Assembly (NCBI RefSeq): GCF_009826895.1
Contig: NZ_WUMV01000010.1
Location: forward strand, 1 to 64,000
Length of the DNA stretch: 64,000 nt
Source of the DNA: Stappia sediminis
GTDB lineage: Bacteria > Pseudomonadota > Alphaproteobacteria > Rhizobiales > Stappiaceae
Direction: 5' to 3'
The position numbers and the translations under genes were made by a program. Shown piece by piece: positions 1 to 64,000 of this stretch. The stretch's first letter is position 1, and each line of letters starts with the position of its first letter. The notes beneath the pieces are model-generated. The model was not told the DNA's origin. It worked only from the letters and a program-made list of their open reading frames with translations, and made no database searches.

Positions 1-1630
1 AGGCGAAACGATCGACATCGCCGCGAAAATCAACAAGGTGCCGCTCTCCCTCGCAAACGCATTCTCGTCCGGCCTCGGCCTTGGCGGCACGGCTTCAGGC
101 AATGCCACCGTGAAGGGTAGCGGCTCGGCACCGGATGCGAAATGGACGGTGGACATCGCGGGCCTGACCGCGGCGGCAATGAGCGACAACGGCATTCCGG
201 CGCTGACCGTCAAGTCGACCGGCACGATGAAAGGCCAGACGATAGACCAGCGCACGGTGGTGACCGGCGCGCCCGGACTGGAAGTTACGGCAAACGGGCA
301 GGCATCCCTCGCTTCGCCCGTCTCCCTCAACATGAAGGTCGGTGGCAATATACCGCTGGAGCTTGCGCGCAGGAAGCTGACCCTTGCCGGCCTTTCCGGC
401 AAAGGCGGTGCACGCATCGATGCGACCGTCGAAGGCCCGGTCACGGGAATACGCTATTCAGGAACGGTGACGCCGCAGGAACTCCAGATCACCGAGTTGG
501 GTTCCGGAATGACGCTCAGGAATTTTGCCGGAACCGTCACGATTTCCAACGATGGCGTGCGTATCGAGAACGTTTCCGCGGAACTTGGAACCGGCGGCAA
601 TCTGACCGCCAACGGCAGCGTGGGCCTGACGGGCGGCTTTCCGGCCGATATCAACGTGGCGCTGCGCGAAGGACGGTACATGGACGGCAGCACCATATCG
701 GCGAAACTGAGTGCCGAACTGGCGCTCAAGGGCCCGTTGGCGGACCCTGCCCGGGGGGCCACGCTTTCAGGCCAGGTCGACATCGAGCGCGCCGACATCA
801 ATATTCCCGACCAGCTTCCGGCGGCGATCAACCCGGTTGCGGTGAAACACAAAAACGCACCGGCAGCGGTGCGCGCGCAAAGCGAAGCGCTCGCGCAAGG
901 CCAGGGCGACGGGAGCGGCGGCTCCAGTCAGCCGATCGCGCTGGATGTGACCGTCAACGCGCCGAACCAGATATTCGTTCGCGGACGCGGGCTGGACGCG
1001 GAGCTTGGCGGGACGTTGAAGCTCGCCGGCACAACCAGCAATCCGCAAGCCATCGGCGGCTTTTCGCTGATCCGTGGGCGAATGAGCCTGCTGACGCGCC
1101 AGATCACTTTCGAAAAGGGCATCATCACCTTCACCGGCTCGCTGATGCCACGCCTCGACTTCGCGGCCACGACGAGCACGAGCAACGCCAATATTACGAT
1201 TTCGGTGACGGGCGAAGCCGAATCCCCGACTGTGGCGCTGACCTCCTCGCCCGAACTGCCGCAGGACGAGATCCTGGCCCGGCTCCTGTTCGACCAAAGC
1301 GTGTCGGACCTCTCGCCGACGCAAATCGCCCAGCTTGCCGCATCCGTCGCGGTTCTTACCGGCGGCGGCGGCGAAGGTCCACTCGGCCAACTCAGGAAAT
1401 CGCTCGGCCTCGATGCCATCGATATCGTCAACGACGGCGACAAGGGACCGGCGCTTGCCGTCGGCAAATACATCAATGACAACATCTATCTCGGCGTGAA
1501 ACAGGGCACTGGGGACGGGTCGAGCCGGGTGACGGTCGACATCGACGTCTCAAAGAACATCAAGCTTCGCGGCGAAGTGGGCGCCGACGGAGAAACCAAG
1601 GCCGGTGTCTTCTTCGAGAAGGAATATTAG
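1..1630 (+). CDS. tamB: Translocation and assembly module TamB, C-terminal part (5' end outside window)
   Basis: The reading frame is already open at base 2 and has no start in the window, so this is the last ~540 residues of a larger protein. TamB is an inner-membrane-anchored, periplasm-spanning beta-rich protein that works with the Omp85 protein TamA in outer-membrane protein or lipid transport. The visible part has the repetitive beta-strand character of the family and the conserved C-terminal DUF490 block: GGFSLIRGRMSLL, then FEKGIITFTG, a stretch ending LPQDEILARLLF, and a terminal aromatic tail (VFFEKEY). The partner tamA would be expected just upstream, outside the window. The low-complexity insert around bases 850-930 looks like a linker. 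The family call is secure; the exact gene length is unknown. Confidence 0.9.
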   Translation, partial: GETIDIAAKINKVPLSLANAFSSGLGLGGTASGNATVKGSGSAPDAKWTVDIAGLTAAAMSDNGIPALTVKSTGTMKGQTIDQRTVVTGAPGLEVTANGQASLASPVSLNMKVGGNIPLELARRKLTLAGLSGKGGARIDATVEGPVTGIRYSGTVTPQELQITELGSGMTLRNFAGTVTISNDGVRIENVSAELGTGGNLTANGSVGLTGGFPADINVALREGRYMDGSTISAKLSAELALKGPLADPARGATLSGQVDIERADINIPDQLPAAINPVAVKHKNAPAAVRAQSEALAQGQGDGSGGSSQPIALDVTVNAPNQIFVRGRGLDAELGGTLKLAGTTSNPQAIGGFSLIRGRMSLLTRQITFEKGIITFTGSLMPRLDFAATTSTSNANITISVTGEAESPTVALTSSPELPQDEILARLLFDQSVSDLSPTQIAQLAASVAVLTGGGGEGPLGQLRKSLGLDAIDIVNDGDKGPALAVGKYINDNIYLGVKQGTGDGSSRVTVDIDVSKNIKLRGEVGADGETKAGVFFEKEY

Positions 1631-1790
1631 GGGGCCGAGAGAAGCGCGCGAGGCGACGACGGGAGTGGGCGAGCGCCATGCAAAACCCCTCACCGGGATA
1701 TTTTAAACAGGCAGCGATGGCCAAAACATCAGATAGCCTTGCCGAAAATTCCGGACGTCCATTTGACTTTCTGCTTCTCCCGCTCTGAAA

Positions 1791-1804
1791 TTGACTCGCG
1801 TCAA
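1791..1804. promoter_or_regulatory. Operator-like palindrome in the 327-bp gap before the arylsulfatase
   Basis: TTGAC-tcgc-GTCAA is a perfect 5-bp inverted repeat about 155 bp before the sulfatase start. The left arm also resembles a -35 hexamer (TTGACT), but no good -10 follows at normal spacing. Nothing else coding-like is visible in 1631-1957. The regulatory role is inferred only from symmetry and position. Confidence 0.3.
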
Positions 1805-1957
1805 AAGACGTTCACTGATTATCCTTACGTTAGATTCACAGATTTCGTTGTTTTTGCCGGAGCGTATACCCCGATACGAGGGGGGGTAACTAAACCATAG
1901 GAATTCTCTCGAATATCAATACGCATCGTGCGGCTGGTATCTGGATGGGAGGTATTC

Positions 1958-4489
1958 ATGGAATATCGGTCATACCTGCAGCTGGCAAAGGCTGTCCTTT
2001 CCGTTTCGATCCTTTGCGCGCTTCCCCTTGCATCCGCCGGAAACGCCGCCGACAAAATCATCGGCACGCCGGGTTCGCCTTCCGCGAAAAGAGTGCTGGA
2101 GGGCGACCAGCTTCCCCCGCCCGCTCTGCCCTTCGGAGGCGAGATCGCGAATGACGCGCTCCAGTCCAAACCCTGGTGGCCGCCCGCGGTGGTGCCCCCC
2201 GAGGAAGCGCCCAATGTGCTGCTGATCATCACCGACGATTCCGGTTGGGGCATTCCCAGCACCTTCGGCGGCGTCATCCCGCATCCTACGATGGACGCAC
2301 TCGCCGCTGACGGGATCAGGTTCACTGCCATCCATTCCACGTCGCTCTGCTCACCGACGCGCGCAGCCCTCATTACCGGGCGCAACCATCACAACGTGGG
2401 CTTCGGCGTGATCTCGGAGCAGTCGACGGGCTTTCCCGGCTACGACAGCATCATCGGCGAGGACAAGGCCACGATCGGCCGGATCCTGCTCGACAATGGC
2501 TACAACACCTCATGGTTCGGCAAGGACCATAACACGCCCGCGTTCCAGGCAAGCCAGTCCGGGCCGTTCGATCAATGGCCGACGGGCATGGGCTTTGAGT
2601 ATTTCTACGGCTTCGTCGGCGGCGACGCCAACCAGTGGGAGCCCAACCTCTTCCGCAACACGACCCAGATCTATCCCTTCCGAGGGAAAGAAGGGACATG
2701 GAACCTGATGACGGCGATGGCGGACGACGCGATCGACTGGATCACGCGAATGCACCAGATCGACCCGTCGAAGCCCTTCTTCGTCAAGTTCGCGCCTGGC
2801 GCCACGCATGCGCCGCACCACCCGACCAAGGAATGGGTCGACAAGATAAGCGCGATGCATCTGTTCGACGACGGCTGGAACAAGCTGCAGGAGACCATCT
2901 TCGAAAACCAGAAGAAGATGGGCTACTTCCCGGAAGATGCGAAGATCACACCCTGGCCCACCGAGTATATAAAGGATTGGGATCAGCTCAACGACGCAGA
3001 GAAGAAGCTCTTCATCAGGCAGGTTGACGTTTTCGCCGCCTACTCGGCCTATATGGACGATGAGATCGGCCGCGTGGTTCAGGCGCTGAAGGACATCGGC
3101 GAATACGACAACACCCTGATCATCTATATCAACGGCGACAACGGAACGAGCGCCGAAGGGGGGCTTCTCGGCACTCCCAACGAAGTCGCTTATTTCAACG
3201 GGATCAACGCGATCCCCGTCGAGACACAGATGAAGTGGTACGACGTCTGGGGCACCCAGGAAACCTACAACCACATGGCCGTCGGCTGGACCTGGGCTTT
3301 CGACACGCCATATCCGTGGATGAAGCAGATTGCCTCCCAACTTGGTGGCATCCGGCAGAACATGACCGTCACATGGCCGGCGAAGATCTCCGACAAGGGC
3401 GGCAAGCGCGACCAGTTCCTCCACGTCATCGACGTCGTCCCGACGATCCTCGAGGTTGCCGGTATCACACCGCCGCGGAGCGTCGACGGGATCACCCAGG
3501 CGCCGATGGACGGCAAGAGCTTCGCCTATCTCTTCGACAAGGAGAATGCCGACGCTCCGCCGCCGCGCGACACCCAGTATTTCGAGATGTTCGGGCAGTG
3601 GGGGCTATGGCATGACGACTGGTTCCTCGCCACCAAGGTCAACCGCACTCCGTGGGATGCTTTCGGCCCCGGCAATCCCGACCCGCTGAACAACCAGGTG
3701 TTCGAACTCTACGATCTCAAGAACGACCCGACGCAGACCACGGACATCGCCGCCGATCACCCCGACATGGTGGAGGACCTTAGGCAGACATTCATCCGGG
3801 AGGCCACGAAATACCAGGTATTCCCGCTCGATGCCTCGGTCGGCCCCCGGGTCGCGGCACCACGACCGAACATTACGGCGGGACGGGACGAATTCGTCTA
3901 CACGCGGCCGATGACCGGGCTCCCGCAAGGCGACTCGCCAGGCATTCTCAACAGCTCCTATACGATCACCGCCGAGATTGAAGTGCCCGAAGGCGGTGCC
4001 GAGGGCATGATCCTGACCTCAGGCGGCCGCTTTGCCGGCTACGGGTTCTACCTGCTCGAAGGCAAGCCCGTGTTCCTGTGGAACATGGTCGACCTCGAAC
4101 GCATCAAATGGGAAGGCAAGGACGCGCTCAAACCCGGCAAGCATACGGTCGAGTTCGACTTCACCTATGACGGGATCGGCGCCGGCACGCTGGCCTTCAA
4201 CAACATGAGCGGGGTCGGCAGATCCGGCACGGGCACACTGAAGGTCGATGGCGAGGTGGTCGATACCAGGAAGATGGAGAGGACCATTCCGATCATCCTG
4301 CAATGGGACGAAAGCTTCGATATCGGCTCCGACACGCTGACGGGCGTGAACGATGCGGACTACAAACCGCCCTTCCCGCTGACCGCCAAGCTCGACAAGC
4401 TGACGATCAAAATCGACCGGCCGCAATTGTCGCCGGAGGACATCAAGAAGCTCGAGGCGGCGATGCGCGACAAAAAGGCAAGCGAATAA
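1958..4489 (+). CDS. Secreted type I arylsulfatase
   Basis: This is a formylglycine-dependent sulfatase of ~843 aa that would hydrolyse sulfate esters, probably in the periplasm. The start is ATG 1958, behind GGGAGG (1947-1952) with a 5-nt spacer; a GTG 30 bp upstream has no such site. Residues 1-31 are a signal peptide. The metal-binding ITDDSGWG segment comes near residue 91, followed by the sulfatase signature CSPTRAALITGRN with Cys131, the residue converted to formylglycine. INGDNGTS supplies later metal ligands. The last ~190 residues form a beta-rich domain beyond the catalytic core, typical of the large AtsA-like bacterial arylsulfatases. No sulfatase-activating enzyme and no sulfate-ester transporter gene lies nearby, so the substrate is not indicated. 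Confidence 0.9.
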   Translation: MEYRSYLQLAKAVLSVSILCALPLASAGNAADKIIGTPGSPSAKRVLEGDQLPPPALPFGGEIANDALQSKPWWPPAVVPPEEAPNVLLIITDDSGWGIPSTFGGVIPHPTMDALAADGIRFTAIHSTSLCSPTRAALITGRNHHNVGFGVISEQSTGFPGYDSIIGEDKATIGRILLDNGYNTSWFGKDHNTPAFQASQSGPFDQWPTGMGFEYFYGFVGGDANQWEPNLFRNTTQIYPFRGKEGTWNLMTAMADDAIDWITRMHQIDPSKPFFVKFAPGATHAPHHPTKEWVDKISAMHLFDDGWNKLQETIFENQKKMGYFPEDAKITPWPTEYIKDWDQLNDAEKKLFIRQVDVFAAYSAYMDDEIGRVVQALKDIGEYDNTLIIYINGDNGTSAEGGLLGTPNEVAYFNGINAIPVETQMKWYDVWGTQETYNHMAVGWTWAFDTPYPWMKQIASQLGGIRQNMTVTWPAKISDKGGKRDQFLHVIDVVPTILEVAGITPPRSVDGITQAPMDGKSFAYLFDKENADAPPPRDTQYFEMFGQWGLWHDDWFLATKVNRTPWDAFGPGNPDPLNNQVFELYDLKNDPTQTTDIAADHPDMVEDLRQTFIREATKYQVFPLDASVGPRVAAPRPNITAGRDEFVYTRPMTGLPQGDSPGILNSSYTITAEIEVPEGGAEGMILTSGGRFAGYGFYLLEGKPVFLWNMVDLERIKWEGKDALKPGKHTVEFDFTYDGIGAGTLAFNNMSGVGRSGTGTLKVDGEVVDTRKMERTIPIILQWDESFDIGSDTLTGVNDADYKPPFPLTAKLDKLTIKIDRPQLSPEDIKKLEAAMRDKKASE

Positions 4490-4557
4490 GGAACCGCTCT
4501 TATTGGAAGCCTTTTCGAAGCGACCTTGAGAGAGACAGTCGAAGGTGCCCTGCACTA

Positions 4558-4595
4558 CTTGATGGCGGCCTTCCCCGTGGGGTGTCGCCATCAAG
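4558..4595. terminator. Inverted repeat between convergent genes, possible bidirectional terminator
   Basis: CTTGATGGCG (4558-4567) pairs perfectly with CGCCATCAAG (4586-4595). The 18-nt loop itself contains a CCCC/GGGG mini-stem. It lies between the ends of the sulfatase (+) and the FKBP-rhodanese gene (-), where a shared terminator is expected. There is no long U-tract, so termination efficiency is uncertain. Confidence 0.5.
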
Positions 4596-4665
4596 GAGGA
4601 TGCGGCCGCTGAGCGGCGGCGGTTGCGCAGTCAGGCGCCAACGCCCGAAGCGCGGAATGGGCCGA

Positions 4666-5424
4666 TCAGCAAAGCCAGCATTTTTCCGGTGTTTCGGCGT
4701 CCACGACGGGGTTGCCCTCGCCGATCCAGCTCGCGATGCCCGACGAAACATGGCTGATTTTGGAATAGCCCAGACGTTCCGACAAAAGCCTGGAGACGAC
4801 GAGCGAACGCACGCCCTGCTGGCAGATCAGCACGACATCGTCGTCCTTGCCGGCAACTGCGGAAAGGTCCTCCAGGAAATCAGGATTGACCTGGCCCTTG
4901 TCGTCGAAAAACGTAATGAGGCGGCTTCCTTCCACCACCCCCGTCGAGCGCCATTCGTCCGGCCGGCGGATGTCGATGACGGTCGCACCACCTTCCAGCT
5001 TTTCCCTGAGCGCTGAATTGTCGAGCGAGGAAAACTTCGGCGCCTTGACGTCCAGAAGCTCGATCTCGAAGCGTAGCGTCGCATCGGGCGGGATGACCCC
5101 GCCGGCGCCGCGGCTGCCGTATCCAAGCTCCGGCGGAATGATGAGCTCCCGCTTGCCGCCGACGCGCATGCCGATCACACCCTGCTCCCAACCGCGGATG
5201 ACGCGGCCGGTGCCGGGCGTGAACTCGAACGGCTGGCCCCTGTCGAGGCTTGAATCGAACTTCGTGCCATCCTCCAGCCAGCCGGTGTAATGAACGGTCA
5301 CCGTCCTGCCGACGGCGGCTTCCTCCCCCGTTCCCTTGACGATGTCGCGGATCTGCAATTCCTGGGCAGCCGCCGGAAAGGCCACGGCGACGGCGAGCGC
5401 GAATGCGGCGATTATCTTGAACAT
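4666..5424 (-). CDS. Periplasmic FKBP-type peptidyl-prolyl isomerase fused to a rhodanese domain
   Basis: The protein has 252 aa and begins with a clear signal peptide (residues 1-20, ending AAAQ). Residues ~22-130 are an FKBP domain with the usual pocket motifs: [31 protein letters not shown] and GYGSRG. Such domains catalyse cis-trans isomerisation of prolyl bonds in exported proteins. Residues ~135-245 are a rhodanese-like domain with the active-site loop CQQGVRS (CxxGxRS pattern). The catalytic cysteine is present, so sulfur transfer or persulfide chemistry is possible. The protein ends in CWLC, a CxxC pair at the extreme C-terminus. The start ATG follows GAGGAA closely. The two domains are common alone; this fusion is unusual. 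Both domain calls are secure, the combined function is not. Confidence 0.9.
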
Positions 5425-5784
5425 GGCTTCCTCGGTCAGGGAAATGTGCGACGTGAGATGGAAACTAGTTCGGCCTTCCGATCAAGGCAAAAAAACCTGC
5501 AGGGGAAGCGAACACATTCGCTTCATCGCCATCTACCGCTTAATGCCGGCGACCTTTCGCGCCACGCGAATCGAGGTCGGCTCTTAGAAAGAGGTGCGTA
5601 TTTCTATGCAACTCTATCAATGGTTGCATTCCATTGCGGAAAGCGAAATAATACTGGAAAATTTCAATCGTATGACACGGACTCAAGAAATCCCTTCCCC
5701 GCAAGGACAGAATAAGTTCTAATCACTGCGCTACTGCCGTTAATGCAGTTAACGCTTCCGCGACTGTCACTGGAGATTATTTGA
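5425..5784. other. Divergent intergenic region with two short inverted repeats
   Basis: This 360-bp region, more AT-rich than its surroundings, separates two genes that diverge from it. No gene is visible. It holds CAATGG-N7-CCATTG (5618-5636) and CGTTAA-tgcag-TTAACG (5738-5754). The second sits 30 bp before the downstream start and could be an operator. Promoters for both flanking genes must lie here, but no convincing -35/-10 pair was found. Confidence 0.4.
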
Positions 5785-7434
5785 GTGACTGACTTTGGGA
5801 GAAAAATAATATTCGGATTGATTGTATCTTTTTTTGTCATCGCTGCTTTTTTCGTACCTTCCGCGAGCGCCGCATTTGCCCCATCGACCACGCGCACCAC
5901 GGAAGTGATCGGCGAAATACGCCGCCAACTGAACGACGAAGAAAGCCTGCCCCTGCCGGTGCGCGCCCGGCTCGACGATCTCTCAGCCTTTTACGACGAA
6001 CGCGACAGCGCGCCGCTGTGGATAGGCACGAACAATATTCCCGTTCTGCTGGCGCGCATGGAGCGATCCGCCTTCGACGGGCTGTCGAGCGACAACTATC
6101 CGCTTTCCTTCCTGCGCGAAATCAGCAGCAACGCCACCGAGGCGGGCGAGGCGGATCTGGCGCGGGTCGAACTCTGGTTTTCGGCGCATTTCCTCCGCTT
6201 CGCGGAAGACATCAAGGTCGGTCGGGTCGTGCCGCGCATGGTCTATCCATCCGCCTATATGCCGCGAAAATCGATCAACGGCGCGAATGTGCTGAACGCG
6301 GTCATGCAGCTCGGCGACCTTGCGAGCTTCTTCAGGGCCTGGGAACCCTATAACCCGACCTATCGGCAACTGCGCCGCCATCTCGCGCTTTACCGGGAGA
6401 TCGAGCTGGAAGGCGGTTTCGAGGCGATGGCGCCGGGCCCGGACCTGAACATCGGCGACAGCGGCCCACGCGTTGACGCATTGCGGCGGCGGCTTGAAGT
6501 GGAAGGACTTCTCGACCCTTTACCGGCAGGCACGCAATTCGACGCTCCGCTCGCCGATGCCCTGCGCAAGGCGCAGAAACGCTACGGCGTCCCTCTAACC
6601 GGGCGCCTGGACCAGCAAACGACGATCGCCTTCAACATTCCCGCCGAGCGCCGGGTGGAACAGATCGAGCTTGCGATGGAGCGACAACGCTGGCTGCCGG
6701 AACTGGTGCAAGGCCTTACGCTTCTGGTCGACAAGCAGCAGAACATACTGCAATTGATCGATAACGGCCGCGTCCGCAAAACGATTTCCGCCTACCCCAA
6801 CTGCCCTGACCGCAATGCCGTGATCACCGCCGGCAGCCTGACGCAAGCGACGATAAATCCGGCATGGCACGTCCCGACCGACTATATCGTCGGCGAACTG
6901 CTCGATGAACTGAGGACGGATCCCGCCGCACTTGCCGGGCGCGGATATTCCCTGCGCCTCGACAATGCGCCGGCCCCGCTTTCGGCCTTTCCATGGGCGG
7001 CATTCTCCAAACGGGAAATCAAGGCTCGGGGCGAGAGCTTCGATATCCGCCTGGCGCCGGTTGCGCAAAACCCCCTCGGCCGCTTCAGGGTAAGCTTTGC
7101 GAAAGCGGCAAACCTCTTCTTCTTCGACATTCCCGAAGCACCCGATGCGCGCGACTACTGCAACCCGTATCTGCCGGGCTCCGGCTTCGGCATCGTCGAC
7201 GGACTGGAGTTCGTGCAAGACCTGGTCGATCCGCGCGTCATGCCGGTGAACGATTTCGAGGACATCGTCAAGCGGGGCGAAACCATCACCTTCAAACCGC
7301 GCGACGATGCGATAGTCGTCGTGCTCTATCAGTCCGCCTGGATCACCGAAGATGGAGATATCCGCTTCGGCCATGACCTTCACGGCGAGGACAGGCGCCT
7401 GCGCGAGGCGCTTCTGGGACGCACCGTGGGTTGA
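5785..7434 (+). CDS. YcbB-like L,D-transpeptidase homologue lacking the catalytic His and Cys (pseudoenzyme)
   Basis: An exported protein of 549 aa; the GTG start at 5785 follows GGAG (5772-5775). Residues 1-29 form a signal peptide. The layout follows YcbB/LdtD: an alpha-helical scaffold domain (~30-205), a PG_binding_1 repeat (~222-290; GDSGPRVDALRRRL and TGRLDQQT) and a YkuD-type domain (~300-500) that still has TINPAWHVPTDYI and the late DGDIRFGHDLHGED segment. In active family members the core reads HDT...SSGCVRV. Here it reads FFDIP...GSGFGIV: Phe447 stands where the His should be and Phe468 where the Cys should be. A 3-3 crosslinking reaction by the normal route is therefore unlikely. 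The frame is intact and not decaying, suggesting a kept structural or regulatory role. An intact L,D-transpeptidase lies at 11539-12132. Confidence 0.8.
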   Translation: MTDFGRKIIFGLIVSFFVIAAFFVPSASAAFAPSTTRTTEVIGEIRRQLNDEESLPLPVRARLDDLSAFYDERDSAPLWIGTNNIPVLLARMERSAFDGLSSDNYPLSFLREISSNATEAGEADLARVELWFSAHFLRFAEDIKVGRVVPRMVYPSAYMPRKSINGANVLNAVMQLGDLASFFRAWEPYNPTYRQLRRHLALYREIELEGGFEAMAPGPDLNIGDSGPRVDALRRRLEVEGLLDPLPAGTQFDAPLADALRKAQKRYGVPLTGRLDQQTTIAFNIPAERRVEQIELAMERQRWLPELVQGLTLLVDKQQNILQLIDNGRVRKTISAYPNCPDRNAVITAGSLTQATINPAWHVPTDYIVGELLDELRTDPAALAGRGYSLRLDNAPAPLSAFPWAAFSKREIKARGESFDIRLAPVAQNPLGRFRVSFAKAANLFFFDIPEAPDARDYCNPYLPGSGFGIVDGLEFVQDLVDPRVMPVNDFEDIVKRGETITFKPRDDAIVVVLYQSAWITEDGDIRFGHDLHGEDRRLREALLGRTVG

Positions 7435-7535
7435 ACCGCGCAGCACGGCGCGGCGCGATCGTTCGCCCCGCTTGAACGGTCCGTCAAATTGAACCTTCCA
7501 TCGAAGTGACCACTTGTTAGCGCGAAGCGCCCCTC

Positions 7536-7564
7536 AAGGGCGTTCCGTCCAGACAAACGCCCTT
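7536..7564 (+). promoter_or_regulatory. Leader hairpin directly before the yceI ribosome binding site
   Basis: AAGGGCG (7536-7542) pairs with CGCCCTT (7558-7564), and flanking TCA/TGA bases extend it with one bulge. The GGAG of the next gene starts 5 bases further on (7569-7572). A stem this close to a Shine-Dalgarno site could tune translation or stabilise the mRNA 5' end. It has no U-tract, so it is not a classical terminator for the preceding gene. Confidence 0.35.
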
Positions 7565-7580
7565 TGATGGAGTGACAAAC

Positions 7581-8159
7581 ATGAAGCGTTTCGCCGCCGC
7601 GGCCCTTGCCGCAAGCCTTATCGCCGCCCAGGCCGCGGCAGAGCCGGTCGCCTACACCTTCGACATGTCGCATTCCGCGATCAGCTTTACCTTCGACCAC
7701 CTCGGCTTTTCAACGACCGAAGGCCGCTTCGGCGACTGGACGGGCGATCTCGTCATCGATCAGGAAGATCCGGCGAATTCCAAGGTCGACGTGAAGGTGG
7801 ATGTTGCGAGCATCAACACCTTCTTCTCCGATCGCGACACGCACCTGAAGAGTGGAGACTTCTTCGAGGTGGAAAAGCACCCCGCGGCACGGTTTATCTC
7901 CACAAGCGTGGAAAAGACCGGCGAAAACACGCTGGCCGTGACGGGCGACCTCACCATCAAGGGCATCACCAAGCCGCTCGTGCTCGACGTCACGATCAAC
8001 AAGATCGGCGATCATCCCGTGCGCAAGCAACCCGCCGTCGGCTTAACCGCCACGGGCGTCATCAAACGCACCGACTACGGAATGGACGCATTCGTCCCCT
8101 ATGTGAGCGACGAAATCCCCGTCACGATCAACGCCGAAGTCCTGAAGGTCCAGGACTGA
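7581..8159 (+). CDS. YceI family periplasmic lipid-binding protein (first copy)
   Basis: YceI proteins are lipocalin-like periplasmic beta-barrels that bind polyprenyl-type lipids. The chosen start is ATG 7581, giving 192 aa, because GGAG (7569-7572) is 8 nt upstream; a GTG 9 bases earlier overlaps that site. Residues 1-22 are a signal peptide. The mature protein has the family pattern: YTFDMSHSAISFTFDHLGFS, then VDVASINTFFSDRDTHLKSGDFF, then HPAARFIS, then TIKGITKPLVLDV. It opens a three-gene set with cytochrome b561 and a second YceI protein, an arrangement known for this family that points to a redox or membrane-lipid role. It resembles the copy at 8875 only at family level, so the pair is not a recent duplication. 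Confidence 0.92.
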   Translation: MKRFAAAALAASLIAAQAAAEPVAYTFDMSHSAISFTFDHLGFSTTEGRFGDWTGDLVIDQEDPANSKVDVKVDVASINTFFSDRDTHLKSGDFFEVEKHPAARFISTSVEKTGENTLAVTGDLTIKGITKPLVLDVTINKIGDHPVRKQPAVGLTATGVIKRTDYGMDAFVPYVSDEIPVTINAEVLKVQD

Positions 8160-8179
8160 CGAGGCGCATCACCCGCCCG

Positions 8180-8200
8180 GGGCGGAGATCCACTCCGCCC
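8180..8200 (+). terminator. Strong GC hairpin between yceI and cytochrome b561 genes
   Basis: GGGCGGAG (8180-8187), loop atcca, CTCCGCCC (8193-8200), followed by ttcccc. The 8-bp perfect stem lies 20 bp after the yceI stop. With only a weak pyrimidine tail it more likely lowers read-through or protects the upstream mRNA than fully stops transcription. Confidence 0.4.
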
Positions 8201-8238
8201 TTCCCCAGCACTCTGCTTTCAGCCGAAGGAGACCGCCC

Positions 8239-8823
8239 ATGCTGCGCAATACCACTGGCGGATACGGCGCTGTCGCCATCGCATTTCACTGGACCATGGC
8301 GGTTCTGCTCCTCGTGCTTGTCGGCCTCGGCCTCTACATGACAGGGCTTGAGCAGAACGACCCCTCGCTCTTCCCGCTCTACCAGTTGCACAAGTCGCTC
8401 GGTCTTGCCGCGCTCGCTCTGGCGGTGCTTCGGCTAGGGTGGCGCACGGTCAACCCTTCGCCACGCCTGCCGCAAACCATGCCGCGCCTTGAAAAAGCCG
8501 CCGCCCACCTCGGCCATGCGGGCCTTTACGCGCTGATGCTCGCCATTCCGCTGTCGGGCTGGCTGATGGTCTCCGCATCGCCCTGGGGCATTCCTACGGT
8601 CTTCTTCAACCTCTTCAACGTCCCGCATCTGCCCGTACCGGACGCGCTGGGCGAAAAAGCCGCCGCTGAGGCTCTCTTGAAAGAGGTGCATGAGGTGCTC
8701 GGCTGGTTCCTGATCGTGCTTGTCGGGCTGCATGCCGCAGCCGCTCTAAAGCATCATTTCATTTCACGCGATACGGTCTTGCGGCGCATGACAAGCCTCA
8801 AACCGGTTGCAGAAACTCGCTGA
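8239..8823 (+). CDS. Cytochrome b561 family protein
   Basis: A 194-aa inner-membrane di-haem b-type cytochrome of the prokaryotic cytochrome b561 family, which passes electrons between the quinone pool and periplasmic acceptors. Four hydrophobic helices are visible, roughly at residues 13-33, 52-70, 95-113 and 150-170. Candidate haem-ligating histidines lie in FHWTMAVLL, YQLHKSLGL, LGHAGLYALM and VGLHAAAALKHHF. The ATG at 8239 follows AAGGAG. It lies between two yceI genes in the same direction. Pairing of b561 with YceI suggests the two act together, perhaps in redox handling of isoprenoid quinones, but the physiological partner is unproven. Confidence 0.92.
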   Translation: MLRNTTGGYGAVAIAFHWTMAVLLLVLVGLGLYMTGLEQNDPSLFPLYQLHKSLGLAALALAVLRLGWRTVNPSPRLPQTMPRLEKAAAHLGHAGLYALMLAIPLSGWLMVSASPWGIPTVFFNLFNVPHLPVPDALGEKAAAEALLKEVHEVLGWFLIVLVGLHAAAALKHHFISRDTVLRRMTSLKPVAETR

Positions 8824-8874
8824 TTTCCGGCTGCCGAAGCAAGCAAGCCGAAGTGTGGAGACAAGGTTTCGGAC

Positions 8875-9441
8875 ATGAATACACCCAGATCTCTCGCAAC
8901 TGCCTTCGCCGCCGCAAGCCTGCTGGCCCTCGCCGTTGCAACAGCCGCAACCGCCGCCGAATGGACCGTGAACCAGGAAAAGAGCACGCTCGGCTTCACC
9001 GCAACACAAGGCGGATCCGAAGTTATCGGCACTTTCGAAAGCTGGACGGCGGAAATCGACTTCGACCCGGCAGCGCCGGGAAGCGCGAAAATTCGAACCG
9101 TGATCGACCTGGCCTCGGTCGTTACCGGCGAACCGCAAGTTGACGGGCAGATCACCGGCGAAGCCTGGTTCAACACCGGCGAGCACCCGCAGGCGGTGTT
9201 CGAAGCGGCAAGCGCGCGCCAGCGCGAGGACGGCGTCTATGAAGCGGAGGGTTCGCTCACGATCAATGGCGTATCGCTGCCCATAACCGTACCCTTCACG
9301 CTGGAAATCGACGGCGACACCGCCAGCGCGAAAGGCGAAATGGAAATCCTGCGCGACAAGTGGTCCGTGGGAGAGGGATTTCCCGAATCCACCGTCGGTA
9401 CGGCCGTGAAGGTCAGCTTCGAGGTTACCGCGCAGAAATGA
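8875..9441 (+). CDS. YceI family periplasmic protein (second copy)
   Basis: A protein of 188 aa with a signal peptide (residues 1-28, ending TAATAA) and a YceI beta-barrel: EWTVNQEKSTLGFTATQGG, then EIDFDPAAPGSAKI, then GEAWFNTGEHPQAVFEA, then GSLTINGVSLPITVPF. The short phrase EIDFDP and the late WSVGEGF segment are typical of the YceI branch found next to cytochrome b561. It follows the b561 gene by 51 bp and is probably co-transcribed. It differs clearly from the first copy, so the two may bind different ligands. The start has AAGG 8 nt upstream. Family confident; ligand unknown. Confidence 0.92.
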   Translation: MNTPRSLATAFAAASLLALAVATAATAAEWTVNQEKSTLGFTATQGGSEVIGTFESWTAEIDFDPAAPGSAKIRTVIDLASVVTGEPQVDGQITGEAWFNTGEHPQAVFEAASARQREDGVYEAEGSLTINGVSLPITVPFTLEIDGDTASAKGEMEILRDKWSVGEGFPESTVGTAVKVSFEVTAQK

Positions 9442-9582
9442 GGAACGGGCGATCAGCCGAAAGCGCTATGTGCGATCCCTTGGCGTTCTCCTTCCCGATG
9501 GCGTAAAAGGCGGTCAAATCGTTTCCGCCGGATTGCGGCAGGTTCACCTCCTCCGCGATCCCGCCACTCGGGAGACCATCAC

Positions 9583-11217
9583 ATGTCCGCACAGACCCCG
9601 CCCGCCTACAAGCACACATCACTCTTTCCGATGAGCGCCGACGAGACGCCCTATCGGAAAATCACATCCGATTTCGTTTCCACTGAAACGTTTCGGGGCG
9701 AGGAAATGCTTGTCGTGGAGCCTGAAGGACTGCGCCTTCTCGCGGAAGAGGCCTTCGCGGACATCAACCACTTTCTGCGTGCCGGCCACCTGGAACAACT
9801 GAGGGCGATCCTCGACGATCCCGAGGCGACCGAAAACGACAAGTTCGTGGCCTACGATCTGCTCAAGAACGCGAACATCGCCTCGCACGGCGTGCTGCCC
9901 ATGTGCCAGGACACGGGCACGGCGATCATCATGGGCAAGAAGGGACGCCGCGTGTGGACCGGCGGCGGTGACGAAGAGGCGCTGGGCGAAGGCGCGCGCG
10001 ACGCCTACTTCAAGAAAAACCTGCGCTATTCGCAGCTCGCGCCGCTTTCCATGTTCGAGGAGAAGAACACGGCCAACAACATGCCGGCGCAGATCGAGCT
10101 CTATGCCGAAGGCGACGATGCCTACAAGTTCCTGTTCATGGCCAAGGGCGGCGGCTCGGCCAACAAGACCTTCCTCTACCAGGGCACGCCCTCGCTGCTG
10201 ACGCCGGAGCGGCTGGTGGAATTCCTGAAGGAGAAAATCCTGACGCTCGGCACCGCGGCCTGCCCGCCCTATCACCTCGCCATCGTGATCGGGGGCACCA
10301 GCGCGGAAATGAACCTGAAGGCCGTGAAGCTTGCCTCCGCGCGTTATCTCGACGGCCTGCCGGGCGAAGGCTCCGAACTCGGCCATGCCTTTCGCGACCA
10401 CGAGATGGAAAAGCAGATCCACAAGCTGACGCAGGCAACCGGCGTCGGCGCCCAGTTCGGCGGAAAATACTTCTGCCACGATGTACGCGTGATCCGCTTG
10501 CCGCGCCATGGCGCCTCGCTGCCGATCGGCATCGGCGTCTCCTGTTCCGCCGACCGCCAGGCGCTCGGCAAGATCACGAAGGACGGCATCTTCCTGGAAG
10601 CGCTGGAACGCGAACCGGTGAAATACATGCCGGAAATCGAGGAAGGTTCGCTTTCCGATCACGTGGTGAAGATCGATCTTACCCGCCCGATGCCGGAGAT
10701 CCTGGGCGAACTGACCAAACATCCGATCAAGACGCGACTTTCGCTGAGCGGCCCGCTGATCGTCGCGCGCGATCTGGCCCACTCCAAGCTGCGCGAACGC
10801 CTTGAAAGCGGAGAACCCCTGCCCGACTATTTCAAGAACCATCCGATCTACTACGCAGGCCCGGCAAAGACGCCGGAAGGCTATGCCTCCGGCTCCTTCG
10901 GCCCGACGACCGCAGGGCGCATGGACGCCTATGTCGACCAGTTCCAGGCCGCCGGAGGCTCCATGGTGATGCTTGCCAAGGGCAACCGCTCGCCCCAAGT
11001 GCGCCGCGCCTGCCAGGCGCACGGCGGCTTCTACCTCGGCTCCATCGGCGGCCCCGCCGCGCGCCTTGCCCAGGACTGCATCAAGAAGGTGGAGGTCGTG
11101 GAGTACGAGGAACTGGGCATGGAAGCCGTCTGGCGCATCGAGGTGGAAGATTTTCCGGCCTTCATCGTCATCGACGACAAGGGCAACGACTTCTTCAAGG
11201 AACTCAATCTGGGGTAG
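9583..11217 (+). CDS. fumA: Class I fumarate hydratase, iron-sulfur type
   Basis: A single-chain class I fumarase of 544 aa that interconverts fumarate and L-malate in the TCA cycle. The three cysteines expected to hold the 4Fe-4S cluster are Cys108 (LPMCQDTG), Cys227 (AACPPYH) and Cys321 (GVSCSADR), matching the FumA/FumB pattern. Both halves found as separate alpha and beta chains in some organisms are fused here; the C-terminal half has [10 protein letters not shown] and [19 protein letters not shown]. The start ATG follows GGGAG at 8 nt. Class I fumarases are oxygen-sensitive, so many aerobes keep a class II enzyme as well; none is in this window. Confidence 0.95.
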
Positions 11218-11248
11218 ATGCGTTCCGTAATTGGTTTCAAAGCGGAAA

Positions 11249-11272
11249 GGCGGCGTGACTGCGCCGCCATTT
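11249..11272 (+). terminator. Probable terminator of the fumarase gene
   Basis: GGCGGCG (11249-11255), loop tgactg, CGCCGCC (11262-11268), then attt. A perfect 7-bp GC stem 31 bp after the fumarase stop; the U-tract is short, so strength is uncertain. Confidence 0.55.
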
Positions 11273-11538
11273 CTGCCAGGTCAGGAAACAACCGCCGGTT
11301 ATTTGTTCCAAAACTTCCGAAACCTGGATCTTGATCACTAAAGTGTGATCGTCATCACAATCCTGACGACTGAACCGCTTAAGATGGACTTGCGAAAAGT
11401 GCCTATACGTTAACATGATTGTAAGCGGAGGGCATGAATATCGGTCGAGCGCTTTGATGTCGAATATGTCGTACGTTTGCGCTGCGATTGTGCCGCGAAG
11501 GTCGCGCGGCGACCAAATTTGAGAGAGGTTTTGAGGGG
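11273..11538. other. Intergenic region before the L,D-transpeptidase
   Basis: Together with the preceding terminator this fills the 321-bp gap after fumarase. It contains a perfect inverted repeat GATCAC-N6-GTGATC (11333-11350), a possible operator. No gene and no convincing promoter hexamers were found. Confidence 0.35.
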
Positions 11539-12132
11539 ATGCGGAAGCTTCTTGGGATTATCGCGGCAATTGCCGTGGCGTTTTCGGCAGCCGAGGCGAT
11601 GGCGCAGGCCGGCGGCCAGTTTTTCGATGCGGCGTCGAAGAAATGGGTTTCATACGGTCCATTGCGAGGCGGCAAGTCTCCGATCCCGCGCCAGACGGTC
11701 GGATATGACGGCCCCTACGGACCTGGCACCATAATCGTCGATACCGGCGAACGCAGGCTCTACCACGTGCAGCCCGGCGGCAAGGCCATGAAATACGGCG
11801 TTGGCGTGGGCCGGGAAGGCTTCCAGTGGGCAGGTACGCATCGCGTCACCCGCAAGGCGGAATGGCCGGGCTGGACGCCGCCGGCACAAATGCGCGCCCG
11901 AGCCCGGGCCAAGGGCCAGACGCTGCCTGCTTACATGGAAGGCGGACCGAACAACCCGCTTGGCGCCCGCGCGCTCTACATCGGCTCGACGCTCTATCGC
12001 ATCCACGGCTCCAACGAACCATGGACGATTGGTACGGCGGTATCTTCCGGGTGCATTCGCATGGCGAACGAGGATATCATCCATCTCTACAATAACGTCG
12101 GCGTCGGCACGAGGGTCGTCGTCCGCCGTTAA
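11539..12132 (+). CDS. Periplasmic L,D-transpeptidase, ErfK/YbiS/YcfS type
   Basis: An exported YkuD-domain enzyme of 197 aa that makes 3-3 peptidoglycan crosslinks or attaches proteins to peptidoglycan. The start is ATG 11539 (MRKLLGIIAA), where the signal peptide begins (residues 1-23); an upstream GTG would add a non-signal leader. The catalytic domain spans ~55-195. It has IIVDTGERRLYHV and the active-site block IHGSNEPWTIGTAVSSGCIRM with both the His and the nucleophilic Cys (SSGC). This intact motif is a useful contrast to the degenerate one at 5785-7434. Many short single-domain copies like this occur in rhizobial genomes; the exact role of this one is not evident. Confidence 0.93.
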   Translation: MRKLLGIIAAIAVAFSAAEAMAQAGGQFFDAASKKWVSYGPLRGGKSPIPRQTVGYDGPYGPGTIIVDTGERRLYHVQPGGKAMKYGVGVGREGFQWAGTHRVTRKAEWPGWTPPAQMRARARAKGQTLPAYMEGGPNNPLGARALYIGSTLYRIHGSNEPWTIGTAVSSGCIRMANEDIIHLYNNVGVGTRVVVRR

Positions 12133-12162
12133 GAGAACCCACCCCCGCGAACATTTGTCCGA

Positions 12163-12185
12163 GGCCGGCCTTGCGCCGGCCTTTT
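12163..12185 (+). terminator. Rho-independent terminator of the L,D-transpeptidase gene
   Basis: GGCCGGC (12163-12169), loop cttgc, GCCGGCC (12175-12181), then TTTT (12182-12185). A textbook GC stem with a short U-tract 31 bp after the stop codon. Confidence 0.85.
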
Positions 12186-12280
12186 CAATGCGATTGCCTG
12201 AAGAGATTGCAAGATCGCGATTTACATTTGCCGTCAGAAGGTTTGCCTTCCATAGGAATCCGTTCAAGCTGGCGCCCCAA

Positions 12281-12323
12281 AGCAAATCCCGCCAAATCTG
12301 AATCGGATTTGGCGGGATTTGCT
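12281..12323. repeat. 18-bp-arm palindrome of a dispersed intergenic repeat family
   Basis: AGCAAATCCCGCCAAATC (12281-12298), loop tgaatcg, perfect complement 12306-12323. It is followed by AGCGATTTCT (12341-12350) and a CACGAAAGCG block. The same palindrome core (GCCAAATC, 7-nt loop, GATTTGGC), followed by AGCGATTTCT, recurs at 60628-60691. No gene lies in 12186-12365. It behaves like a REP-type module sitting directly beside the MITE at 12366. Confidence 0.75.
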
Positions 12324-12365
12324 CTGGATATTGTTTCTGGAGCGATTTCTAATCACGAAAGCGCT

Positions 12366-12634
12366 CTAGGGTCTGGACCCATAAAATTGATGCAAATGGC
12401 ACCTGAAACGGCAAAGAAGTGCAAGGAGAAGGGCGCGGAGCGGGTCGGGCACCCGGTCAAGCCCTTCGACGCGGCAGATCGAAGCCGTTTCGGTGTCTCG
12501 AAGATATGGCCGATTTGGCCGGCTACTTTGTCGCAAGATCTTGAAAACCGGCCTGGTTTCCTGCGCTCTTGCTCCTCGTATCCAACCAAATCGGCTCATA
12601 CCATTTCCGTCAATTTTATGGGTCCAGACCCTAG
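12366..12634. mobile_element. 269-bp MITE-like element with perfect 25-bp terminal inverted repeats
   Basis: Bases 12366-12390, beginning CTAGGGTCTGGACCCATAAA, are the exact reverse complement of 12610-12634. Similarity between the arms continues inward for a few more bases (AAATGG blocks). The ends carry TA dinucleotides, as expected for a TA-target (IS630/mariner-like) element. The interior has no credible transposase, so it would need a helper in trans. A degenerate relative with the same end motif and an internal ACGAGGAG-AA-GCGCAGGAAAC block lies at 60535-60714. The right end abuts the ribosome binding site of the next gene. Confidence 0.8.
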
Positions 12635-12644
12635 GGAGGACGCC

Positions 12645-13058
12645 TTGCAAACGGAACACCGGATACCCTCAATCGCGGCGGCGGCCGCCGCCGCTGGAGT
12701 GGTTCTTCTGTTTTCGACGGCCGACGCGGCGGCCGCGCAGGACGGGCTTGCGGAAAAGGGCCGGCAGATCTCCGAAGTCCACTGCTCGCGATGCCATGTC
12801 GTCGATCCCGACAACAGGATGGCCGGCATCTCTTCCACGCCTTCCTTCATGATCCTGATCAAGGCGCTGGACGATTGGCGCGACCGCTTCGCGACCTTCC
12901 ACGCAAGATTGCCGCATCCGGCGCACGTGCGCTTCGAGGGAGACGGACCAAGGCCGATCGACCTTCCGGCCACGACCAAGGAAGTTGTCCTGAAGGTTGA
13001 AGATATCGAAGCGATCGTCGCCTATGCCGAAGCTCTGGCGAACGACATGAAGGAATGA
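12645..13058 (+). CDS. Small exported c-type cytochrome
   Basis: A 137-aa protein with an Ala-rich signal peptide (residues 1-33) and one haem c attachment site, CSRCH, near residue 48. The start chosen is TTG 12645, because GGGAGG (12634-12639) lies 5 nt upstream and the next codons give a signal peptide; no in-frame ATG fits. The first G of that site is the last base of the MITE, so insertion created or repositioned the 5' region. The frame stays open far upstream (to ~12171), but that part crosses the MITE and is not protein-like. The protein would carry electrons in the periplasm; its partner is unknown. A gene for a DddP-like enzyme follows 15 bp later. Confidence 0.8.
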   Translation: MQTEHRIPSIAAAAAAAGVVLLFSTADAAAAQDGLAEKGRQISEVHCSRCHVVDPDNRMAGISSTPSFMILIKALDDWRDRFATFHARLPHPAHVRFEGDGPRPIDLPATTKEVVLKVEDIEAIVAYAEALANDMKE

Positions 13059-13073
13059 AGGACATCGGCATAG

Positions 13074-14330
13074 ATGGTTACACTGGATTGGCATGCCGAA
13101 AGATCGGACCTGAGCGATCTTGCGCTTCTCGACCGGGAGCCGGAAGCGGGCGAAATCGACCTTGTCGCGGTGCGCAGCTACAGGCAGCAGCGTGTGCGCG
13201 AGGAAATGCGCAAACGAGATATCGCCGCGCTCATCCTGACGGACGCGGTCAACATCCGCTACGCGACCGGCACGCGCAACATGCAGATATTCACCTCACG
13301 CAATGCGCCGTCCCGATATCTGCTTCTAACCGAAAACCACTCCATCCTCTTCGAATTCACCGGCTGCATGCATCTGGCGGAAGGCTTCGAGACACTGACG
13401 GAGGTACGCCCTTCGCTGACCGCAAGCTATGTGGCGGCGGGCGAAAGGATCGCCGAACGTGAACGCGCCTGGGCGAGGCATATCGCCGATGCCATCCGCG
13501 AGACCGCGGGCGATGGCGTGACTGTCGGCCTCGAACGGGTGAATGCGGGGGCGGCGATCGCACTTGCCGGGCTCGGGTTTCACATCGTCGATGCGCAGGC
13601 TCCTGTGGAGCGCGCAAGGTCCATCAAGTCGGCGGAAGAGATGAAATGCGTGAACGCGAGCCTTCGGGCCACGGAAGTGGGCGTTGCCAGGATGCGCGAG
13701 GCGATCCGGCCCGGCATGAGCGAGAACGCGCTCTGGTCCGTCCTGCACAAGACGGTCATAGAGCTTGGCGGCGACTACTGCGAAACGCGGCTTCTCAATT
13801 CCGGCGAGCGCACAAACCCGTGGTTCCAGGAATCGGGCGACCGCATCATCCAGGGAAACGACCTTATCGCGCTCGATACCGATGTGGTCGGCTGCTACGG
13901 CTATTACTCCGATTTTTCGCGCACGTTTCATGCAGGTCCGAACACCCCCGGCGACCATCAGCGCGAGCTTTACAAGGTCGCCTTCGAGCAGGTGCACCAC
14001 AATATGGACATCCTGAAACCCGGCATGAGCTTTCGCGATTATGCCGACAGGGCATGGGATATCCCAGATAAATACTTCGCCAACCGATATTACCTCTCGG
14101 CCCACGGCTGCGGCATGACGGGCGAATACCCGTACCTCTATCACCGCGCGGACTTTCCGGATGCCGGCTACGATGGCGTCATCGAACCGGGGATGACGCT
14201 CTGTGTGGAAAGCTACATCGGCGAGGAAGGCGGGCGCGAAGGCGTGAAGCTTGAACAGCAGGTGCTTGTGAACGAAACCGGCATCGAACTCCTGAGCAAC
14301 TTCCCCTTCGAGGAGGACCTGTTGAAATAA
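13074..14330 (+). CDS. M24-fold metalloenzyme of the DddP (DMSP lyase) family
   Basis: A protein of 418 aa with the two-domain creatinase/aminopeptidase-P fold: an N-terminal domain (~1-180) and a pita-bread metal domain (~185-415). The six expected metal ligands are Asp268, Asp270 (ALDTDVVG), Asp280 (YSDFSR), His344 (SAHGCG), Glu379 (CVESYIG) and Glu394 (KLEQQV). Their spacing (2, 10, 64, 35, 15) matches what I recall for the ligands of structurally studied DddP, a cofactor-dependent lyase releasing dimethyl sulfide from DMSP. Other shared phrases are IELGGDYCETRLL and RTNPWFQE. However, the Asp proposed as DddP catalytic base (a DEYP motif) appears here as Gly350 (TGEYP). A paralogue with another substrate, or a simple Xaa-Pro peptidase, is therefore possible. 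It is not exported. Confidence 0.75.
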   Translation: MVTLDWHAERSDLSDLALLDREPEAGEIDLVAVRSYRQQRVREEMRKRDIAALILTDAVNIRYATGTRNMQIFTSRNAPSRYLLLTENHSILFEFTGCMHLAEGFETLTEVRPSLTASYVAAGERIAERERAWARHIADAIRETAGDGVTVGLERVNAGAAIALAGLGFHIVDAQAPVERARSIKSAEEMKCVNASLRATEVGVARMREAIRPGMSENALWSVLHKTVIELGGDYCETRLLNSGERTNPWFQESGDRIIQGNDLIALDTDVVGCYGYYSDFSRTFHAGPNTPGDHQRELYKVAFEQVHHNMDILKPGMSFRDYADRAWDIPDKYFANRYYLSAHGCGMTGEYPYLYHRADFPDAGYDGVIEPGMTLCVESYIGEEGGREGVKLEQQVLVNETGIELLSNFPFEEDLLK

Positions 14331-14334
14331 CGTC

Positions 14335-14703
14335 TCACCTGTCGCGGCTGAGGCCTTTATCCTCAAGCTCCTTCAGGTATCCGCCCCAAAGCGCCTCGCG
14401 CTCTTCGGCAAGCTTGATGAAATAATCCCAAGAATAAATGCCGGAGTTGTGAAGGTCGTCGAAATGCAGCTTCACGGCGTAATTGCCAACCGGCTCCACC
14501 TGCATGATGGCGACCTCGCGCTTGCCGGGCACTGTCTTGCGTTGGGAAGGCGAATGCCCCTGCACTTCGGCGGATGGCGAGCAGACACGCAGATATTCGG
14601 CTGAATATTCATGGGCTTGCCCGTCATCGAAGGTGATGGTCAGCACCTTGCGGTCCTTCTTCAGCCGGAGTTCGGTCGGCCAGGGTTTCTTGTTGTCGCT
14701 CAC
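14335..14703 (-). CDS. DUF971 (gamma-butyrobetaine hydroxylase N-terminal-like) protein
   Basis: A 122-aa cytoplasmic protein made almost wholly of one DUF971 domain. The visible family phrases are PTELRLKKDRKVLTITFDDG, YSAEYLRVCSPSAEVQGH, VEPVGNYAVKLHFDDLHNSGIYSW and LAEEREALWGGYL. Such small zinc-ribbon-like domains occur alone, or at the N-terminus of 2-oxoglutarate dioxygenases, and are often encoded beside Fe-S or molybdenum cofactor genes. Here the gene is divergent from moaA, with 187 bp between the starts. The start codon is GTG 14703, supported by AGGAGG 8 nt upstream. Its biochemical role is not established. Confidence 0.88.
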   Translation of the reverse strand: MSDNKKPWPTELRLKKDRKVLTITFDDGQAHEYSAEYLRVCSPSAEVQGHSPSQRKTVPGKREVAIMQVEPVGNYAVKLHFDDLHNSGIYSWDYFIKLAEEREALWGGYLKELEDKGLSRDR

Positions 14704-14890
14704 GGGATTCGCCTCCTCATCTCGTTAGAGGAGACGATAGGCATTCGCCCGCGTCTGACAAGCGCCGCCATGTGCATATCCATCCCGCACGATCATGAAT
14801 TGACCTATGCGCTCAAGACGCTAACCTTCCAGACAAGACAACAATCTGTTCGGCGCGGCGTCGACCCATGCCGCCCCACCGGAGGACTGC

Positions 14891-15943
14891 ATGGCCAACG
14901 GCCCCGAGAACGAAATAAACATGAAGGGCGGCGACACGGCGGAAACGGCACCGATGATCGACCCCTTCGGCAGGCATGTGAGCTACCTGCGCGTCTCCGT
15001 GACCGACCGCTGCGACTTCCGCTGCGTATATTGCATGGCGGAGGACATGACGTTCCTGCCGAAGCGCGAGGTCCTGAGCCTGGAAGAACTCGACCGACTG
15101 TGCACCGCCTTCATCGACAAGGGCGTGCGCAAGCTGCGCCTGACCGGCGGCGAGCCGCTGGTGCGCAAGAACATCATGAGCCTCGTGCGCAACCTTTCCC
15201 GCCATATCGAAAGCGGCAAGCTCGACGAACTGACCGTTACGACGAACGGTTCGCAGCTCGCCCGCTATGCCAAAGAGCTTTACGACTGCGGCGTCAGGCG
15301 CGTGAACGTCTCGCTCGACACGATCGACGCCGACCGCTTCAAGGCGATCACCCGCTGGGGTGACCTCGGCAAGGTCATGGACGGCATTCGCGCCGCGACC
15401 GAAGCCGGCCTCAGGGTGAAGATCAACATGGTCGCCCTCAAGGGCGTCAACGAGCATGAGATCATCCCCATGCTGCGCTGGTGCCACGAGCACGGCTACG
15501 ACCTGACGCTGATCGAGACGATGCCGCTCGGCGAAATCGACGGCGACCGTACGGACCAGTATCTGCCGCTTTCGCTGGTGCGTGCGCGCATCGGCGAGGA
15601 ATTCACGCTTGAAGACATCCCCTACAAGACCGGCGGGCCGGCGCGCTACGTCGAGGTGAAGGAAACGGGCGGGAAACTCGGCTTCATCACGCCGATGACG
15701 CATAACTTCTGCGAAAGCTGCAACCGTGTTCGCGTTACCTGCACGGGCATGCTGTACATGTGCCTCGGCCAGGACGACAGCGCGGACCTGCGCGCGCCCC
15801 TGCGCGCTTCGGAGGGCAACGAACTGCTTTACGAGGCCATCGACGAGGCGATCGGGCGCAAACCGAAGGGGCACGACTTCATCATCGACCGGCGCACGAA
15901 GCAGCCCGCCGTCACCCGTCACATGAGCGTCACGGGAGGGTAA
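14891..15943 (+). CDS. moaA: GTP 3',8-cyclase MoaA (molybdenum cofactor biosynthesis)
   Basis: A radical SAM enzyme of 350 aa that converts GTP to the cyclic intermediate of molybdopterin synthesis, together with MoaC. The N-terminal SAM cluster motif is Cys41, Cys45, Cys48 ([10 protein letters not shown]). The second 4Fe-4S site is at the C-terminal end ([15 protein letters not shown]). [12 protein letters not shown] is the family SAM-binding segment. The Gly-Gly tail needed for activation is present: the protein ends SVTGG. ATG 14891 follows GGAGGA. A small membrane protein gene starts 6 bp after the stop and is likely co-transcribed. No molybdenum riboswitch fold was recognised in the 187-bp leader. 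Confidence 0.96.
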
Positions 15944-15949
15944 TCCGCG

Positions 15950-16276
15950 ATGCATGCGCACTCCCGTCTGGACGGCTGGCCGGCAAGAGTGGGTGCGCTG
16001 GCTCTTGCCGTGCTCGTTCTCATGCTCATGGCGTGGATCGGCCGCAACGACCTGCCGGGCCTTTCGTTTGCGAACGTGAATCTGGGCCTTGCCGGTGGGC
16101 TTCAGAACGAGGCTGTGCCGGCGAACGCCAACCCGGAATTGGCCACATGCCTTGAACAACGCCTGACGGTGGTGGAGAAGATGCGCAGCGACGGCGTCGT
16201 CTCCGATGCGCAGTACGAGACCTTCCGCAACCGCGCGATCGCCTTTTGCGAGGCCGAACACCCACCCGGCGGCTAA
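15950..16276 (+). CDS. Small single-span membrane protein of unknown function
   Basis: A 108-aa protein that I do not recognise. Residues ~13-30 are a hydrophobic helix (VGALALAVLVLMLMAWIG); the rest is predicted to be periplasmic, with two cysteines (ATCLEQR and IAFCEAE) that could pair. The C-terminal ~40 residues (LEQRLTVVEKMRSDGVVSDAQYETFRNRA) look helical and resemble SHOCT-like short helical hairpins. It starts 6 bp after moaA behind a strong GGGAGGG, so it is surely translated from the moaA message. Position suggests, but does not show, a link to cofactor synthesis. Confidence 0.75.
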   Translation: MHAHSRLDGWPARVGALALAVLVLMLMAWIGRNDLPGLSFANVNLGLAGGLQNEAVPANANPELATCLEQRLTVVEKMRSDGVVSDAQYETFRNRAIAFCEAEHPPGG

Positions 16277-16350
16277 CCGCTTCTTCCGCCTCGACATTCG
16301 TCGGCCGTTCGGGCACCCTGCCGGAAAAACCGGAACAGGAGGCTGCTCGC

Positions 16351-17517
16351 GTGATCGCTCCCTTCACATTCAACACGACCGCGGGGCTCGCATTCGGAGC
16401 AGGCACGGCCGCAAGGATCGCCGATCATGCGGGCTTGCTTGGCGAACGCGTGCTTCTCGTGACCGACAAGGGACTGGTCGCAGCAGGCCTCGTCGAGCCG
16501 GTGGTCCAGAACCTCAAGTCGGCGGGCATTGCGGTTGAGATATTCGACGATGTGGCGGCCGACCCCGCACGCTCGATCGTTATGGCCGCTGCCGAGCGCG
16601 CAAGCGAAATGAAGGCAACCGGCGTCATCGGGCTCGGCGGCGGCTCGTCGCTGGACGTCGCCAAGATCGCGGCGCTTCTTTCAGGCAGCGGCGAAAACCT
16701 GGACGACGCCTGGGGCGTAGGCAACGCGAAAGGGCCGCGCCTGCCGCTCGTCCTTATTCCCACGACCGCGGGCACGGGCTCGGAAGTGACGCCGATCTCC
16801 ATCGTGACCGTCGAGGAGGATGAAAAACGCGGCGTCGTTTCGCCCGTTATCCTGCCGGATGTAGCCATCCTCGACCCGGAACTGACGCTCGGCCTCCCCG
16901 CTCACGTGACCGCCGCAACCGGCGTGGACGCCATGGTGCATGCGATCGAGGCCTATACCTCGAAATCCGCCAACAACAATCCGCTTTCGCGCGCGCTGGC
17001 GATCGAGGCGCTGACGCTACTTTCCGCCAATATCGAGCGTGCGGTAGAGCAAGGCGACGACATCGACGCCCGATCCGGCATGCTGCTCGGCTCCATGCTG
17101 GCAGGGCAGGCGTTCGCAAACTCGCCGGTCGCCGCCGTCCACGCACTTGCATATCCGATCGGTGGGCGCTTCCACGTGCCTCACGGGCTTTCGAACGCCC
17201 TTGTGCTGCCGCATGTCCTGCGCTTCAACGCGCCTGCCGCCGGCGGGGCTTATGCGGAACTCGCGCCGCATGTCTTCCCCTCGCTCGGACTTGGACCGGC
17301 GACCGCCACGCAGGACATCACGGCGCAATTCATCGAGGAAATCGCCGATCTCAACAAGCGTTTGGGCTTGCAAACAAAGCTTCGCGAGGTCGGCATTACG
17401 GAAAACGACCTGCCGCGAATGGCAAGCGATGCGATGAAGCAGACGCGCCTTCTCGTCAACAACCCGCGCGAGGTGAGCGAACAGGACGCTTTCGACATCT
17501 ACCGGGCCGCATATTAG
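16351..17517 (+). CDS. Iron-containing alcohol dehydrogenase
   Basis: A group III, NAD(P)-dependent alcohol dehydrogenase of 388 aa. GTG 16351 is chosen because AGGAGG (16337-16342) lies 8 nt upstream; a longer frame reaches back into the previous gene and looks non-coding. The nucleotide-binding motif GGGSSLDVAK is near residue 95, followed by PTTAGTGSEVTPISI. The metal ligands are visible as the Asp and His of GVDAMVHAIEAY and two histidines of HALAYPIGGRFHVPHG. It is followed 10 bp later by a thioesterase gene in the same direction. The substrate cannot be read from sequence; family members act on short-chain alcohols, lactaldehyde, maleylacetate or hydroxy acids. Confidence 0.92.
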   Translation: MIAPFTFNTTAGLAFGAGTAARIADHAGLLGERVLLVTDKGLVAAGLVEPVVQNLKSAGIAVEIFDDVAADPARSIVMAAAERASEMKATGVIGLGGGSSLDVAKIAALLSGSGENLDDAWGVGNAKGPRLPLVLIPTTAGTGSEVTPISIVTVEEDEKRGVVSPVILPDVAILDPELTLGLPAHVTAATGVDAMVHAIEAYTSKSANNNPLSRALAIEALTLLSANIERAVEQGDDIDARSGMLLGSMLAGQAFANSPVAAVHALAYPIGGRFHVPHGLSNALVLPHVLRFNAPAAGGAYAELAPHVFPSLGLGPATATQDITAQFIEEIADLNKRLGLQTKLREVGITENDLPRMASDAMKQTRLLVNNPREVSEQDAFDIYRAAY

Positions 17518-17527
17518 GAGCGCGTTG

Positions 17528-17983
17528 ATGGGCGAAAGGGCAGCACCATTCCAGCGCGCGGAATTCTCCCTCTTCCGGCGCATTCCGACCCGGTGGATGG
17601 ACGTCGACATCTACGGCCACGTCAACAACGTGAACTACCTGAGTTTCTTCGACACCGCCGTAAACGGATGGCTGATCGAGGAAGGCGTGCTGTCACCGGC
17701 AACATCGCAAACGGTTTTCCTGGTCGTCGAGACCGCCTGCCAGTATTTCGCGGAGGTGAATTTTCCCGACACGGTCGACGCCGGTATTCGCGTCGCGCGC
17801 CTGGGGCGCTCTTCAGTTGCCTATGACATCGGACTTTTCCGCAATGACGAGACTAGCGCCTGCGCGCAAGGCCGTTTCGTTCACGTGCAGGTAGACGCGA
17901 AAAGCCGCCGTCCGGTGGAAATTACCGGTCGTCGCCGCGAACTGCTTGAAATAATTCGTATTTTTGAAGTTGATGAAGGCTGA
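17528..17983 (+). CDS. Hotdog-fold acyl-CoA thioesterase, YbgC/FcbC type
   Basis: A thioesterase of 151 aa. The start is ATG 17528, 7 nt after AGGAG; a TTG one codon earlier is less likely. The catalytic region is PTRWMDVDIYGHVNNVNYLSFF, with the Asp and the HVNN turn typical of 4-hydroxybenzoyl-CoA thioesterase relatives. It follows the iron alcohol dehydrogenase closely and probably shares its transcript, so the pair may act on one acyl-CoA or aldehyde pathway. The actual acyl substrate is unknown. Confidence 0.88.
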   Translation: MGERAAPFQRAEFSLFRRIPTRWMDVDIYGHVNNVNYLSFFDTAVNGWLIEEGVLSPATSQTVFLVVETACQYFAEVNFPDTVDAGIRVARLGRSSVAYDIGLFRNDETSACAQGRFVHVQVDAKSRRPVEITGRRRELLEIIRIFEVDEG

Positions 17984-18049
17984 AATTCAGCGGCCTGCAA
18001 TCGGCCCGCATGCCGGAAGCCAACAGAAAACCGACAGGTTATCCACAGG

Positions 18050-18529
18050 TTAACCGTGACTTTTCAACAGGCGCGCCTTGTCGCGCTCCCACTCGCGGCG
18101 CTTTTGTGTTTCGCGCTTGTCGTGGATCTTCTTGCCGCGCGCCAGAGCAAGCTCAAGCTTGGCCGTTCCCTTTTCGTTGAAATAGACCTTCAAGGGCACG
18201 AGCGTCTTGCCCTCCTTCTGCACGGCACCGGCAAGCTTGCCGATTTCGCGCTTGTGCATAAGGAGTTTGCGCGGGCGGCGCGTTTCGTGATTGAAGCGGT
18301 TCGCCTGCAGATATTCCGGAATATAGGCGTTGTAGAGCCATAGCTCTCCGCCTTTTTCCGCGGCATATGATTCCGCGATGTTCGAACGGCCCTGGCGAAG
18401 CGACTTCACCTCCGTTCCCTGAAGCTCGATACCGGCTTCAAAGGTCTGCTCGATCTCGTAATTGAAACGGGCCTTGCGATTTTCCGCGACGATCTTGCGT
18501 CCGGGATCGCTTCCACGCTTGGAACTCAT
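18050..18529 (-). CDS. smpB: SsrA-binding protein SmpB
   Basis: A 159-aa partner of tmRNA that carries SsrA into stalled ribosomes for trans-translation. The oligonucleotide-binding barrel is clear: [49 protein letters not shown] and [16 protein letters not shown]. The basic C-terminal tail ([23 protein letters not shown]) is also present. ATG 18529 has GGAAG 6 nt upstream; a TTG two codons earlier is an alternative. It lies 73 bp downstream of dapA in the same direction and is probably co-transcribed with it. The tmRNA gene itself is not in the window. Confidence 0.96.
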
Positions 18530-18602
18530 AACCAACTTCCAAAAACTGCGTCCGACGCGGGTTTGGCGCGCCGGACGGGCAGTCGTTTGCTGTTTTGCGC
18601 CT

Positions 18603-19481
18603 TCAGTTCAAAAGACCCGCGTGCTGCATGGCGGAGCGGATCGCGCCTTGCGTCTTTTCCGACACGGGCACGAGCGGCAAGCGCAGCTCGTTCTCCCCCT
18701 TGCCGATCAGCGAGAGCGCATATTTCACGCCCGTCGGGTTCGGCTCGATGAAGAGCGCATCGTGAAGCGGTGCGAGACGGTCCTGAATCGAGAGCGCCTT
18801 GGCGAAATCGCCGGCAAGGCACGCTTCCTGAAACTCAGAACACAGCGCCGGCGCGACATTGGCCGTGACCGAGATGCACCCCGTGCCGCCATGCGCATTG
18901 AAGCCGAGCGCGGTGATATCCTCACCGGAAAGCTGCACGAAATCCGGCCCGCAGGCCGCGCGCTGCTGGGTGACACGAGCCATGTTGGCCGTCGCATCCT
19001 TCACGCCCTTTACATTGCGGGTCGTCTTGAAGAGCTCCGCCATCGTTTCAGGCAGCATGTCGATCACCGAGCGGCCCGGGATGTTGTAGATGTAGATCGG
19101 AATCCCGACCGCGGCGTCGATTGCCTTGAAATGCGCGATCAGGCCGGCCTGGTTCGGCTTGTTGTAATAAGGGGTGACAACAAGGATACCATTCGCACCG
19201 ACCTTTTCCGCATGGCGGGCGAAATCGATGGCTTCCTCGGTATTGTTGGACCCGGCACCCGCCATGATCGGCACGCGGCCCGAAGCCGCCTCTATGCAAA
19301 GCTCGATGACGCGCTTGTGCTCATCATGGCTCAGGGTCGGGCTTTCGCCGGTCGTGCCGACCGGGACAAGCCCGTGCGAGCCCGATTTTATCTGCCAGTC
19401 CACGAAATCCTGGAAACCTTTCTCGTCCACTGCCCCGTCCCTGAACGGCGTGACGAGTGCGGGCATCGATCCCTTGAACAT
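18603..19481 (-). CDS. dapA: 4-hydroxy-tetrahydrodipicolinate synthase DapA
   Basis: This class I aldolase condenses pyruvate with aspartate semialdehyde, the first committed step of lysine and meso-diaminopimelate synthesis. At 292 aa it has the usual length when started at ATG 19481 (MFKGSMPAL), which has GAGGAA upstream. Family motifs are [14 protein letters not shown], the tyrosine block [23 protein letters not shown] and the Schiff-base lysine in [11 protein letters not shown]. The frame continues upstream of this start for ~330 bases without homology and should not be included. dapA and smpB run together; the promoter lies in the 228-bp divergent gap to the hydrolase. Confidence 0.96.
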
Positions 19482-19709
19482 CTGGGTTTTCCTCTTGGAT
19501 TTGCAGGATTGTCCGTAACCGGCATTACGGGATCGGCACAATAGTCGGCGAAGCAACCGGGAGCAACAAGGATGGGCGCATTTTCCGCGCGCTTGCGAAA
19601 GAAACGCTGCAGCTTTGGCAAAACGACACCGTCTGCCCGCAACGGATGGATCGCCCCGCCTGCTTCCCTCCTTTATCCTGACCGCAATGACACCGGGAGA
19701 TGACGACAA

Positions 19710-20579
19710 ATGGCGACCGACGAACAGCAAGGCTGGACCCTTCGCGAATGGCAGGGCAAGGACGGCCTGAAGCTGAGAGCGCGCGACTGGACAGCGACGA
19801 GGGAACAGCAAACCGTCCTCTGCCTTGCGGGATTGAGCCGCAATTCACGCGACTTCGACAGGTTGGCGGCCTTTCTGAACGCTCATGGCCTCCGGGTAAT
19901 CGCCATGGACTACCGAGGACGCGGGAGATCCGACCATGACCCGCAACAAGATTACGAGCTTGCATCGGAAAGCGAGGATATCCGGCTCGGCCTGGATGCG
20001 CTCGGCATCGACAACTTCTCGATCGTCGGCACATCGCGCGGTGGCATACACGCGATGGTGCTTGCCGCCACGCTGGCGGAGCGCGTCGAAGGTGTCGTTC
20101 TCAACGACATCGGGCCGAAGGTCGAATACCAGGGCCTTGCCCGCATCGCCGGTATCGTAGGCAGGAACATGCAAGAGCCTTCCTGGGAGGCTGCGGCAGC
20201 GCGCTTGAAACAAGCTTACGAAAGCAGCTTCACCAGCATGAGCGACGATGACTGGCGGGCATTCGCAAGCCAGCTTTACCGGGAAGCCGACGACGGCGTG
20301 AGGCTGGATTACGATCCCGCACTTGCAGTGGCGCTTGAAGACCTGACGCCCGATACGGTTCCGGATTTATGGCCGCTTTTCAATTCCTTACCTGAAATTC
20401 CTCTACTTATGATTCAGGGTGAGAACTCGGATATTCTGACCCGAAGAACAGTGGAGGAAGCACGCAGGGCGCGGCCCGGAATGAAAACGCTGACCGTTAC
20501 CGGCGAAGGACATGCGCCATTGCTCTGGGACACGGCCACCCAGCACGAAATCCTGTCATTTCTCAAGCAGCGAGCATGA
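19710..20579 (+). CDS. Alpha/beta hydrolase
   Basis: A single-domain alpha/beta hydrolase of 289 aa. The nucleophile elbow is GTSRGG (Ser of [11 protein letters not shown]), and the oxyanion and His regions are [13 protein letters not shown] and [10 protein letters not shown]. The acid is probably the Asp of [18 protein letters not shown] is typical of esterases or C-C bond hydrolases of the MhpC/PcaD-like branch. There is no signal peptide, so it acts in the cytoplasm. It stands alone, divergent from dapA, and nothing nearby hints at the substrate. GGGAG lies 10 nt before the ATG. Confidence 0.9.
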
Positions 20580-20594
20580 GCTCGGACATGACAA

Positions 20595-20623
20595 GAAAAA
20601 AGCCCGGCGGTTTCCCGCCGGGC
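20595..20623 (-). terminator. Rho-independent terminator of porin 1
   Basis: GCCCGGCGG (20602-20610), loop tttc, CCGCCGGGC (20615-20623). On the minus strand it is followed by a run of T (complement of 20595-20600). The stem and loop are identical to those behind porin 2. It also faces the end of the plus-strand hydrolase and may serve both. Confidence 0.93.
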
Positions 20624-20649
20624 CTTGATCAAATCCTGCAAGGATATGA

Positions 20650-21933
20650 TTAGAACGTGCGCTGCACGCGGATGACCGCCGAGATCTGGTCCTTGTCGCC
20701 AGCACCAGAGCTGTAATCCTGGTTGGAATACTCAAGTTCCGCACCGATATCGAGACCGGCGACCGGATGCCAGACCAGGTTACCCTGAACGTTCCATTCG
20801 GAAAGATCCGGGATCACGAAACCGTGGTCGTAGTCGAGATAGCTGGCCGACAGCGAGGTCGAGAACTCCGGCACCCAGTAGTGGGTGAAGCCGGCGCCGA
20901 TCGCCCAGGCCTTGGTCGTCTTGAGATCGCTCGTGAACGGATTCACAACCGCATCGTAGTAGATGCCGTTGCCGGCGGCAGCGTAGTTGGCAGCACCGTC
21001 CGAGTACGAGCCCTGGAACGAGAAGCTGTCGCCCGGAGCAAGCATCGGCAGGTTGATGGTCACGCCTGCGCCGATGGCCCAGCCGAGCTCGTCATCCACA
21101 CCGTAACCAACGATCTGGTTGTCGGTGTAGACCTGATGCAGGGCACCCATGATCTGGGCGGAACCCCAGCCCTGGTCGACGCGAAGGTTCGCGACGAAGT
21201 CAGGCATGCGGTGACCGCCGTAACCGTTGGAGACATTCAAACCGACGACCGTACTGTTGGCCGTCACGAACGTAAGCGAGCTGTTCGGATAAATGGCGTT
21301 ACCCGAACCGATAGCCGTCGTCGAAAGCGCAGCAATGCCAGCCCGGCGGTCGGTTCCATCTTCCACGGACGCCGAAACCGAGAAGCCGTTGCCAAAGGCG
21401 AAGGTGTAACCGAAGAGGTTCACCGAGCCGTTATCGGCAAAGCCCTGGTTCTGGATCGCTCCCCAGGCATCGCCCGTGTAGAAGTCGTAGAAGGACGCCG
21501 CGCGACCAGCCGTCAGTCCGCCGAACTGGATGAACGCCTTGTCGATGGTCGTCGCATCCGGACCCGGTGAGGTGTTGGTCCAGTACATTTCCAGGTAGGT
21601 ACGAAGCAAGCCGTACTCGGTATTGGTGCGCGAATCGAACCGTGCGTAGCCACGAGCGCGGAATGCGGTGCTGACGTCCGCGTCCTGGTCCCATGCGCTC
21701 AGATTGTGGTTGCCGGAATCGCCGAAGTCATTGATGCGGAGTTCCGTACGGATACGGCCGCCGATGCGCAGGCAGGTTTCGGTGCCCGGAATGTAGAAGA
21801 AGCCGGTGCCGAAAGCGTCGCAGATGCGGACGTAATCGACGGGCTCCGGAGCCACCGGAAGATCGGCAGCCTGAGCACCAGTTGCAGCGAGAGCAGCTGC
21901 GGAAGCACCAAGCAGAATGCTCTTAATTTTCAT
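20650..21933 (-). CDS. Outer-membrane porin 1 (Omp2b/RopA family)
   Basis: A 16-stranded alphaproteobacterial porin of 427 aa, with a signal peptide (residues 1-22, ending GAQA) and the family opening ADLPVAPEPVDYVRICDAFG. Two cysteines (RICDAFG, ETCLRIGG) near the N-terminus are characteristic. The C-terminus ends in Phe (RVQRTF), the outer-membrane insertion signal. GAGG lies 7 nt before the ATG. A tandem paralogue at 22288-23613 is nearly identical at both ends; differences cluster around residues 120-130 and 195-235, presumably surface loops. These porins provide general diffusion of small hydrophilic solutes. Confidence 0.95.
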   Translation of the reverse strand: MKIKSILLGASAAALAATGAQAADLPVAPEPVDYVRICDAFGTGFFYIPGTETCLRIGGRIRTELRINDFGDSGNHNLSAWDQDADVSTAFRARGYARFDSRTNTEYGLLRTYLEMYWTNTSPGPDATTIDKAFIQFGGLTAGRAASFYDFYTGDAWGAIQNQGFADNGSVNLFGYTFAFGNGFSVSASVEDGTDRRAGIAALSTTAIGSGNAIYPNSSLTFVTANSTVVGLNVSNGYGGHRMPDFVANLRVDQGWGSAQIMGALHQVYTDNQIVGYGVDDELGWAIGAGVTINLPMLAPGDSFSFQGSYSDGAANYAAAGNGIYYDAVVNPFTSDLKTTKAWAIGAGFTHYWVPEFSTSLSASYLDYDHGFVIPDLSEWNVQGNLVWHPVAGLDIGAELEYSNQDYSSGAGDKDQISAVIRVQRTF

Positions 21934-22230
21934 GTCCTGACCTCACATAATCGCAGAAGCGCATCAGTTGATTCCGCAGAGTTATTTTCTACCTACTCGC
22001 TGCTCACCGAGGCTTCAATTCGATATTTTTCGCTTCACGGCTTTCATTCCCGAAAGTGACGCAAATGCCACATATGTGATCAGGACAAATACATACAGAT
22101 TTATTCTGACCTTTGAAACTGAACTAAATTTCCACTTGAAGTAAGTCCGATATTTATACAATTTTACTCTAGTAGAATTATATATTTCTGCTCAAATTAC
22201 TTTAATGACGGACTGCAATTAAAAGTCGAC
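21934..22230. other. AT-rich leader and promoter region of porin 1
   Basis: This ~300-bp stretch is markedly AT-rich (especially 22080-22200), unlike the neighbouring coding DNA. It must contain the porin 1 promoter and probably a long 5' untranslated region. No gene is visible. No unambiguous hexamers were picked, and no clear repeat was found. Confidence 0.5.
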
Positions 22231-22261
22231 AAAAGAAAAGCCCGGCGGTTTCCCGCCGGGC
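22231..22261 (-). terminator. Rho-independent terminator of porin 2
   Basis: GCCCGGCGG (22240-22248), loop tttc, CCGCCGGGC (22253-22261), followed on the minus strand by CTTTTCTTTT (22231-22239). Same stem and loop as the porin 1 terminator, so the duplication included it. It insulates the two porin genes from each other. Confidence 0.93.
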
Positions 22262-22287
22262 TTTCACCAAATCCTGAAAGGACCTGA

Positions 22288-23613
22288 TTAGAACGTGCGC
22301 TGGACGCGGATGATCGCGGAGATCGCGTCCTTGTCGCCTGCACCCGAGCTGTAATCCTGGTTGGAGTACTCAAGCTCGGCACCGATATCGAGACCGGCGA
22401 CCGGGTGCCAGACCAGGTTACCCTGAACGTTCCATTCGGAAAGATCCGGGATGAAGTACCCATGGTCGTAGTCGAGGTAGCTGGCCGACAGCGAGGTCGA
22501 GAACTCCGGCACCCAGTAGTGAGTGAAGCCGGCGCCGATCGCCCAAGCCTTGGTCTTCTTGAGATCGCCCGTGAACGGATTCACAACCGCATCGGCGTAG
22601 ATACCGTTGCCGGCGGCCGCGTAGTTGGCAGCACCGTCCGAGTACGACCCCTGGAACGAGAAGCTGTCGCCCGGAGCAAGCATCGGCAGGTTGATGGTCA
22701 CGCCAGCGCCGATCGCCCAGCCAAGCTCATCATCCACACCGAAGCCGACAATCGCGTTGTCGGTGTAGACCTGATGCAGGGCACCCATGATCTGGGCAGA
22801 ACCCCAGCCCTGATCGACGCGAAGGTTCGCGACGAAGTCGGGCATGCGGTGACCGCCGTAACCATTGGTGACGTTGACCGGATAGGTCACGCCGCCAGTA
22901 GTCACGTAGGTGAGCGTGCTGGCCGGCCAGACCGCATTACCCGAGGTAGCAGGAGCAGTACCGCCACCAGTGGTAGCAACGGTCGCCAAGGACGGATAGA
23001 GGATGCCGGCACGACGGTCGGTTCCATCTTCCACGGACGCCGAAACCGAGAAGCCGTTGCCGAAGGCGAAGGTGTAACCGAAGAGGTTGACCGAGCCGTT
23101 ATCGGCAAAGCCCTGGTTGAAGACCGAGCCCCAGGCATCACCCGTGTAGAAGTCGTAGAACGACGCTGCACGACCGGCCGTCAGGCCACCGAACTGGATG
23201 AACGCCTTGTCGATGGTGGTGCTGTCACCAGCCGGCGTGGCACCGGACGTGGTGTTGGTCCAGTACATTTCCAGGTAAGTGCGCAGCAGGCCATACTCGG
23301 TGTTGGTACGCGAGTCGAAACGGGCGTAGCCACGAGCACGGAAAGCAACACCAACATCAGAGTCCTGGTCCCAGGCGCTCAGGTCGTGGTTGCCGGAATC
23401 GCCGAAGTCGTTGAAACGAACTTCAGTACGGATACGGCCACCGATGCGCAGGCAGGTTTCGGTGCCCGGGATGTAGAAGAAGCCGGTGCCGAAAGCGTCG
23501 CAGATGCGAACGTAATCGACGGGCTCCGGAGCTACCGGAAGATCGGCAGCCTGAGCGCCAGTTGCAGCGAGAGCAGCTGCAGAAGCGCCGAGCAGAATGC
23601 TCTTAATTTTCAT
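22288..23613 (-). CDS. Outer-membrane porin 2 (Omp2b/RopA family)
   Basis: A tandem paralogue of porin 1, 441 aa, with the same signal peptide and N-terminal ~60 residues and an almost identical C-terminal ~200 residues ending RVQRTF. The differing parts are a short insert (TSGATPAGDSTT, near residue 125) and a longer loop, rich in Thr, Gly and Ala, around residues 195-240. Such loops normally face outside and meet phages, antibodies or substrates. Nucleotide identity of the flanks, including terminator and start region, suggests recent duplication or ongoing gene conversion. Which copy is expressed under which condition is unknown. Confidence 0.95.
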   Translation of the reverse strand: MKIKSILLGASAAALAATGAQAADLPVAPEPVDYVRICDAFGTGFFYIPGTETCLRIGGRIRTEVRFNDFGDSGNHDLSAWDQDSDVGVAFRARGYARFDSRTNTEYGLLRTYLEMYWTNTTSGATPAGDSTTIDKAFIQFGGLTAGRAASFYDFYTGDAWGSVFNQGFADNGSVNLFGYTFAFGNGFSVSASVEDGTDRRAGILYPSLATVATTGGGTAPATSGNAVWPASTLTYVTTGGVTYPVNVTNGYGGHRMPDFVANLRVDQGWGSAQIMGALHQVYTDNAIVGFGVDDELGWAIGAGVTINLPMLAPGDSFSFQGSYSDGAANYAAAGNGIYADAVVNPFTGDLKKTKAWAIGAGFTHYWVPEFSTSLSASYLDYDHGYFIPDLSEWNVQGNLVWHPVAGLDIGAELEYSNQDYSSGAGDKDAISAIIRVQRTF

Positions 23614-24024
23614 GTCCTGACCTCCAAATCAGTCAATCATGGAGCCTGGTGTGCGCTTGCACGAATGAGTTCCAGAACTCCGTCCCCGCGAATTTCCTCT
23701 GAACCCTACCGACCGGAGGTTGGACGTCCGTGGCAGGCAAATCAGATGCGGCATCGCTGCCGCTCGCAAGATCGACCATACGCAACGGGAGCTTCTGTTC
23801 AACTGCGGAATGGCCTTCGAAAGGCTCTCACGGCTCTTTCAAATCTTGGTGTTGCACCAAAGTCACGAAACGGGAGGTCAGATTTAAGAACCTGTTTAGA
23901 ATTGGGGCTCTTTTCGGGTCCAACACCTGTTGAAAGGTTGCCACAAAGACCTTCCGCAGGGGGAATCACGACCGCGATTCCGACTCGTCCAACTTCATCC
24001 ACAGGGCAGGGCGAATCCGATTCT
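23614..24024. other. 411-bp intergenic region upstream of porin 2
   Basis: No gene is visible. The region contains the porin 2 promoter and the 3' end of the pbpC transcript. A short inverted repeat TTGGTG-ttg-CACCAA lies at 23846-23860. It does not resemble the AT-rich porin 1 leader beyond the last ~20 bases, so the two porins are probably regulated differently. Confidence 0.4.
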
Positions 24025-26151
24025 TCACCTGAGATCGACGCTGACGCGGGCCGACCCGCCATGCGCGTCGACAACCGCGATGGTGGAACGCCCGGGCCCG
24101 TCCGGCATCCAGACAAGGGACTTTCCACGCCCCCCTTGCGAGACCGGACGGCCGTTCGCATACCATGCGAAGGGCGGCGTGCCGCGCCGAAGCTTGACGA
24201 CAAGGGGGGCAGCGGCCCCGCCCTTCTCCATGCCAAGGTCCAGCAGCGCGCCTTCGGGAGGAAATGCGATTTCCGGCCCGTACCCGCGCTCTATCGTGCT
24301 TTTGCGCCCACCCACGCGCGCATACTTGAGCGGAGGCGGAAGCAATTGCGCATGCGCGGTCAATACGCCCGCGGGCTTTTTGGCAAGCGGGTAACGCTCC
24401 GGCCCGAGCCTTTGAAACGCTTCGGAGAGAATGGGCGCAGCCGTCCCGTATCCCGTAATCGCGGAAATGGGCGTGCCGTCCGCGCGCCCCGCCCAGACCG
24501 CGACAACGTGGCGGCCGTCAAAGCCGACCGCCCATGCATCACGATGGCCATAGGACGTACCGGTCTTGTAGGCGATTCCCTCTGCCGGCGCGTTTCGCGG
24601 CGCGGGCATTCCGCTGAGGATATCGCCGACATACCAGGCGGCCACCGCGTCAAGCACCCTTCGCCCCCCGGACGATCGAGGGTGTTCCGCGTCGCGTTCG
24701 AAGAGGTCGACCGCACGTCCTTCGTTGGCTATCGCGGCATAAAGTTCAGCAAGATCCCACAAGCTGACGCCAAGCCCGCCAAGGGCAAGCGCAAGCCCCG
24801 GCGCCTCTTCGCGCGCAAACTGCACGTGAACGCCGGCCAGACGCAGGCGGCTCAAGAGCACGGGCGAGCCAACCGCCTCAAGAAGCTTCACCGCCGGAAT
24901 GTTGAGGGAATGCTGCAAGGCCTCGCGCACCGTGACGGTGCCCTGGAACGTCCGGTCGAAATTCGTCGGGCTGTATCCATTCACGGACGATGGGCGGTCT
25001 TCGACAAAACTTTCGGGATGAGCGATCCCCTCCTCGAAGGCGAGACCATATATGAGCGGCTTCAAGGTGGAGCCCGGCGAGCGGACCGCCTTGGCCATGT
25101 CCACATGCCCGCGGCGGCGTTCGTCCAGAAGCCCGGCCGAGCCGACGCGTGCCAGCACTTCGCCGCTCGTATGATCCGCGACGAGGATCGCCACCGAAGC
25201 ATTCCGCCCAAGTCCGGCGGCACGGCGCTTCGCCAGATTTTCAAGCGACGCCTGCAGGCGGGCATCTATCGTCAGCCGCACGACCGCCGACGCCGGCTCA
25301 TGCAGGATGGCTTCGCGCGCGGCATGGGCGGCAAGCAGCGGAACGTCGCGGCGGCGCGAGGGCACCGGATCACGCTTTGCGGCCGCTGCTTCCCCTGCCC
25401 CCAGCACGCCTGCCGCCACCATCCTGTCGATCACGCGATCGCGCGCGAACCTCGCCGCCTCGCGGTGCCTGTCGGGCCGGCGCGCTTCCGGAGATTGTGG
25501 CAAGGCAACGAGAAGTGCAGCTTCTGCCGCCGTCAGCCGGGCGGGCTCCTTGCCAAGCCATGCCAGACTTGCCGCGCGAACACCTTCTATATTGCCGCCG
25601 TAAGGCGCACGCAGAAGATAAAGTGACAGGATCTCGTCCTTGGTGAGCGTTCGTTCAAGCGCCAGCGCATCGACGATCTGCTCAAGCTTGGCGGTGAGCG
25701 TACGCGTCGGCTTCTCCTTTAGCAGGCGCGCGACCTGCATCGTCAGCGTCGACCCGCCCGAAACGATACCGCCATTGCGGGCAGCCTGTACCGCGGCACG
25801 GGCAAGCGCGCGGGCATCCACTCCGGCATGCGCATCGAACCGGCGATCCTCATAGGCCTTCAGCATGGCGAGATAGCGCGAATCGACGTCGCCAGGCGCG
25901 ACTGGCAGGCGCCATTTATCGTCGCTCGTCTGAAAGGCGCGCAAAAGCACGCCGTTACGGTCCAGCACATTGCGGGAGACGGCAATCTCTCCGGCATCAC
26001 CCAGAGGATCGGCTTTCCCGACCTGAGCCGCCAGCCAGGCACCGCAACCGAGCACCACGATCAAACAAAGACCGAGCCCGGCCACAGCCAGGGCCAAATA
26101 ACGCCCCCAGCCCGCCCTTCGCGACGAATCCACAGCCCGGCCCTTTGCCAT
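24025..26151 (-). CDS. pbpC: Penicillin-binding protein 1C
   Basis: A bifunctional class A penicillin-binding protein of 708 aa. An N-terminal membrane helix (~18-42) anchors it with the catalytic part in the periplasm. The GT51 glycosyltransferase domain has the motifs EDRRFDAHAGVD and GGSTLTMQVARLL. The transpeptidase domain has SxxK as SPGSTLKPL, SLN as HSLNIPAVK, and KTGTSYGHRD. A PbpC-type C-terminal domain (~620-708) follows. It overlaps the control region of the macroglobulin gene upstream: only 4 bp separate them, so they are one operon. In other proteobacteria PBP1C and YfhM-type macroglobulins are also paired, which suggests wall repair plus trapping of attacking proteases. Confidence 0.95.
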   Translation of the reverse strand: MAKGRAVDSSRRAGWGRYLALAVAGLGLCLIVVLGCGAWLAAQVGKADPLGDAGEIAVSRNVLDRNGVLLRAFQTSDDKWRLPVAPGDVDSRYLAMLKAYEDRRFDAHAGVDARALARAAVQAARNGGIVSGGSTLTMQVARLLKEKPTRTLTAKLEQIVDALALERTLTKDEILSLYLLRAPYGGNIEGVRAASLAWLGKEPARLTAAEAALLVALPQSPEARRPDRHREAARFARDRVIDRMVAAGVLGAGEAAAAKRDPVPSRRRDVPLLAAHAAREAILHEPASAVVRLTIDARLQASLENLAKRRAAGLGRNASVAILVADHTSGEVLARVGSAGLLDERRRGHVDMAKAVRSPGSTLKPLIYGLAFEEGIAHPESFVEDRPSSVNGYSPTNFDRTFQGTVTVREALQHSLNIPAVKLLEAVGSPVLLSRLRLAGVHVQFAREEAPGLALALGGLGVSLWDLAELYAAIANEGRAVDLFERDAEHPRSSGGRRVLDAVAAWYVGDILSGMPAPRNAPAEGIAYKTGTSYGHRDAWAVGFDGRHVVAVWAGRADGTPISAITGYGTAAPILSEAFQRLGPERYPLAKKPAGVLTAHAQLLPPPLKYARVGGRKSTIERGYGPEIAFPPEGALLDLGMEKGGAAAPLVVKLRRGTPPFAWYANGRPVSQGGRGKSLVWMPDGPGRSTIAVVDAHGGSARVSVDLR

Positions 26152-26155
26152 CGCC

Positions 26156-29100
26156 CTATCTCACCGGCCCGAGCACCTCGAAGGTGCCGCCGCCCGTGCG
26201 CGCGGCGAATTGCGGCTGATACATATCCTCCACCGTCGCCGGGGGATGGGCAAACACGCCTGGAGACGCCGCACGCGCCATATAGGCGAACGTATAGCTG
26301 TCGCCGTTCGCCCGCTGCTGGTCGAAGGCCACCACGAAACGATCGTCCCGGAATTCGGAATGCTCGACCTCGGAGAGCGGGTCCAGCCAGTCGAGAGCGC
26401 CGACATCACCGGCCCGAACGAGCCTCGGATTGTCGATGACGACACCGGCCGGCAGACGGTCGACAACGAGAAGGCGCCCGTTTTGAACCAACGTGCTTTC
26501 CACCTTCACGACGACGACAAGACGCGTGTTCTGCGCAACCGCATCACCTTCGATGCGATTTCCGTCGAGATTGTAGATCTCGCGGGAAATCGCGAACCCT
26601 TCGCCACCCGCAGGTTCGGGCACCTCAGGCTTTCCGGTCACCGAAATGACGATCTCGGTAGGCTCTGCGCCTGGATTTTCAACCTCGACCGAACGGCCTT
26701 CAAGCATCTCACCCGTAAAGCGCTCCATCAGCGGGGCGGAAGCCGCTCGACCATCGATGCGGAATTCCGCGTCGCGGGCGTTTTCGCGCAGCTCATGAGC
26801 GGCCATCAACAGCCAGGCCATCTCCTGCGTGGAAAAGCCGCGCGACTCGTTCTGGCGGTCGGCGACGAAGGATACGAGCCCGCGCCCATCGAGCGTATCG
26901 AGATCGGCTTCGGCGATATAAGAGAGAATGCCCGCGCCATCGCGCAAGGCCGTGCCGTAGTCGTTTCGGGCAAGGCTTGCCGGCTGCGCCTCAACCTCAC
27001 TGACGGCGGCGCGCAAAGCGCGCTCCGCGCGCTGCGTCTCGCCGTAAAGCGCAAGGCCCGCTCCCACTTGCGCCTTTGCAAGCGGACTTGCGAAATCGCC
27101 AAGCTTCTCATCGGCGAAATAGCGAAGATCGCCGATAGACGCCCGGCCCGCGCGCGCGAGAACGTAAAGGCCATAAGCTATACCCTCACCTCCATCAGAA
27201 AAGTCCGAAGCGTAGGCAATCCGGTTTTCGATGTTGTCGAGCGCGCTTTCAATCGGCCTTTGAGGGATGGTGTAACCGCGCTCCCCCGCCCTCAAAAGGA
27301 AATCGGTGACATAAGCATCAAGCCAGATGTCGTTGCTGCCGAAGCTCGACCAGAGGCCGAAGGAGCCGCTCGAACCCTGGTTGGCGAGCACGCTGGAGAT
27401 CGCGCCCTCCACACGCTCGCGGATGCCGCTTTCGGTCTCAAGGCCGGCGGAGACCGCCATTTCGTTCAGATAAACGAGCGGCAGCGCACGGCTCGTCACC
27501 TGTTCCGTGCAGCCATATGGATAACGCTCTAGCTGGTTCAACAAGCCTGGAATGTTGATGCGCGCCGTATTGCCTTCAGAAACGCTGACAAGCGCGGAGG
27601 CAGGCTTCAGCCCGGCAATCGTGGCTGCATCGAGCGTGACCTTGCCGGATGGCGCAAGGGAAACGAAAGAGCGGCGCGTAATATCCGGGCTATTGTCGCG
27701 AACGCCAAGCGACAGGCGCTTTTCGACATGAACGCCATCCGGCCCTTCGACAGCGATATTCAGCTCGCCGTCTCCCTCCTCGCCCGTTGCCTGCAAGGGC
27801 ACGATGACGGTTTTGCGCTCACCTTTATCAAGCGCCAGCATACGCGATGCGCCGTCAGGCAAAACGAGGGGACCATTGACGCTCGCCCGGAATGTGTAGT
27901 CCGCCGCTTCCCCTTCCACGTTGTCGAGTTCGACAAGAAGGCGCGAACGATCGCCGGGCGCCAGAAAACGCGGGCTGCTTGCCGTCATCACCAGTGGGTC
28001 ACGCACGATCACGTCCCGCTCGGCGCTTCCAACGCCAGATTTCGACCAGGCAACCGCCATCAGGCGGACTGTGCCGCTGAAATCCGGAATATCGAATGTG
28101 ATCTGCGCCCGCCCGTTTCGATCGACCGCGACGACACCGGAGAAGAGAGCCATCGCCTCTTCCTGCGGCGGGGGAGCATCAAGCCTCAGACCCATGCCGT
28201 CGCCGCCCGACCGCACGCGGCCGCGTGTGCCTGCGGTGCGGTCTATGAGCTGGCCGTAGAGGTCCCGGATTTCAGTGCCGAGGCGGCGCTGGCCGAAATA
28301 CCAAGCCTTCGGATCGGGCGTTTCATAGCCGGTCAGGTTCAAAATGCCGACATCGACGGCGGCAAGCGTGACGAAAGCCTGCTCTCCGGCTTTGAGATTC
28401 GCGATCTCAAGGCCCGCCTGCAGAGTCGAACGCGGGCGCATCTTCTCCGGCGCGTCGATCGAGACCGAAAGCGCCCTCTCCGCCGGATCGACACTCAGCC
28501 ATTCCACGCCCAGCGCACGGGCCGGCATGCGCTTGGCCTCCAAATCCATCGGCCTGTAAAGCGAGGCGGTGACATAGGCCCCCGCACCCCAGTCGTTCGT
28601 AACTTCAAGCGGAACTTCCGCCCGATCTCCCGAAACCTCCACAACCTTGCTGGCGATCAGCCTGTCGGACATCACATTGACGACCGCCGTACCGTCAAAA
28701 CGCGACCTCAGACGCAAGATCGCCGTATCGCCGACACGGTATTTCGCCTTGTCGAGGCCAATCTCCAGAACATCCGGCGTCTCCGAACTCGCCGAGGAGA
28801 CATACCAACCGGCATTGAAGGTGACGCTGGTCGCCATCGGCGCGTCGCCTCCCGACGCGATCTCAAGGCGGTATTGTCCCCAGTCGACGGGAACGGATAG
28901 CCTTGCCGCCCCATCGGAAGCGACATCGAGCGTACCGTTCGCAACACGGCTCGTCGTGGTTATCGGCTCGAAGGACCAGCGCCCGTCCAGCCTGTACCAC
29001 TGGTAGCGCCGGTCGAGCTTCAGGAGCGACCATTCCAGGCGATCTGCCGCAATCCGTCCGCCATCGCGCGAAACGGCGATGACGTCGAATTCCGCAGGCC

Positions 29101-31675
29101 CGCCCTCGTCGACACCGCCGTCGAACGCCGGCTTTATGCCGATGCGCGGACCGTCGGCGAGAAGGGGCAGTTCCAGCCGACGCTCCACGAAACGCCCGCC
29201 GGCCTCCACGAGCCTTGCGGCGATCGTGGCCTCATAGAGCGCGCTCGTACCTGCCAGATCTGGAAGCACAGGCGTGAACGAAAGATTGCCTGCCTGGTCC
29301 GTCGCCATGCCGTCCGCCAGGGGTTCGCGCGCGGAATAGACGTCTTCATCCTCAAGTCCGAATTGATAGCCGGCATATTTCGGCATTTTTCGTGTGGGGC
29401 TTACGATCGTCTCGCCCTCCAGCCGCTGGCCGGAGGCGGGAGCGCCATAAAGAAAATTCGCGGAAAGCGAGATTTCAGGCGGATTGCGCGGATCGATCGC
29501 GCCTGCCGACGTTTCAAGAGCGAAATCGACCCGCTCCGGCTGGTAGTCTTCGACGAGGAAACTTTCCTCGGCGAGCGCCTTGCCTTGCGGATCGGCGAAA
29601 ATGCGCAGCGTCCAAGTGCCTTGCTGGATGGAAGGCGGGAGGGGAAGCGAATGCGCGCGCCCGCCAAGCCCTTCGTCATTCACCTGAACGCGGGCATGCT
29701 CCACCCCATCAGGGCGAAGGAAAACAAAGGTTAGCGGCAGATATCCCAGCGCATCGACCTTGTCATCCCGGGCGATTGCCGCTGCATGAACCGTTTCTCC
29801 AGGGCGATAGACACCGCGTTCCGTCCACGCGAAAATATCTATCGGCCCGGCGGCCGGTCGCCCCTCCACGCCCCGATCGCCGAGGTCGAAGGCAGGCCTG
29901 GTCAGATCGAGGAAGGCGTAATCGCCGCCATTCGTTTCTGCTACGAGAAGTGCCGGCGCCTGGCCACCCGTGCCACGCGTCAAGCCAGGCGCGAACCGGG
30001 CAATGCCCTTTTCGTCGCTCGTCGTTTCGCCCAGGATTTCGTTGTTTACGGCGACAAGGCGCACGCTTGCCTTTACGACCGCCTTCGCCGTGGCGAGCGA
30101 ACGCACGGACGCGGTCAACCCATCGCTTCCCGAATAGGACGTGAGACCCAGATCGGAGACGATGAACCATTGGGTCGCCCATGGGCCCCATTGGTTCTTC
30201 ACATCCGTTCCGGCGCGCGCCGTCATCGCATAGACGCCGGGCTTCGGCTCAATGCCGATATCGGCAAGGGGGATCGCCGTCGTGACGTCTTTATTGAGGT
30301 CGCGCTCCACCTCGACGACGCCTTTCCAGACGGCCTCGCCGTAGTCGCTCCTGATCTGGTCGGCCTGATACGAATTGAGCTGCGCCAGGAACTTGCGGTC
30401 ACGAAGGGCGGAGGCGAGCGCACGGTCGCCGATGCGGTAAATCTCCGCCTCCACTTCCTGCGTATTGACCGAAACGACCGGGATCGTCGCGCCTTCGCCC
30501 GCTGGCAAGACGTAAGACCGACCGAGGAAACGCACCGAAGGCTCACGGTCGCGCACATAGACGGAAAGGTCGGCAGATTTTAGCAGTTTTTCACCCTCGG
30601 CGGAGGGCAAGCCTTCCCTCACCAGAATTCCATAGCGGCGGCCGTGCGCGACACCGTCTATGCAAACCTGCGCGCCTTCGCTTTCCACCGCGAACGGGCC
30701 TTCGCCAGTCACCTTGACGAAGGGCGTCATATCGCTGCCGCGTGGCAAGGTTTCTGAAAAGACAACGCAGATACGCGGGGTTGCCGCGTCGGAATCGACC
30801 TGATGATTGAGAATGCGGAAGCCGTGTTCGGCAACCATCCTGTCATAGCGCTCGCGAAGACCCGACCGGTCGTCGAGCGTTAGCGCCTGCCGCCAGGCCT
30901 TGATCACCGGCTTCCAGGCCTGGCGTTTGGAAAGGGCCGTGCCGATAAGATCGAGCGCAAGCGCACGCTCCGTATCCGAACGAGACCTTAAATAGGCATT
31001 GATCGCAGCCGACGAACCCAGTTCATTGACTTCGTTCTGTTCCTGCCAGTTTTGAGGATTCTGGGCGATCAATGACGCGGTAAAACCCGCCCAGAGATCG
31101 AACGCCGCGGGTTCCAGCGCCAATGCCTGACCGAATGTGCGCTGTGCGGCCTTATAGTCTTGTGCTGACATTGCCGCGCGTGCGGAGGCGCTCAAATCGG
31201 TAAGGGTCGCGTTCGCCGGCTCGTACTCGCGCGGCAAGCGCCGCGACAACCGTTTCGCCTCTTCGATGAACGGCTGCGGGACGAACGCGAGTTCCCCCTC
31301 TCTCTCGTCCAGCGACACTCCGGCAACATCCCTGATTTCCACGACGCGGCCCGCAATCGCGCCGTCGAAGGCACGCAAGTCGCCGATATCCGACTTCAGG
31401 AAGCACCAGCGCGCGCTCACATTATAGGTGAAAGCCCGGCACATATCGTTTGCAAGGCAGGCGGCCTTGCAGGCTTCCAGATCGATTTCCTTCAGCGTCT
31501 GGAAATCCGCGCCGAAATAATCCGCTCCCTCCACCGTTACGGTGCGCCGTTCGTCCGCCTGTGCGGGCGGAGCGGTGAAAAATGCAAATGTCGCAAATAA
31601 AACAGCCGCACCAGCTTTGATAATCTTTCGGAAGGCGCTGCCGGGCCTGGCTTCGATGACAGCAAGCTCATACAT
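26156..31675 (-). CDS. Bacterial alpha-2-macroglobulin (YfhM type) with N-terminal PAN/Apple-like domain
   Basis: A periplasmic protease-trapping protein of 1,839 aa. The start ATG 31675 has GGGAGG 6 nt upstream. A signal sequence ends near residue 40 (PPAQA). Residues ~45-112 form a PAN/Apple-like domain with the cysteine pattern DLEACKAACLANDMCRAFTYN, then WCFLKSD. Macroglobulin MG domains follow, with the bait-containing region in the middle and the thioester motif GCTEQ at Cys1389 inside the alpha-helical TED domain. No lipobox was seen, so it is probably soluble or held by the N-terminal domain. The extra PAN domain links it to the two giant proteins at 37280-45907. It is co-transcribed with pbpC. 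Confidence 0.93.
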   Translation of the reverse strand: MYELAVIEARPGSAFRKIIKAGAAVLFATFAFFTAPPAQADERRTVTVEGADYFGADFQTLKEIDLEACKAACLANDMCRAFTYNVSARWCFLKSDIGDLRAFDGAIAGRVVEIRDVAGVSLDEREGELAFVPQPFIEEAKRLSRRLPREYEPANATLTDLSASARAAMSAQDYKAAQRTFGQALALEPAAFDLWAGFTASLIAQNPQNWQEQNEVNELGSSAAINAYLRSRSDTERALALDLIGTALSKRQAWKPVIKAWRQALTLDDRSGLRERYDRMVAEHGFRILNHQVDSDAATPRICVVFSETLPRGSDMTPFVKVTGEGPFAVESEGAQVCIDGVAHGRRYGILVREGLPSAEGEKLLKSADLSVYVRDREPSVRFLGRSYVLPAGEGATIPVVSVNTQEVEAEIYRIGDRALASALRDRKFLAQLNSYQADQIRSDYGEAVWKGVVEVERDLNKDVTTAIPLADIGIEPKPGVYAMTARAGTDVKNQWGPWATQWFIVSDLGLTSYSGSDGLTASVRSLATAKAVVKASVRLVAVNNEILGETTSDEKGIARFAPGLTRGTGGQAPALLVAETNGGDYAFLDLTRPAFDLGDRGVEGRPAAGPIDIFAWTERGVYRPGETVHAAAIARDDKVDALGYLPLTFVFLRPDGVEHARVQVNDEGLGGRAHSLPLPPSIQQGTWTLRIFADPQGKALAEESFLVEDYQPERVDFALETSAGAIDPRNPPEISLSANFLYGAPASGQRLEGETIVSPTRKMPKYAGYQFGLEDEDVYSAREPLADGMATDQAGNLSFTPVLPDLAGTSALYEATIAARLVEAGGRFVERRLELPLLADGPRIGIKPAFDGGVDEGGPAEFDVIAVSRDGGRIAADRLEWSLLKLDRRYQWYRLDGRWSFEPITTTSRVANGTLDVASDGAARLSVPVDWGQYRLEIASGGDAPMATSVTFNAGWYVSSASSETPDVLEIGLDKAKYRVGDTAILRLRSRFDGTAVVNVMSDRLIASKVVEVSGDRAEVPLEVTNDWGAGAYVTASLYRPMDLEAKRMPARALGVEWLSVDPAERALSVSIDAPEKMRPRSTLQAGLEIANLKAGEQAFVTLAAVDVGILNLTGYETPDPKAWYFGQRRLGTEIRDLYGQLIDRTAGTRGRVRSGGDGMGLRLDAPPPQEEAMALFSGVVAVDRNGRAQITFDIPDFSGTVRLMAVAWSKSGVGSAERDVIVRDPLVMTASSPRFLAPGDRSRLLVELDNVEGEAADYTFRASVNGPLVLPDGASRMLALDKGERKTVIVPLQATGEEGDGELNIAVEGPDGVHVEKRLSLGVRDNSPDITRRSFVSLAPSGKVTLDAATIAGLKPASALVSVSEGNTARINIPGLLNQLERYPYGCTEQVTSRALPLVYLNEMAVSAGLETESGIRERVEGAISSVLANQGSSGSFGLWSSFGSNDIWLDAYVTDFLLRAGERGYTIPQRPIESALDNIENRIAYASDFSDGGEGIAYGLYVLARAGRASIGDLRYFADEKLGDFASPLAKAQVGAGLALYGETQRAERALRAAVSEVEAQPASLARNDYGTALRDGAGILSYIAEADLDTLDGRGLVSFVADRQNESRGFSTQEMAWLLMAAHELRENARDAEFRIDGRAASAPLMERFTGEMLEGRSVEVENPGAEPTEIVISVTGKPEVPEPAGGEGFAISREIYNLDGNRIEGDAVAQNTRLVVVVKVESTLVQNGRLLVVDRLPAGVVIDNPRLVRAGDVGALDWLDPLSEVEHSEFRDDRFVVAFDQQRANGDSYTFAYMARAASPGVFAHPPATVEDMYQPQFAARTGGGTFEVLGPVR

Positions 31676-31710
31676 GGCGAACCTCCCGAGAATACGTAGA
31701 CGCAGCTTCC

Positions 31711-31757
31711 ACGCAGGGAGGATTTATAGCGAAATCGGACGGGCAAACCCTGCGTGA
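31711..31757 (-). promoter_or_regulatory. Inverted repeat around a TATAAA box upstream of the macroglobulin gene
   Basis: CACGCAGGG (31711-31719) and CCCTGCGTG (31749-31757) form a perfect 9-bp inverted repeat 29 bp apart. Between them on the minus strand lies CTATAAAT, a good -10 candidate. The repeat could be a looped operator or a stem in the 5' leader. Its role is inferred from position only. Confidence 0.4.
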
Positions 31758-31856
31758 AGGAAATACGCAATCATGCCGCCTGCGCTACCGCAAGGACAAA
31801 ACCACTTTTCCGTATAGCCGCTTGTGCGATCCGCCGGACGGCGCCCGAAGGCTGCG

Positions 31857-34800
31857 TCAATGCGCTGCGGCGACCCGTCGTCGCCTCGCCTTTTCGCTCG
31901 CGTCTTCATTTTGCGCGCGATGCCCCGACGCCTCACGGCATTCATCAACGGCCTGGCGAAGCGCTGCGACCGTGCGCTCGATCAGCAAGACCAGTTCGGG
32001 CACTTTTTCCAGCGCCTTGCGGTCTTCATCCAGCACCGCGCGATTGACGGTGTCGGACAGCGAGAAAAGGGCCGAGGCACCAAATGTGCCTGCAAGCGAA
32101 CTCAAAACGTGACTTGCACGCTCGACGCAGTCCAGATCATCGCCAGCGTTCCTGAGATCTTCCGCTCGGGCCATCAGATCGCTTTCGCATTGCTCCAACA
32201 CCCTGATACGTGCCGAATCCGAAAGATTGTCGATCACTCCTTGCAGGACGGAGGTATCGACAAGCGGCAGGGTCATCGGCCGTTCGCGCATTCGTGTGCG
32301 CGAGGTGGAAAGCGCTTGGGCGAGGTGGCGCCCGAGTTCGGCAGGATCGACGGGCTTTGTGAGGAAGTCGCTCATCCCGGCCTGAAGAACGCGGTCCCTT
32401 TCTTCTGCGAAAGCATGAGCCGTAAGAGCGATTATCGGAATTTTCGACGCATCGTCGCCACGAGCCCGGATCTCGGCGGTAGCCGAAACCCCGTCCAATA
32501 CCGGCATGGAAACATCCATGAGAATGACATCGTAGCTTTCGCGATCCAAACGCTCGATCGCCTCCGCCCCATCACGCACGGCTTCGACCTCGCACCCCCA
32601 GCGCTTCAGAAGATCGACGGTGATCATGCGATTGGTATCATTGTCCTCCGCCAGAAGAACCCTTGCGCCTATCAGCGTCTGGGCCAGCGTTTCCGCTTCA
32701 TCGCCGGCATCGTCCGCTTCCGTTTCCGGAGCGGGAGCAAGGTCGAGTTCGAAGGCGAAGCAACTGCCCCTGCCCTCTTCGCTGTCGAGCGAAATGCGCC
32801 CGCCCATCCCGTCAACGAGTTCCCTGCAGATGGTCAGACCGAGACCGACGCCGTCCCGCACATCCGTCGACGCCGTTTCGAGCGTAGTGAACTTCTGGAA
32901 CACGCTGTCGCGCATGTCATGGGGAATTCCGGGGCCGGTATCCGAAACCTCGAACCGTATCCGCAAGCCGCTTTCACCCTCCGGCTTGCCTGTCACCCGA
33001 ATTTCCACAACGCCGTCGGGCGTGAACTTAATGGCGTTACCCACGAGATTGATCAGCACCTGACGAATGCGCCCGACATCGCCCGCAAGACGCACGGGAA
33101 GCGCGCTTTCGATATGTACGGCGAGTTTCAACCCCTTGTTTTGCGCAGGAACCGCAAAGAGATCCCGCACGCCGAAGACAAGCGGGCGCAGGAAGAACGG
33201 TTTCTCCTGAAATTCCAGACGGTTCGCCTCAACCCGGGAAAGGTCCAGAATGTCGTTCAGGATATTGAGAAGCGCATCCGCCGAATTGGCCGCAGCACGA
33301 ACGTATTGCTGCTGGACGGGCGTCAAAGGGCTTTCCTTCAACAAGTCGAGAATGCCGGTAACCGCGTTAAGCGGCGTACGGATTTCGTGGCTCATCATGG
33401 CCAGGAAATTCGCCTTTGCGAGATTGGCATCCTCTGCTCTTGCTTTCGCCTCCTTCAGCGCAAGCGTCTTCGCCCGCTCTTCCGTGACATCGCGCGCAAA
33501 GCCGATCAGCAGTTTCCCGTTCGGGCCGGTTGCGACGTTCATCGCAAGTTCGCAAAGGAATTCCGAGCCGTCCTTGCGCGCGGCCTTTGCGTGGACGCGT
33601 TGCCCCGGTTCTTCGCCGGGCTCCTTCTGAAGGATCGCCCGGAACCGGCGCAGGGCATCCTCGCGATGGCGTTCGGGCACAAGCACGTCCACGATCGAGC
33701 GGCCGACGATTTCCGCACGCCTGTATCCGGTAATGCGTTCGGCCGCCGGATTGAAATCGACGACGTTACAATCCTCGTCGAGGATCGCGATCGCGTCGAG
33801 CGCGCTCGTCACCATGGCTCGGGCCCGCGCCTCGCTGCGCTCCAGCGCTTCCTGGCGATGCTTGAGTTCCGTGATATCGATGCGGAAACCCACCGTCCGC
33901 CCATCCGGCGTGCGACGCTCGTAAACCCTGAGCCAGCGCCCATCATCAAGGTGCTGTTCTATGGGTTCGAGCGGCGGACGGCGATGCATTTCAAGCCGCC
34001 TTTCGATCCACCCTTCAGGATCGTCATTTGCATCGACATATTGTCCGCGCCTTACGCCTTCGCGGATTATTTCATCGAAACGCATGCCGGGCCGCATCAA
34101 GTCCGCGCTCGTAGCGTAAAGCTCGCGATACCTGTCATTGCAAACTATCAGCCGGTCGCTTTCGTCAAAAAGAACGAAGGCATCAGGCAGGAATTCGATC
34201 GCCTCGCGAAGCTGCCTTTCCACTTCGCGAAGCTTCGCTTCCGTCGCCTTGCGCTCGCTGATATCGCGCAGGAGGCCTGCAAAAAGCCGCCTGCCGCCGA
34301 ACTTGTATTCAGTAAGCGAAATATCGAGAGGAAAATCCTCTCCGTCCTGGCGCCTGCCATCGGCCTTGAGGCTGATGGCAGACCCCGATACGGGAGGTTT
34401 TGCAGCCAGAACCTTGAGAAGATCGCGCTTGTCCGGCGGCACGAGGCTTGAGATATTGCCGCCGACAAGTTCGGCCGCGCTTTGCTTGAACATCTTTTCA
34501 ATCGCCGGATTGACGAATTCGATCACCCCATCCTCATCGAACGTGACGAGCCCTTCGCCCATCCAGTCGAGGATTGCCTGAAGCCGCGCTTCCCGGTCTT
34601 CCGAACGCCGGCGCGGAATATCCGGATCACGCAGGAGGTCGAGTTGCGAACCTTGCGCCTGGCGCCTGTCCCGGCCACCCGCGAGAAGAATTGCGAAGTA
34701 GGAAAGTACAGCGGCGGGCACGGCATAGATCGCCACGCCGGCAAACAATGAAAGCACACCGGCGCGTGCCCCGCCCCGAGATATGTCGAAGCCGGGGTCG

Positions 34801-34910
34801 AGTGCTGCCCGCAGCAGCAAAACGAGGGCGCAATGGGCCAGTACCAGCAACAAGAAAAGCCCGACATGGCGCGCGATGGGTGGTCGTGTTGGCCCGTTTG
34901 GACTGGTCAA
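31857..34910 (-). CDS. Hybrid sensor histidine kinase with PAS domains, receiver and Hpt
   Basis: A membrane-bound phosphorelay kinase of 1,017 aa. I start it at TTG 34910, where GAGG lies 8 nt upstream; the open frame goes 57 codons further into what looks like leader DNA. Two membrane helices lie near residues 15-35 and 50-75. Three PAS-type sensor regions follow (~110-460). The HisKA domain has MMSHEIRTPLN with His508, and the ATPase domain has the N and G boxes (LVNLVGNAIKFT, DTGPGIP). The receiver has Asp799 (ILMDVSMPVLDG). A C-terminal Hpt-like domain carries His934 (SHVLSSLAGTFGA). The layout is BarA/ArcB-like. No dedicated response regulator is adjacent, so its output is unknown. Confidence 0.92.
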   Translation of the reverse strand: MTSPNGPTRPPIARHVGLFLLLVLAHCALVLLLRAALDPGFDISRGGARAGVLSLFAGVAIYAVPAAVLSYFAILLAGGRDRRQAQGSQLDLLRDPDIPRRRSEDREARLQAILDWMGEGLVTFDEDGVIEFVNPAIEKMFKQSAAELVGGNISSLVPPDKRDLLKVLAAKPPVSGSAISLKADGRRQDGEDFPLDISLTEYKFGGRRLFAGLLRDISERKATEAKLREVERQLREAIEFLPDAFVLFDESDRLIVCNDRYRELYATSADLMRPGMRFDEIIREGVRRGQYVDANDDPEGWIERRLEMHRRPPLEPIEQHLDDGRWLRVYERRTPDGRTVGFRIDITELKHRQEALERSEARARAMVTSALDAIAILDEDCNVVDFNPAAERITGYRRAEIVGRSIVDVLVPERHREDALRRFRAILQKEPGEEPGQRVHAKAARKDGSEFLCELAMNVATGPNGKLLIGFARDVTEERAKTLALKEAKARAEDANLAKANFLAMMSHEIRTPLNAVTGILDLLKESPLTPVQQQYVRAAANSADALLNILNDILDLSRVEANRLEFQEKPFFLRPLVFGVRDLFAVPAQNKGLKLAVHIESALPVRLAGDVGRIRQVLINLVGNAIKFTPDGVVEIRVTGKPEGESGLRIRFEVSDTGPGIPHDMRDSVFQKFTTLETASTDVRDGVGLGLTICRELVDGMGGRISLDSEEGRGSCFAFELDLAPAPETEADDAGDEAETLAQTLIGARVLLAEDNDTNRMITVDLLKRWGCEVEAVRDGAEAIERLDRESYDVILMDVSMPVLDGVSATAEIRARGDDASKIPIIALTAHAFAEERDRVLQAGMSDFLTKPVDPAELGRHLAQALSTSRTRMRERPMTLPLVDTSVLQGVIDNLSDSARIRVLEQCESDLMARAEDLRNAGDDLDCVERASHVLSSLAGTFGASALFSLSDTVNRAVLDEDRKALEKVPELVLLIERTVAALRQAVDECREASGHRAQNEDASEKARRRRVAAAH

Positions 34911-35384
34911 TGCATGAACCTCGCGGCGGATGCCTTGGCCGCAAGTGTAGTTCGATGTGAAGCGGATGCGAAGCGAGAACCGTTTTTCGCGCAAATTTGC
35001 GAATTGCAAAGGTAAATTCCTTCGCAAAATGCAAAGATTGCTTGTTTGCGCATAAAACCGCAAACGAACCAATATCCGCATTAACTATCTATGATTGCTG
35101 GACTTTCTCCCCAAATTCATGGGTGAGAATTCGTTCGATCCGCCCGAAACTGAAATGGCACGGGATTTGATTGCCTTGCGATAGTCGCGGCGAAGAGGTC
35201 CTGCTGAATGGTCAGCTCAGCAAAAGGACCCGGCGCGATGCGTTCCGCGACGCCCCATTGACCAAAAATGTCGCGGAACAAACTATAAAGCGCTCGCCGG
35301 CCCGGGACCTCGCTTCCACCCCTTTACCTTAGGCCTCTGGCTCGGCGGGCGCTACTTTCACCCGCAATCGCGCTTCTGAAAGCC
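34911..35384. other. 474-bp intergenic region with clustered TTTGCG/GCAAA boxes
   Basis: No convincing gene lies between the kinase and the parA gene. Bases 34990-35072 hold a perfect 12-bp palindrome CGCAAATTTGCG (34990-35001) followed by several further TTTGC or GCAAA half-sites, a density unlike the rest of the window. This is immediately upstream of the kinase, so it may be its operator array. A second structured element is GGTCC-t-GCTGA ... TCAGC-aaaa-GGACC at 35197-35230, of unknown role. Confidence 0.45.
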
Positions 35385-36032
35385 TCAGCCCGAGAGCAGC
35401 CGCGCCAGAATTTCCTCCGTAAGTGCCGAAGCCTCGGCGCTTGCCTTGCTGGAAGGTTCGGTCTCGATCGCCGTCTTGCCCTTGCCCATGCTCGACGCAT
35501 AGGCGGTCCTGTTGCCAATCCTGGATTTCGCAAGCGGCAGGGAGCTTTCGTTGATCGCGTCCAGCATCTCCTGTGTGAGTGCGGCACGTGGCGGCACGCG
35601 ATTGAAGACCAGAAGCGCCGGCGACCTTTCGCGATCGGCGATGTCGAGCGTGCGATCCGTAGCCCAGAGGTCGACCGGCGTCGGCTGGATCGGAACGAGC
35701 ACGAGATCCGCAATCTCGATCGCCGGCTTTACGTCGGAATCCGTTTTTGGCGGCGTATCGACGATGACGATACCGTGGTCGCGCGCAAGATTGCGCGCCT
35801 CGCGCCGCACGCCCCAGCCGCTCGAAGTGCGAAAACTCAACCCCGTTTCGCTTTCGCCCAGCATTTCCTCGCGCATCTCGAACCAGGACCCGAGGCTTCC
35901 TTGCGGGTCCACATCGAGGATCGCAACCGGATAGTCCCCGCGCCGAGTGAGAGCGACGGCGAGATGGGCCGCAATCGTGGTTTTTCCTGAGCCGCCCTTT
36001 TGCTGGGCAATCGTGATGATTTTACCGGACAT
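35385..36032 (-). CDS. Orphan ParA/MinD-family ATPase
   Basis: A Walker-type ATPase of 215 aa. ATG 36032 follows GGAGG by 8 nt; the frame extends 16 codons upstream without support. The deviant Walker A motif is QQKGGSGKTTIAAHLAVAL, Walker B-type segments are AILDVDPQGSLGSW and IVIVDTPPKTDSD, and the specificity loop reads VLVPIQPTPVDLWAT. There is no ParB gene beside it and no N-terminal DNA-binding domain, so it is not the chromosome ParAB pair. Orphan ParA proteins position cargo such as chemoreceptor clusters or other complexes; the cargo here is unknown. Confidence 0.9.
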   Translation of the reverse strand: MSGKIITIAQQKGGSGKTTIAAHLAVALTRRGDYPVAILDVDPQGSLGSWFEMREEMLGESETGLSFRTSSGWGVRREARNLARDHGIVIVDTPPKTDSDVKPAIEIADLVLVPIQPTPVDLWATDRTLDIADRERSPALLVFNRVPPRAALTQEMLDAINESSLPLAKSRIGNRTAYASSMGKGKTAIETEPSSKASAEASALTEEILARLLSG

Positions 36033-36334
36033 GCGCTTTGCCTCCAAACGCATTGTTGCACCGCAGCATTGCTTGCGCAAGTCATCCTTGTGACGAATTC
36101 ATTGCCTTTTGAGATATCGACCGGGCAAACCGGAAAACATGAGAATTCGACTTATCGACTTCCGCAAAGCCTGTGCAAATCGTTTTGCCGGCTCGCGCCC
36201 CGGGCCCGCGGTACGCAGCGTCTGCGCAAGGCCTTGATTACAATCCCGCGTGAAATTTTGATGCAGACGCCTGTGGCCGCCCTAATATAGTTTCCGCCAG
36301 GTAATTTCCATGAATTGCGACGTGAGGCTCGGTC
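36033..36334. promoter_or_regulatory. Divergent 302-bp region with a weak candidate promoter
   Basis: It lies between parA (-) and the metallopeptidase (+). A possible plus-strand promoter is TTGATG (36258-36263) with CTAATA (36282-36287) at 18-bp spacing, about 48 bp before the metallopeptidase ATG. No gene or repeat is seen in the rest. Confidence 0.3.
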
Positions 36335-37183
36335 ATGAGGTGGCGGGGACGGCGAGGCAGCGCGAATATTGAAGACAGGCGCGGACGGGCCCGCGGGGGA
36401 GCCGTCGCGGGTGGAGTCGGCGGGCTCGGGCTCGTGGCGCTCCTGCTGTTCGGCTATTTCTTCGGGATTGACGTCTCGCCCCTCGTAAACCAGCAACAGA
36501 TCAATCCGGACGGCTCGACGCAGGTGACGGAGGCAGACCAGCAAGCCGCGGAGTTCGTCAGCGTAACGCTCGCCGACACCGAGGATATTTGGGCCGCGAT
36601 ATTCCGCGACGAATTGGGGCAGACCTACAATGAACCGACCCTTGTGCTCTTCAAGGGCGTTACACCTTCGCCTTGCGGAAATGCTTCGGGCGCCACGGGA
36701 CCTTTCTACTGTCCGAACGATCGCAAGGTCTACCTGGATACCGATTTCTTCGTCACGCTCAGCCGCCAATTCGGCGCCAGGGGCGATTTCGCTGCCGCCT
36801 ATGTCGTGGCGCATGAGGTTGCCCACCATGTCCAGGACGAACTCGGGATTCTGGCCAAGGCCAATCAGGTCCGCTCCCAGGTCAGCCAGGCGGACTCGAA
36901 CGCGATTTCCGTTCGCATCGAACTGCAGGCCGATTGCTTCGCCGGCATCTGGGCCCGGCATGCCGCAGAAAGCTTCGGCACGCTTGAGGAAGGCGATGTT
37001 CTTGAGGCGATGAACGCGGCCAAGCAGATCGGCGACGACCAGCTTCAACGCAGCGCGGGGCGTATACCGAGCCCGCACACCTTCACGCACGGCACGAGCG
37101 AACAGCGCCAGCGCTGGTTCGCAACGGGCTATCAGTCGGGCGATTTGCGCAACTGCGACACTTTCGGCTCGGCACGCCTTTGA
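36335..37183 (+). CDS. Membrane-anchored neutral zinc metallopeptidase, YpfJ family
   Basis: A 282-aa protein of the putative neutral zinc metallopeptidase family (YpfJ-like). An Arg- and Gly-rich N-terminus is followed by one membrane helix (~25-45, GGLGLVALLLFGYFFG); the rest is periplasmic. The zinc motif is HEVAHH, followed downstream by ELQADCFAGIWA, whose Glu is the likely third ligand. Cys pairs (SPCGNAS, FYCPND) suggest a disulfide. Family members are widespread but poorly characterised. It is a lone gene, convergent with the giant gene that ends at 37280. Confidence 0.92.
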   Translation: MRWRGRRGSANIEDRRGRARGGAVAGGVGGLGLVALLLFGYFFGIDVSPLVNQQQINPDGSTQVTEADQQAAEFVSVTLADTEDIWAAIFRDELGQTYNEPTLVLFKGVTPSPCGNASGATGPFYCPNDRKVYLDTDFFVTLSRQFGARGDFAAAYVVAHEVAHHVQDELGILAKANQVRSQVSQADSNAISVRIELQADCFAGIWARHAAESFGTLEEGDVLEAMNAAKQIGDDQLQRSAGRIPSPHTFTHGTSEQRQRWFATGYQSGDLRNCDTFGSARL

Positions 37184-37279
37184 AAAAGCGGTGCTTTCGT
37201 TCGCGCCATTATGGTTTGCCAACGCTTTTCAACCAGACGCCTACAGGGATTGGCCCGACCAGGCTCCAGCTTGCCAGCC

Positions 37280-40200
37280 TCAGAGCTTCGGAAGCTCCGG
37301 AACGGGCGTATCGGTCATCCTTTCCCTGTATTTTTCAGCCAGTTTCTTGAGATCGATCAGGGCATAAGCAAATACCAGCCCATCGCCGTCCCAGTGGCTG
37401 CCGATACGTGCCAGCACCGTTGGGCCGCAATTGTCCCAAACGCTGGTGTCATACACATAGGAGGTTGAACCCGCCGAAGTCGCCCCGCCGACGACATCGA
37501 TCCTCGGCGCCTGGACGCTCGAGAATTTGTCGTTCAAACGCTCTCCCGTTCCCTCCCCCTCCACGACCCGCAACGTGCGCGGTTTCCACGCCATGCGAAC
37601 ACGCGCGGAGCAGACACCTTGAGAGAATTGGTGACCATCGCTGGCCACGGTATTGACGTTTTTTCCTACCGCGCCCTTGTGGTTCGTCCAGACCCAGGAA
37701 TCTGTGGTCGAACCCGACAAAGGCTCCCCGTATTTATCCTTCAGCAAGCCCAAGATCTGTTCCTGCGTCACGGCACCACGCACTCGGATGGTACGCGCCA
37801 CACCGATAACGTCGCCGCCACCTTCCCCGTTGCTGAATAGCGAGAAATATTCATCGCCGTCATCTCTTACGAACGCCTTGAAATTGTTGAAAGGGGCGTT
37901 CATATCGTAGCTGTAGCCTTTCGCGAATTCCGGATCGAGAACCGCTACTTTGCCGACACTTATGGTCTCGCGGACAATTTTCTCCGCTTCCTCGAAACCC
38001 TGACCCAGCCGAACGCCGCTAATGTCGCTTTCGCCCGTAACCTTGCTTGCCGGCGGAACGGGTTTGGCAACCTTTTTCTCCGGTTTGGCGGCGTTGCTTG
38101 CCGTCGGCGGCGTCGCGGCGGCGACCTGGGCTTTCGGGTTGGCGGCAGGCTTGCCCCCTAACGTCTTTACGCTCCCGTCTTTCGCCAAAAGCCAAATGTT
38201 GTAGCCATCGAACAGGCTCTTCATGCGCGCCCCGCCCTGCACGTAGGTCGCGCAGGAACCGACCACCAGGTCAACGACTTGCGTTTTCAACGCGGCGCCG
38301 AGTTCCTTTTCCGGCAACTGGATGTTTCGCACGGCAACATTTCTCAAGGCGGCATCGAGGAAATTCGCGTCTGCCTTCTCCAGCCCCAAATTCGCGATCT
38401 TCATTGGTGACTTGACGAGTACGGACTGGTCCTGGCTCGAAATCAAAACGATTTCGCCCGGCCCGCATGCGCCGGCTGAGGAGGGCTGCCCCTTCGGGAG
38501 CGCGAGAACGGCGACCTGTTTCGCCTGCGCGGTATCATCCGGCTTCCTTTGGCTCGGAAGCTCGGAGAAAGTAGCGTCATAAGCCGCGCGCCCGATCACC
38601 ATGTTGTCCCGATCCGGTATAAGGACGCTCGCCCCCACCGGTTCGACATCGAAGACCGGATATCCTTTTCCGCTATCCCACAGCACCTGCTTTCTGACGA
38701 CACGCATTTCCACGTTTACGGAAATGCTCGGATTGCGCTGGCCTTGCGGGATTTCAGGCCTGATCTTGTAGCTCTCGGCGGGCGCCGGCAGGGATAGCCA
38801 CAGGTCGGATCCCTCAAGCCCCGCCACGCCATCCAGATTCGCATAGACCCCCGTTAGCCTTTCCAACGGCACATTCGCCAGTTCAGAAACTTTTTCGAAG
38901 CTGCGCCTGCGCGAGGAGCCTGGCGGATAGAAGACGCCCGCGGTGAAGGATCGCTCGCCCTTCCCGCCGAAATACTGCGCCGAACCGTTAATCGTCTCCA
39001 CGGTTACCGTTTTCGGCGGATTGGCAATTCGCGCCTTTTGCCACTGCCCGAAATTTTCGAGCAATTGCGCCGGAGGCGCATCGTAACCCCTGCCGATGTT
39101 GGCTACGAGGTCATCAGGGAAAAAGCGCTCCCAGGCATCATCCATGCCCTTGATCCGATCAGGATAGGCTTCCAAGGAAGCGCGAATGCGCGCAAGCCGC
39201 GGCAGCGAAAGGCCTTTGCTCTCACCGTCCTGCCCGAGGATCACGCCGAGCGTATCCGTGCCGAGCCAGGCAGAACCGCGCGGAACCGCGCTGACGGTGT
39301 CTAGCGACGGAACCGGCTCAATTCCAAGGCGCATCACGGGCGTTGTCAGATTGTCGAAGCGGTAGAGCGCGGCGTCTTCCGGCTCGATCACGAGCTCGAA
39401 CTGGTTTGAGTTCCCACGTTTCTCGTCGGAACTGCGTAAACCGGTTATTTTGGCGTCAATCCCCATTATCGCCCCGGAGGTATCAAATCGGGCACCTCCG
39501 GCGCGAAGATTGTCACGAAACTGCCGTGCCTGAGCCTCCGGAATCGGGATTTCGAACTTCAATCGCTCTACAGGAACGGGAGCCGTAACGACGATCTTGG
39601 CGTTCGATCCCATTACAGCTTCGCCATACCCGCCGCGATCGAAAGCCACCGTCTTGCAAACGTTCGAACGGCTGGAGACGGGATAAACCTGCTTCTTGAA
39701 GTCGTACTCATCCAGCCCGAACGAACAAAGGATCTTGACCGAAATGGGCAGCTTCGGTGCTGTACGCGCCAGGATTTCCGGCACCTTCTCTCGTATGGAG
39801 GAAAGCACCGCCCGCCTGGCGAATTCATCAATCTTGTTCCGATACCAAAGAAGATCAGGTCGTCCGGCATTTCTCGAATCATATATGACGTTCGGGTCAA
39901 TTCCGGCGCTTGAAAGAATGCTGGCCCTTGAAGGCTTGTCGGCCAACCAGATCGAGTCGAATGCCAATTCGCGCGTTTCGAGCAAAGCCGGATTCTGGTC
40001 GAAAACAATCCTCATCGCCGCCCTTCTCCAGGACGAAAGACGTTCATCCGAACCTTCGTCGAGCCGGTATACGTACCCCCCTCCTCCGGGGGTGACCATG
40101 ACGGGTCTGCCATCCAAAAATGCGATACCCGCCAGTGCATTCGGGTCTACCGCCACGGGCTTTGTCACTGCATTGAAATCAAACAGCAGCTCTCTGGCGT

Positions 40201-41797
40201 CAGGATCCGCGTAGAGCTTCGAATGTGAGGCTTCAAGCAGCAGTTCGGCATTGCCTGAAGCTGCCTTTTTTTCCGGGATGTCCAGTGTCTTCTCGACAAC
40301 GACGAACGCCTTCCGGTCGGCTGACGGCAGTCGGCTTAGAAAAAGCTCCGCTTCATCGCGCGGCAACGGGATCGCATCGGGAACGCCACCCTTCTGCTCC
40401 AGATCGAAGTTCGCCACCGGCCTGACCGTTCCGGACAGGTTCGCGGGGCGAATGATTCTTATCGGAAATTCGCCCTTGGCCGCGTCATATGGCTGAACTT
40501 CAGCCTCGTGCACATGCAGCATCTTGATCGGCATTTCAGGAGCGAGGCCAGCCAGTCTCGGTCCGATATCCGCAACGAACGCCTTGTAGGCCTCTTCGCG
40601 TTCGAATTCGTTTTGTCCGCGCCAGCCATCGAACGGAACGTTACGGCTGCAACTCCGGTTACAGCCTTGCACATAGGTGGCAAGGAGATCGCCCGTCAGG
40701 AAACGGTTCGCATATTCATAGGCGACATACTGGTCGGACAGTATGCCCGGCCAGTTTTTGACGATCACCAGGTCCAGAAGCATTGCGAGATCGAGATGCG
40801 GCTTGATCATGTCGCGGCGCCCGACCCGCGTATCGCCGCCTTTTTGCGCGCCATAAACGATCGGGTATCCTGTGACCAGCCGCTCACCCGATTTGACGGG
40901 TGCGATTTGGCGAAAGCCAGGCGGCATGTTCACGGGCGTTGGCACAAACGCCTGATACCGGGCCTGCCCGGACGTGGCAGCCGTCGCCTGGCCCGCTCCG
41001 GCGGTTCCGCCATCGCTAACCTTGATGCCGGAAACGGCCCCGCGAAACGCGGTTTGCGCCGCGACGGTATTTTTGAGAATGCAAACCCTTGCCCGAAGGT
41101 TGAAGGTGAAGGCGGAGCACCTCGCATCGGCCGCGCACAGGTTCTTGCAATTCACGGCCGATATGCCGCGCAAGGATGGATCGGAGACGCCCGATCTATA
41201 GTCGCCGGCCGGCAGGTCGACGTTGTTCAGGACGATAAACGGCGCTTGGGTATTTGCAGGTCCAGCCGGCCGCTGCGGCGATGATGCGCCGCCCGCCTGA
41301 TTGCCTGTCAGACGCTGGTCCGATCGGGCGTAGAGAATGTCGATCTGTTCGGCGGTCAGCCGCCCGGTAGCGCGAACGCCGATAGAACGTTGGAACCGGA
41401 TAATCGCCCTGCGCGTTCTGGACCCGAATACGCCATCGGCCTGTCCGGCATCGAACCCGAGTATGTTCAAACGGTGCTGGATTTGCCGCCGGTCCTGCCT
41501 CCGATTCGCGGGCCGCCACTGAACCTTTTGCAGGTTTCGAAAATTTCCCGCCAAATCCGCGTCGAATCTGGCGGCGAAAATATGCTCAGGAATTCGATTT
41601 TCAGCCGATGCCTTGTCACGAAAGCGATCCGGATTTTGCCATCGCCGCGCGAGCACCACCCCCGCGGGGTCAGCCCCCCGATCTTCGCTTGAAATTCCCC
41701 CGGCTTCATTTCCCGCGCTTGCGGATTGCTTGGCACCCGCGATCGTCAAGGCAACGAAACAAAGAACGGAAAAAAACGACAGTCGTACGCAACGCAT
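37280..41797 (-). CDS. Giant exported protein with peptidoglycan-binding and PAN/Apple-like domains, function unknown
   Basis: A 1,505-aa protein that I do not recognise beyond its N-terminus. Signal peptide ~1-28. Residues ~102-155 are a PG_binding_1 repeat (IQHRLNILGFDAGQADGVFG, RRAIIRFQRSIG). Residues ~186-260 are a PAN/Apple-like domain (NCKNLCAADARCSAFTFN, VCILKNTV). The middle (~280-1240) has no family I can name; it is mixed alpha/beta with scattered cysteines. A Pro/Ala/Lys linker (~1245-1285) leads to a C-terminal domain (~1290-1490) with VRLGQGFEEAEKIV, similar in feel to small periplasmic domains that follow such linkers. The first 16 bases around the ATG (GCGATGCGTTGCGTAC) match those of the next gene upstream, and both share a TGGACATT box ~75 bp before the start. 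It may sit on the cell wall. Confidence 0.8.
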   Translation of the reverse strand: MRCVRLSFFSVLCFVALTIAGAKQSASAGNEAGGISSEDRGADPAGVVLARRWQNPDRFRDKASAENRIPEHIFAARFDADLAGNFRNLQKVQWRPANRRQDRRQIQHRLNILGFDAGQADGVFGSRTRRAIIRFQRSIGVRATGRLTAEQIDILYARSDQRLTGNQAGGASSPQRPAGPANTQAPFIVLNNVDLPAGDYRSGVSDPSLRGISAVNCKNLCAADARCSAFTFNLRARVCILKNTVAAQTAFRGAVSGIKVSDGGTAGAGQATAATSGQARYQAFVPTPVNMPPGFRQIAPVKSGERLVTGYPIVYGAQKGGDTRVGRRDMIKPHLDLAMLLDLVIVKNWPGILSDQYVAYEYANRFLTGDLLATYVQGCNRSCSRNVPFDGWRGQNEFEREEAYKAFVADIGPRLAGLAPEMPIKMLHVHEAEVQPYDAAKGEFPIRIIRPANLSGTVRPVANFDLEQKGGVPDAIPLPRDEAELFLSRLPSADRKAFVVVEKTLDIPEKKAASGNAELLLEASHSKLYADPDARELLFDFNAVTKPVAVDPNALAGIAFLDGRPVMVTPGGGGYVYRLDEGSDERLSSWRRAAMRIVFDQNPALLETRELAFDSIWLADKPSRASILSSAGIDPNVIYDSRNAGRPDLLWYRNKIDEFARRAVLSSIREKVPEILARTAPKLPISVKILCSFGLDEYDFKKQVYPVSSRSNVCKTVAFDRGGYGEAVMGSNAKIVVTAPVPVERLKFEIPIPEAQARQFRDNLRAGGARFDTSGAIMGIDAKITGLRSSDEKRGNSNQFELVIEPEDAALYRFDNLTTPVMRLGIEPVPSLDTVSAVPRGSAWLGTDTLGVILGQDGESKGLSLPRLARIRASLEAYPDRIKGMDDAWERFFPDDLVANIGRGYDAPPAQLLENFGQWQKARIANPPKTVTVETINGSAQYFGGKGERSFTAGVFYPPGSSRRRSFEKVSELANVPLERLTGVYANLDGVAGLEGSDLWLSLPAPAESYKIRPEIPQGQRNPSISVNVEMRVVRKQVLWDSGKGYPVFDVEPVGASVLIPDRDNMVIGRAAYDATFSELPSQRKPDDTAQAKQVAVLALPKGQPSSAGACGPGEIVLISSQDQSVLVKSPMKIANLGLEKADANFLDAALRNVAVRNIQLPEKELGAALKTQVVDLVVGSCATYVQGGARMKSLFDGYNIWLLAKDGSVKTLGGKPAANPKAQVAAATPPTASNAAKPEKKVAKPVPPASKVTGESDISGVRLGQGFEEAEKIVRETISVGKVAVLDPEFAKGYSYDMNAPFNNFKAFVRDDGDEYFSLFSNGEGGGDVIGVARTIRVRGAVTQEQILGLLKDKYGEPLSGSTTDSWVWTNHKGAVGKNVNTVASDGHQFSQGVCSARVRMAWKPRTLRVVEGEGTGERLNDKFSSVQAPRIDVVGGATSAGSTSYVYDTSVWDNCGPTVLARIGSHWDGDGLVFAYALIDLKKLAEKYRERMTDTPVPELPKL

Positions 41798-41870
41798 CGC
41801 CTCGCTCCGACGTACTTCAAATTCGCGCGTAATTTAGTTTATATTTCTTGTATTTTTTGGGAATTTTCTT

Positions 41871-41880
41871 TTAATGTCCA
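41871..41880 (-). promoter_or_regulatory. TGGACATT box shared by the two giant genes (copy 1)
   Basis: On the minus strand TGGACATTAA lies ~75 bp before the ATG at 41797. The same box, TGGACATTGAAA, lies ~73 bp before the ATG at 45907. The surrounding 240-bp gap (41798-42037) is very AT-rich, contains no gene, and must hold the promoter. The common spacing suggests shared regulation. Confidence 0.4.
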
Positions 41881-42037
41881 TTTATCCTGGGTTGATAAGC
41901 CAAAAATTACCCGCATAAAATTAATTAACTCTAGGCAATTATTCAGTCGGGATACACAGATCGCACGCGCCTGCAAATTGGGAAAATCATACCGATGGTC
42001 GCAACCAGCCATGTGCCTGAGGTTTTCGAGTAGCCTC

Positions 42038-45000
42038 TCATAAGCCCTGTACCGCGATCCTTACGCGATAGGCCTCGTCCTGAACCGAGCGCATCAACTG
42101 TCCGACCACCATTTCCACCGGCTTGTCGCGCATCGGGAAAATGTAGTGCGTCTGTGCGTCGACGATGTCCTTGAGCGAGAAGACAATATTGGCGCCTCTC
42201 AGCACCTCGACACGCACGAGGCGGTTGGCATTCGAAGAAATCCGGTAGCAGGTCACGTCTTCGGGCGGCGCCACACCGGAGACCTCGACCATATCGTTCA
42301 TCGCGGTCAGCCGGATCGGGATACAGCCTTTGTCGTCCTGCAAGGTGCTCGCATCATCGCTCGCTGGCGCTTTATCCCGCTGGTGTCGCGGGGAAAACGA
42401 ACCCGTGCCTTGACCCGCGGCGCCCGCATTCTCGATGACGTAAAAGTCTTTCCTGTGCTCGGCCGCCTTCTCGTCGCTGGGGTAGATGTATACCTCGGTA
42501 TCACCGACGACGTACCTTTCTCCTTCAAGCGATTTTTCGTAACTCACGCTCATTCCGTCAGGCACCTGGAGGATCACGCGGTCATTCGGCAGGCCGACAT
42601 TGAAGACACTTATTTGCCGCGTCATGCCGGGCGGAATGTTCCTGAATGCATTCGGGCTCAGGACCACGGTGTCCGTTTCAATGTCGTGCGGCCCCACAAT
42701 CACCGAGAATGAGATTTCCCTGAACGAACAGATGATGAGCGTATCCTCGCCGGGGCCCAGATTGACGCTCGTCGTCTCCAGCGGATCGAAAACGTAGACG
42801 ACATCATTCCCGCCGCCGGTGCTGAAACCTTGCAGACCCGGCGTGTCGTCGATCAGGGCACGGTCGTCACCTTCGCTGTAATGAACGGTCTTTGTGCCAT
42901 AGCTGACGATTTCCCTGCGCTCGCTGAAATTCCGATCCACCGAAAGATCGGGGCAAGTCTTTTCCGTCGGTGCCACGACGCCGGCGGGAGCACCGGAAGC
43001 AAAAGATCGCTCGAGAGGCTCGGCCGTCTCGGTGATGATCACCTCGCGACCGAATGGCTCCCTTCGCGTCGTATCGGCTCCATAAAGGGTGACGACGACA
43101 TTTCCGACCCGGATTTCGACGCTGGTGCCCGTGGCATCGCGAATGTTCGTCACGCTTTTTCCGGGTGGAAGCCGCATCAACACCCGGTCGTTCTCGGGCA
43201 TGAAGCCGAAAATACGAATATAGCGCTGAATTCCGTCAGGAACTCCGAGGAATACATCCGGCCCGAGGATTACGCCATCGGCATCAAGATCCGGTTGCAG
43301 GTTGTTCGCACCAAGGCTGACGTTGAACGTCAGGGCATCGATGGTGCACAGCATGATCTTGTCGTTTCCCGGCCCTGCGGTAACGGATGTATCGGGGCGC
43401 GGATCGTAGAAGATCAGCGTGTCGTCACCCTCCCGCCCGTCCAGAGAGGCTATGCCTGCGCGCCCGAAGAAGATCAAATCGTTGTCGCCCGTATCTAGCG
43501 GCGGGTTCGTGCTGCCATCGGATGCGTTCACGCTCGCCATGCTTTGCGCCGCCTCATCAGGAGGCGAGCAAACGAGACCGCTCAGCTCCGGCGGCGGAGC
43601 GAAGCCGCTTGGAGCGACAGGCGTCTGCCGCGTGCGCTCGATTATGAAGATATCCGGGTTTTCCTTGAGCTCGCGTCGCCATCCCGCCATTGCCACATCG
43701 ACCGTCAGCGAGCCCACCTTGGCGCGCGTGCCGCCCTGGTCGATATCGGCCTCCACACCTTCGGGCAGGCGCAGGATGATCCGGTCGTTCGGCTTCGCGA
43801 TCCCGCCAACGACTATCGACCGCTTCACGCCGTCTAGGAGTCGGGCAGCTTCCACGACGACGAGATCCGGCTCCGCATCGATGGTATCTTGCTGCACATC
43901 CACGAGGAACAGGGGGTCGTCCATCCCGCAGATGAATATCCGGTCGCTGCCTTGCCCGGTGTGGAGGTTTTGCGATGTGTATGTATAAACAATATCATCG
44001 CCGCCGCCCGTATCGTGAATAGTGACGCCTTGCTTGCGGTCGATCCGGATGGCATTTCCCTGCGGGCTGTAAAATGCATGCATCAGTTCCATGCCGACAG
44101 GTTCCGCAGGCCTCATCGCGTCCGCGTCCTGGCAGCCTTGCGTCTCGTCGTAGTTTGAAAGCGGTGGGCCTGCGATGATCGGATCGACCGCCTCAGGCGC
44201 GCCCACCCGTTCGATGACGAACGCGTCCCTCGTCACCGCAAAAACCGAATCGGCGCGCGCGACATTGAACGAAACCGGCCCCGCCCTCGCAATGACCGAG
44301 CTGTTGGGCATAAACGTGAAATCTACGCCCGGCGGTAGTTTCAGCCTAATTCTGTCGCTCGAATTCGTGAACGAAAGTATCCGGATCTGTCGGTCGAACC
44401 CGTCGGGCACACCTGTAAAAACAGCCGGTTCGAATACGATTTCATCCAGCGAATTATCCCCGCCAAGACTTTCCTCGGAACTCAGGTTGACCTGTAGGGA
44501 CAATGTCGACATCGAACAGACGAATATCCTGTCGGCGCCTGCACCGGCGACGATGCCCACATTGGTATCCGAGTCCGATATGTAGATCCGGTCGTCGCCG
44601 TCGCCTGCATCCACGCCCCTGACGCCCGGCGCGTCATCCACGCGGATTGCATCCGCACCGTCCGAGAAGAAAATGTAGTTGGCCAGGGTCCTTACGGGGC
44701 TTGACCATGGCCCTTGCGAAACCGACGCGGCACAAGCCGATTGCTCTCGCACCTGGTCTGGCACTCCGCCCGCTGCCGCCGGAGGTGCCGCGATCCCTGC
44801 CTCTTCTGTCCCGGCTGCCGGCGCGCGGGCAATCGGGCCCGTTATTTCAGCCAGCGGCTTCCCCCGACCCATTTGCACGAGAGCCGGTGCCTCCGCACCC
44901 TCCAGGGACACCACGAGCTCGCCCGTCACCTCACCTGTGCTTTCAAGGCCGTTGTCCCGCTGATAACCGCGGATCGCGCCCCGCGTCCGTCGCCCCATCC

Positions 45001-45907
45001 TGCCATCGACAGCGCCTGCGCCGTATCCCCGCTCGTTCAATAGCCGCTGCACATAGGCCAATTGCGAAGTTTCGCTTGTCTTCCAGGCCGGAATATATTC
45101 GCTGCCGTCATATGCCTGCCGAAGGCCGTTGACGAGAATGTCCCGCCAACCGTTCGTCACCGTATTCAGCGCGGCCATGTCGAAGGCTATGTGGTTTCCT
45201 ATGCGGCTCGCCGCCTCGCCGGTCAAATCGAGCACCCAGGCCGCACACCCGAGAGATCCGCAATCGTAAGGGCTCTCTATCAGGACGAACGCTTCGGACA
45301 CGCCATCCAGATTGAGATCGGCGAAAGCGATGTCGAATTTTCTGTCGGGGTGGGGCTCAAGGCCGGACGCATCATCTTGTCTGCGGATGAAGTCTGCCAC
45401 CTTTGTGCGCAGAGCCGCCTCGCTGGGCACCGGCTGGGCCTGCGCCGGGCTATCGGAGGGCTTTTGATCACCCTCACCCGCGCGAGCTACATTCTGCTCG
45501 GCATCTGCTTTCGTGCCCGATATGGCGCCATCGAGAGTTACTCGCTCACCGACGCCTTCCTTCAGATGGCAGATCCCGTCAGCGGTCAGGTGCGTGAAGG
45601 CAGCGCATCGCTGATCTGCGGCGCAAAGGTTCTTGCAATCGACGGCCGATATTCCGCTCAAAGCGGAATCATCTTCACCGGAGCGATAGCTGCGGGAAAG
45701 CAGGTCCGCATTGTTGAAGATGAAGAACGGAACTTCCTGGACAGCAGCATTTTCGGCTTGAGCGCCCTGCCCGGCCTGCGCGAGCCGAACGGGGGGGCGG
45801 TCTCCCTCCGCATGCACCCTGCCACTTGACCCGGCAAGCAAGGAGGCACTCGCCAGGAATGAGAAAATCAAAGGCGTGACAAGGAACGGTCCGGGTACGC
45901 AACGCAT
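42038..45907 (-). CDS. Giant exported protein: PAN/Apple-like and peptidoglycan-binding domains plus four tandem RTX-like modules
   Basis: A 1,289-aa exported protein if started at ATG 45907 (MRCVPG), the same start as its neighbour; a TTG at 45922 with AGAGGA upstream would add five residues. Signal peptide ~1-33. A PAN/Apple-like domain (~60-135; DCKNLCAADQRCAAFTH, GICHLKEG) is followed by an FG-GAP-like loop (ADLNLDGVSE) and a PG_binding_1 repeat (~280-330). Then come four modules of ~190-210 residues (~392-567, 592-758, 780-960, 985-1160). Each begins with a Cys, has GxGxD turns (DAGDGDDRI, GAGADRI), a second Cys ~70 residues later (RIFVCSM, RIFICGM, KIMLCTI, LIICSF) and ends NDRI.L.LP.G then VIER-like. 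A fifth, short Cys pair closes the protein. The turns resemble calcium-binding RTX repeats. I know no named family with this layout. Confidence 0.82.
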   Translation of the reverse strand: MRCVPGPFLVTPLIFSFLASASLLAGSSGRVHAEGDRPPVRLAQAGQGAQAENAAVQEVPFFIFNNADLLSRSYRSGEDDSALSGISAVDCKNLCAADQRCAAFTHLTADGICHLKEGVGERVTLDGAISGTKADAEQNVARAGEGDQKPSDSPAQAQPVPSEAALRTKVADFIRRQDDASGLEPHPDRKFDIAFADLNLDGVSEAFVLIESPYDCGSLGCAAWVLDLTGEAASRIGNHIAFDMAALNTVTNGWRDILVNGLRQAYDGSEYIPAWKTSETSQLAYVQRLLNERGYGAGAVDGRMGRRTRGAIRGYQRDNGLESTGEVTGELVVSLEGAEAPALVQMGRGKPLAEITGPIARAPAAGTEEAGIAAPPAAAGGVPDQVREQSACAASVSQGPWSSPVRTLANYIFFSDGADAIRVDDAPGVRGVDAGDGDDRIYISDSDTNVGIVAGAGADRIFVCSMSTLSLQVNLSSEESLGGDNSLDEIVFEPAVFTGVPDGFDRQIRILSFTNSSDRIRLKLPPGVDFTFMPNSSVIARAGPVSFNVARADSVFAVTRDAFVIERVGAPEAVDPIIAGPPLSNYDETQGCQDADAMRPAEPVGMELMHAFYSPQGNAIRIDRKQGVTIHDTGGGDDIVYTYTSQNLHTGQGSDRIFICGMDDPLFLVDVQQDTIDAEPDLVVVEAARLLDGVKRSIVVGGIAKPNDRIILRLPEGVEADIDQGGTRAKVGSLTVDVAMAGWRRELKENPDIFIIERTRQTPVAPSGFAPPPELSGLVCSPPDEAAQSMASVNASDGSTNPPLDTGDNDLIFFGRAGIASLDGREGDDTLIFYDPRPDTSVTAGPGNDKIMLCTIDALTFNVSLGANNLQPDLDADGVILGPDVFLGVPDGIQRYIRIFGFMPENDRVLMRLPPGKSVTNIRDATGTSVEIRVGNVVVTLYGADTTRREPFGREVIITETAEPLERSFASGAPAGVVAPTEKTCPDLSVDRNFSERREIVSYGTKTVHYSEGDDRALIDDTPGLQGFSTGGGNDVVYVFDPLETTSVNLGPGEDTLIICSFREISFSVIVGPHDIETDTVVLSPNAFRNIPPGMTRQISVFNVGLPNDRVILQVPDGMSVSYEKSLEGERYVVGDTEVYIYPSDEKAAEHRKDFYVIENAGAAGQGTGSFSPRHQRDKAPASDDASTLQDDKGCIPIRLTAMNDMVEVSGVAPPEDVTCYRISSNANRLVRVEVLRGANIVFSLKDIVDAQTHYIFPMRDKPVEMVVGQLMRSVQDEAYRVRIAVQGL

Positions 45908-45979
45908 CGCCCATCCCCGCAAGATTTTCCTCTAAGGATTACTATCATCCTCGGAATATTGTTTTCGAAATTACATTTC

Positions 45980-45987
45980 AATGTCCA
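45980..45987 (-). promoter_or_regulatory. TGGACATT box shared by the two giant genes (copy 2)
   Basis: TGGACATT followed by GAAA on the minus strand, ~73 bp before the ATG at 45907. See the matching box at 41871. It is one of few similarities between the two upstream regions apart from the 16 bases around the start codons. Confidence 0.4.
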
Positions 45988-46171
45988 GACCGTTTCTCCT
46001 GAAACAGGCGCAGGATTTTTGATTTTTCGGCGCGTAATTTCGGATTCAATTTGTTGAAGAAGCCTTATAGGCCGGGTTTCCGATATACGACCGCTTCAAA
46101 GCTATCGTCACAATCAAATGCAAAATATTGCAATATTGATCGCGATGATCGAATTGTCGGAGAAACCTGCC

Positions 46172-47092
46172 ATGAGAGAGAGTTCGAAGAATTTTGCCCC
46201 GGCAGATTGGCTGGAAGCCGAACTTGCGGACACCCTGGACGAAGACTACGAGCTCGAGCTTGGCGAGGCCGGTCTTTCGCTGGAGATCAAGAAAATCTAT
46301 CAGCGTGTACATGGGGAATCGCTTCCAAGAGGCGATTACTTCCGCGCGCTTTTGCGGCTGCAGGCCGAGCTGATCAAATTGCAAGACTGGGTCGTGCACC
46401 ACAAGAAGCGGGTCGTGGTGCTGTTCGAAGGCAGGGATGCCGCCGGCAAAGGCGGTGTCATCAAACGCATCACGCAAAGGCTCAACCCCCGCGTGGTGCG
46501 CGTGGTCGCCTTGCCTGCCCCATCGGACAGGGAAAAAACGCAGTGGTATTTTCAGCGGTATGTGCCGCACCTGCCTGCGGGCGGCGAAATCGTGCTATTC
46601 GACCGGTCCTGGTACAACCGTGCCGGAGTGGAGCGTGTGATGGGCTTCGCCAATGAGGAGCAGGTGGAACAATTTTTCAAGGACGTTCCTGAATTCGAAC
46701 GCATGCTCGCGCGCGATGGCATTCAGCTCGTGAAATACTGGTTCTCCATCACAGACGAAGAACAGCAGTTGCGCTTCATGATGCGCATTCACGACCCGCT
46801 CAAGCAGTGGAAACTTTCCCCGATGGATCTGCAGTCCCGCGTACGCTGGGAAGATTATACCAAGGCCAAGGAGGAGATGCTGGAGCGCACGAATATTCCG
46901 GAAGCGCCGTGGTACATCGTGGAAGGAAACGACAAGAAGCGCGCCAGGCTGAACTGCATCGACCACCTTCTTTCGCTGTTTCCTTACGCTGATATTCCCA
47001 GCGAGGAAATCGAGCTGCCCGAGCGGATATTCAATCCGGATTACGAACGCGCGGTGTTACCGCCGGAACTTTACGTGCCCCAGAAATATTGA
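46172..47092 (+). CDS. ppk2: Polyphosphate kinase 2 (PPK2 class I)
   Basis: PPK2 enzymes move phosphate between polyphosphate and nucleoside diphosphates, usually in the direction of GTP or ATP synthesis. Walker A is EGRDAAGKGGVIKRI and the Walker B/lid region is LFDRSWYNRAGVERVMGF; the further family phrases KYWFSITDEEQ and SPMDLQSRVRWEDYT are present. The start chosen is ATG 46172 (306 aa), with GGAG 9 nt upstream; two earlier in-frame ATGs (46118, 46145) lack a binding site. The gene is monocistronic by position. It could supply nucleotide triphosphates under stress, fitting the nucleotide-linked genes of the N-ATPase island ~4 kb away, but no direct link is shown. Confidence 0.94.
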   Translation: MRESSKNFAPADWLEAELADTLDEDYELELGEAGLSLEIKKIYQRVHGESLPRGDYFRALLRLQAELIKLQDWVVHHKKRVVVLFEGRDAAGKGGVIKRITQRLNPRVVRVVALPAPSDREKTQWYFQRYVPHLPAGGEIVLFDRSWYNRAGVERVMGFANEEQVEQFFKDVPEFERMLARDGIQLVKYWFSITDEEQQLRFMMRIHDPLKQWKLSPMDLQSRVRWEDYTKAKEEMLERTNIPEAPWYIVEGNDKKRARLNCIDHLLSLFPYADIPSEEIELPERIFNPDYERAVLPPELYVPQKY

Positions 47093-47397
47093 GCCAGAAG
47101 GCCCGGGCCTGAAGGGTGAACTTGTCGACACCGGAGGTCCGCTGTTGCGAGTGCCCCGACGAACGGCACGGGGATTGGAATTGCCTCTTCCCGCGCACGG
47201 CGGCGGACGGCCAGGCCGGCTGAATGCCCGTTATCGCATCGTTGTTCCATCTCAATTTTTCTGGTATACATGATATACTTGACAAGATACATAAACGGGC
47301 AATCCCGGTTCGAAAAGCCTCCTCCGAAGGCGTCAAATGCTGCGAGCTCGCGAAATCCCCCGCTTGCAGAGCCTGAATGTCATCGAGAAGTGACAGC
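47093..47397. other. Intergenic region before the GntR regulator
   Basis: After ppk2 there is a 12-bp palindrome AGGCCCGGGCCT (47099-47110), possibly a terminator stem. The second half is AT-rich and holds the operator-like site at 47264-47278. No gene is visible. Confidence 0.4.
47264..47284 (+). promoter_or_regulatory. Operator-like GTATA-N5-TATAC site overlapping a TTGACA hexamer
   Basis: GTATA (47264-47268) and TATAC (47274-47278) are an inverted repeat with a CATGA centre, similar in style to GTATAC-containing operators of FCD-type GntR regulators. TTGACA (47279-47284) follows directly and could be a -35 box, though no good -10 is seen 17 bp on. Autoregulation by the next gene is the natural reading. 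Confidence 0.45.
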
Positions 47398-48195
47398 ATG
47401 GAAAACGGCGATCAAAACGCGAGTTCCAGACCGACGGCCCGACCGCGAAAACCGCGCGCGCCGAATGCACCGCCGAAGGCCCATCGCCATCAAGGCGCAT
47501 CATTGCCCGCAAGGAATTCGGACTTCGTCTATCAGGACCTGCGCCGGGAGATCATCTCGATGCGGCTCACACCTGGCACCGCGATCCTGGAGAAGAACCT
47601 TGCCCAGCGATATGGCGTCAGCCGGACCCCGGTGCGCGAGGCTATTGTGAGGCTTGCCAAGGATCGCCTGATCGATGTGGTGGCGAAATCCGGCACATTC
47701 GTCGCGCCAATTCCGCTTGCCATGGTGCGTGAGGCACTGGTGGCACGTCGCGCGCTGGAGGCCGCTACGGTACGCGAGGCAACCGAAAAGGCGAGCGAAA
47801 GCCAGTTCATGGAAATTCGCGCGATCATCCAGCGCCAGCGCGAAAACGCCCAAGCCGGAGACGAAGCGGCCTTCCACCGCGCTGATGACGATTTCCATGC
47901 CGCCATCGCGGCCGCAGGGCGGCTTGCAGGCATATGGGATATGATCCAGCAAATCCGCATCCAGATCGAGCGGTACCGCCGCCTGACGCTGCCGCAACCG
48001 GGGCGCATGCTCAAAGTCGTCGGCGAGCATGAAGCGGTGCTTGAGGCCATGGTGCGTCGCGACGCCGACGAAGCGGTTGCGAAAATGGCCTATCACCTGA
48101 ACAATTTGCAACTGGATATCGCCGTGTTCAGGGACATGTGGCCCGATTATTTCCTGTTAGACCCCGCCGTCGACAGCGATTTGCTTGCCGAATAG
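47398..48195 (+). CDS. GntR-family transcriptional regulator, FCD subfamily
   Basis: A regulator of ~265 aa from ATG 47398 (GAGAAG 7 nt upstream); an ATG seven codons earlier is also possible. A basic, Pro-rich N-terminal tail precedes the winged helix-turn-helix (~40-105; VYQDLRREIISMRLTPG, NLAQRYGVSRTPVREAIVRL). The C-terminal FCD effector domain (~115-255) shows the metal-binding type residues in ADDDFHAAIAAAG and VGEHEAVLEAMVRRD. It lies directly upstream of kduI and kduD in the same direction, so it probably represses uronate degradation genes and is relieved by a keto-uronate. The effector is inferred from context. Confidence 0.92.
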   Translation: MENGDQNASSRPTARPRKPRAPNAPPKAHRHQGASLPARNSDFVYQDLRREIISMRLTPGTAILEKNLAQRYGVSRTPVREAIVRLAKDRLIDVVAKSGTFVAPIPLAMVREALVARRALEAATVREATEKASESQFMEIRAIIQRQRENAQAGDEAAFHRADDDFHAAIAAAGRLAGIWDMIQQIRIQIERYRRLTLPQPGRMLKVVGEHEAVLEAMVRRDADEAVAKMAYHLNNLQLDIAVFRDMWPDYFLLDPAVDSDLLAE

Positions 48196-48223
48196 TCACC
48201 TGATTTCAATAAAGGGAGCGCTG

Positions 48224-49069
48224 TTGAAACTCATGAATATGTCAATCCGCCAGGCCGTAAGCCCGGCAGAGGCCCGCACGTTCGATACCGATGCGCTTCG
48301 CCGGAATTTCCTCGTGACCGACCTTTTCGGCTTCGGCGAGATACGCATGACCCATTCGCATGTCGACCGAACGATTCTCGGCGGTGCTGTTCCGGGCGGA
48401 TCCCCCCTCGAACTCCACGCCCCTGAGAAGTTCATGGTGGCGAGCTTTCTTACCCGACGCGAGATGGGCGTCTTCAATATCGGCGGAAAGGGAGCTGTAA
48501 TCCTCGACGGGACGGAGCATCCCCTCCCCGCCGGAGATTGCCTCTATGTGCCGATGGGCGTGGAAACGGTCGCGTTCAAGAGCGAGGACGCGGCAAGCCC
48601 GGCACGCTTTTATTTCGTCAGCACGCCTGCGCACGCGCATCACGAAATCCGCATAATTGCGCGGGACGAGGCAAACCGGGTCGAGATCGGCGAGGATGAT
48701 GGCGCCAACCGGCGGACGCTGCGCCAGTACATCCATCCTGACATCTGCTCTTCCTGCCAGCTCCTGATGGGCATGACGATGATCGCGACCGGGAGTGTCT
48801 GGAACACCATGCCTTGTCATACGCACGACAGGCGGTCCGAGGCCTATCTCTACTTCGACATGGCGCCGGAAACGCGGGTCTTTCATTTCATGGGCGAACC
48901 GCAGGAAACGCGCCATCTGGTCGTCGCCAACGAACAGGCGATCCTTTCGCCCGGGTGGTCTATTCACTGCGGCGCCGGCACGTCGAACTACGGGTTCATC
49001 TGGTCGATGGCCGGCGACAATCAGGAATTCACCGACATGGACATGGTAGCGATGGAGGATCTGCGATGA
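48224..49069 (+). CDS. kduI: 5-dehydro-4-deoxy-D-glucuronate isomerase KduI
   Basis: This cupin-type zinc isomerase converts 5-dehydro-4-deoxy-glucuronate (from unsaturated uronates of pectin, alginate-like or glycosaminoglycan breakdown) to 2,5-diketo-3-deoxygluconate. Metal ligands are visible in CHTHDRRSEAY (two His and a Glu) and the His of WSIHCGAG. TTG 48224 is preferred because GGGAG is 5 nt upstream, giving 281 aa; the ATGs at 48233 and 48239 are alternatives and would start nearer the E. coli protein. kduD overlaps its stop by 4 bp. Confidence 0.93.
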   Translation: MKLMNMSIRQAVSPAEARTFDTDALRRNFLVTDLFGFGEIRMTHSHVDRTILGGAVPGGSPLELHAPEKFMVASFLTRREMGVFNIGGKGAVILDGTEHPLPAGDCLYVPMGVETVAFKSEDAASPARFYFVSTPAHAHHEIRIIARDEANRVEIGEDDGANRRTLRQYIHPDICSSCQLLMGMTMIATGSVWNTMPCHTHDRRSEAYLYFDMAPETRVFHFMGEPQETRHLVVANEQAILSPGWSIHCGAGTSNYGFIWSMAGDNQEFTDMDMVAMEDLR

Positions 49070-49818
49070 GCAATCCATTCAGCCTGGAAGGCCGTACCGC
49101 CGTCGTCACCGGCGCCAATACCGGCATCGGTCAGGCGGCAGCCGTGGCGTTGGCGCAAGCAGGCGCGCGTATCGCGGTCGTGGGCCGTTCCTCGATGGAC
49201 GAAACGATTGCGAAGATCGGCGATCCCGGTCGCGTTCACGCAATCAGCGCGGATCTCTCCAGGACAGCAAACCTTGCGCCTGTCATCGACGAGGCGGTCG
49301 CCTGGGCAGGCGGCGTCGACATCCTCGTCAACAATGCCGGCATCATCCGCCGCAACGATGCGCTCGACTTCACGGAAGACGACTGGGATGCGGTGATCGA
49401 CATCAACCTTAAATCCGCGTTTTTCCTTTCCCAGGCTGCCGCGCGCCACATGAAGGAACACGGCGGCGGAAGGATCATCAATATCGCCTCCCTGCTTTCC
49501 TTCCAGGGCGGCATTCGCGTTGCCTCCTATACCGCCTCCAAAAGCGGGCTCGTGGGGCTGACGCGGGTTCTCGCGTGTGAATGGGCGTCGCTCGGCATCA
49601 ACGTGAACGCCGTCGCACCCGGATATGTGGTGACCAACAATACCGAAGCGTTGCGCAACGACCCCGCGCGGTACAAGGCTATCCTCGAGCGCATTCCCGC
49701 AGGCCGCTGGGCCGAACCGGAGGATATTTCAGGCGCCGTCACATATCTTGCCTCGGACGCGGCGCGCTATGTCCACGGCATCGTCATTCCCGTGGATGGC
49801 GGTTGGCTCGCCCGATAA
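49066..49818 (+). CDS. kduD: 2-deoxy-D-gluconate 3-dehydrogenase KduD
   Basis: A 250-aa short-chain dehydrogenase that reduces 2,5-diketo-3-deoxygluconate to 2-keto-3-deoxygluconate, the step after KduI. It has the Rossmann motif TGANTGIGQA, NNAGIIRR, the catalytic Ser in INIASLLSFQGG, and the YTASK catalytic Tyr and Lys. The ATG overlaps the kduI stop (ATGA), and GGAGG lies 7 nt upstream, so translation is coupled. KDG kinase and aldolase, needed to finish the pathway, are not in the window. Confidence 0.92.
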   Translation: MSNPFSLEGRTAVVTGANTGIGQAAAVALAQAGARIAVVGRSSMDETIAKIGDPGRVHAISADLSRTANLAPVIDEAVAWAGGVDILVNNAGIIRRNDALDFTEDDWDAVIDINLKSAFFLSQAAARHMKEHGGGRIINIASLLSFQGGIRVASYTASKSGLVGLTRVLACEWASLGINVNAVAPGYVVTNNTEALRNDPARYKAILERIPAGRWAEPEDISGAVTYLASDAARYVHGIVIPVDGGWLAR

Positions 49819-49996
49819 AGCCTTGAGGGCCTGCACCGCGTCATCGCAATCCATCATTGTCCGGTCGAGATCGGAGGCCAGCAGGGCATGGACGGAGAAT
49901 ACAGCGCCAATTGAGAAAAGCATCGGCCTCGCACGCCATTCATCACAGCGAGGATCACGACGGTCCGGCAGTCCCAAGGCGGCTGATCCACCTCGA

Positions 49997-50932
49997 TCAT
50001 GACGCTTCTTCCGGCCAATAGAGCCGCATCGGGTTTTCGACAAGAAGCCGGCGTTGCAGGTCTTCCGTCACAGCGATCTCGGGAATGAGGTCCACCAGCG
50101 CACCGTCGTTCGGCATGTGGCTGCGCATGTTCGGGTGTGGCCAGTCGGTGCCCCAGAGAACCCGATCGGGAAAACGTTCGACCAGCGTTCTGGCGAAGGG
50201 AACAACATCTTCGTAGGGCGGTCCGGCGATGCTGAGGCGCTCCGGGCACGACACCTTGATCCAGAAGCGCTCGTCGCCTTCCAAAAGGTTCAGCACAGCC
50301 GCAAAGCCCGCCCCTTCTACTCCATGCGCGACTTCGGGCCGGCCCATATGATCGATGACGATGATGCCGGGCAAGGAACGGATGAAAGGCGCAAGCTCGT
50401 TCAGTTCGGCGGATTCAAAATAGACGACGATATGCCAGCCGCGCGCGGCAATGCGTTCGGCAATACGGAAATACTGGTCTTTCGGCGCGTCGCCGACGAG
50501 CCGTTTCAGAAAGTTGAAACGAACCCCACGCACGCCGCCCTCGTGCAACAGGTCAAGCTCCACCTCAGGTGCCTCCGCATCGACAACGGCGACACCGCGC
50601 GCCAATCCACCCGAGCGGGCAATCGCATCGAGCATTGCGCTGTTGTCGGTCCCGTGGCAGGTGGCCTGCACAATCACGTTGCGGCTCAGGCCGAGATGAT
50701 CGCGAAGCGCGAACAGACGCTCCGCCGGCGCATCGACCGGCGTGTATTTGCGCGCAGGCGCGAAGGGGAAGTGGCTGGAAGGCCCGAAAACGTGGCAATG
50801 CGCATCCACCGCGCCGGCAGGCGGCTTGAAATGTGGGCGCGACGGGGATGGGTTAAATGTCAGATAATCCGGATCGGGCGCCTGCGAGACCGCTCCCGCT
50901 CGCCTTTTATTGTTCTGGTTCTCGCCTGACAT
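49997..50932 (-). CDS. LigI-like amidohydrolase (2-pyrone-4,6-dicarboxylate lactonase family)
   Basis: A TIM-barrel amidohydrolase of 311 aa. The barrel begins with the HxH strand VDAHCHVFGP, has IVQATCHGTDN, IDHMGRP and finishes with the Asp strand LWGTDWPHPNM. This pattern fits LigI and related lactonases that open 2-pyrone-4,6-dicarboxylate or sugar-acid lactones without needing a metal or with a weak one. GGAGGG lies 6 nt before the ATG. It is convergent with kduD, 178 bp away. The neighbourhood suggests sugar-acid lactones as possible substrates, whereas the best-known members act in lignin-aromatic breakdown; the sequence does not decide. Confidence 0.85.
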   Translation of the reverse strand: MSGENQNNKRRAGAVSQAPDPDYLTFNPSPSRPHFKPPAGAVDAHCHVFGPSSHFPFAPARKYTPVDAPAERLFALRDHLGLSRNVIVQATCHGTDNSAMLDAIARSGGLARGVAVVDAEAPEVELDLLHEGGVRGVRFNFLKRLVGDAPKDQYFRIAERIAARGWHIVVYFESAELNELAPFIRSLPGIIVIDHMGRPEVAHGVEGAGFAAVLNLLEGDERFWIKVSCPERLSIAGPPYEDVVPFARTLVERFPDRVLWGTDWPHPNMRSHMPNDGALVDLIPEIAVTEDLQRRLLVENPMRLYWPEEAS

Positions 50933-51142
50933 GCCAGACCCTCCCTATACCAAATTTTGCCGATCTCCCGTCATTTGTGAAATGGATAGTCGTGTTGATG
51001 CGCACCGTTTGAATTGGTCAGCCGCCGGCAGTCATGCTGGATTTCGAACTAATCATTCTCCTTGTTCTTCATATGCTTCTGGAGGAGCTCGGCGTCATCC
51101 GGACGGGCGAGCGACTGGCCGGAGCCGGGCCGAGATCTCCAA

Positions 51143-52030
51143 TCACGTAAACGCTTCAATGGCGCTCGCCAGAAAGTCCGTCACATCGATGGCGTTGCTC
51201 TCTTGCGGGATCGTGTTCGATGTAACGATGCGCGACGCTCCCGCCTCAAGCAGGCGGCGGTAGGCGTCTGCCGCGAATACTCCGTGTATCGCGATGCACA
51301 CCGGTTCTCGCATCCCCGAGCGCGCAAGCTGCCCGATGGTCTCCACCATTGTCTGGCCGGTGGAAACAATGTCGTCCAGAAGAACGGGCGTATGGTCCTT
51401 CCACTTCTTGAAATCGGGCCCGGTGACCTCGACGTCCCGGTCACCGTACCGCCGCTTCTCCATGATCAGGTAGGGGGCGCTCGCCTCCCGGGCCACGGCG
51501 GACACCCATTGTTCACTCTCTGCGTCCGGACCTATGAGAACGGGCCGCGAAACGGATTCCCGAAGCCAGGCGGCGATTGCCGGGCCAATGTGAACCGCGC
51601 ACGCCGGTATTTCGAATATCTCCGAGAGGTCTTTTCGCCGGTGGAGATGCGGATCGACGGTCACGAGCCAATCGACGTTGCGGCCAATCGCCCTGGCGAA
51701 GCAGGCGGAAGTCACGGCCTCGCCCGGATGAAACCGCCGATCCTGCCGCATATACGGAAGATACGGGCTGACCAGACCGACCGAGGTCGCACCAAGCTCC
51801 TTCGCCGTATCGGCGGCGAAAAGTAGCGGCAGAAATCTGGCGTCGGGACGATCCATGCTGCACAGAAGCACGACGTCCCGGTTTTTCGGAGAGCTTTCGT
51901 AGCGAAGGTAAGTTTCCTCGTCGGGAAAGCGGCGGAGTTCGATGGACCCGACCTGCGCGCCGATTGCACTCGCCAGGGAAGACGTCAACGTGCCGTGCTC
52001 TCGCATATCGATCAAAAGGGGCCGCATCAT
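51143..52030 (-). CDS. prs: Ribose-phosphate pyrophosphokinase homologue
   Basis: A PRPP synthetase family protein of 295 aa, a little shorter than housekeeping Prs (~310). Visible are RRFPDEETYLRY, the catalytic-flexible-loop region YLPYMRQDRRFHPGEAV, VDPHLHR and the PRPP-binding loop PVLLDDIVSTGQTM. It starts with ATGATG overlapping the stop of the upstream phosphorylase gene, so the two are translationally coupled. Together they could connect nucleotide phosphorolysis with ribose-phosphate or PRPP pools. It is probably a specialised second copy; a housekeeping prs is expected elsewhere in the genome. Confidence 0.88.
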   Translation of the reverse strand: MMRPLLIDMREHGTLTSSLASAIGAQVGSIELRRFPDEETYLRYESSPKNRDVVLLCSMDRPDARFLPLLFAADTAKELGATSVGLVSPYLPYMRQDRRFHPGEAVTSACFARAIGRNVDWLVTVDPHLHRRKDLSEIFEIPACAVHIGPAIAAWLRESVSRPVLIGPDAESEQWVSAVAREASAPYLIMEKRRYGDRDVEVTGPDFKKWKDHTPVLLDDIVSTGQTMVETIGQLARSGMREPVCIAIHGVFAADAYRRLLEAGASRIVTSNTIPQESNAIDVTDFLASAIEAFT

Positions 52031-53568
52031 TCCTCCGACAAACCGATGATCCCGCCGGCTGTTTCGGCATATTCGAGGCTGTAGGCGAGTTCTCCCGGGC
52101 TTTCGGCGTGAACGGTGAAGAGCGGCTGACCGGCTTCGATTGCGTCGCCCAGTCTCACATGAAGCTCAAGACCCGCCGATTTGTCGTCAGGCGCACCCGC
52201 AAGCTTTGCCACTCTTGCAAGACGATGGTTGTCGATCGAGGTAACTGTGCCGCGCCGATGAGCCGCTATTTCGTGGCGGTACGGTGCGTTGGGAGGCTCG
52301 CGCATGCCTCCCTGCGCTTCGCATATTCGCTGGAACTTGCGCCAGGCCCGCTCGTCGTCGAGCACCTGTATCGCGAGGCTTTCGCCCTCGCCAACATTCG
52401 CCGCGCCGCCCAGTTCAAGCAGTTGACCCGCCAGTGAAGTCGCCCGGTGGCGCAAATCGCCCGGCGCTCCAGGGCGGTTTTGCAGCACCGCAAGCACATC
52501 CCGCGCTTCCAGGGCCGGGCCGATCCCACGGCCGACCGGTTGATTGCCGTCCGTCGTGATCGTTCGCGCCTCGATACCAAATTGGCGCGCGACCAAAAGG
52601 AGGCTTTCTGACAGCCTCTGCGCGAGCGCCGCATCCTTTACCTTGGCGGTAGGCCCAACCGGTAGATCGAGAACCAGATGCGTCGATCCTGCTGCGATCT
52701 TCTTCGACAAAACCGATGCGATGAGCTGGCCTTCGCTGTCGATCTCCAATGCGCGCTCCACGCGGATCAAGGTGTCGTCGGCAGGGCTCAGGCGAACCGC
52801 ACCGCCCCAGACCACACAACCGCCTTCCTTCTCGACGACCCGCCGCATGGCCGGAATATCGAGATCGACCGGGGCCATAGTCTCCATCGTGTCGGCGGTA
52901 CCGGCCGGGGAGGTAATGGCCCTCGACGACGTTTTCGGCATGGTGAGGCCGCAAGCGGCAACAATCGAAACCACGATGGGCGTTGTCCGGTTACCGGGCA
53001 ATCCGCCGACGCAATGTTTGTCGACGATAGGGTGTTTCTTCCATTTCAGCCGCTCGCCGGCTTGCGTCATGGCCCATGTCAGCGCGATCACTTCGTCGAG
53101 CGCCAGCGTGTTCGATGAGCACGCCGTGACGAAGGAAGACAGATGAATGTCGGAATATCTGCCGGCGACGACGTCATCGATGATTTCCTGAAAATCTTCC
53201 GCGCCAAGCCGCTCGGCATTGATCTTTCGCCGTATCTTTCCAAGCGAGCTGAGGGGATGGGGGTGGCTCACCGTCACGATATCGCCGTCCAACAGGTCGA
53301 GACGCTTCCACGCGGACTCCGATAATCCGGCCTCATTGTGCCCGAGCAGTTCACTGCTCACCTGGTAGAGCGTGGCGATTATTGAATGTCGGCCGTTCGT
53401 CACCTTCACGCGCGCATGCGCTGTAAATCCTTCCGATCTGCAGACCGGACAATCCGTTCGCATGAAGATGATCGTCTCGTATTGCGTGTCGATACCCAGG
53501 CGCCGCGCACGCAAGGAATTGTTGATGTGCCCCTTTATGCCTTGCACTTCAGTGTTCTTCGTACTCAT
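52027..53568 (-). CDS. Archaeal-type AMP/thymidine phosphorylase
   Basis: A protein of 513 aa in the pyrimidine phosphorylase superfamily, of the archaeal-style subgroup with an extra ~85-residue N-terminal domain; studied archaeal members release the base from AMP (and CMP, UMP) to give ribose 1,5-bisphosphate. The glycosyl-phosphate core is seen as HPIVDKHCVGGLPGNRTT and TSSRAITSPAGTADTMETM. The C-terminal domain (RRGTVTSIDNHRLARVAKLAG) is typical of the fold. The adjacent Prs homologue overlaps its stop codon. It sits 223 bp after the last N-ATPase gene in the same direction. The Shine-Dalgarno site is weak. Substrate is inferred from the subgroup, not shown. Confidence 0.87.
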   Translation of the reverse strand: MSTKNTEVQGIKGHINNSLRARRLGIDTQYETIIFMRTDCPVCRSEGFTAHARVKVTNGRHSIIATLYQVSSELLGHNEAGLSESAWKRLDLLDGDIVTVSHPHPLSSLGKIRRKINAERLGAEDFQEIIDDVVAGRYSDIHLSSFVTACSSNTLALDEVIALTWAMTQAGERLKWKKHPIVDKHCVGGLPGNRTTPIVVSIVAACGLTMPKTSSRAITSPAGTADTMETMAPVDLDIPAMRRVVEKEGGCVVWGGAVRLSPADDTLIRVERALEIDSEGQLIASVLSKKIAAGSTHLVLDLPVGPTAKVKDAALAQRLSESLLLVARQFGIEARTITTDGNQPVGRGIGPALEARDVLAVLQNRPGAPGDLRHRATSLAGQLLELGGAANVGEGESLAIQVLDDERAWRKFQRICEAQGGMREPPNAPYRHEIAAHRRGTVTSIDNHRLARVAKLAGAPDDKSAGLELHVRLGDAIEAGQPLFTVHAESPGELAYSLEYAETAGGIIGLSEE

Positions 53569-53791
53569 TGGAGATCCATTCTGGCCGAATGCTCCGGCAT
53601 CGCACGGTTCGAGCCCCGTTTTATCCGCTCCGGTGTCGCTTCACCTAGAAGACCGCCGGTTCGGGTGGACGGCATATGCAGATTATGCGTGCCGGAGCGA
53701 ACCGGAAAGCATTGGCCCCGCATTTTATGCTGCCGACATAGGAAGGCGAGTGCGCTTGCGCGATCGGAAATCGCTCCAGCATGAATATTCT

Positions 53792-54616
53792 TCAGCTCTC
53801 CTGGGAAACGGCTTCCGCACCGGTGATGACGTCGAGCATGTCGGACGTCGTCACCTCTTGCCGGACGATCCTTTCTTCTTTCTTCATGTCGTCGATCTTG
53901 TCGCCGATGTTTTGAGATGCGTACTCCATAGTGCGAAGCCGTGCCCCGTTTTCGCTGGCAAGGCTCTCCATGAGTGCGTGAGCGATCTCCGCGAACAGAT
54001 ACTGGTTCGCAAGTTCGCGCAAAAGATCTTCCGGCGGCAAATGGTGCAGCGGCGGAATGCCGGGGACATCTTTCGCCCGCAGGGAGGTATCCAGCGGCAG
54101 AACGCGCTTCGCCTCGGTGTTGTAGGAGGCCCCCTGCATGTACCGCGCGAACACGATCCGGGCACTGACCACAGTGTCGAAGCGTGCCGTAATGCGCCGC
54201 GCAAGAGGCGTTATGCCTGCCACATGTGACGTCATCGGCAAGAACAGGTCCGGCTCCACGCCCTTTTCCTTCGCCGCGGCCAGGCCGCGCCGGCCAACGA
54301 TAATCAGCTTTTCGCGGGCTTCGCGTATATCCAGGGCCTTTTCGACCAGGCGGTTGTTGAATCCGCCGACAAAACCGTTTTCGGAAGAGACGACCAAAAG
54401 ACTTCCATTACTCTGCGCAGGCGGTTCAGGGGCTTTCACGAGCGGCGATATTTCCGCGATAGCGCGCTCGATGATCCGGCAGTAAGCCCGCGTACCGGGA
54501 AATGCGTCTTGTGCCTCGCGAGCACGCCAGGCAGCCATTGACCGCAGCGCGCCGACCAGTTCGTCCAATTCGGAAAGGCTTTCGAGTTGCGCCTTGATCC
54601 GCGAGAGTTGGGTCAT
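53792..54616 (-). CDS. atpG: N-type ATPase gamma subunit
   Basis: The central-stalk subunit, 274 aa, last gene of the alternative ATPase set. The N-terminal helix (MTQLSRIKAQLESLSELDELVGALRSM) and the C-terminal helix (GARLRTMEYASQNIGDKIDD) form the rotating coiled coil; the middle has VSSENGFVGGFNNRL. The short gap of 4 bp to atpA and the GGAAG site show it is in the operon. It is divergent from housekeeping gamma subunits, as is usual for N-ATPases. Confidence 0.9.
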   Translation of the reverse strand: MTQLSRIKAQLESLSELDELVGALRSMAAWRAREAQDAFPGTRAYCRIIERAIAEISPLVKAPEPPAQSNGSLLVVSSENGFVGGFNNRLVEKALDIREAREKLIIVGRRGLAAAKEKGVEPDLFLPMTSHVAGITPLARRITARFDTVVSARIVFARYMQGASYNTEAKRVLPLDTSLRAKDVPGIPPLHHLPPEDLLRELANQYLFAEIAHALMESLASENGARLRTMEYASQNIGDKIDDMKKEERIVRQEVTTSDMLDVITGAEAVSQES

Positions 54617-54620
54617 GTGC

Positions 54621-56138
54621 TCACTTCCCCCCCAACTCCGCTATGCAAGCCTCGATCGCATCGACCAGCGCCGACCTGGCATCGTCCGAAAGCTGCTTGG
54701 TACGATCGATCTCCGCCGCGACCCTGGGGTATTTCAGTGGAAGGAGCTTGCGCATGGCCTCGCGCATCTTCCCGACTTCGGAAAGCGGAACATCGTCGAG
54801 CTTGCCGTCATGCACGGCAAGCAGAAGGGCTACCTGAAGGGATAACGGCAGCGGGGCGTATTCCGCCTGCCCGAGAACGGCGCGCAGCCTCCGGCCATGA
54901 TCGATTTTCCTGGCCGTGCGTTCATCGACCATGGCTCCGAAGCGCGTAAACACCTCAAGCTCGAGAAATTGTGCGTAATCGAGCTTTAGCGTGTCCGCAA
55001 GGCTCTTGATGGCCTTGGCCTGGGTCGCGCCGCCCACGCGCGAAACGCTCATTCCCACATTTACCGCCGGCTTCTGCCCTTCGTAGAACAACTTTGGTTC
55101 CAGATAGATCTGGCCATCGGTGATCGATACGAGGTTGGTGGGAATATATGCGGTCAGGTTGCCGGCCTGGGTTTCGGCGACAGGCAACGCCGTCAGCGTC
55201 CCTCCCCCCAATTCCTGCGACAACTTTCCGGCGCGTTCGAGCAAGCGCGAGTGCATATAGAATACATCGCCCGGATAAGCTTCGCGTCCCGGCGGCTTGC
55301 GCAACAGGAGCGATATCTGACGGTGAACGATGGCATGTTTGGTCAGGTCGTCGAGGATCAGCAACGCATGCTGGCCGCGATCCCGGAAATATTCGGCCAT
55401 CGTGCATGCCGCGTAAGGCGTGATCCACTGCGCGCCGGGCGCGGCATCGGCGGCTCCCACGACGAATATGCATCGATCGAAGGCGCCATGCGTGCGAACG
55501 GACTCAATCACCCGCGCCACGGACGACGCCTTTTGGCCAATGGCCGCGTACACACAGATCACGTCGGAAGCGCGCTGATTGATCATCGTATCGATGGCAA
55601 TCGCCGTCTTGCCGGTCTTGCGATCGCCGATGACAAGCTGCCGCTGCCCCCGCCCGAGAGGGATCATCGCGTCGATAACCGTCAATCCGGTAAGCAGCGG
55701 CTGCGTCACCAGATCGCGGTCGACGATGCCGGGCGCTGGACGCTCGATGGGCTGGCGCGTTTCCGCCTTCACCGGACCTTTCCCGTCGAGAGGTTCGCCG
55801 ACAGGAGAGACGACACGTCCAAGCAGCTCTTTTCCCGCAGGAACCCTGATGATTTCGCCGGTTCCGCGAACGCTGCTTCCCGCCGTGATGCCGGTTCCGT
55901 GCGAAAGCAGCACACAGCCGATTTCGCCGGTGCCCACTCTCATGGCAAGGCCGGTTGTCCCATCCTCGAAACGCAGGAGTTCGTCGAGCTTCGTGTGCCG
56001 GAGGCCCGATACGGTCGCAACCCCATCTCCAATTTCCTCGACGCGGCCGATCAGATCCATGCGCGGCGGGGCTTCGGCCTCCCGTAACCGTTGCCGGGCC
56101 GCATCGATCCAGGTCCGGGTCTCGTCCTCAAGCGTCAT
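54621..56138 (-). CDS. atpA: N-type ATPase alpha subunit
   Basis: The non-catalytic nucleotide-binding subunit, 505 aa. Walker A reads GDRKTGKT, followed by AIAIDTMINQ and YAAIGQKASSVARV. The signature around SVSRVGGATQAKAIKSLA is intact. The N-terminal helix that normally binds subunit delta is short. It overlaps the end of atpF by 11 bp. Confidence 0.95.
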   Translation of the reverse strand: MTLEDETRTWIDAARQRLREAEAPPRMDLIGRVEEIGDGVATVSGLRHTKLDELLRFEDGTTGLAMRVGTGEIGCVLLSHGTGITAGSSVRGTGEIIRVPAGKELLGRVVSPVGEPLDGKGPVKAETRQPIERPAPGIVDRDLVTQPLLTGLTVIDAMIPLGRGQRQLVIGDRKTGKTAIAIDTMINQRASDVICVYAAIGQKASSVARVIESVRTHGAFDRCIFVVGAADAAPGAQWITPYAACTMAEYFRDRGQHALLILDDLTKHAIVHRQISLLLRKPPGREAYPGDVFYMHSRLLERAGKLSQELGGGTLTALPVAETQAGNLTAYIPTNLVSITDGQIYLEPKLFYEGQKPAVNVGMSVSRVGGATQAKAIKSLADTLKLDYAQFLELEVFTRFGAMVDERTARKIDHGRRLRAVLGQAEYAPLPLSLQVALLLAVHDGKLDDVPLSEVGKMREAMRKLLPLKYPRVAAEIDRTKQLSDDARSALVDAIEACIAELGGK

Positions 56139-56877
56139 GTGCGGGTTTCATCTCCCGTGAAAGCTGCCGCAGACGGTCGGCGACAGAGAAGCTCAACACG
56201 GCATGGGGAAAGTGAAGCTCGCTTCCCTCGATCAGCGACGGGTCCACGGAGAAAACGATCCGCGCCCCGTTGCCGAGCCTTCGCTCAAGCGCGCTTTGCC
56301 AGCGCTGGCGTTCCGCCTCGCCCAACTCCGAAGCCGATACGATTTCCAAAGCTCCTGCCGTATCCTCAAGGTCGGAACGCAAATCCGATAGGGACTGGTC
56401 CGAAAGCCCGTCCAGATGGGAAAGAACCTGCTGCAACTGCGCTTCGCCGTTCGAAGCATGACCTGAAAGCGCCTTTCTGGCCATTTCTCCCGCGAGGTCG
56501 GCGATGCCTTCCTTCAGGCCCTCGAGCGCCTCCATCCGTTCGCGTTCGGTCCTTTCGCGGGCTTCGGCGAGAATCCCATCGGCTTCCTGCCGCGCGTCTT
56601 CGAGCATGGTGTCTCGCTCTTTACGCATCGTGGCGTGCAGCTCCGCTTCGAGCCCTCGTTGCGACTTTGCAAGTTCGGCCGCCTTTTGCTCATAGTCGGC
56701 CTTTGCCGCCTCCGCATCGTCGGCCTTTTTCTTCGCCTCCGATACCGCCCGTACGTCCGCCGCTTCCCGCTCTTCGATGATGCGACGGACCGGCTTGTAG
56801 AGAAACCGGTTCAATAGCCAGACGACGACCAGGAAGTTCACCGTCTGGATCGCCAGGGTCCACCAGTCGATGAGCAT
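56128..56877 (-). CDS. atpF: N-type ATPase extended b subunit (delta-like C-terminus)
   Basis: The peripheral stalk, 249 aa, long for subunit b. Residues 1-28 are a membrane helix (WWTLAIQTVNFLVVVWLLNRF). Residues ~30-150 are a highly charged coiled coil (EAKKKADDAEAAKADYEQKA). The C-terminal ~100 residues (LEIVSASELGEAERQRWQSAL, RIVFSVDPSLIEGSEL) look like the C-terminal part of subunit delta. No separate delta gene exists in the operon, so this domain probably replaces it, as described for N-ATPases. It starts 2 bp after the atpE stop. Confidence 0.92.
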   Translation of the reverse strand: MLIDWWTLAIQTVNFLVVVWLLNRFLYKPVRRIIEEREAADVRAVSEAKKKADDAEAAKADYEQKAAELAKSQRGLEAELHATMRKERDTMLEDARQEADGILAEARERTERERMEALEGLKEGIADLAGEMARKALSGHASNGEAQLQQVLSHLDGLSDQSLSDLRSDLEDTAGALEIVSASELGEAERQRWQSALERRLGNGARIVFSVDPSLIEGSELHFPHAVLSFSVADRLRQLSREMKPAHDA

Positions 56878-56879
56878 GG

Positions 56880-57128
56880 CTAGCCGACGAACGGATTTGC
56901 GTAGAGCAACAAAAGCGCAATCACGAGGCAGTAGATCGCCATTGTTTCGATCATCGCCAGGCCCACGAAAAGGGTGCGTGATATCGTCCCGGCAGCTTCG
57001 GGTTGACGCGCGATCGCATCCATTGCAGCGGCCAGTGCGCGGCCTTCGGCGAACGCCGGCATGATCGCGCCGAAAGACACGGCGATCGCTGCCGCGATGA
57101 TGCTGACGGTTTCGATGGCGATGTCCAT
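56880..57128 (-). CDS. atpE: N-type ATPase c subunit (rotor ring)
   Basis: An 82-aa double-helix proteolipid, starting at ATG 57128 with AAGGAG upstream; the frame continues upstream but that is out of gene. Helix 1 carries Glu28 (PAFAEGRAL), the loop is ARQPEA, and helix 2 carries Glu61 in IETMAIY. The ETxxxY arrangement (Glu61, Thr62, Tyr66) matches sodium-type rings, while a second carboxylate at position 28 replaces the Gln of sodium F-ATPases. Such two-carboxylate c subunits mark N-ATPases. Ion specificity (Na+ or H+) cannot be settled from sequence alone. Confidence 0.93.
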   Translation of the reverse strand: MDIAIETVSIIAAAIAVSFGAIMPAFAEGRALAAAMDAIARQPEAAGTISRTLFVGLAMIETMAIYCLVIALLLLYANPFVG

Positions 57129-57141
57129 TTGCGCTCCTTTC

Positions 57142-57810
57142 TCAAGCTTCCACCGCGCCGACTGCCGCCGCGATGTAGACGGCGGAGAGGACCGTGAAAA
57201 TATAGGCTTGAATGATACCAATCATGATCCCGAGCAGCAGAAACGGGACGGGCAACAGAAATCCCGCCAGAAACACGAGGATCGCGATGACGAATTCATG
57301 GCTCATCATGTTTCCGAAGAGCCTGATCATCAGCGAAAACGTGCGGGTAAGTTCCGACAGGACATTCAACGGCAGGAGAAGCGGGCTGGGCTCCAGGTAG
57401 TGGCGCAGGTAGCGCCGCGCGCCGCGTGACGAGATTCCGAACACATGCACCGACAGAAAGACGACCAGCGCCAGCGCTGCGGGCGTCTCGATATGGCCCG
57501 TGGGCGGGGACGCACCGGGAAACACGGCGGCGAGATTGGCAAGGCACAAGTAGATGAAAAGCGAGCCGAGCAGCGGCATGAACGGCCAGGGATCGCGGCC
57601 GAGGATTTCACGCAGCTGGCGTGCGATCGTCGTCACGACGATCTCCAGCACCGCCTGGACGGCCCCCGGCTTCATCGACGGATTTCGCAGAGCCCAGGGC
57701 AAGAAGAGCGCAAGTGCCGCCATGATCACCCAGGTGGTCACCACAGCGCGCCCGATCGGGACCGGCCCGAGATGAAAAAGAGTATCCGGCAGGAGCGGGT
57801 TAGCGTTCAT
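57142..57810 (-). CDS. atpB: N-type ATPase a subunit
   Basis: The stator channel subunit, 222 aa, with about five membrane helices. The essential stator arginine is Arg163 (LMIRLFGNMMSHE), followed by the last helices ending QAYIFTVLSAVYIAAAV. It overlaps the 3' end of atpR by 11 bp, which suggests coupled translation; no strong binding site is visible. Confidence 0.93.
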   Translation of the reverse strand: MNANPLLPDTLFHLGPVPIGRAVVTTWVIMAALALFLPWALRNPSMKPGAVQAVLEIVVTTIARQLREILGRDPWPFMPLLGSLFIYLCLANLAAVFPGASPPTGHIETPAALALVVFLSVHVFGISSRGARRYLRHYLEPSPLLLPLNVLSELTRTFSLMIRLFGNMMSHEFVIAILVFLAGFLLPVPFLLLGIMIGIIQAYIFTVLSAVYIAAAVGAVEA

Positions 57811-58084
57811 GCTCTAGGCCCGCAATGTATCGTACGCTGAGGGAACGAACGAGCAGGAAGCCTGCAAACATGGTGAGCAGCGCCCAGGCTCCGTTCCATG
57901 CGGCGAAAGTGAAAAGCGCGCCGGCAAGCGCGATGCGAAGGATCAGATAACCTGCCGCCGCCAGTGGCGCGAAAGGCGGGGCGACGGCCGCGACAGTACG
58001 GCCGACGAGATAAAGATAAACGCTGGCAAGTGCGCCGCCCGCCATCAGCCAGCCGGCGGTTTCGTACAAGGGGGGCCAGGTCAT
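57800..58084 (-). CDS. atpR: N-type ATPase accessory subunit AtpR
   Basis: A small hydrophobic protein of 94 aa with about three membrane helices, typical of the AtpR gene found only in N-ATPase operons and thought to contribute to the membrane sector. The start is ATG 58084, overlapping the atpQ stop (ATGA); a longer frame upstream is antisense noise. Residue-level function is unknown. Confidence 0.88.
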   Translation of the reverse strand: MTWPPLYETAGWLMAGGALASVYLYLVGRTVAAVAPPFAPLAAAGYLILRIALAGALFTFAAWNGAWALLTMFAGFLLVRSLSVRYIAGLEHER

Positions 58085-58407
58085 TTTTCGTTCATCCTTT
58101 TGCACACCAGGTAGAATCCGAGACATGCGCCCAGGAAGATCAATGCACCCGAGAACTGCACGCCCGTGCCGAGACGATTGTCGATCCAACGGCCCGCGGC
58201 CACGCCAAGCAGCGTCGGCGCCACCATCAACCAGCCGAGAGCGCCGATCATCGACAGGTTCTTCCAGAGCGGGCGCTCACCCTCTTTTTGCCACCGTTCG
58301 AGGCGTTCCTGGCGGAGTTCGATCGCTTCCTTCATTTCCTTCCGCCCTTTGTGGTTTATGTCGGCCCTTCCCTTCTCGCGTGGATCCTCATTCGTGTTTG
58401 CGTTCAT
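58081..58407 (-). CDS. atpQ: N-type ATPase accessory subunit AtpQ (AtpI/AtpZ-like)
   Basis: A protein of 108 aa with a charged, helical N-terminus (EKGRADINHKGRKEMKEAIELRQERLERW) and two membrane helices (~52-72 and ~84-103). It is related to AtpI/AtpZ proteins that help c-ring assembly or magnesium handling. GGGGGAG lies 8 nt before the ATG. The 3-bp gap from atpC and overlap with atpR place it firmly in the operon. Confidence 0.9.
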   Translation of the reverse strand: MNANTNEDPREKGRADINHKGRKEMKEAIELRQERLERWQKEGERPLWKNLSMIGALGWLMVAPTLLGVAAGRWIDNRLGTGVQFSGALIFLGACLGFYLVCKRMNEK

Positions 58408-58410
58408 TGT

Positions 58411-60335
<1,925 letters not shown>

Positions 60336-60534
60336 TCATGAGTAGGAGGGTGCCGACGTTTCGGACCGAAAAACGGGCCGCGCCTTGTGCAGGCAACTTC
60401 TTCTCCGTGAGGATTGCCGTATCCATTCATGACAATGCGATCACCGTTTCCGCATCTTTTTCCCTCAATATCACTTCACTTTACGGAAGTCGCTCATCTT
60501 CCCCATCGGGAATTCTACTTGCAATACCGCGCCT

Positions 60535-60714
60535 TAGGGTCTGGACTCATAACTCTCGGAAAAAATCGCATGAGCGGTTTTGAAGCGGAGACGAGGAGTA
60601 AATGCGCAGGAAACGAAAGCATATCTCGCCAAATCTGAAACGGATTTGGCATCAAGGGCATGCTTAAGGTATTGATGTTGTAGCGATTTCTTGGTCACCA
60701 AAAAGCGATCGGGG
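60535..60714. repeat. Degenerate copy of the MITE end plus dispersed palindrome
   Basis: TAGGGTCTGGACTCATAA (60535-60552) matches the MITE end with one mismatch in its first 17 bases. ACGAGGAGTAAATGCGCAGG (60591-60610) matches the MITE interior (minus strand, ~12555-12583). The palindrome GCCAAATC-7-GATTTGGC (60628-60650) and AGCGATTTCT (60682-60691) match 12281-12350. Only one end survives, so this is a decayed copy lying in the 576-bp divergent gap (60324-60899) between atpD and the amidase. No gene is seen in that gap. Confidence 0.7.
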
Positions 60715-60750
60715 ATTTTTTCGGGCATAAATCCAAGCCAAATCAGAAAA

Positions 60751-60780
60751 AAGAACACAGGTTCTTTATCGGCAATTGCC
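60751..60780 (+). promoter_or_regulatory. Two adjacent palindromes upstream of the amidase gene
   Basis: AAGAAC-acag-GTTCTT (60751-60766) is followed by GGCAATTGCC (60771-60780), both perfect. They lie ~120-150 bp before the amidase start in the divergent gap and after the degenerate repeat. They are good operator candidates; no matching regulator gene is nearby. Confidence 0.4.
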
Positions 60781-60899
60781 TGCTTCTATTATGATCAAGT
60801 CATGGATATGCCTGATTCCATGGCAATAGGCGTTGCAGAAGGAGCTCGTGAAACCCCATTCCCGGGGTGCACAGGCGGAACAAGACTGAAGAGGTCGCA

Positions 60900-61934
60900 A
60901 TGATACCTTTCGCGATTGCAGGTGTGCAGATGCATGTTCCTGCGATGCACGACAACATCGCCGCGATGGTGCATCGCGTGGATATGGTGATGGCCCGCTT
61001 CCCGTGGGTGCAGATGATCGTCTTCAGCGAACTCGCCATGTGCGGGCCGGTGCTTCATCGTCCTGCAGCGCTGCCCGGAGAAGGTGAGCACGCGCTCCAG
61101 AAGGTCGCAGCCAAGCACGGGGTCTGGGTCGTCACCGGTTCGATGTTCGAGAAGGTGCCGGATGGTCGCGTTTTCAATACCTGTTCGGTAATCGGCCCGC
61201 AGGGCGAAATCGTCACGCGATACCGGAAGATGTTTCCTTTCAGGCCATATGAGCACGACGTCTCGGCAGGGACCGAGTTCTGTGTGTTCGACGTTCCGGA
61301 GATCGGCCGCTTCGGCGTCTCCATCTGTTACGACATCTGGTTTCCGGAAACGACACGCACCCTCACTTCGATGGGCGTCGAAGTGCTCTTGCATCCCGTT
61401 CTCACCGGCACGATCGACCGTGACGTGGAGCTTGCCATGGCGCGCGCCACCGCCGCCCAGTTCCAATGCTACGTCTTCGATATCAACGGCCTCGGCGCAG
61501 GCGGGGTCGGGCGCTCCTGCGTGGTAGATCCTGCCGGCACCGTCCTTTATCAGGCCGCCGGGCAGGAGGAGTTCATCCCCATCGAGGTCGACCTGAGGCA
61601 GGTCCGCAGGCAGCGCGAAACCGGCATTCGCGGCCTAGGGCAGGTTTTGAAATCCTTCCGCGACCGTGCGGCCGAATTCCCGGTCTACGACCGGGCGTCC
61701 GGTGCAGATTCATATCTCTATTCGCTGGGGCCGCTGGCCATGCCGCAAAAAGGTTCCCGGGCCGGACTTGGCGATATTGAGAAGCAATCTTCTGCCGCTC
61801 TGAACGTATCCGAGGGCCATACCCTTCCGGCAGAAGCAGAGCCTCACGCATTACAAACCTTTACAAACAAACCGCATCTGTCCGAAACTATTTCTTCGAA
61901 CTTCAGAATTTCGGAGAAAAACTCGGAGGGGTAG
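60900..61934 (+). CDS. Nitrilase-superfamily carbon-nitrogen hydrolase
   Basis: A cytoplasmic amidase or nitrilase of 344 aa, starting at ATG 60900 (GAGG 5 nt upstream). The catalytic triad is visible as Glu44 (VFSELAMCG), Lys110 (RYRKMFPF) and Cys143 (SICYDIWFPE). The last ~70 residues are a loosely conserved tail outside the core. A decarboxylase gene starts 5 bp after its stop, so the two are surely co-transcribed. This pairing suggests that the amidase works on the amine product, in the way N-carbamoylputrescine amidase follows arginine decarboxylation, but the substrate is not known. Confidence 0.92.
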   Translation: MIPFAIAGVQMHVPAMHDNIAAMVHRVDMVMARFPWVQMIVFSELAMCGPVLHRPAALPGEGEHALQKVAAKHGVWVVTGSMFEKVPDGRVFNTCSVIGPQGEIVTRYRKMFPFRPYEHDVSAGTEFCVFDVPEIGRFGVSICYDIWFPETTRTLTSMGVEVLLHPVLTGTIDRDVELAMARATAAQFQCYVFDINGLGAGGVGRSCVVDPAGTVLYQAAGQEEFIPIEVDLRQVRRQRETGIRGLGQVLKSFRDRAAEFPVYDRASGADSYLYSLGPLAMPQKGSRAGLGDIEKQSSAALNVSEGHTLPAEAEPHALQTFTNKPHLSETISSNFRISEKNSEG

Positions 61935-61938
61935 GTCT

Positions 61939-64000
61939 GTGAGCGGGGCGCATGCTAAACCGGGGAAGGCAAAAAGCTCTCTCAGCGAATTTTACAGCGC
62001 TTCGCAGCTTCGCAACGACCGTTGGACCGACCTGAAAAACGTCGCTAGCCGCGTGTCTGCTACCCCCGCCGGCAAGGCGCAATCCGTTCTTGTCGAGAAA
62101 GCCGAGGCGCTGCTGGAAGCGCTTGAGCCGATAGAAGCCTATTGGGCCTTTCCAGGTCGCATTGGGCTCTTTCAGTTGCGCAAGCTTCTTTCGCGTGAGG
62201 ACTATCCGGCCTTTGCACATCTGGTTTCCAGAATCGTCAGGGCACTCGTTTCCGGTTCGTATCGCCGGCACTTCATAGATGTCGCGCATGAAGACGAACA
62301 CGATCCGGAAAAGGAGGTTATCGACCCTGTAGAAGAGCGCGCGCATGCCAGGCCGTATTTCGAGGTCCTCTTCGTCGACAATCTCACGACAGCGCAAGAA
62401 GAGGCTCAAAGGCTGGCGCTTCGCGACATGCGCCGTGCGGACGATAAATTCATCTACGAAGCGGTTACGGTTCCAAGCTTCGAGGATGCGTTGATCGCCG
62501 TCCTGTTCAACCACAATATCCAGTCAGTGGTTATCCGGTATGACTTCCGCTTTGAATCTCATAACAATCTCAAGATCCTGCAGCGCTACCTCAACCGCGT
62601 GAGCGACGAAGTCCTCGACGATATTCCGGAGGAGGATTACGGGCCGGAGCTTTGCCGCGTTATCCGGAAGGTTCGCCCAGAACTCGATACCTTCCTGATC
62701 ACGGACCGGTCGGTCGAGGAGATCGCCGGGCGGGATCTCGGCGGCTGCCTGCGCGTTTTCTACAATCAGGAAGACTACATGGAGTTGCACCTCAACATAC
62801 TCAGAGGTGTCAACGCGCGCTATAAAACGCCCTTCTTCACCGCGCTCAAGGAATATTCGCGGCAACCTACCGGCGTTTTCCATGCCATGCCCATCTCGCG
62901 GGGCAAGTCGATCATCCGGTCGAACTGGATCCGCGACATGGGTGACTTCTACGGGATGAACATTTTCCTTGCCGAAACCTCGGCGACGTCGGGCGGCCTC
63001 GACAGCCTGCTCGACCCGCACGGACCGATCAAGGAAGCACAGGAGGCGGCGGCCCGCGCCTTCGGCTCGAAACACACCTTCTTTGCAACCAACGGCACGT
63101 CGACATGCAACAAGATCGTCGTCCAGGCCATCGTTCAGCCCGGCGATATCGTTCTCGTCGATCGCGACTGTCACAAGTCCCATCACTACGGAATGGTGCT
63201 TGGCGGGGCGAATGTCGTTTATCTCGACAGCTACCCGCTGTCGGAATTCTCCATGTACGGAGCCGTTCCGCTCAAGGAAATCAAGCATCGGCTGCTGGAA
63301 CTCAAGAGCGCGGGAAAGCTGGACCGGGTGCGGATGCTGCTCCTGACAAATTGCACGTTCGACGGCATCGTCTACAACGTCGAGCGGGTGATGGAGGAAT
63401 GTCTGGCGATCAAGCCGGATCTGGTGTTCCTCTGGGACGAGGCATGGTTTGCTTTTGCGCGCTTCGGGCCGACCTACCGGCAGCGCACGGCGATGCACAC
63501 CGCCGCGATCCTTCGCGAACGCTACAGGTCGCCGGAGTATCGAAAGGCCTGGATGAAGCACAAGAAGAAGATCGAAGGCCTGGATGACGCGGCACTTCTC
63601 ACCACCCGTCTCATGCCTGATCCCGACCAGGTGCGGGTACGCGCCTATGCAACTCAATCGACCCACAAAACCCTGACATCATTGCGTCAGGGATCGATGA
63701 TCCACGTGCATGATCAGGACTTCAGGGGACAGGTGGAGCAGGCCTTCCATGAGGCCTATATGACCCACACCTCGACATCGCCGAACTACCAGATCATCGC
63801 TTCTCTCGACGTCGGGCGCCGCCAGGTCGAACTGGAAGGCTTCGAGATGGTGCAAAAGCAGGTGGAAGCGGCCATGGCGATGCGCAAGGCGATCACCTCC
63901 CATCCGCTTCTCAGCAAGTATTTCCGCGTCTTGCGGGTCGGCGACATGATCCCCGAGGTCTACCGGGAATCCGGCATCCAGTCCTACTGGGACCCTGAAC
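61939..64000 (+). CDS. Orn/Lys/Arg-type PLP decarboxylase (3' end outside window)
   Basis: The first 687 residues of a fold-type I PLP enzyme that is still open at the window edge. The GTG start at 61939 has GGAGGGG upstream and lies 5 bp after the amidase stop. Residues ~1-220 form a receiver-like N-terminal wing domain, as in acid-inducible decarboxylases (RPYFEVLFVDN, FEDALIAVLFNHNIQSVVIRYD). The major domain has FATNGTSTCNK, VDRDCHKSHHYGMVLGG, LWDEAWFAF and the PLP lysine Lys577 in STHKTLTS. Basic amino-acid decarboxylases of this group consume a proton per turnover. Which amino acid is used cannot be told from the sequence. Confidence 0.88.
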   Translation, partial: MSGAHAKPGKAKSSLSEFYSASQLRNDRWTDLKNVASRVSATPAGKAQSVLVEKAEALLEALEPIEAYWAFPGRIGLFQLRKLLSREDYPAFAHLVSRIVRALVSGSYRRHFIDVAHEDEHDPEKEVIDPVEERAHARPYFEVLFVDNLTTAQEEAQRLALRDMRRADDKFIYEAVTVPSFEDALIAVLFNHNIQSVVIRYDFRFESHNNLKILQRYLNRVSDEVLDDIPEEDYGPELCRVIRKVRPELDTFLITDRSVEEIAGRDLGGCLRVFYNQEDYMELHLNILRGVNARYKTPFFTALKEYSRQPTGVFHAMPISRGKSIIRSNWIRDMGDFYGMNIFLAETSATSGGLDSLLDPHGPIKEAQEAAARAFGSKHTFFATNGTSTCNKIVVQAIVQPGDIVLVDRDCHKSHHYGMVLGGANVVYLDSYPLSEFSMYGAVPLKEIKHRLLELKSAGKLDRVRMLLLTNCTFDGIVYNVERVMEECLAIKPDLVFLWDEAWFAFARFGPTYRQRTAMHTAAILRERYRSPEYRKAWMKHKKKIEGLDDAALLTTRLMPDPDQVRVRAYATQSTHKTLTSLRQGSMIHVHDQDFRGQVEQAFHEAYMTHTSTSPNYQIIASLDVGRRQVELEGFEMVQKQVEAAMAMRKAITSHPLLSKYFRVLRVGDMIPEVYRESGIQSYWDPE

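Follow-up and report, generated by a model that had tools for sequence, protein, structure and literature searches.

The window analysed here, a stretch of 64,000 nucleotides, encodes on its minus strand a protein of 1,505 aa that is recognisable at its front and unnamed in its middle and at its end. This raises the question of what kind of protein it is and what it may do in the cell envelope. The original prediction described an exported, wall-binding protein from a single-copy gene, with one novel middle region of about 950 residues, a linker of Pro, Ala and Lys and a C-terminal domain, and took it for a dedicated part of a machine rather than for a metabolic enzyme. The following parts can be distinguished:

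37280..41797, minus strand: whole ORF of 1,505 aa with an ATG start and its stop codon at 37280-37282; homologues extend across RA, RB and CD
41714..41797, minus strand: putative signal peptide of the Sec type without a lipobox, residues 1-28, read from the sequence
41543..41636, no strand assigned: copy of a dispersed palindromic repeat, in frame, about residues 54-85, between the signal peptide and the peptidoglycan-binding domain
41333..41503, minus strand: PG_binding_1 domain (PF01471), residues 99-155, Pfam 52.2 bits (cut-off 23)
41048..41221, minus strand: PAN/Apple domain, residues about 193-250, PAN_1 23.6 bits at 211-247 (cut-off 21.4)
40151..40807, minus strand: unit RA-1, residues 331-549, predicted helices followed by mixed beta structure (structure model, hhalign, unit profiles)
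39308..40048, minus strand: unit RA-2, residues 584-830 (structure model, hhalign, unit profiles; DUF4852 below its cut-off)
38561..39277, minus strand: unit RB, residues 841-1079 (structure model, hhalign, unit profiles)
38153..38560, minus strand: stretch of residues 1080-1215 with a low-confidence model, mostly pLDDT <50
38042..38152, minus strand: Pro/Ala/Lys linker, residues 1216-1252, with P, A or K at 26 of 37 positions by reading of the sequence
37328..38029, minus strand: C-terminal domain CD, residues about 1257-1490 (model with pLDDT 80.5 and pTM 0.83; family alignment)
37283..37291, minus strand: C-terminal tail P-K-L, the last three residues (tail count of the family)

The ORF is genuine. 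GGAG is found directly upstream of its ATG, and the homologues indicate that the middle and C-terminal regions are real coding sequence. As predicted the gene is single-copy, since residues 280-1505 find no second match in the own genome of 4.79 Mb. The front agrees as well with an exported, wall-binding protein, as far as this can be read from a putative signal peptide and from PG_binding_1 and PAN_1 domains above their cut-offs, and both the linker and the C-terminal domain are present. Two other PAN models, PAN_4 (24.7 bits, cut-off 27) and PAN_2 (14.5 bits, cut-off 21.1), remain below their cut-offs. The PAN domain is 51% identical to that of the 1,294-aa neighbour. Apart from PG_binding_1 and PAN_1 nothing in the protein reaches a Pfam cut-off; the matches to NCBIfam and PHROGs all fall on the peptidoglycan-binding piece and PADLOC gives none, and no family of these four collections was found for the middle and C-terminal regions.

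The remaining protein matches within the own genome are pieces of peptidoglycan-binding and PAN domains and five weak matches at residues 45-102. The latter stem from a DNA repeat of about 95 bp that is dispersed through the genome and has one copy inside the ORF. The copy at 41543-41636 shares 71-76% identity over 93-100 bp with four other sites of the own genome and matches 25 bp at a fifth (L119-L123); its identity to one examined site in each congener (L124, L125) is 76-78%. A weak copy lies in the window at 12287-12366 (69%, E 0.001). In our reading the consensus consists of two palindromes, the second of which is mostly lost from the copy in the ORF. Rfam holds no family for this repeat, and the ORF copy folds no better than its shuffles (z +1.0). 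Judged by these alignments, the ORF has captured a repeat that now forms part of the N-terminal linker and is translated in frame.

The middle of the protein is modular. What had been described as one novel region of about 950 residues consists of two homologous RA units of about 220 aa, a distinct unit RB and a further stretch; the region is indeed without an assignable family, but it is not a single one. The homology of RA-1 and RA-2 is clear from hhalign (99.8%, E 2e-28; five column-shuffled controls all <=0.1%). Between RB and RA no sequence relation is detectable by the same program (0.2-0.4%), although the predicted RB structure resembles RA in its order of helices and strands. A phmmer search matched an arylesterase chain to residues about 650-722 (E 0.003). 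The RA units align over the conserved stretch of DUF4852 (PF16144) and are distant relatives of it. Across the whole own genome the DUF4852 model hits RA-2 and nothing else, at 13.3 bits (E 0.26) against a cut-off of 22.8. It is listed in 8 of the 27 scanned family members, with E limits that varied between the scans, and none of them reaches the cut-off and thus membership, the best being L073 with 22.1 against 22.8 bits. In contrast to the description of DUF4852, RA is about 220 aa long, often occurs in tandem and is followed by RB and CD. A literature search by the name DUF4852 found nothing.

Structure prediction did not lead to a known fold either. The CD model is of fair confidence, its last ten residues averaging a pLDDT of 64. 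Foldseek finds no match to it at E <=1e-3, and the best chain in VIA-align is residues 54-218 of S. aureus SAV1118 (4h0a), with Z 5.6 over 123 residues at 4.5 A and a sequence identity of 8%; CD has no Pfam match. According to the note of that program, best Z values of 7 to 8 are typical for models without a clear match, and the value for CD lies below these. The motif LGMSxEEA in CD would presumably indicate a BamE/BLIP-like fold; folds of this kind are absent among the structural matches listed for CD and the middle. Residues 290-1225 gave a weak model (pLDDT 66.6, pTM 0.48) with three successive helix-then-beta units, behind which a final stretch of approximately 140 residues is mostly below pLDDT 50. 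With this model VIA-align reports 108 chains at Z >=2, the best 50 of which are listed (best Z 3.8). Among the solved structures, searches with sequence profiles of the middle and of CD found nothing beyond one chance row (E 1.1), and the 266 C-terminal residues by themselves gave no more than one row at E 0.13. As far as the models allow, no solved structure appears to fit the middle or CD convincingly, and the structural search that had been suggested for the middle points to no characterised family.

One set of matches would make the protein toxin-like, RA and RB then having ADP-ribosyltransferase-like folds in tandem: Foldseek ranks 1-33 for the middle model are all enzymatic components of binary toxins (E 1.4e-4 to 2.7e-2). 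These rows, however, have probabilities of at most 0.38, TM values of at most 0.14 and an rmsd of about 23-25 A on a weak underlying model, and none of their chains is among the best 50 of the 108 VIA-align matches. Pfam reveals no ADP-ribosyltransferase family in the 1,505-aa protein up to E 1. Moreover, a common C-terminal end behind a variable front would be the reverse of what is seen in polymorphic toxins. A toxin is therefore highly improbable, and we set this reading aside for the low Foldseek probability and TM and for the absence of its chains among the VIA-align matches listed.

The homologues define a family of 31 distinct members, the 1,505-aa protein included, with sizes from 282 to 1,866 aa. 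All members were sought with CD, which is consequently found in 31 of 31 by construction. Profiles built from the units detect RA in 22 and RB in 21 of the 31, a scoring that includes the 19 proteins whose units built the models; outside these 19, L042 and L050 match RA and RB, L038 and L043 match RB, and L052 matches RA (E 6.5e-4). The number of RA copies varies from 0 to 3 and four members have two CDs. The order RA, RB, CD is nearly fixed behind a variable envelope module, with L048 as the sole exception (a weak third RA behind RB, E 3e-4). CD itself is diverged, with 90% identity in 12 of 210 columns.

Among the 27 members covered by the Pfam scans (L023, L041, L047 and L079 were left out), the domains above cut-off are PG_binding_1 in 11, PAN in 2, DUF6636 in 2, YARHG in 1 and PDZ in 1. 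In these 27 members there is no Pfam family above cut-off for RB and CD, and NCBIfam, PADLOC and PHROGs, with one to four members scanned, contain none. The protein L074 from another family has the same order of PG-binding, PAN, RA, RA, RB and CD as the 1,505-aa protein. L036 and L037 are 76% identical. The shortest arrangement is that of L076 and L078 (282 and 312 aa), which consist of a putative signal peptide, read from the sequence, CD and the tail alone. L072, L073 and L075 share an N-terminal stretch past the signal peptide, by eye W-C...DL.L...LR..CP, for which Pfam has no name.

The occurrence of the family is sporadic. Within the own family, the Stappiaceae, residues 280-1505 are found in 2 and CD (CD profile A5) in 4 of 87 genomes, the own genome included in both counts; both congeners (G004, G005) lack the protein in searches with residues 280-1505 and with the CD profile. 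In the own order the first protein search found 7 and CD profile A5 14 of 397 genomes; an earlier profile, A1, found 8 of 385 genomes in the class and 2 of 398 in the phylum, again including the own one. The genomes for order, class and phylum are samples drawn from larger groups. E-values of profiles iterated on the family itself are inflated and therefore left out. The loci L019, L020, L021 and L025 duplicate L034, L043, L040 and L036, and each pair was counted once; the members L022 and L077 share one genome. Twelve relative loci come from Bauldia, Bosea (2), Stappia, Nitratireductor, Gemmobacter, Methylobacterium, Pollutimonas, which is a betaproteobacterium, and four genomes assigned at family or order level. 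By the family scans and literature searches made here this appears to be a rare family that has no name so far. Literature joining any two of PAN, bacterial alpha-2-macroglobulin and peptidoglycan-binding was not found.

Transport by phages or plasmids was considered and rejected: tblastn against plasmids and phages gave no match, the CD of L036 likewise gave none against plasmids, and a CD scan of viral contigs revealed no relative. The GC content of the window from 36 kb onward (0.56-0.63) is not clearly foreign.

The gene had been noted to lie beside a modular giant of the same direction, which we take to be the PAN/alpha-2-macroglobulin protein encoded at 26156-31675 (-) beside PBP1C. The two genes have the same strand and their PAN domains are 34% identical in the matching stretch, but beyond PAN the proteins have nothing in common. 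The giant is present in 68 of the 87 family genomes, in several of them in pieces or with internal stops, whereas the CD of the 1,505-aa protein occurs in 4. The protein thus does not track the giant. A dedicated machine part working with neighbours is not supported: both congeners lack the protein, and neighbour families recur at no more than 5 loci. Across 23 homologue loci, 21 of which have a neighbour, the commonest neighbour families are found at 5, 4, 3 and 3 loci; the first are relatives of the hybrid kinase of the window and the second short-chain dehydrogenases. The family is sporadic and has no recurring partner.

Synteny with the congeners ends at about 36.1 kb. The nearer congener G005, whose giant is 86% identical, is colinear from 29419, the edge of the compared stretch, to 36100 and then stops; in G004 the DNA matches end at 36065. 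Within the next 19.9 kb at least ten scattered pieces of 94 to about 1,230 bases are found in the two congeners at 66-78% identity (best 40 candidates per genome), two of these ten being the dispersed repeat. The adjacent gene at 42038-45922 (-) begins with TTG and encodes the 1,294-aa protein with PAN, PG_binding_1 and several long G-D-D/G-S-D-rich repeats, the sequence of which resembles that of degenerate RTX or beta-roll units. At E <=1e-30 it is found in 1 of the 87 family genomes, its own. Because the synteny breaks off and this neighbour is confined to one genome, the two genes belong to a species-specific segment that adjoins a conserved block. An operon of the two, which share the strand and are separated by 240 bp, was considered and rejected; the signals in this stretch do not exceed the shuffle level (promoter-like sites 5 against 3.6 expected, terminator-like sites 8 against 10.6).

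Two other parts of the window may be recorded here. The region 46118-56138, largely missing in both congeners, carries genes for PPK2, a GntR regulator, an SDR and an amidohydrolase as well as ribose-phosphate pyrophosphokinase-like, pyrimidine phosphorylase-like and ATP-synthase alpha/beta-like genes. The tandem genes 20653-21933 and 22291-23613 (-) encode proteins with 87.5% identity, the first of which is a porin (PF02530).

Fronts and distribution would also suit a protein that is anchored to the wall by its front modules and shields the cell from external hydrolases or inhibits them, such as lysozymes or enzymes of predators and hosts; RA and RB would bind the enzyme and the tail would be a structural remnant. 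LprI, a lysozyme inhibitor, is detected in 3 of the 27 scanned members (L039, L044, L045), but always under its cut-off. The fronts include PAN, PG-binding, YARHG and DUF6636, and the sporadic distribution is that of arms-race genes. The PAN-alpha-2-macroglobulin and PBP1C encoded nearby are similar in spirit; the alpha-2-macroglobulin is, however, inherited independently, and no inhibitor fold is prominent in the structural searches, the protease inhibitor potempin A reaching at most Z 2.5 among the matches listed. We consider this explanation somewhat improbable.

The feature that most of the family has in common besides CD is its very end. The last three residues follow the pattern [IVLPM][KRD][LF] in 28 of the 31 members and in 6 of 327 other ORFs of at least 150 aa, which were called greedily from the same loci and the window (Fisher p 1.6e-32, with the members counted as independent and uncorrected for kinship). 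Ends in K-[LF] alone are found in 24 of 31 members and 2 of 327 background ORFs. Only duplicates were dropped from this count, and the broken or truncated frames L047 and L079 were scored as misses. The three exceptions are these two, L047 with a CD cut short and L079 with an internal stop, and L077, in which CD is fused to a PDZ domain. Seven members were found later through matches that end before the end of the model; five of them have the tail, and the others are the L077 fusion and the broken frame of L079. In 17 of 19 rows the tail stands 17-37 residues past an invariant Asp of CD, behind a stretch of variable length; left out here are the tail-less internal CD copy of L043 and one shortened row of L045. 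L043 (6944-10720, +) has two tandem CDs, with the tail behind the second alone. The 1,505-aa protein has the pattern as P-K-L, presumably at a free end.

A C-terminal Phe or Leu is also the way in which outer membrane proteins end. The tail could then be a signal for outer membrane sorting or stability, and the protein a passive scaffold or adhesin of surface or wall in which RA, RB and CD serve as spacers and lectin-like modules. Its size, its modularity and the varied front modules, PAN and PG-binding among them, would suit such a role. The CD model, on the other hand, is without a barrel-like run of strands, as we read its strand list, and L076 and L078, which are reduced to putative signal peptide, CD and tail, argue that CD and tail have a role without any scaffold. 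A scaffold of this kind seems to us somewhat improbable.

The PDZ fusion points in another direction. L077 (5350-7470, -) lacks the tail and has instead a PDZ domain behind CD (PF00595, 23.6 bits, cut-off 23.2). This domain is closest to DegP: TIGR02037 matches it with E 5e-8 at the C-terminal PDZ of that model, and among solved DegP chains the match is to residues 271-326 with E 2e-5. It is matched in 25 of 28 genomes of the family to which L077 belongs, one of them being its own, and in all 19 loci compared it matches, at 33-48% identity, the end part of an ORF about 500-600 aa long. The two of these 19 ORFs that were typed (L100, L107) are both Do-family proteases.

Taking the computed anatomy and tail together with this fusion and with the precedent discussed below, we infer a free tail that docks on a PDZ domain, and suggest as a tentative possibility that the 1,505-aa protein is tethered to the wall and makes contact with an HtrA-type protease through its tail. 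After export, the PG_binding_1 and PAN front would anchor the protein to peptidoglycan or to some other glycan of the envelope. RA-1, RA-2 and RB would make up a long arm, and the flexible linker would expose CD and the free C-terminal tail, a peptide on which the PDZ domain of a periplasmic HtrA/DegP-type protease could dock. The protein might then tether, recruit or activate the protease at the wall, or serve as its conditional substrate. The PDZ fusion is, however, a single case, and a PDZ domain in cis can equally replace another function. The tail may also be inherited by shared ancestry without being a ligand, though CD itself is diverged. No protease gene was found to recur beside the homologues (23 loci, 21 with a neighbour; identities were assigned to the two commonest neighbour families).

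A broader proposal, which we put forward as unlikely at present, is that the whole family, which is mostly alphaproteobacterial and includes at least one member from the Betaproteobacteria, consists of undescribed wall-tethered adaptors. CD and the hydrophobic-[K/R/D]-[L/F] tail would recruit or activate HtrA-type PDZ proteases, and the interchangeable fronts would choose the site in the envelope. Naming the RA-RB-CD family would give a handle on so far unnamed proteins of 282 to 1,866 aa. Should the tail serve as a handle for proteases, dedicated proteins could bring periplasmic quality-control proteases to the cell wall.

Known systems offer a partial parallel. According to PMC8545111, free hydrophobic C-termini are ligands for the PDZ domains of HtrA proteases; the C-terminal peptide of MucE, ending in WVF, activates the HtrA protease AlgW, and a peptide ending in YYF was used as DegS activator. 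In this respect the C-termini of MucE and of outer membrane proteins, as activators of AlgW and DegS, resemble the family described here: they too belong to envelope proteins that end in hydrophobic-x-L/F (PMC8545111). Unlike the WVF and YYF peptides of that source, the family tail has K, R or D as its second-last residue. In contrast to MucE and outer membrane proteins, the carrier is here a large protein that combines a wall-binding front with a new end domain, and its PDZ binding is presumed. If this holds true, it would go beyond the known activation of proteases by misplaced outer membrane proteins and MucE.
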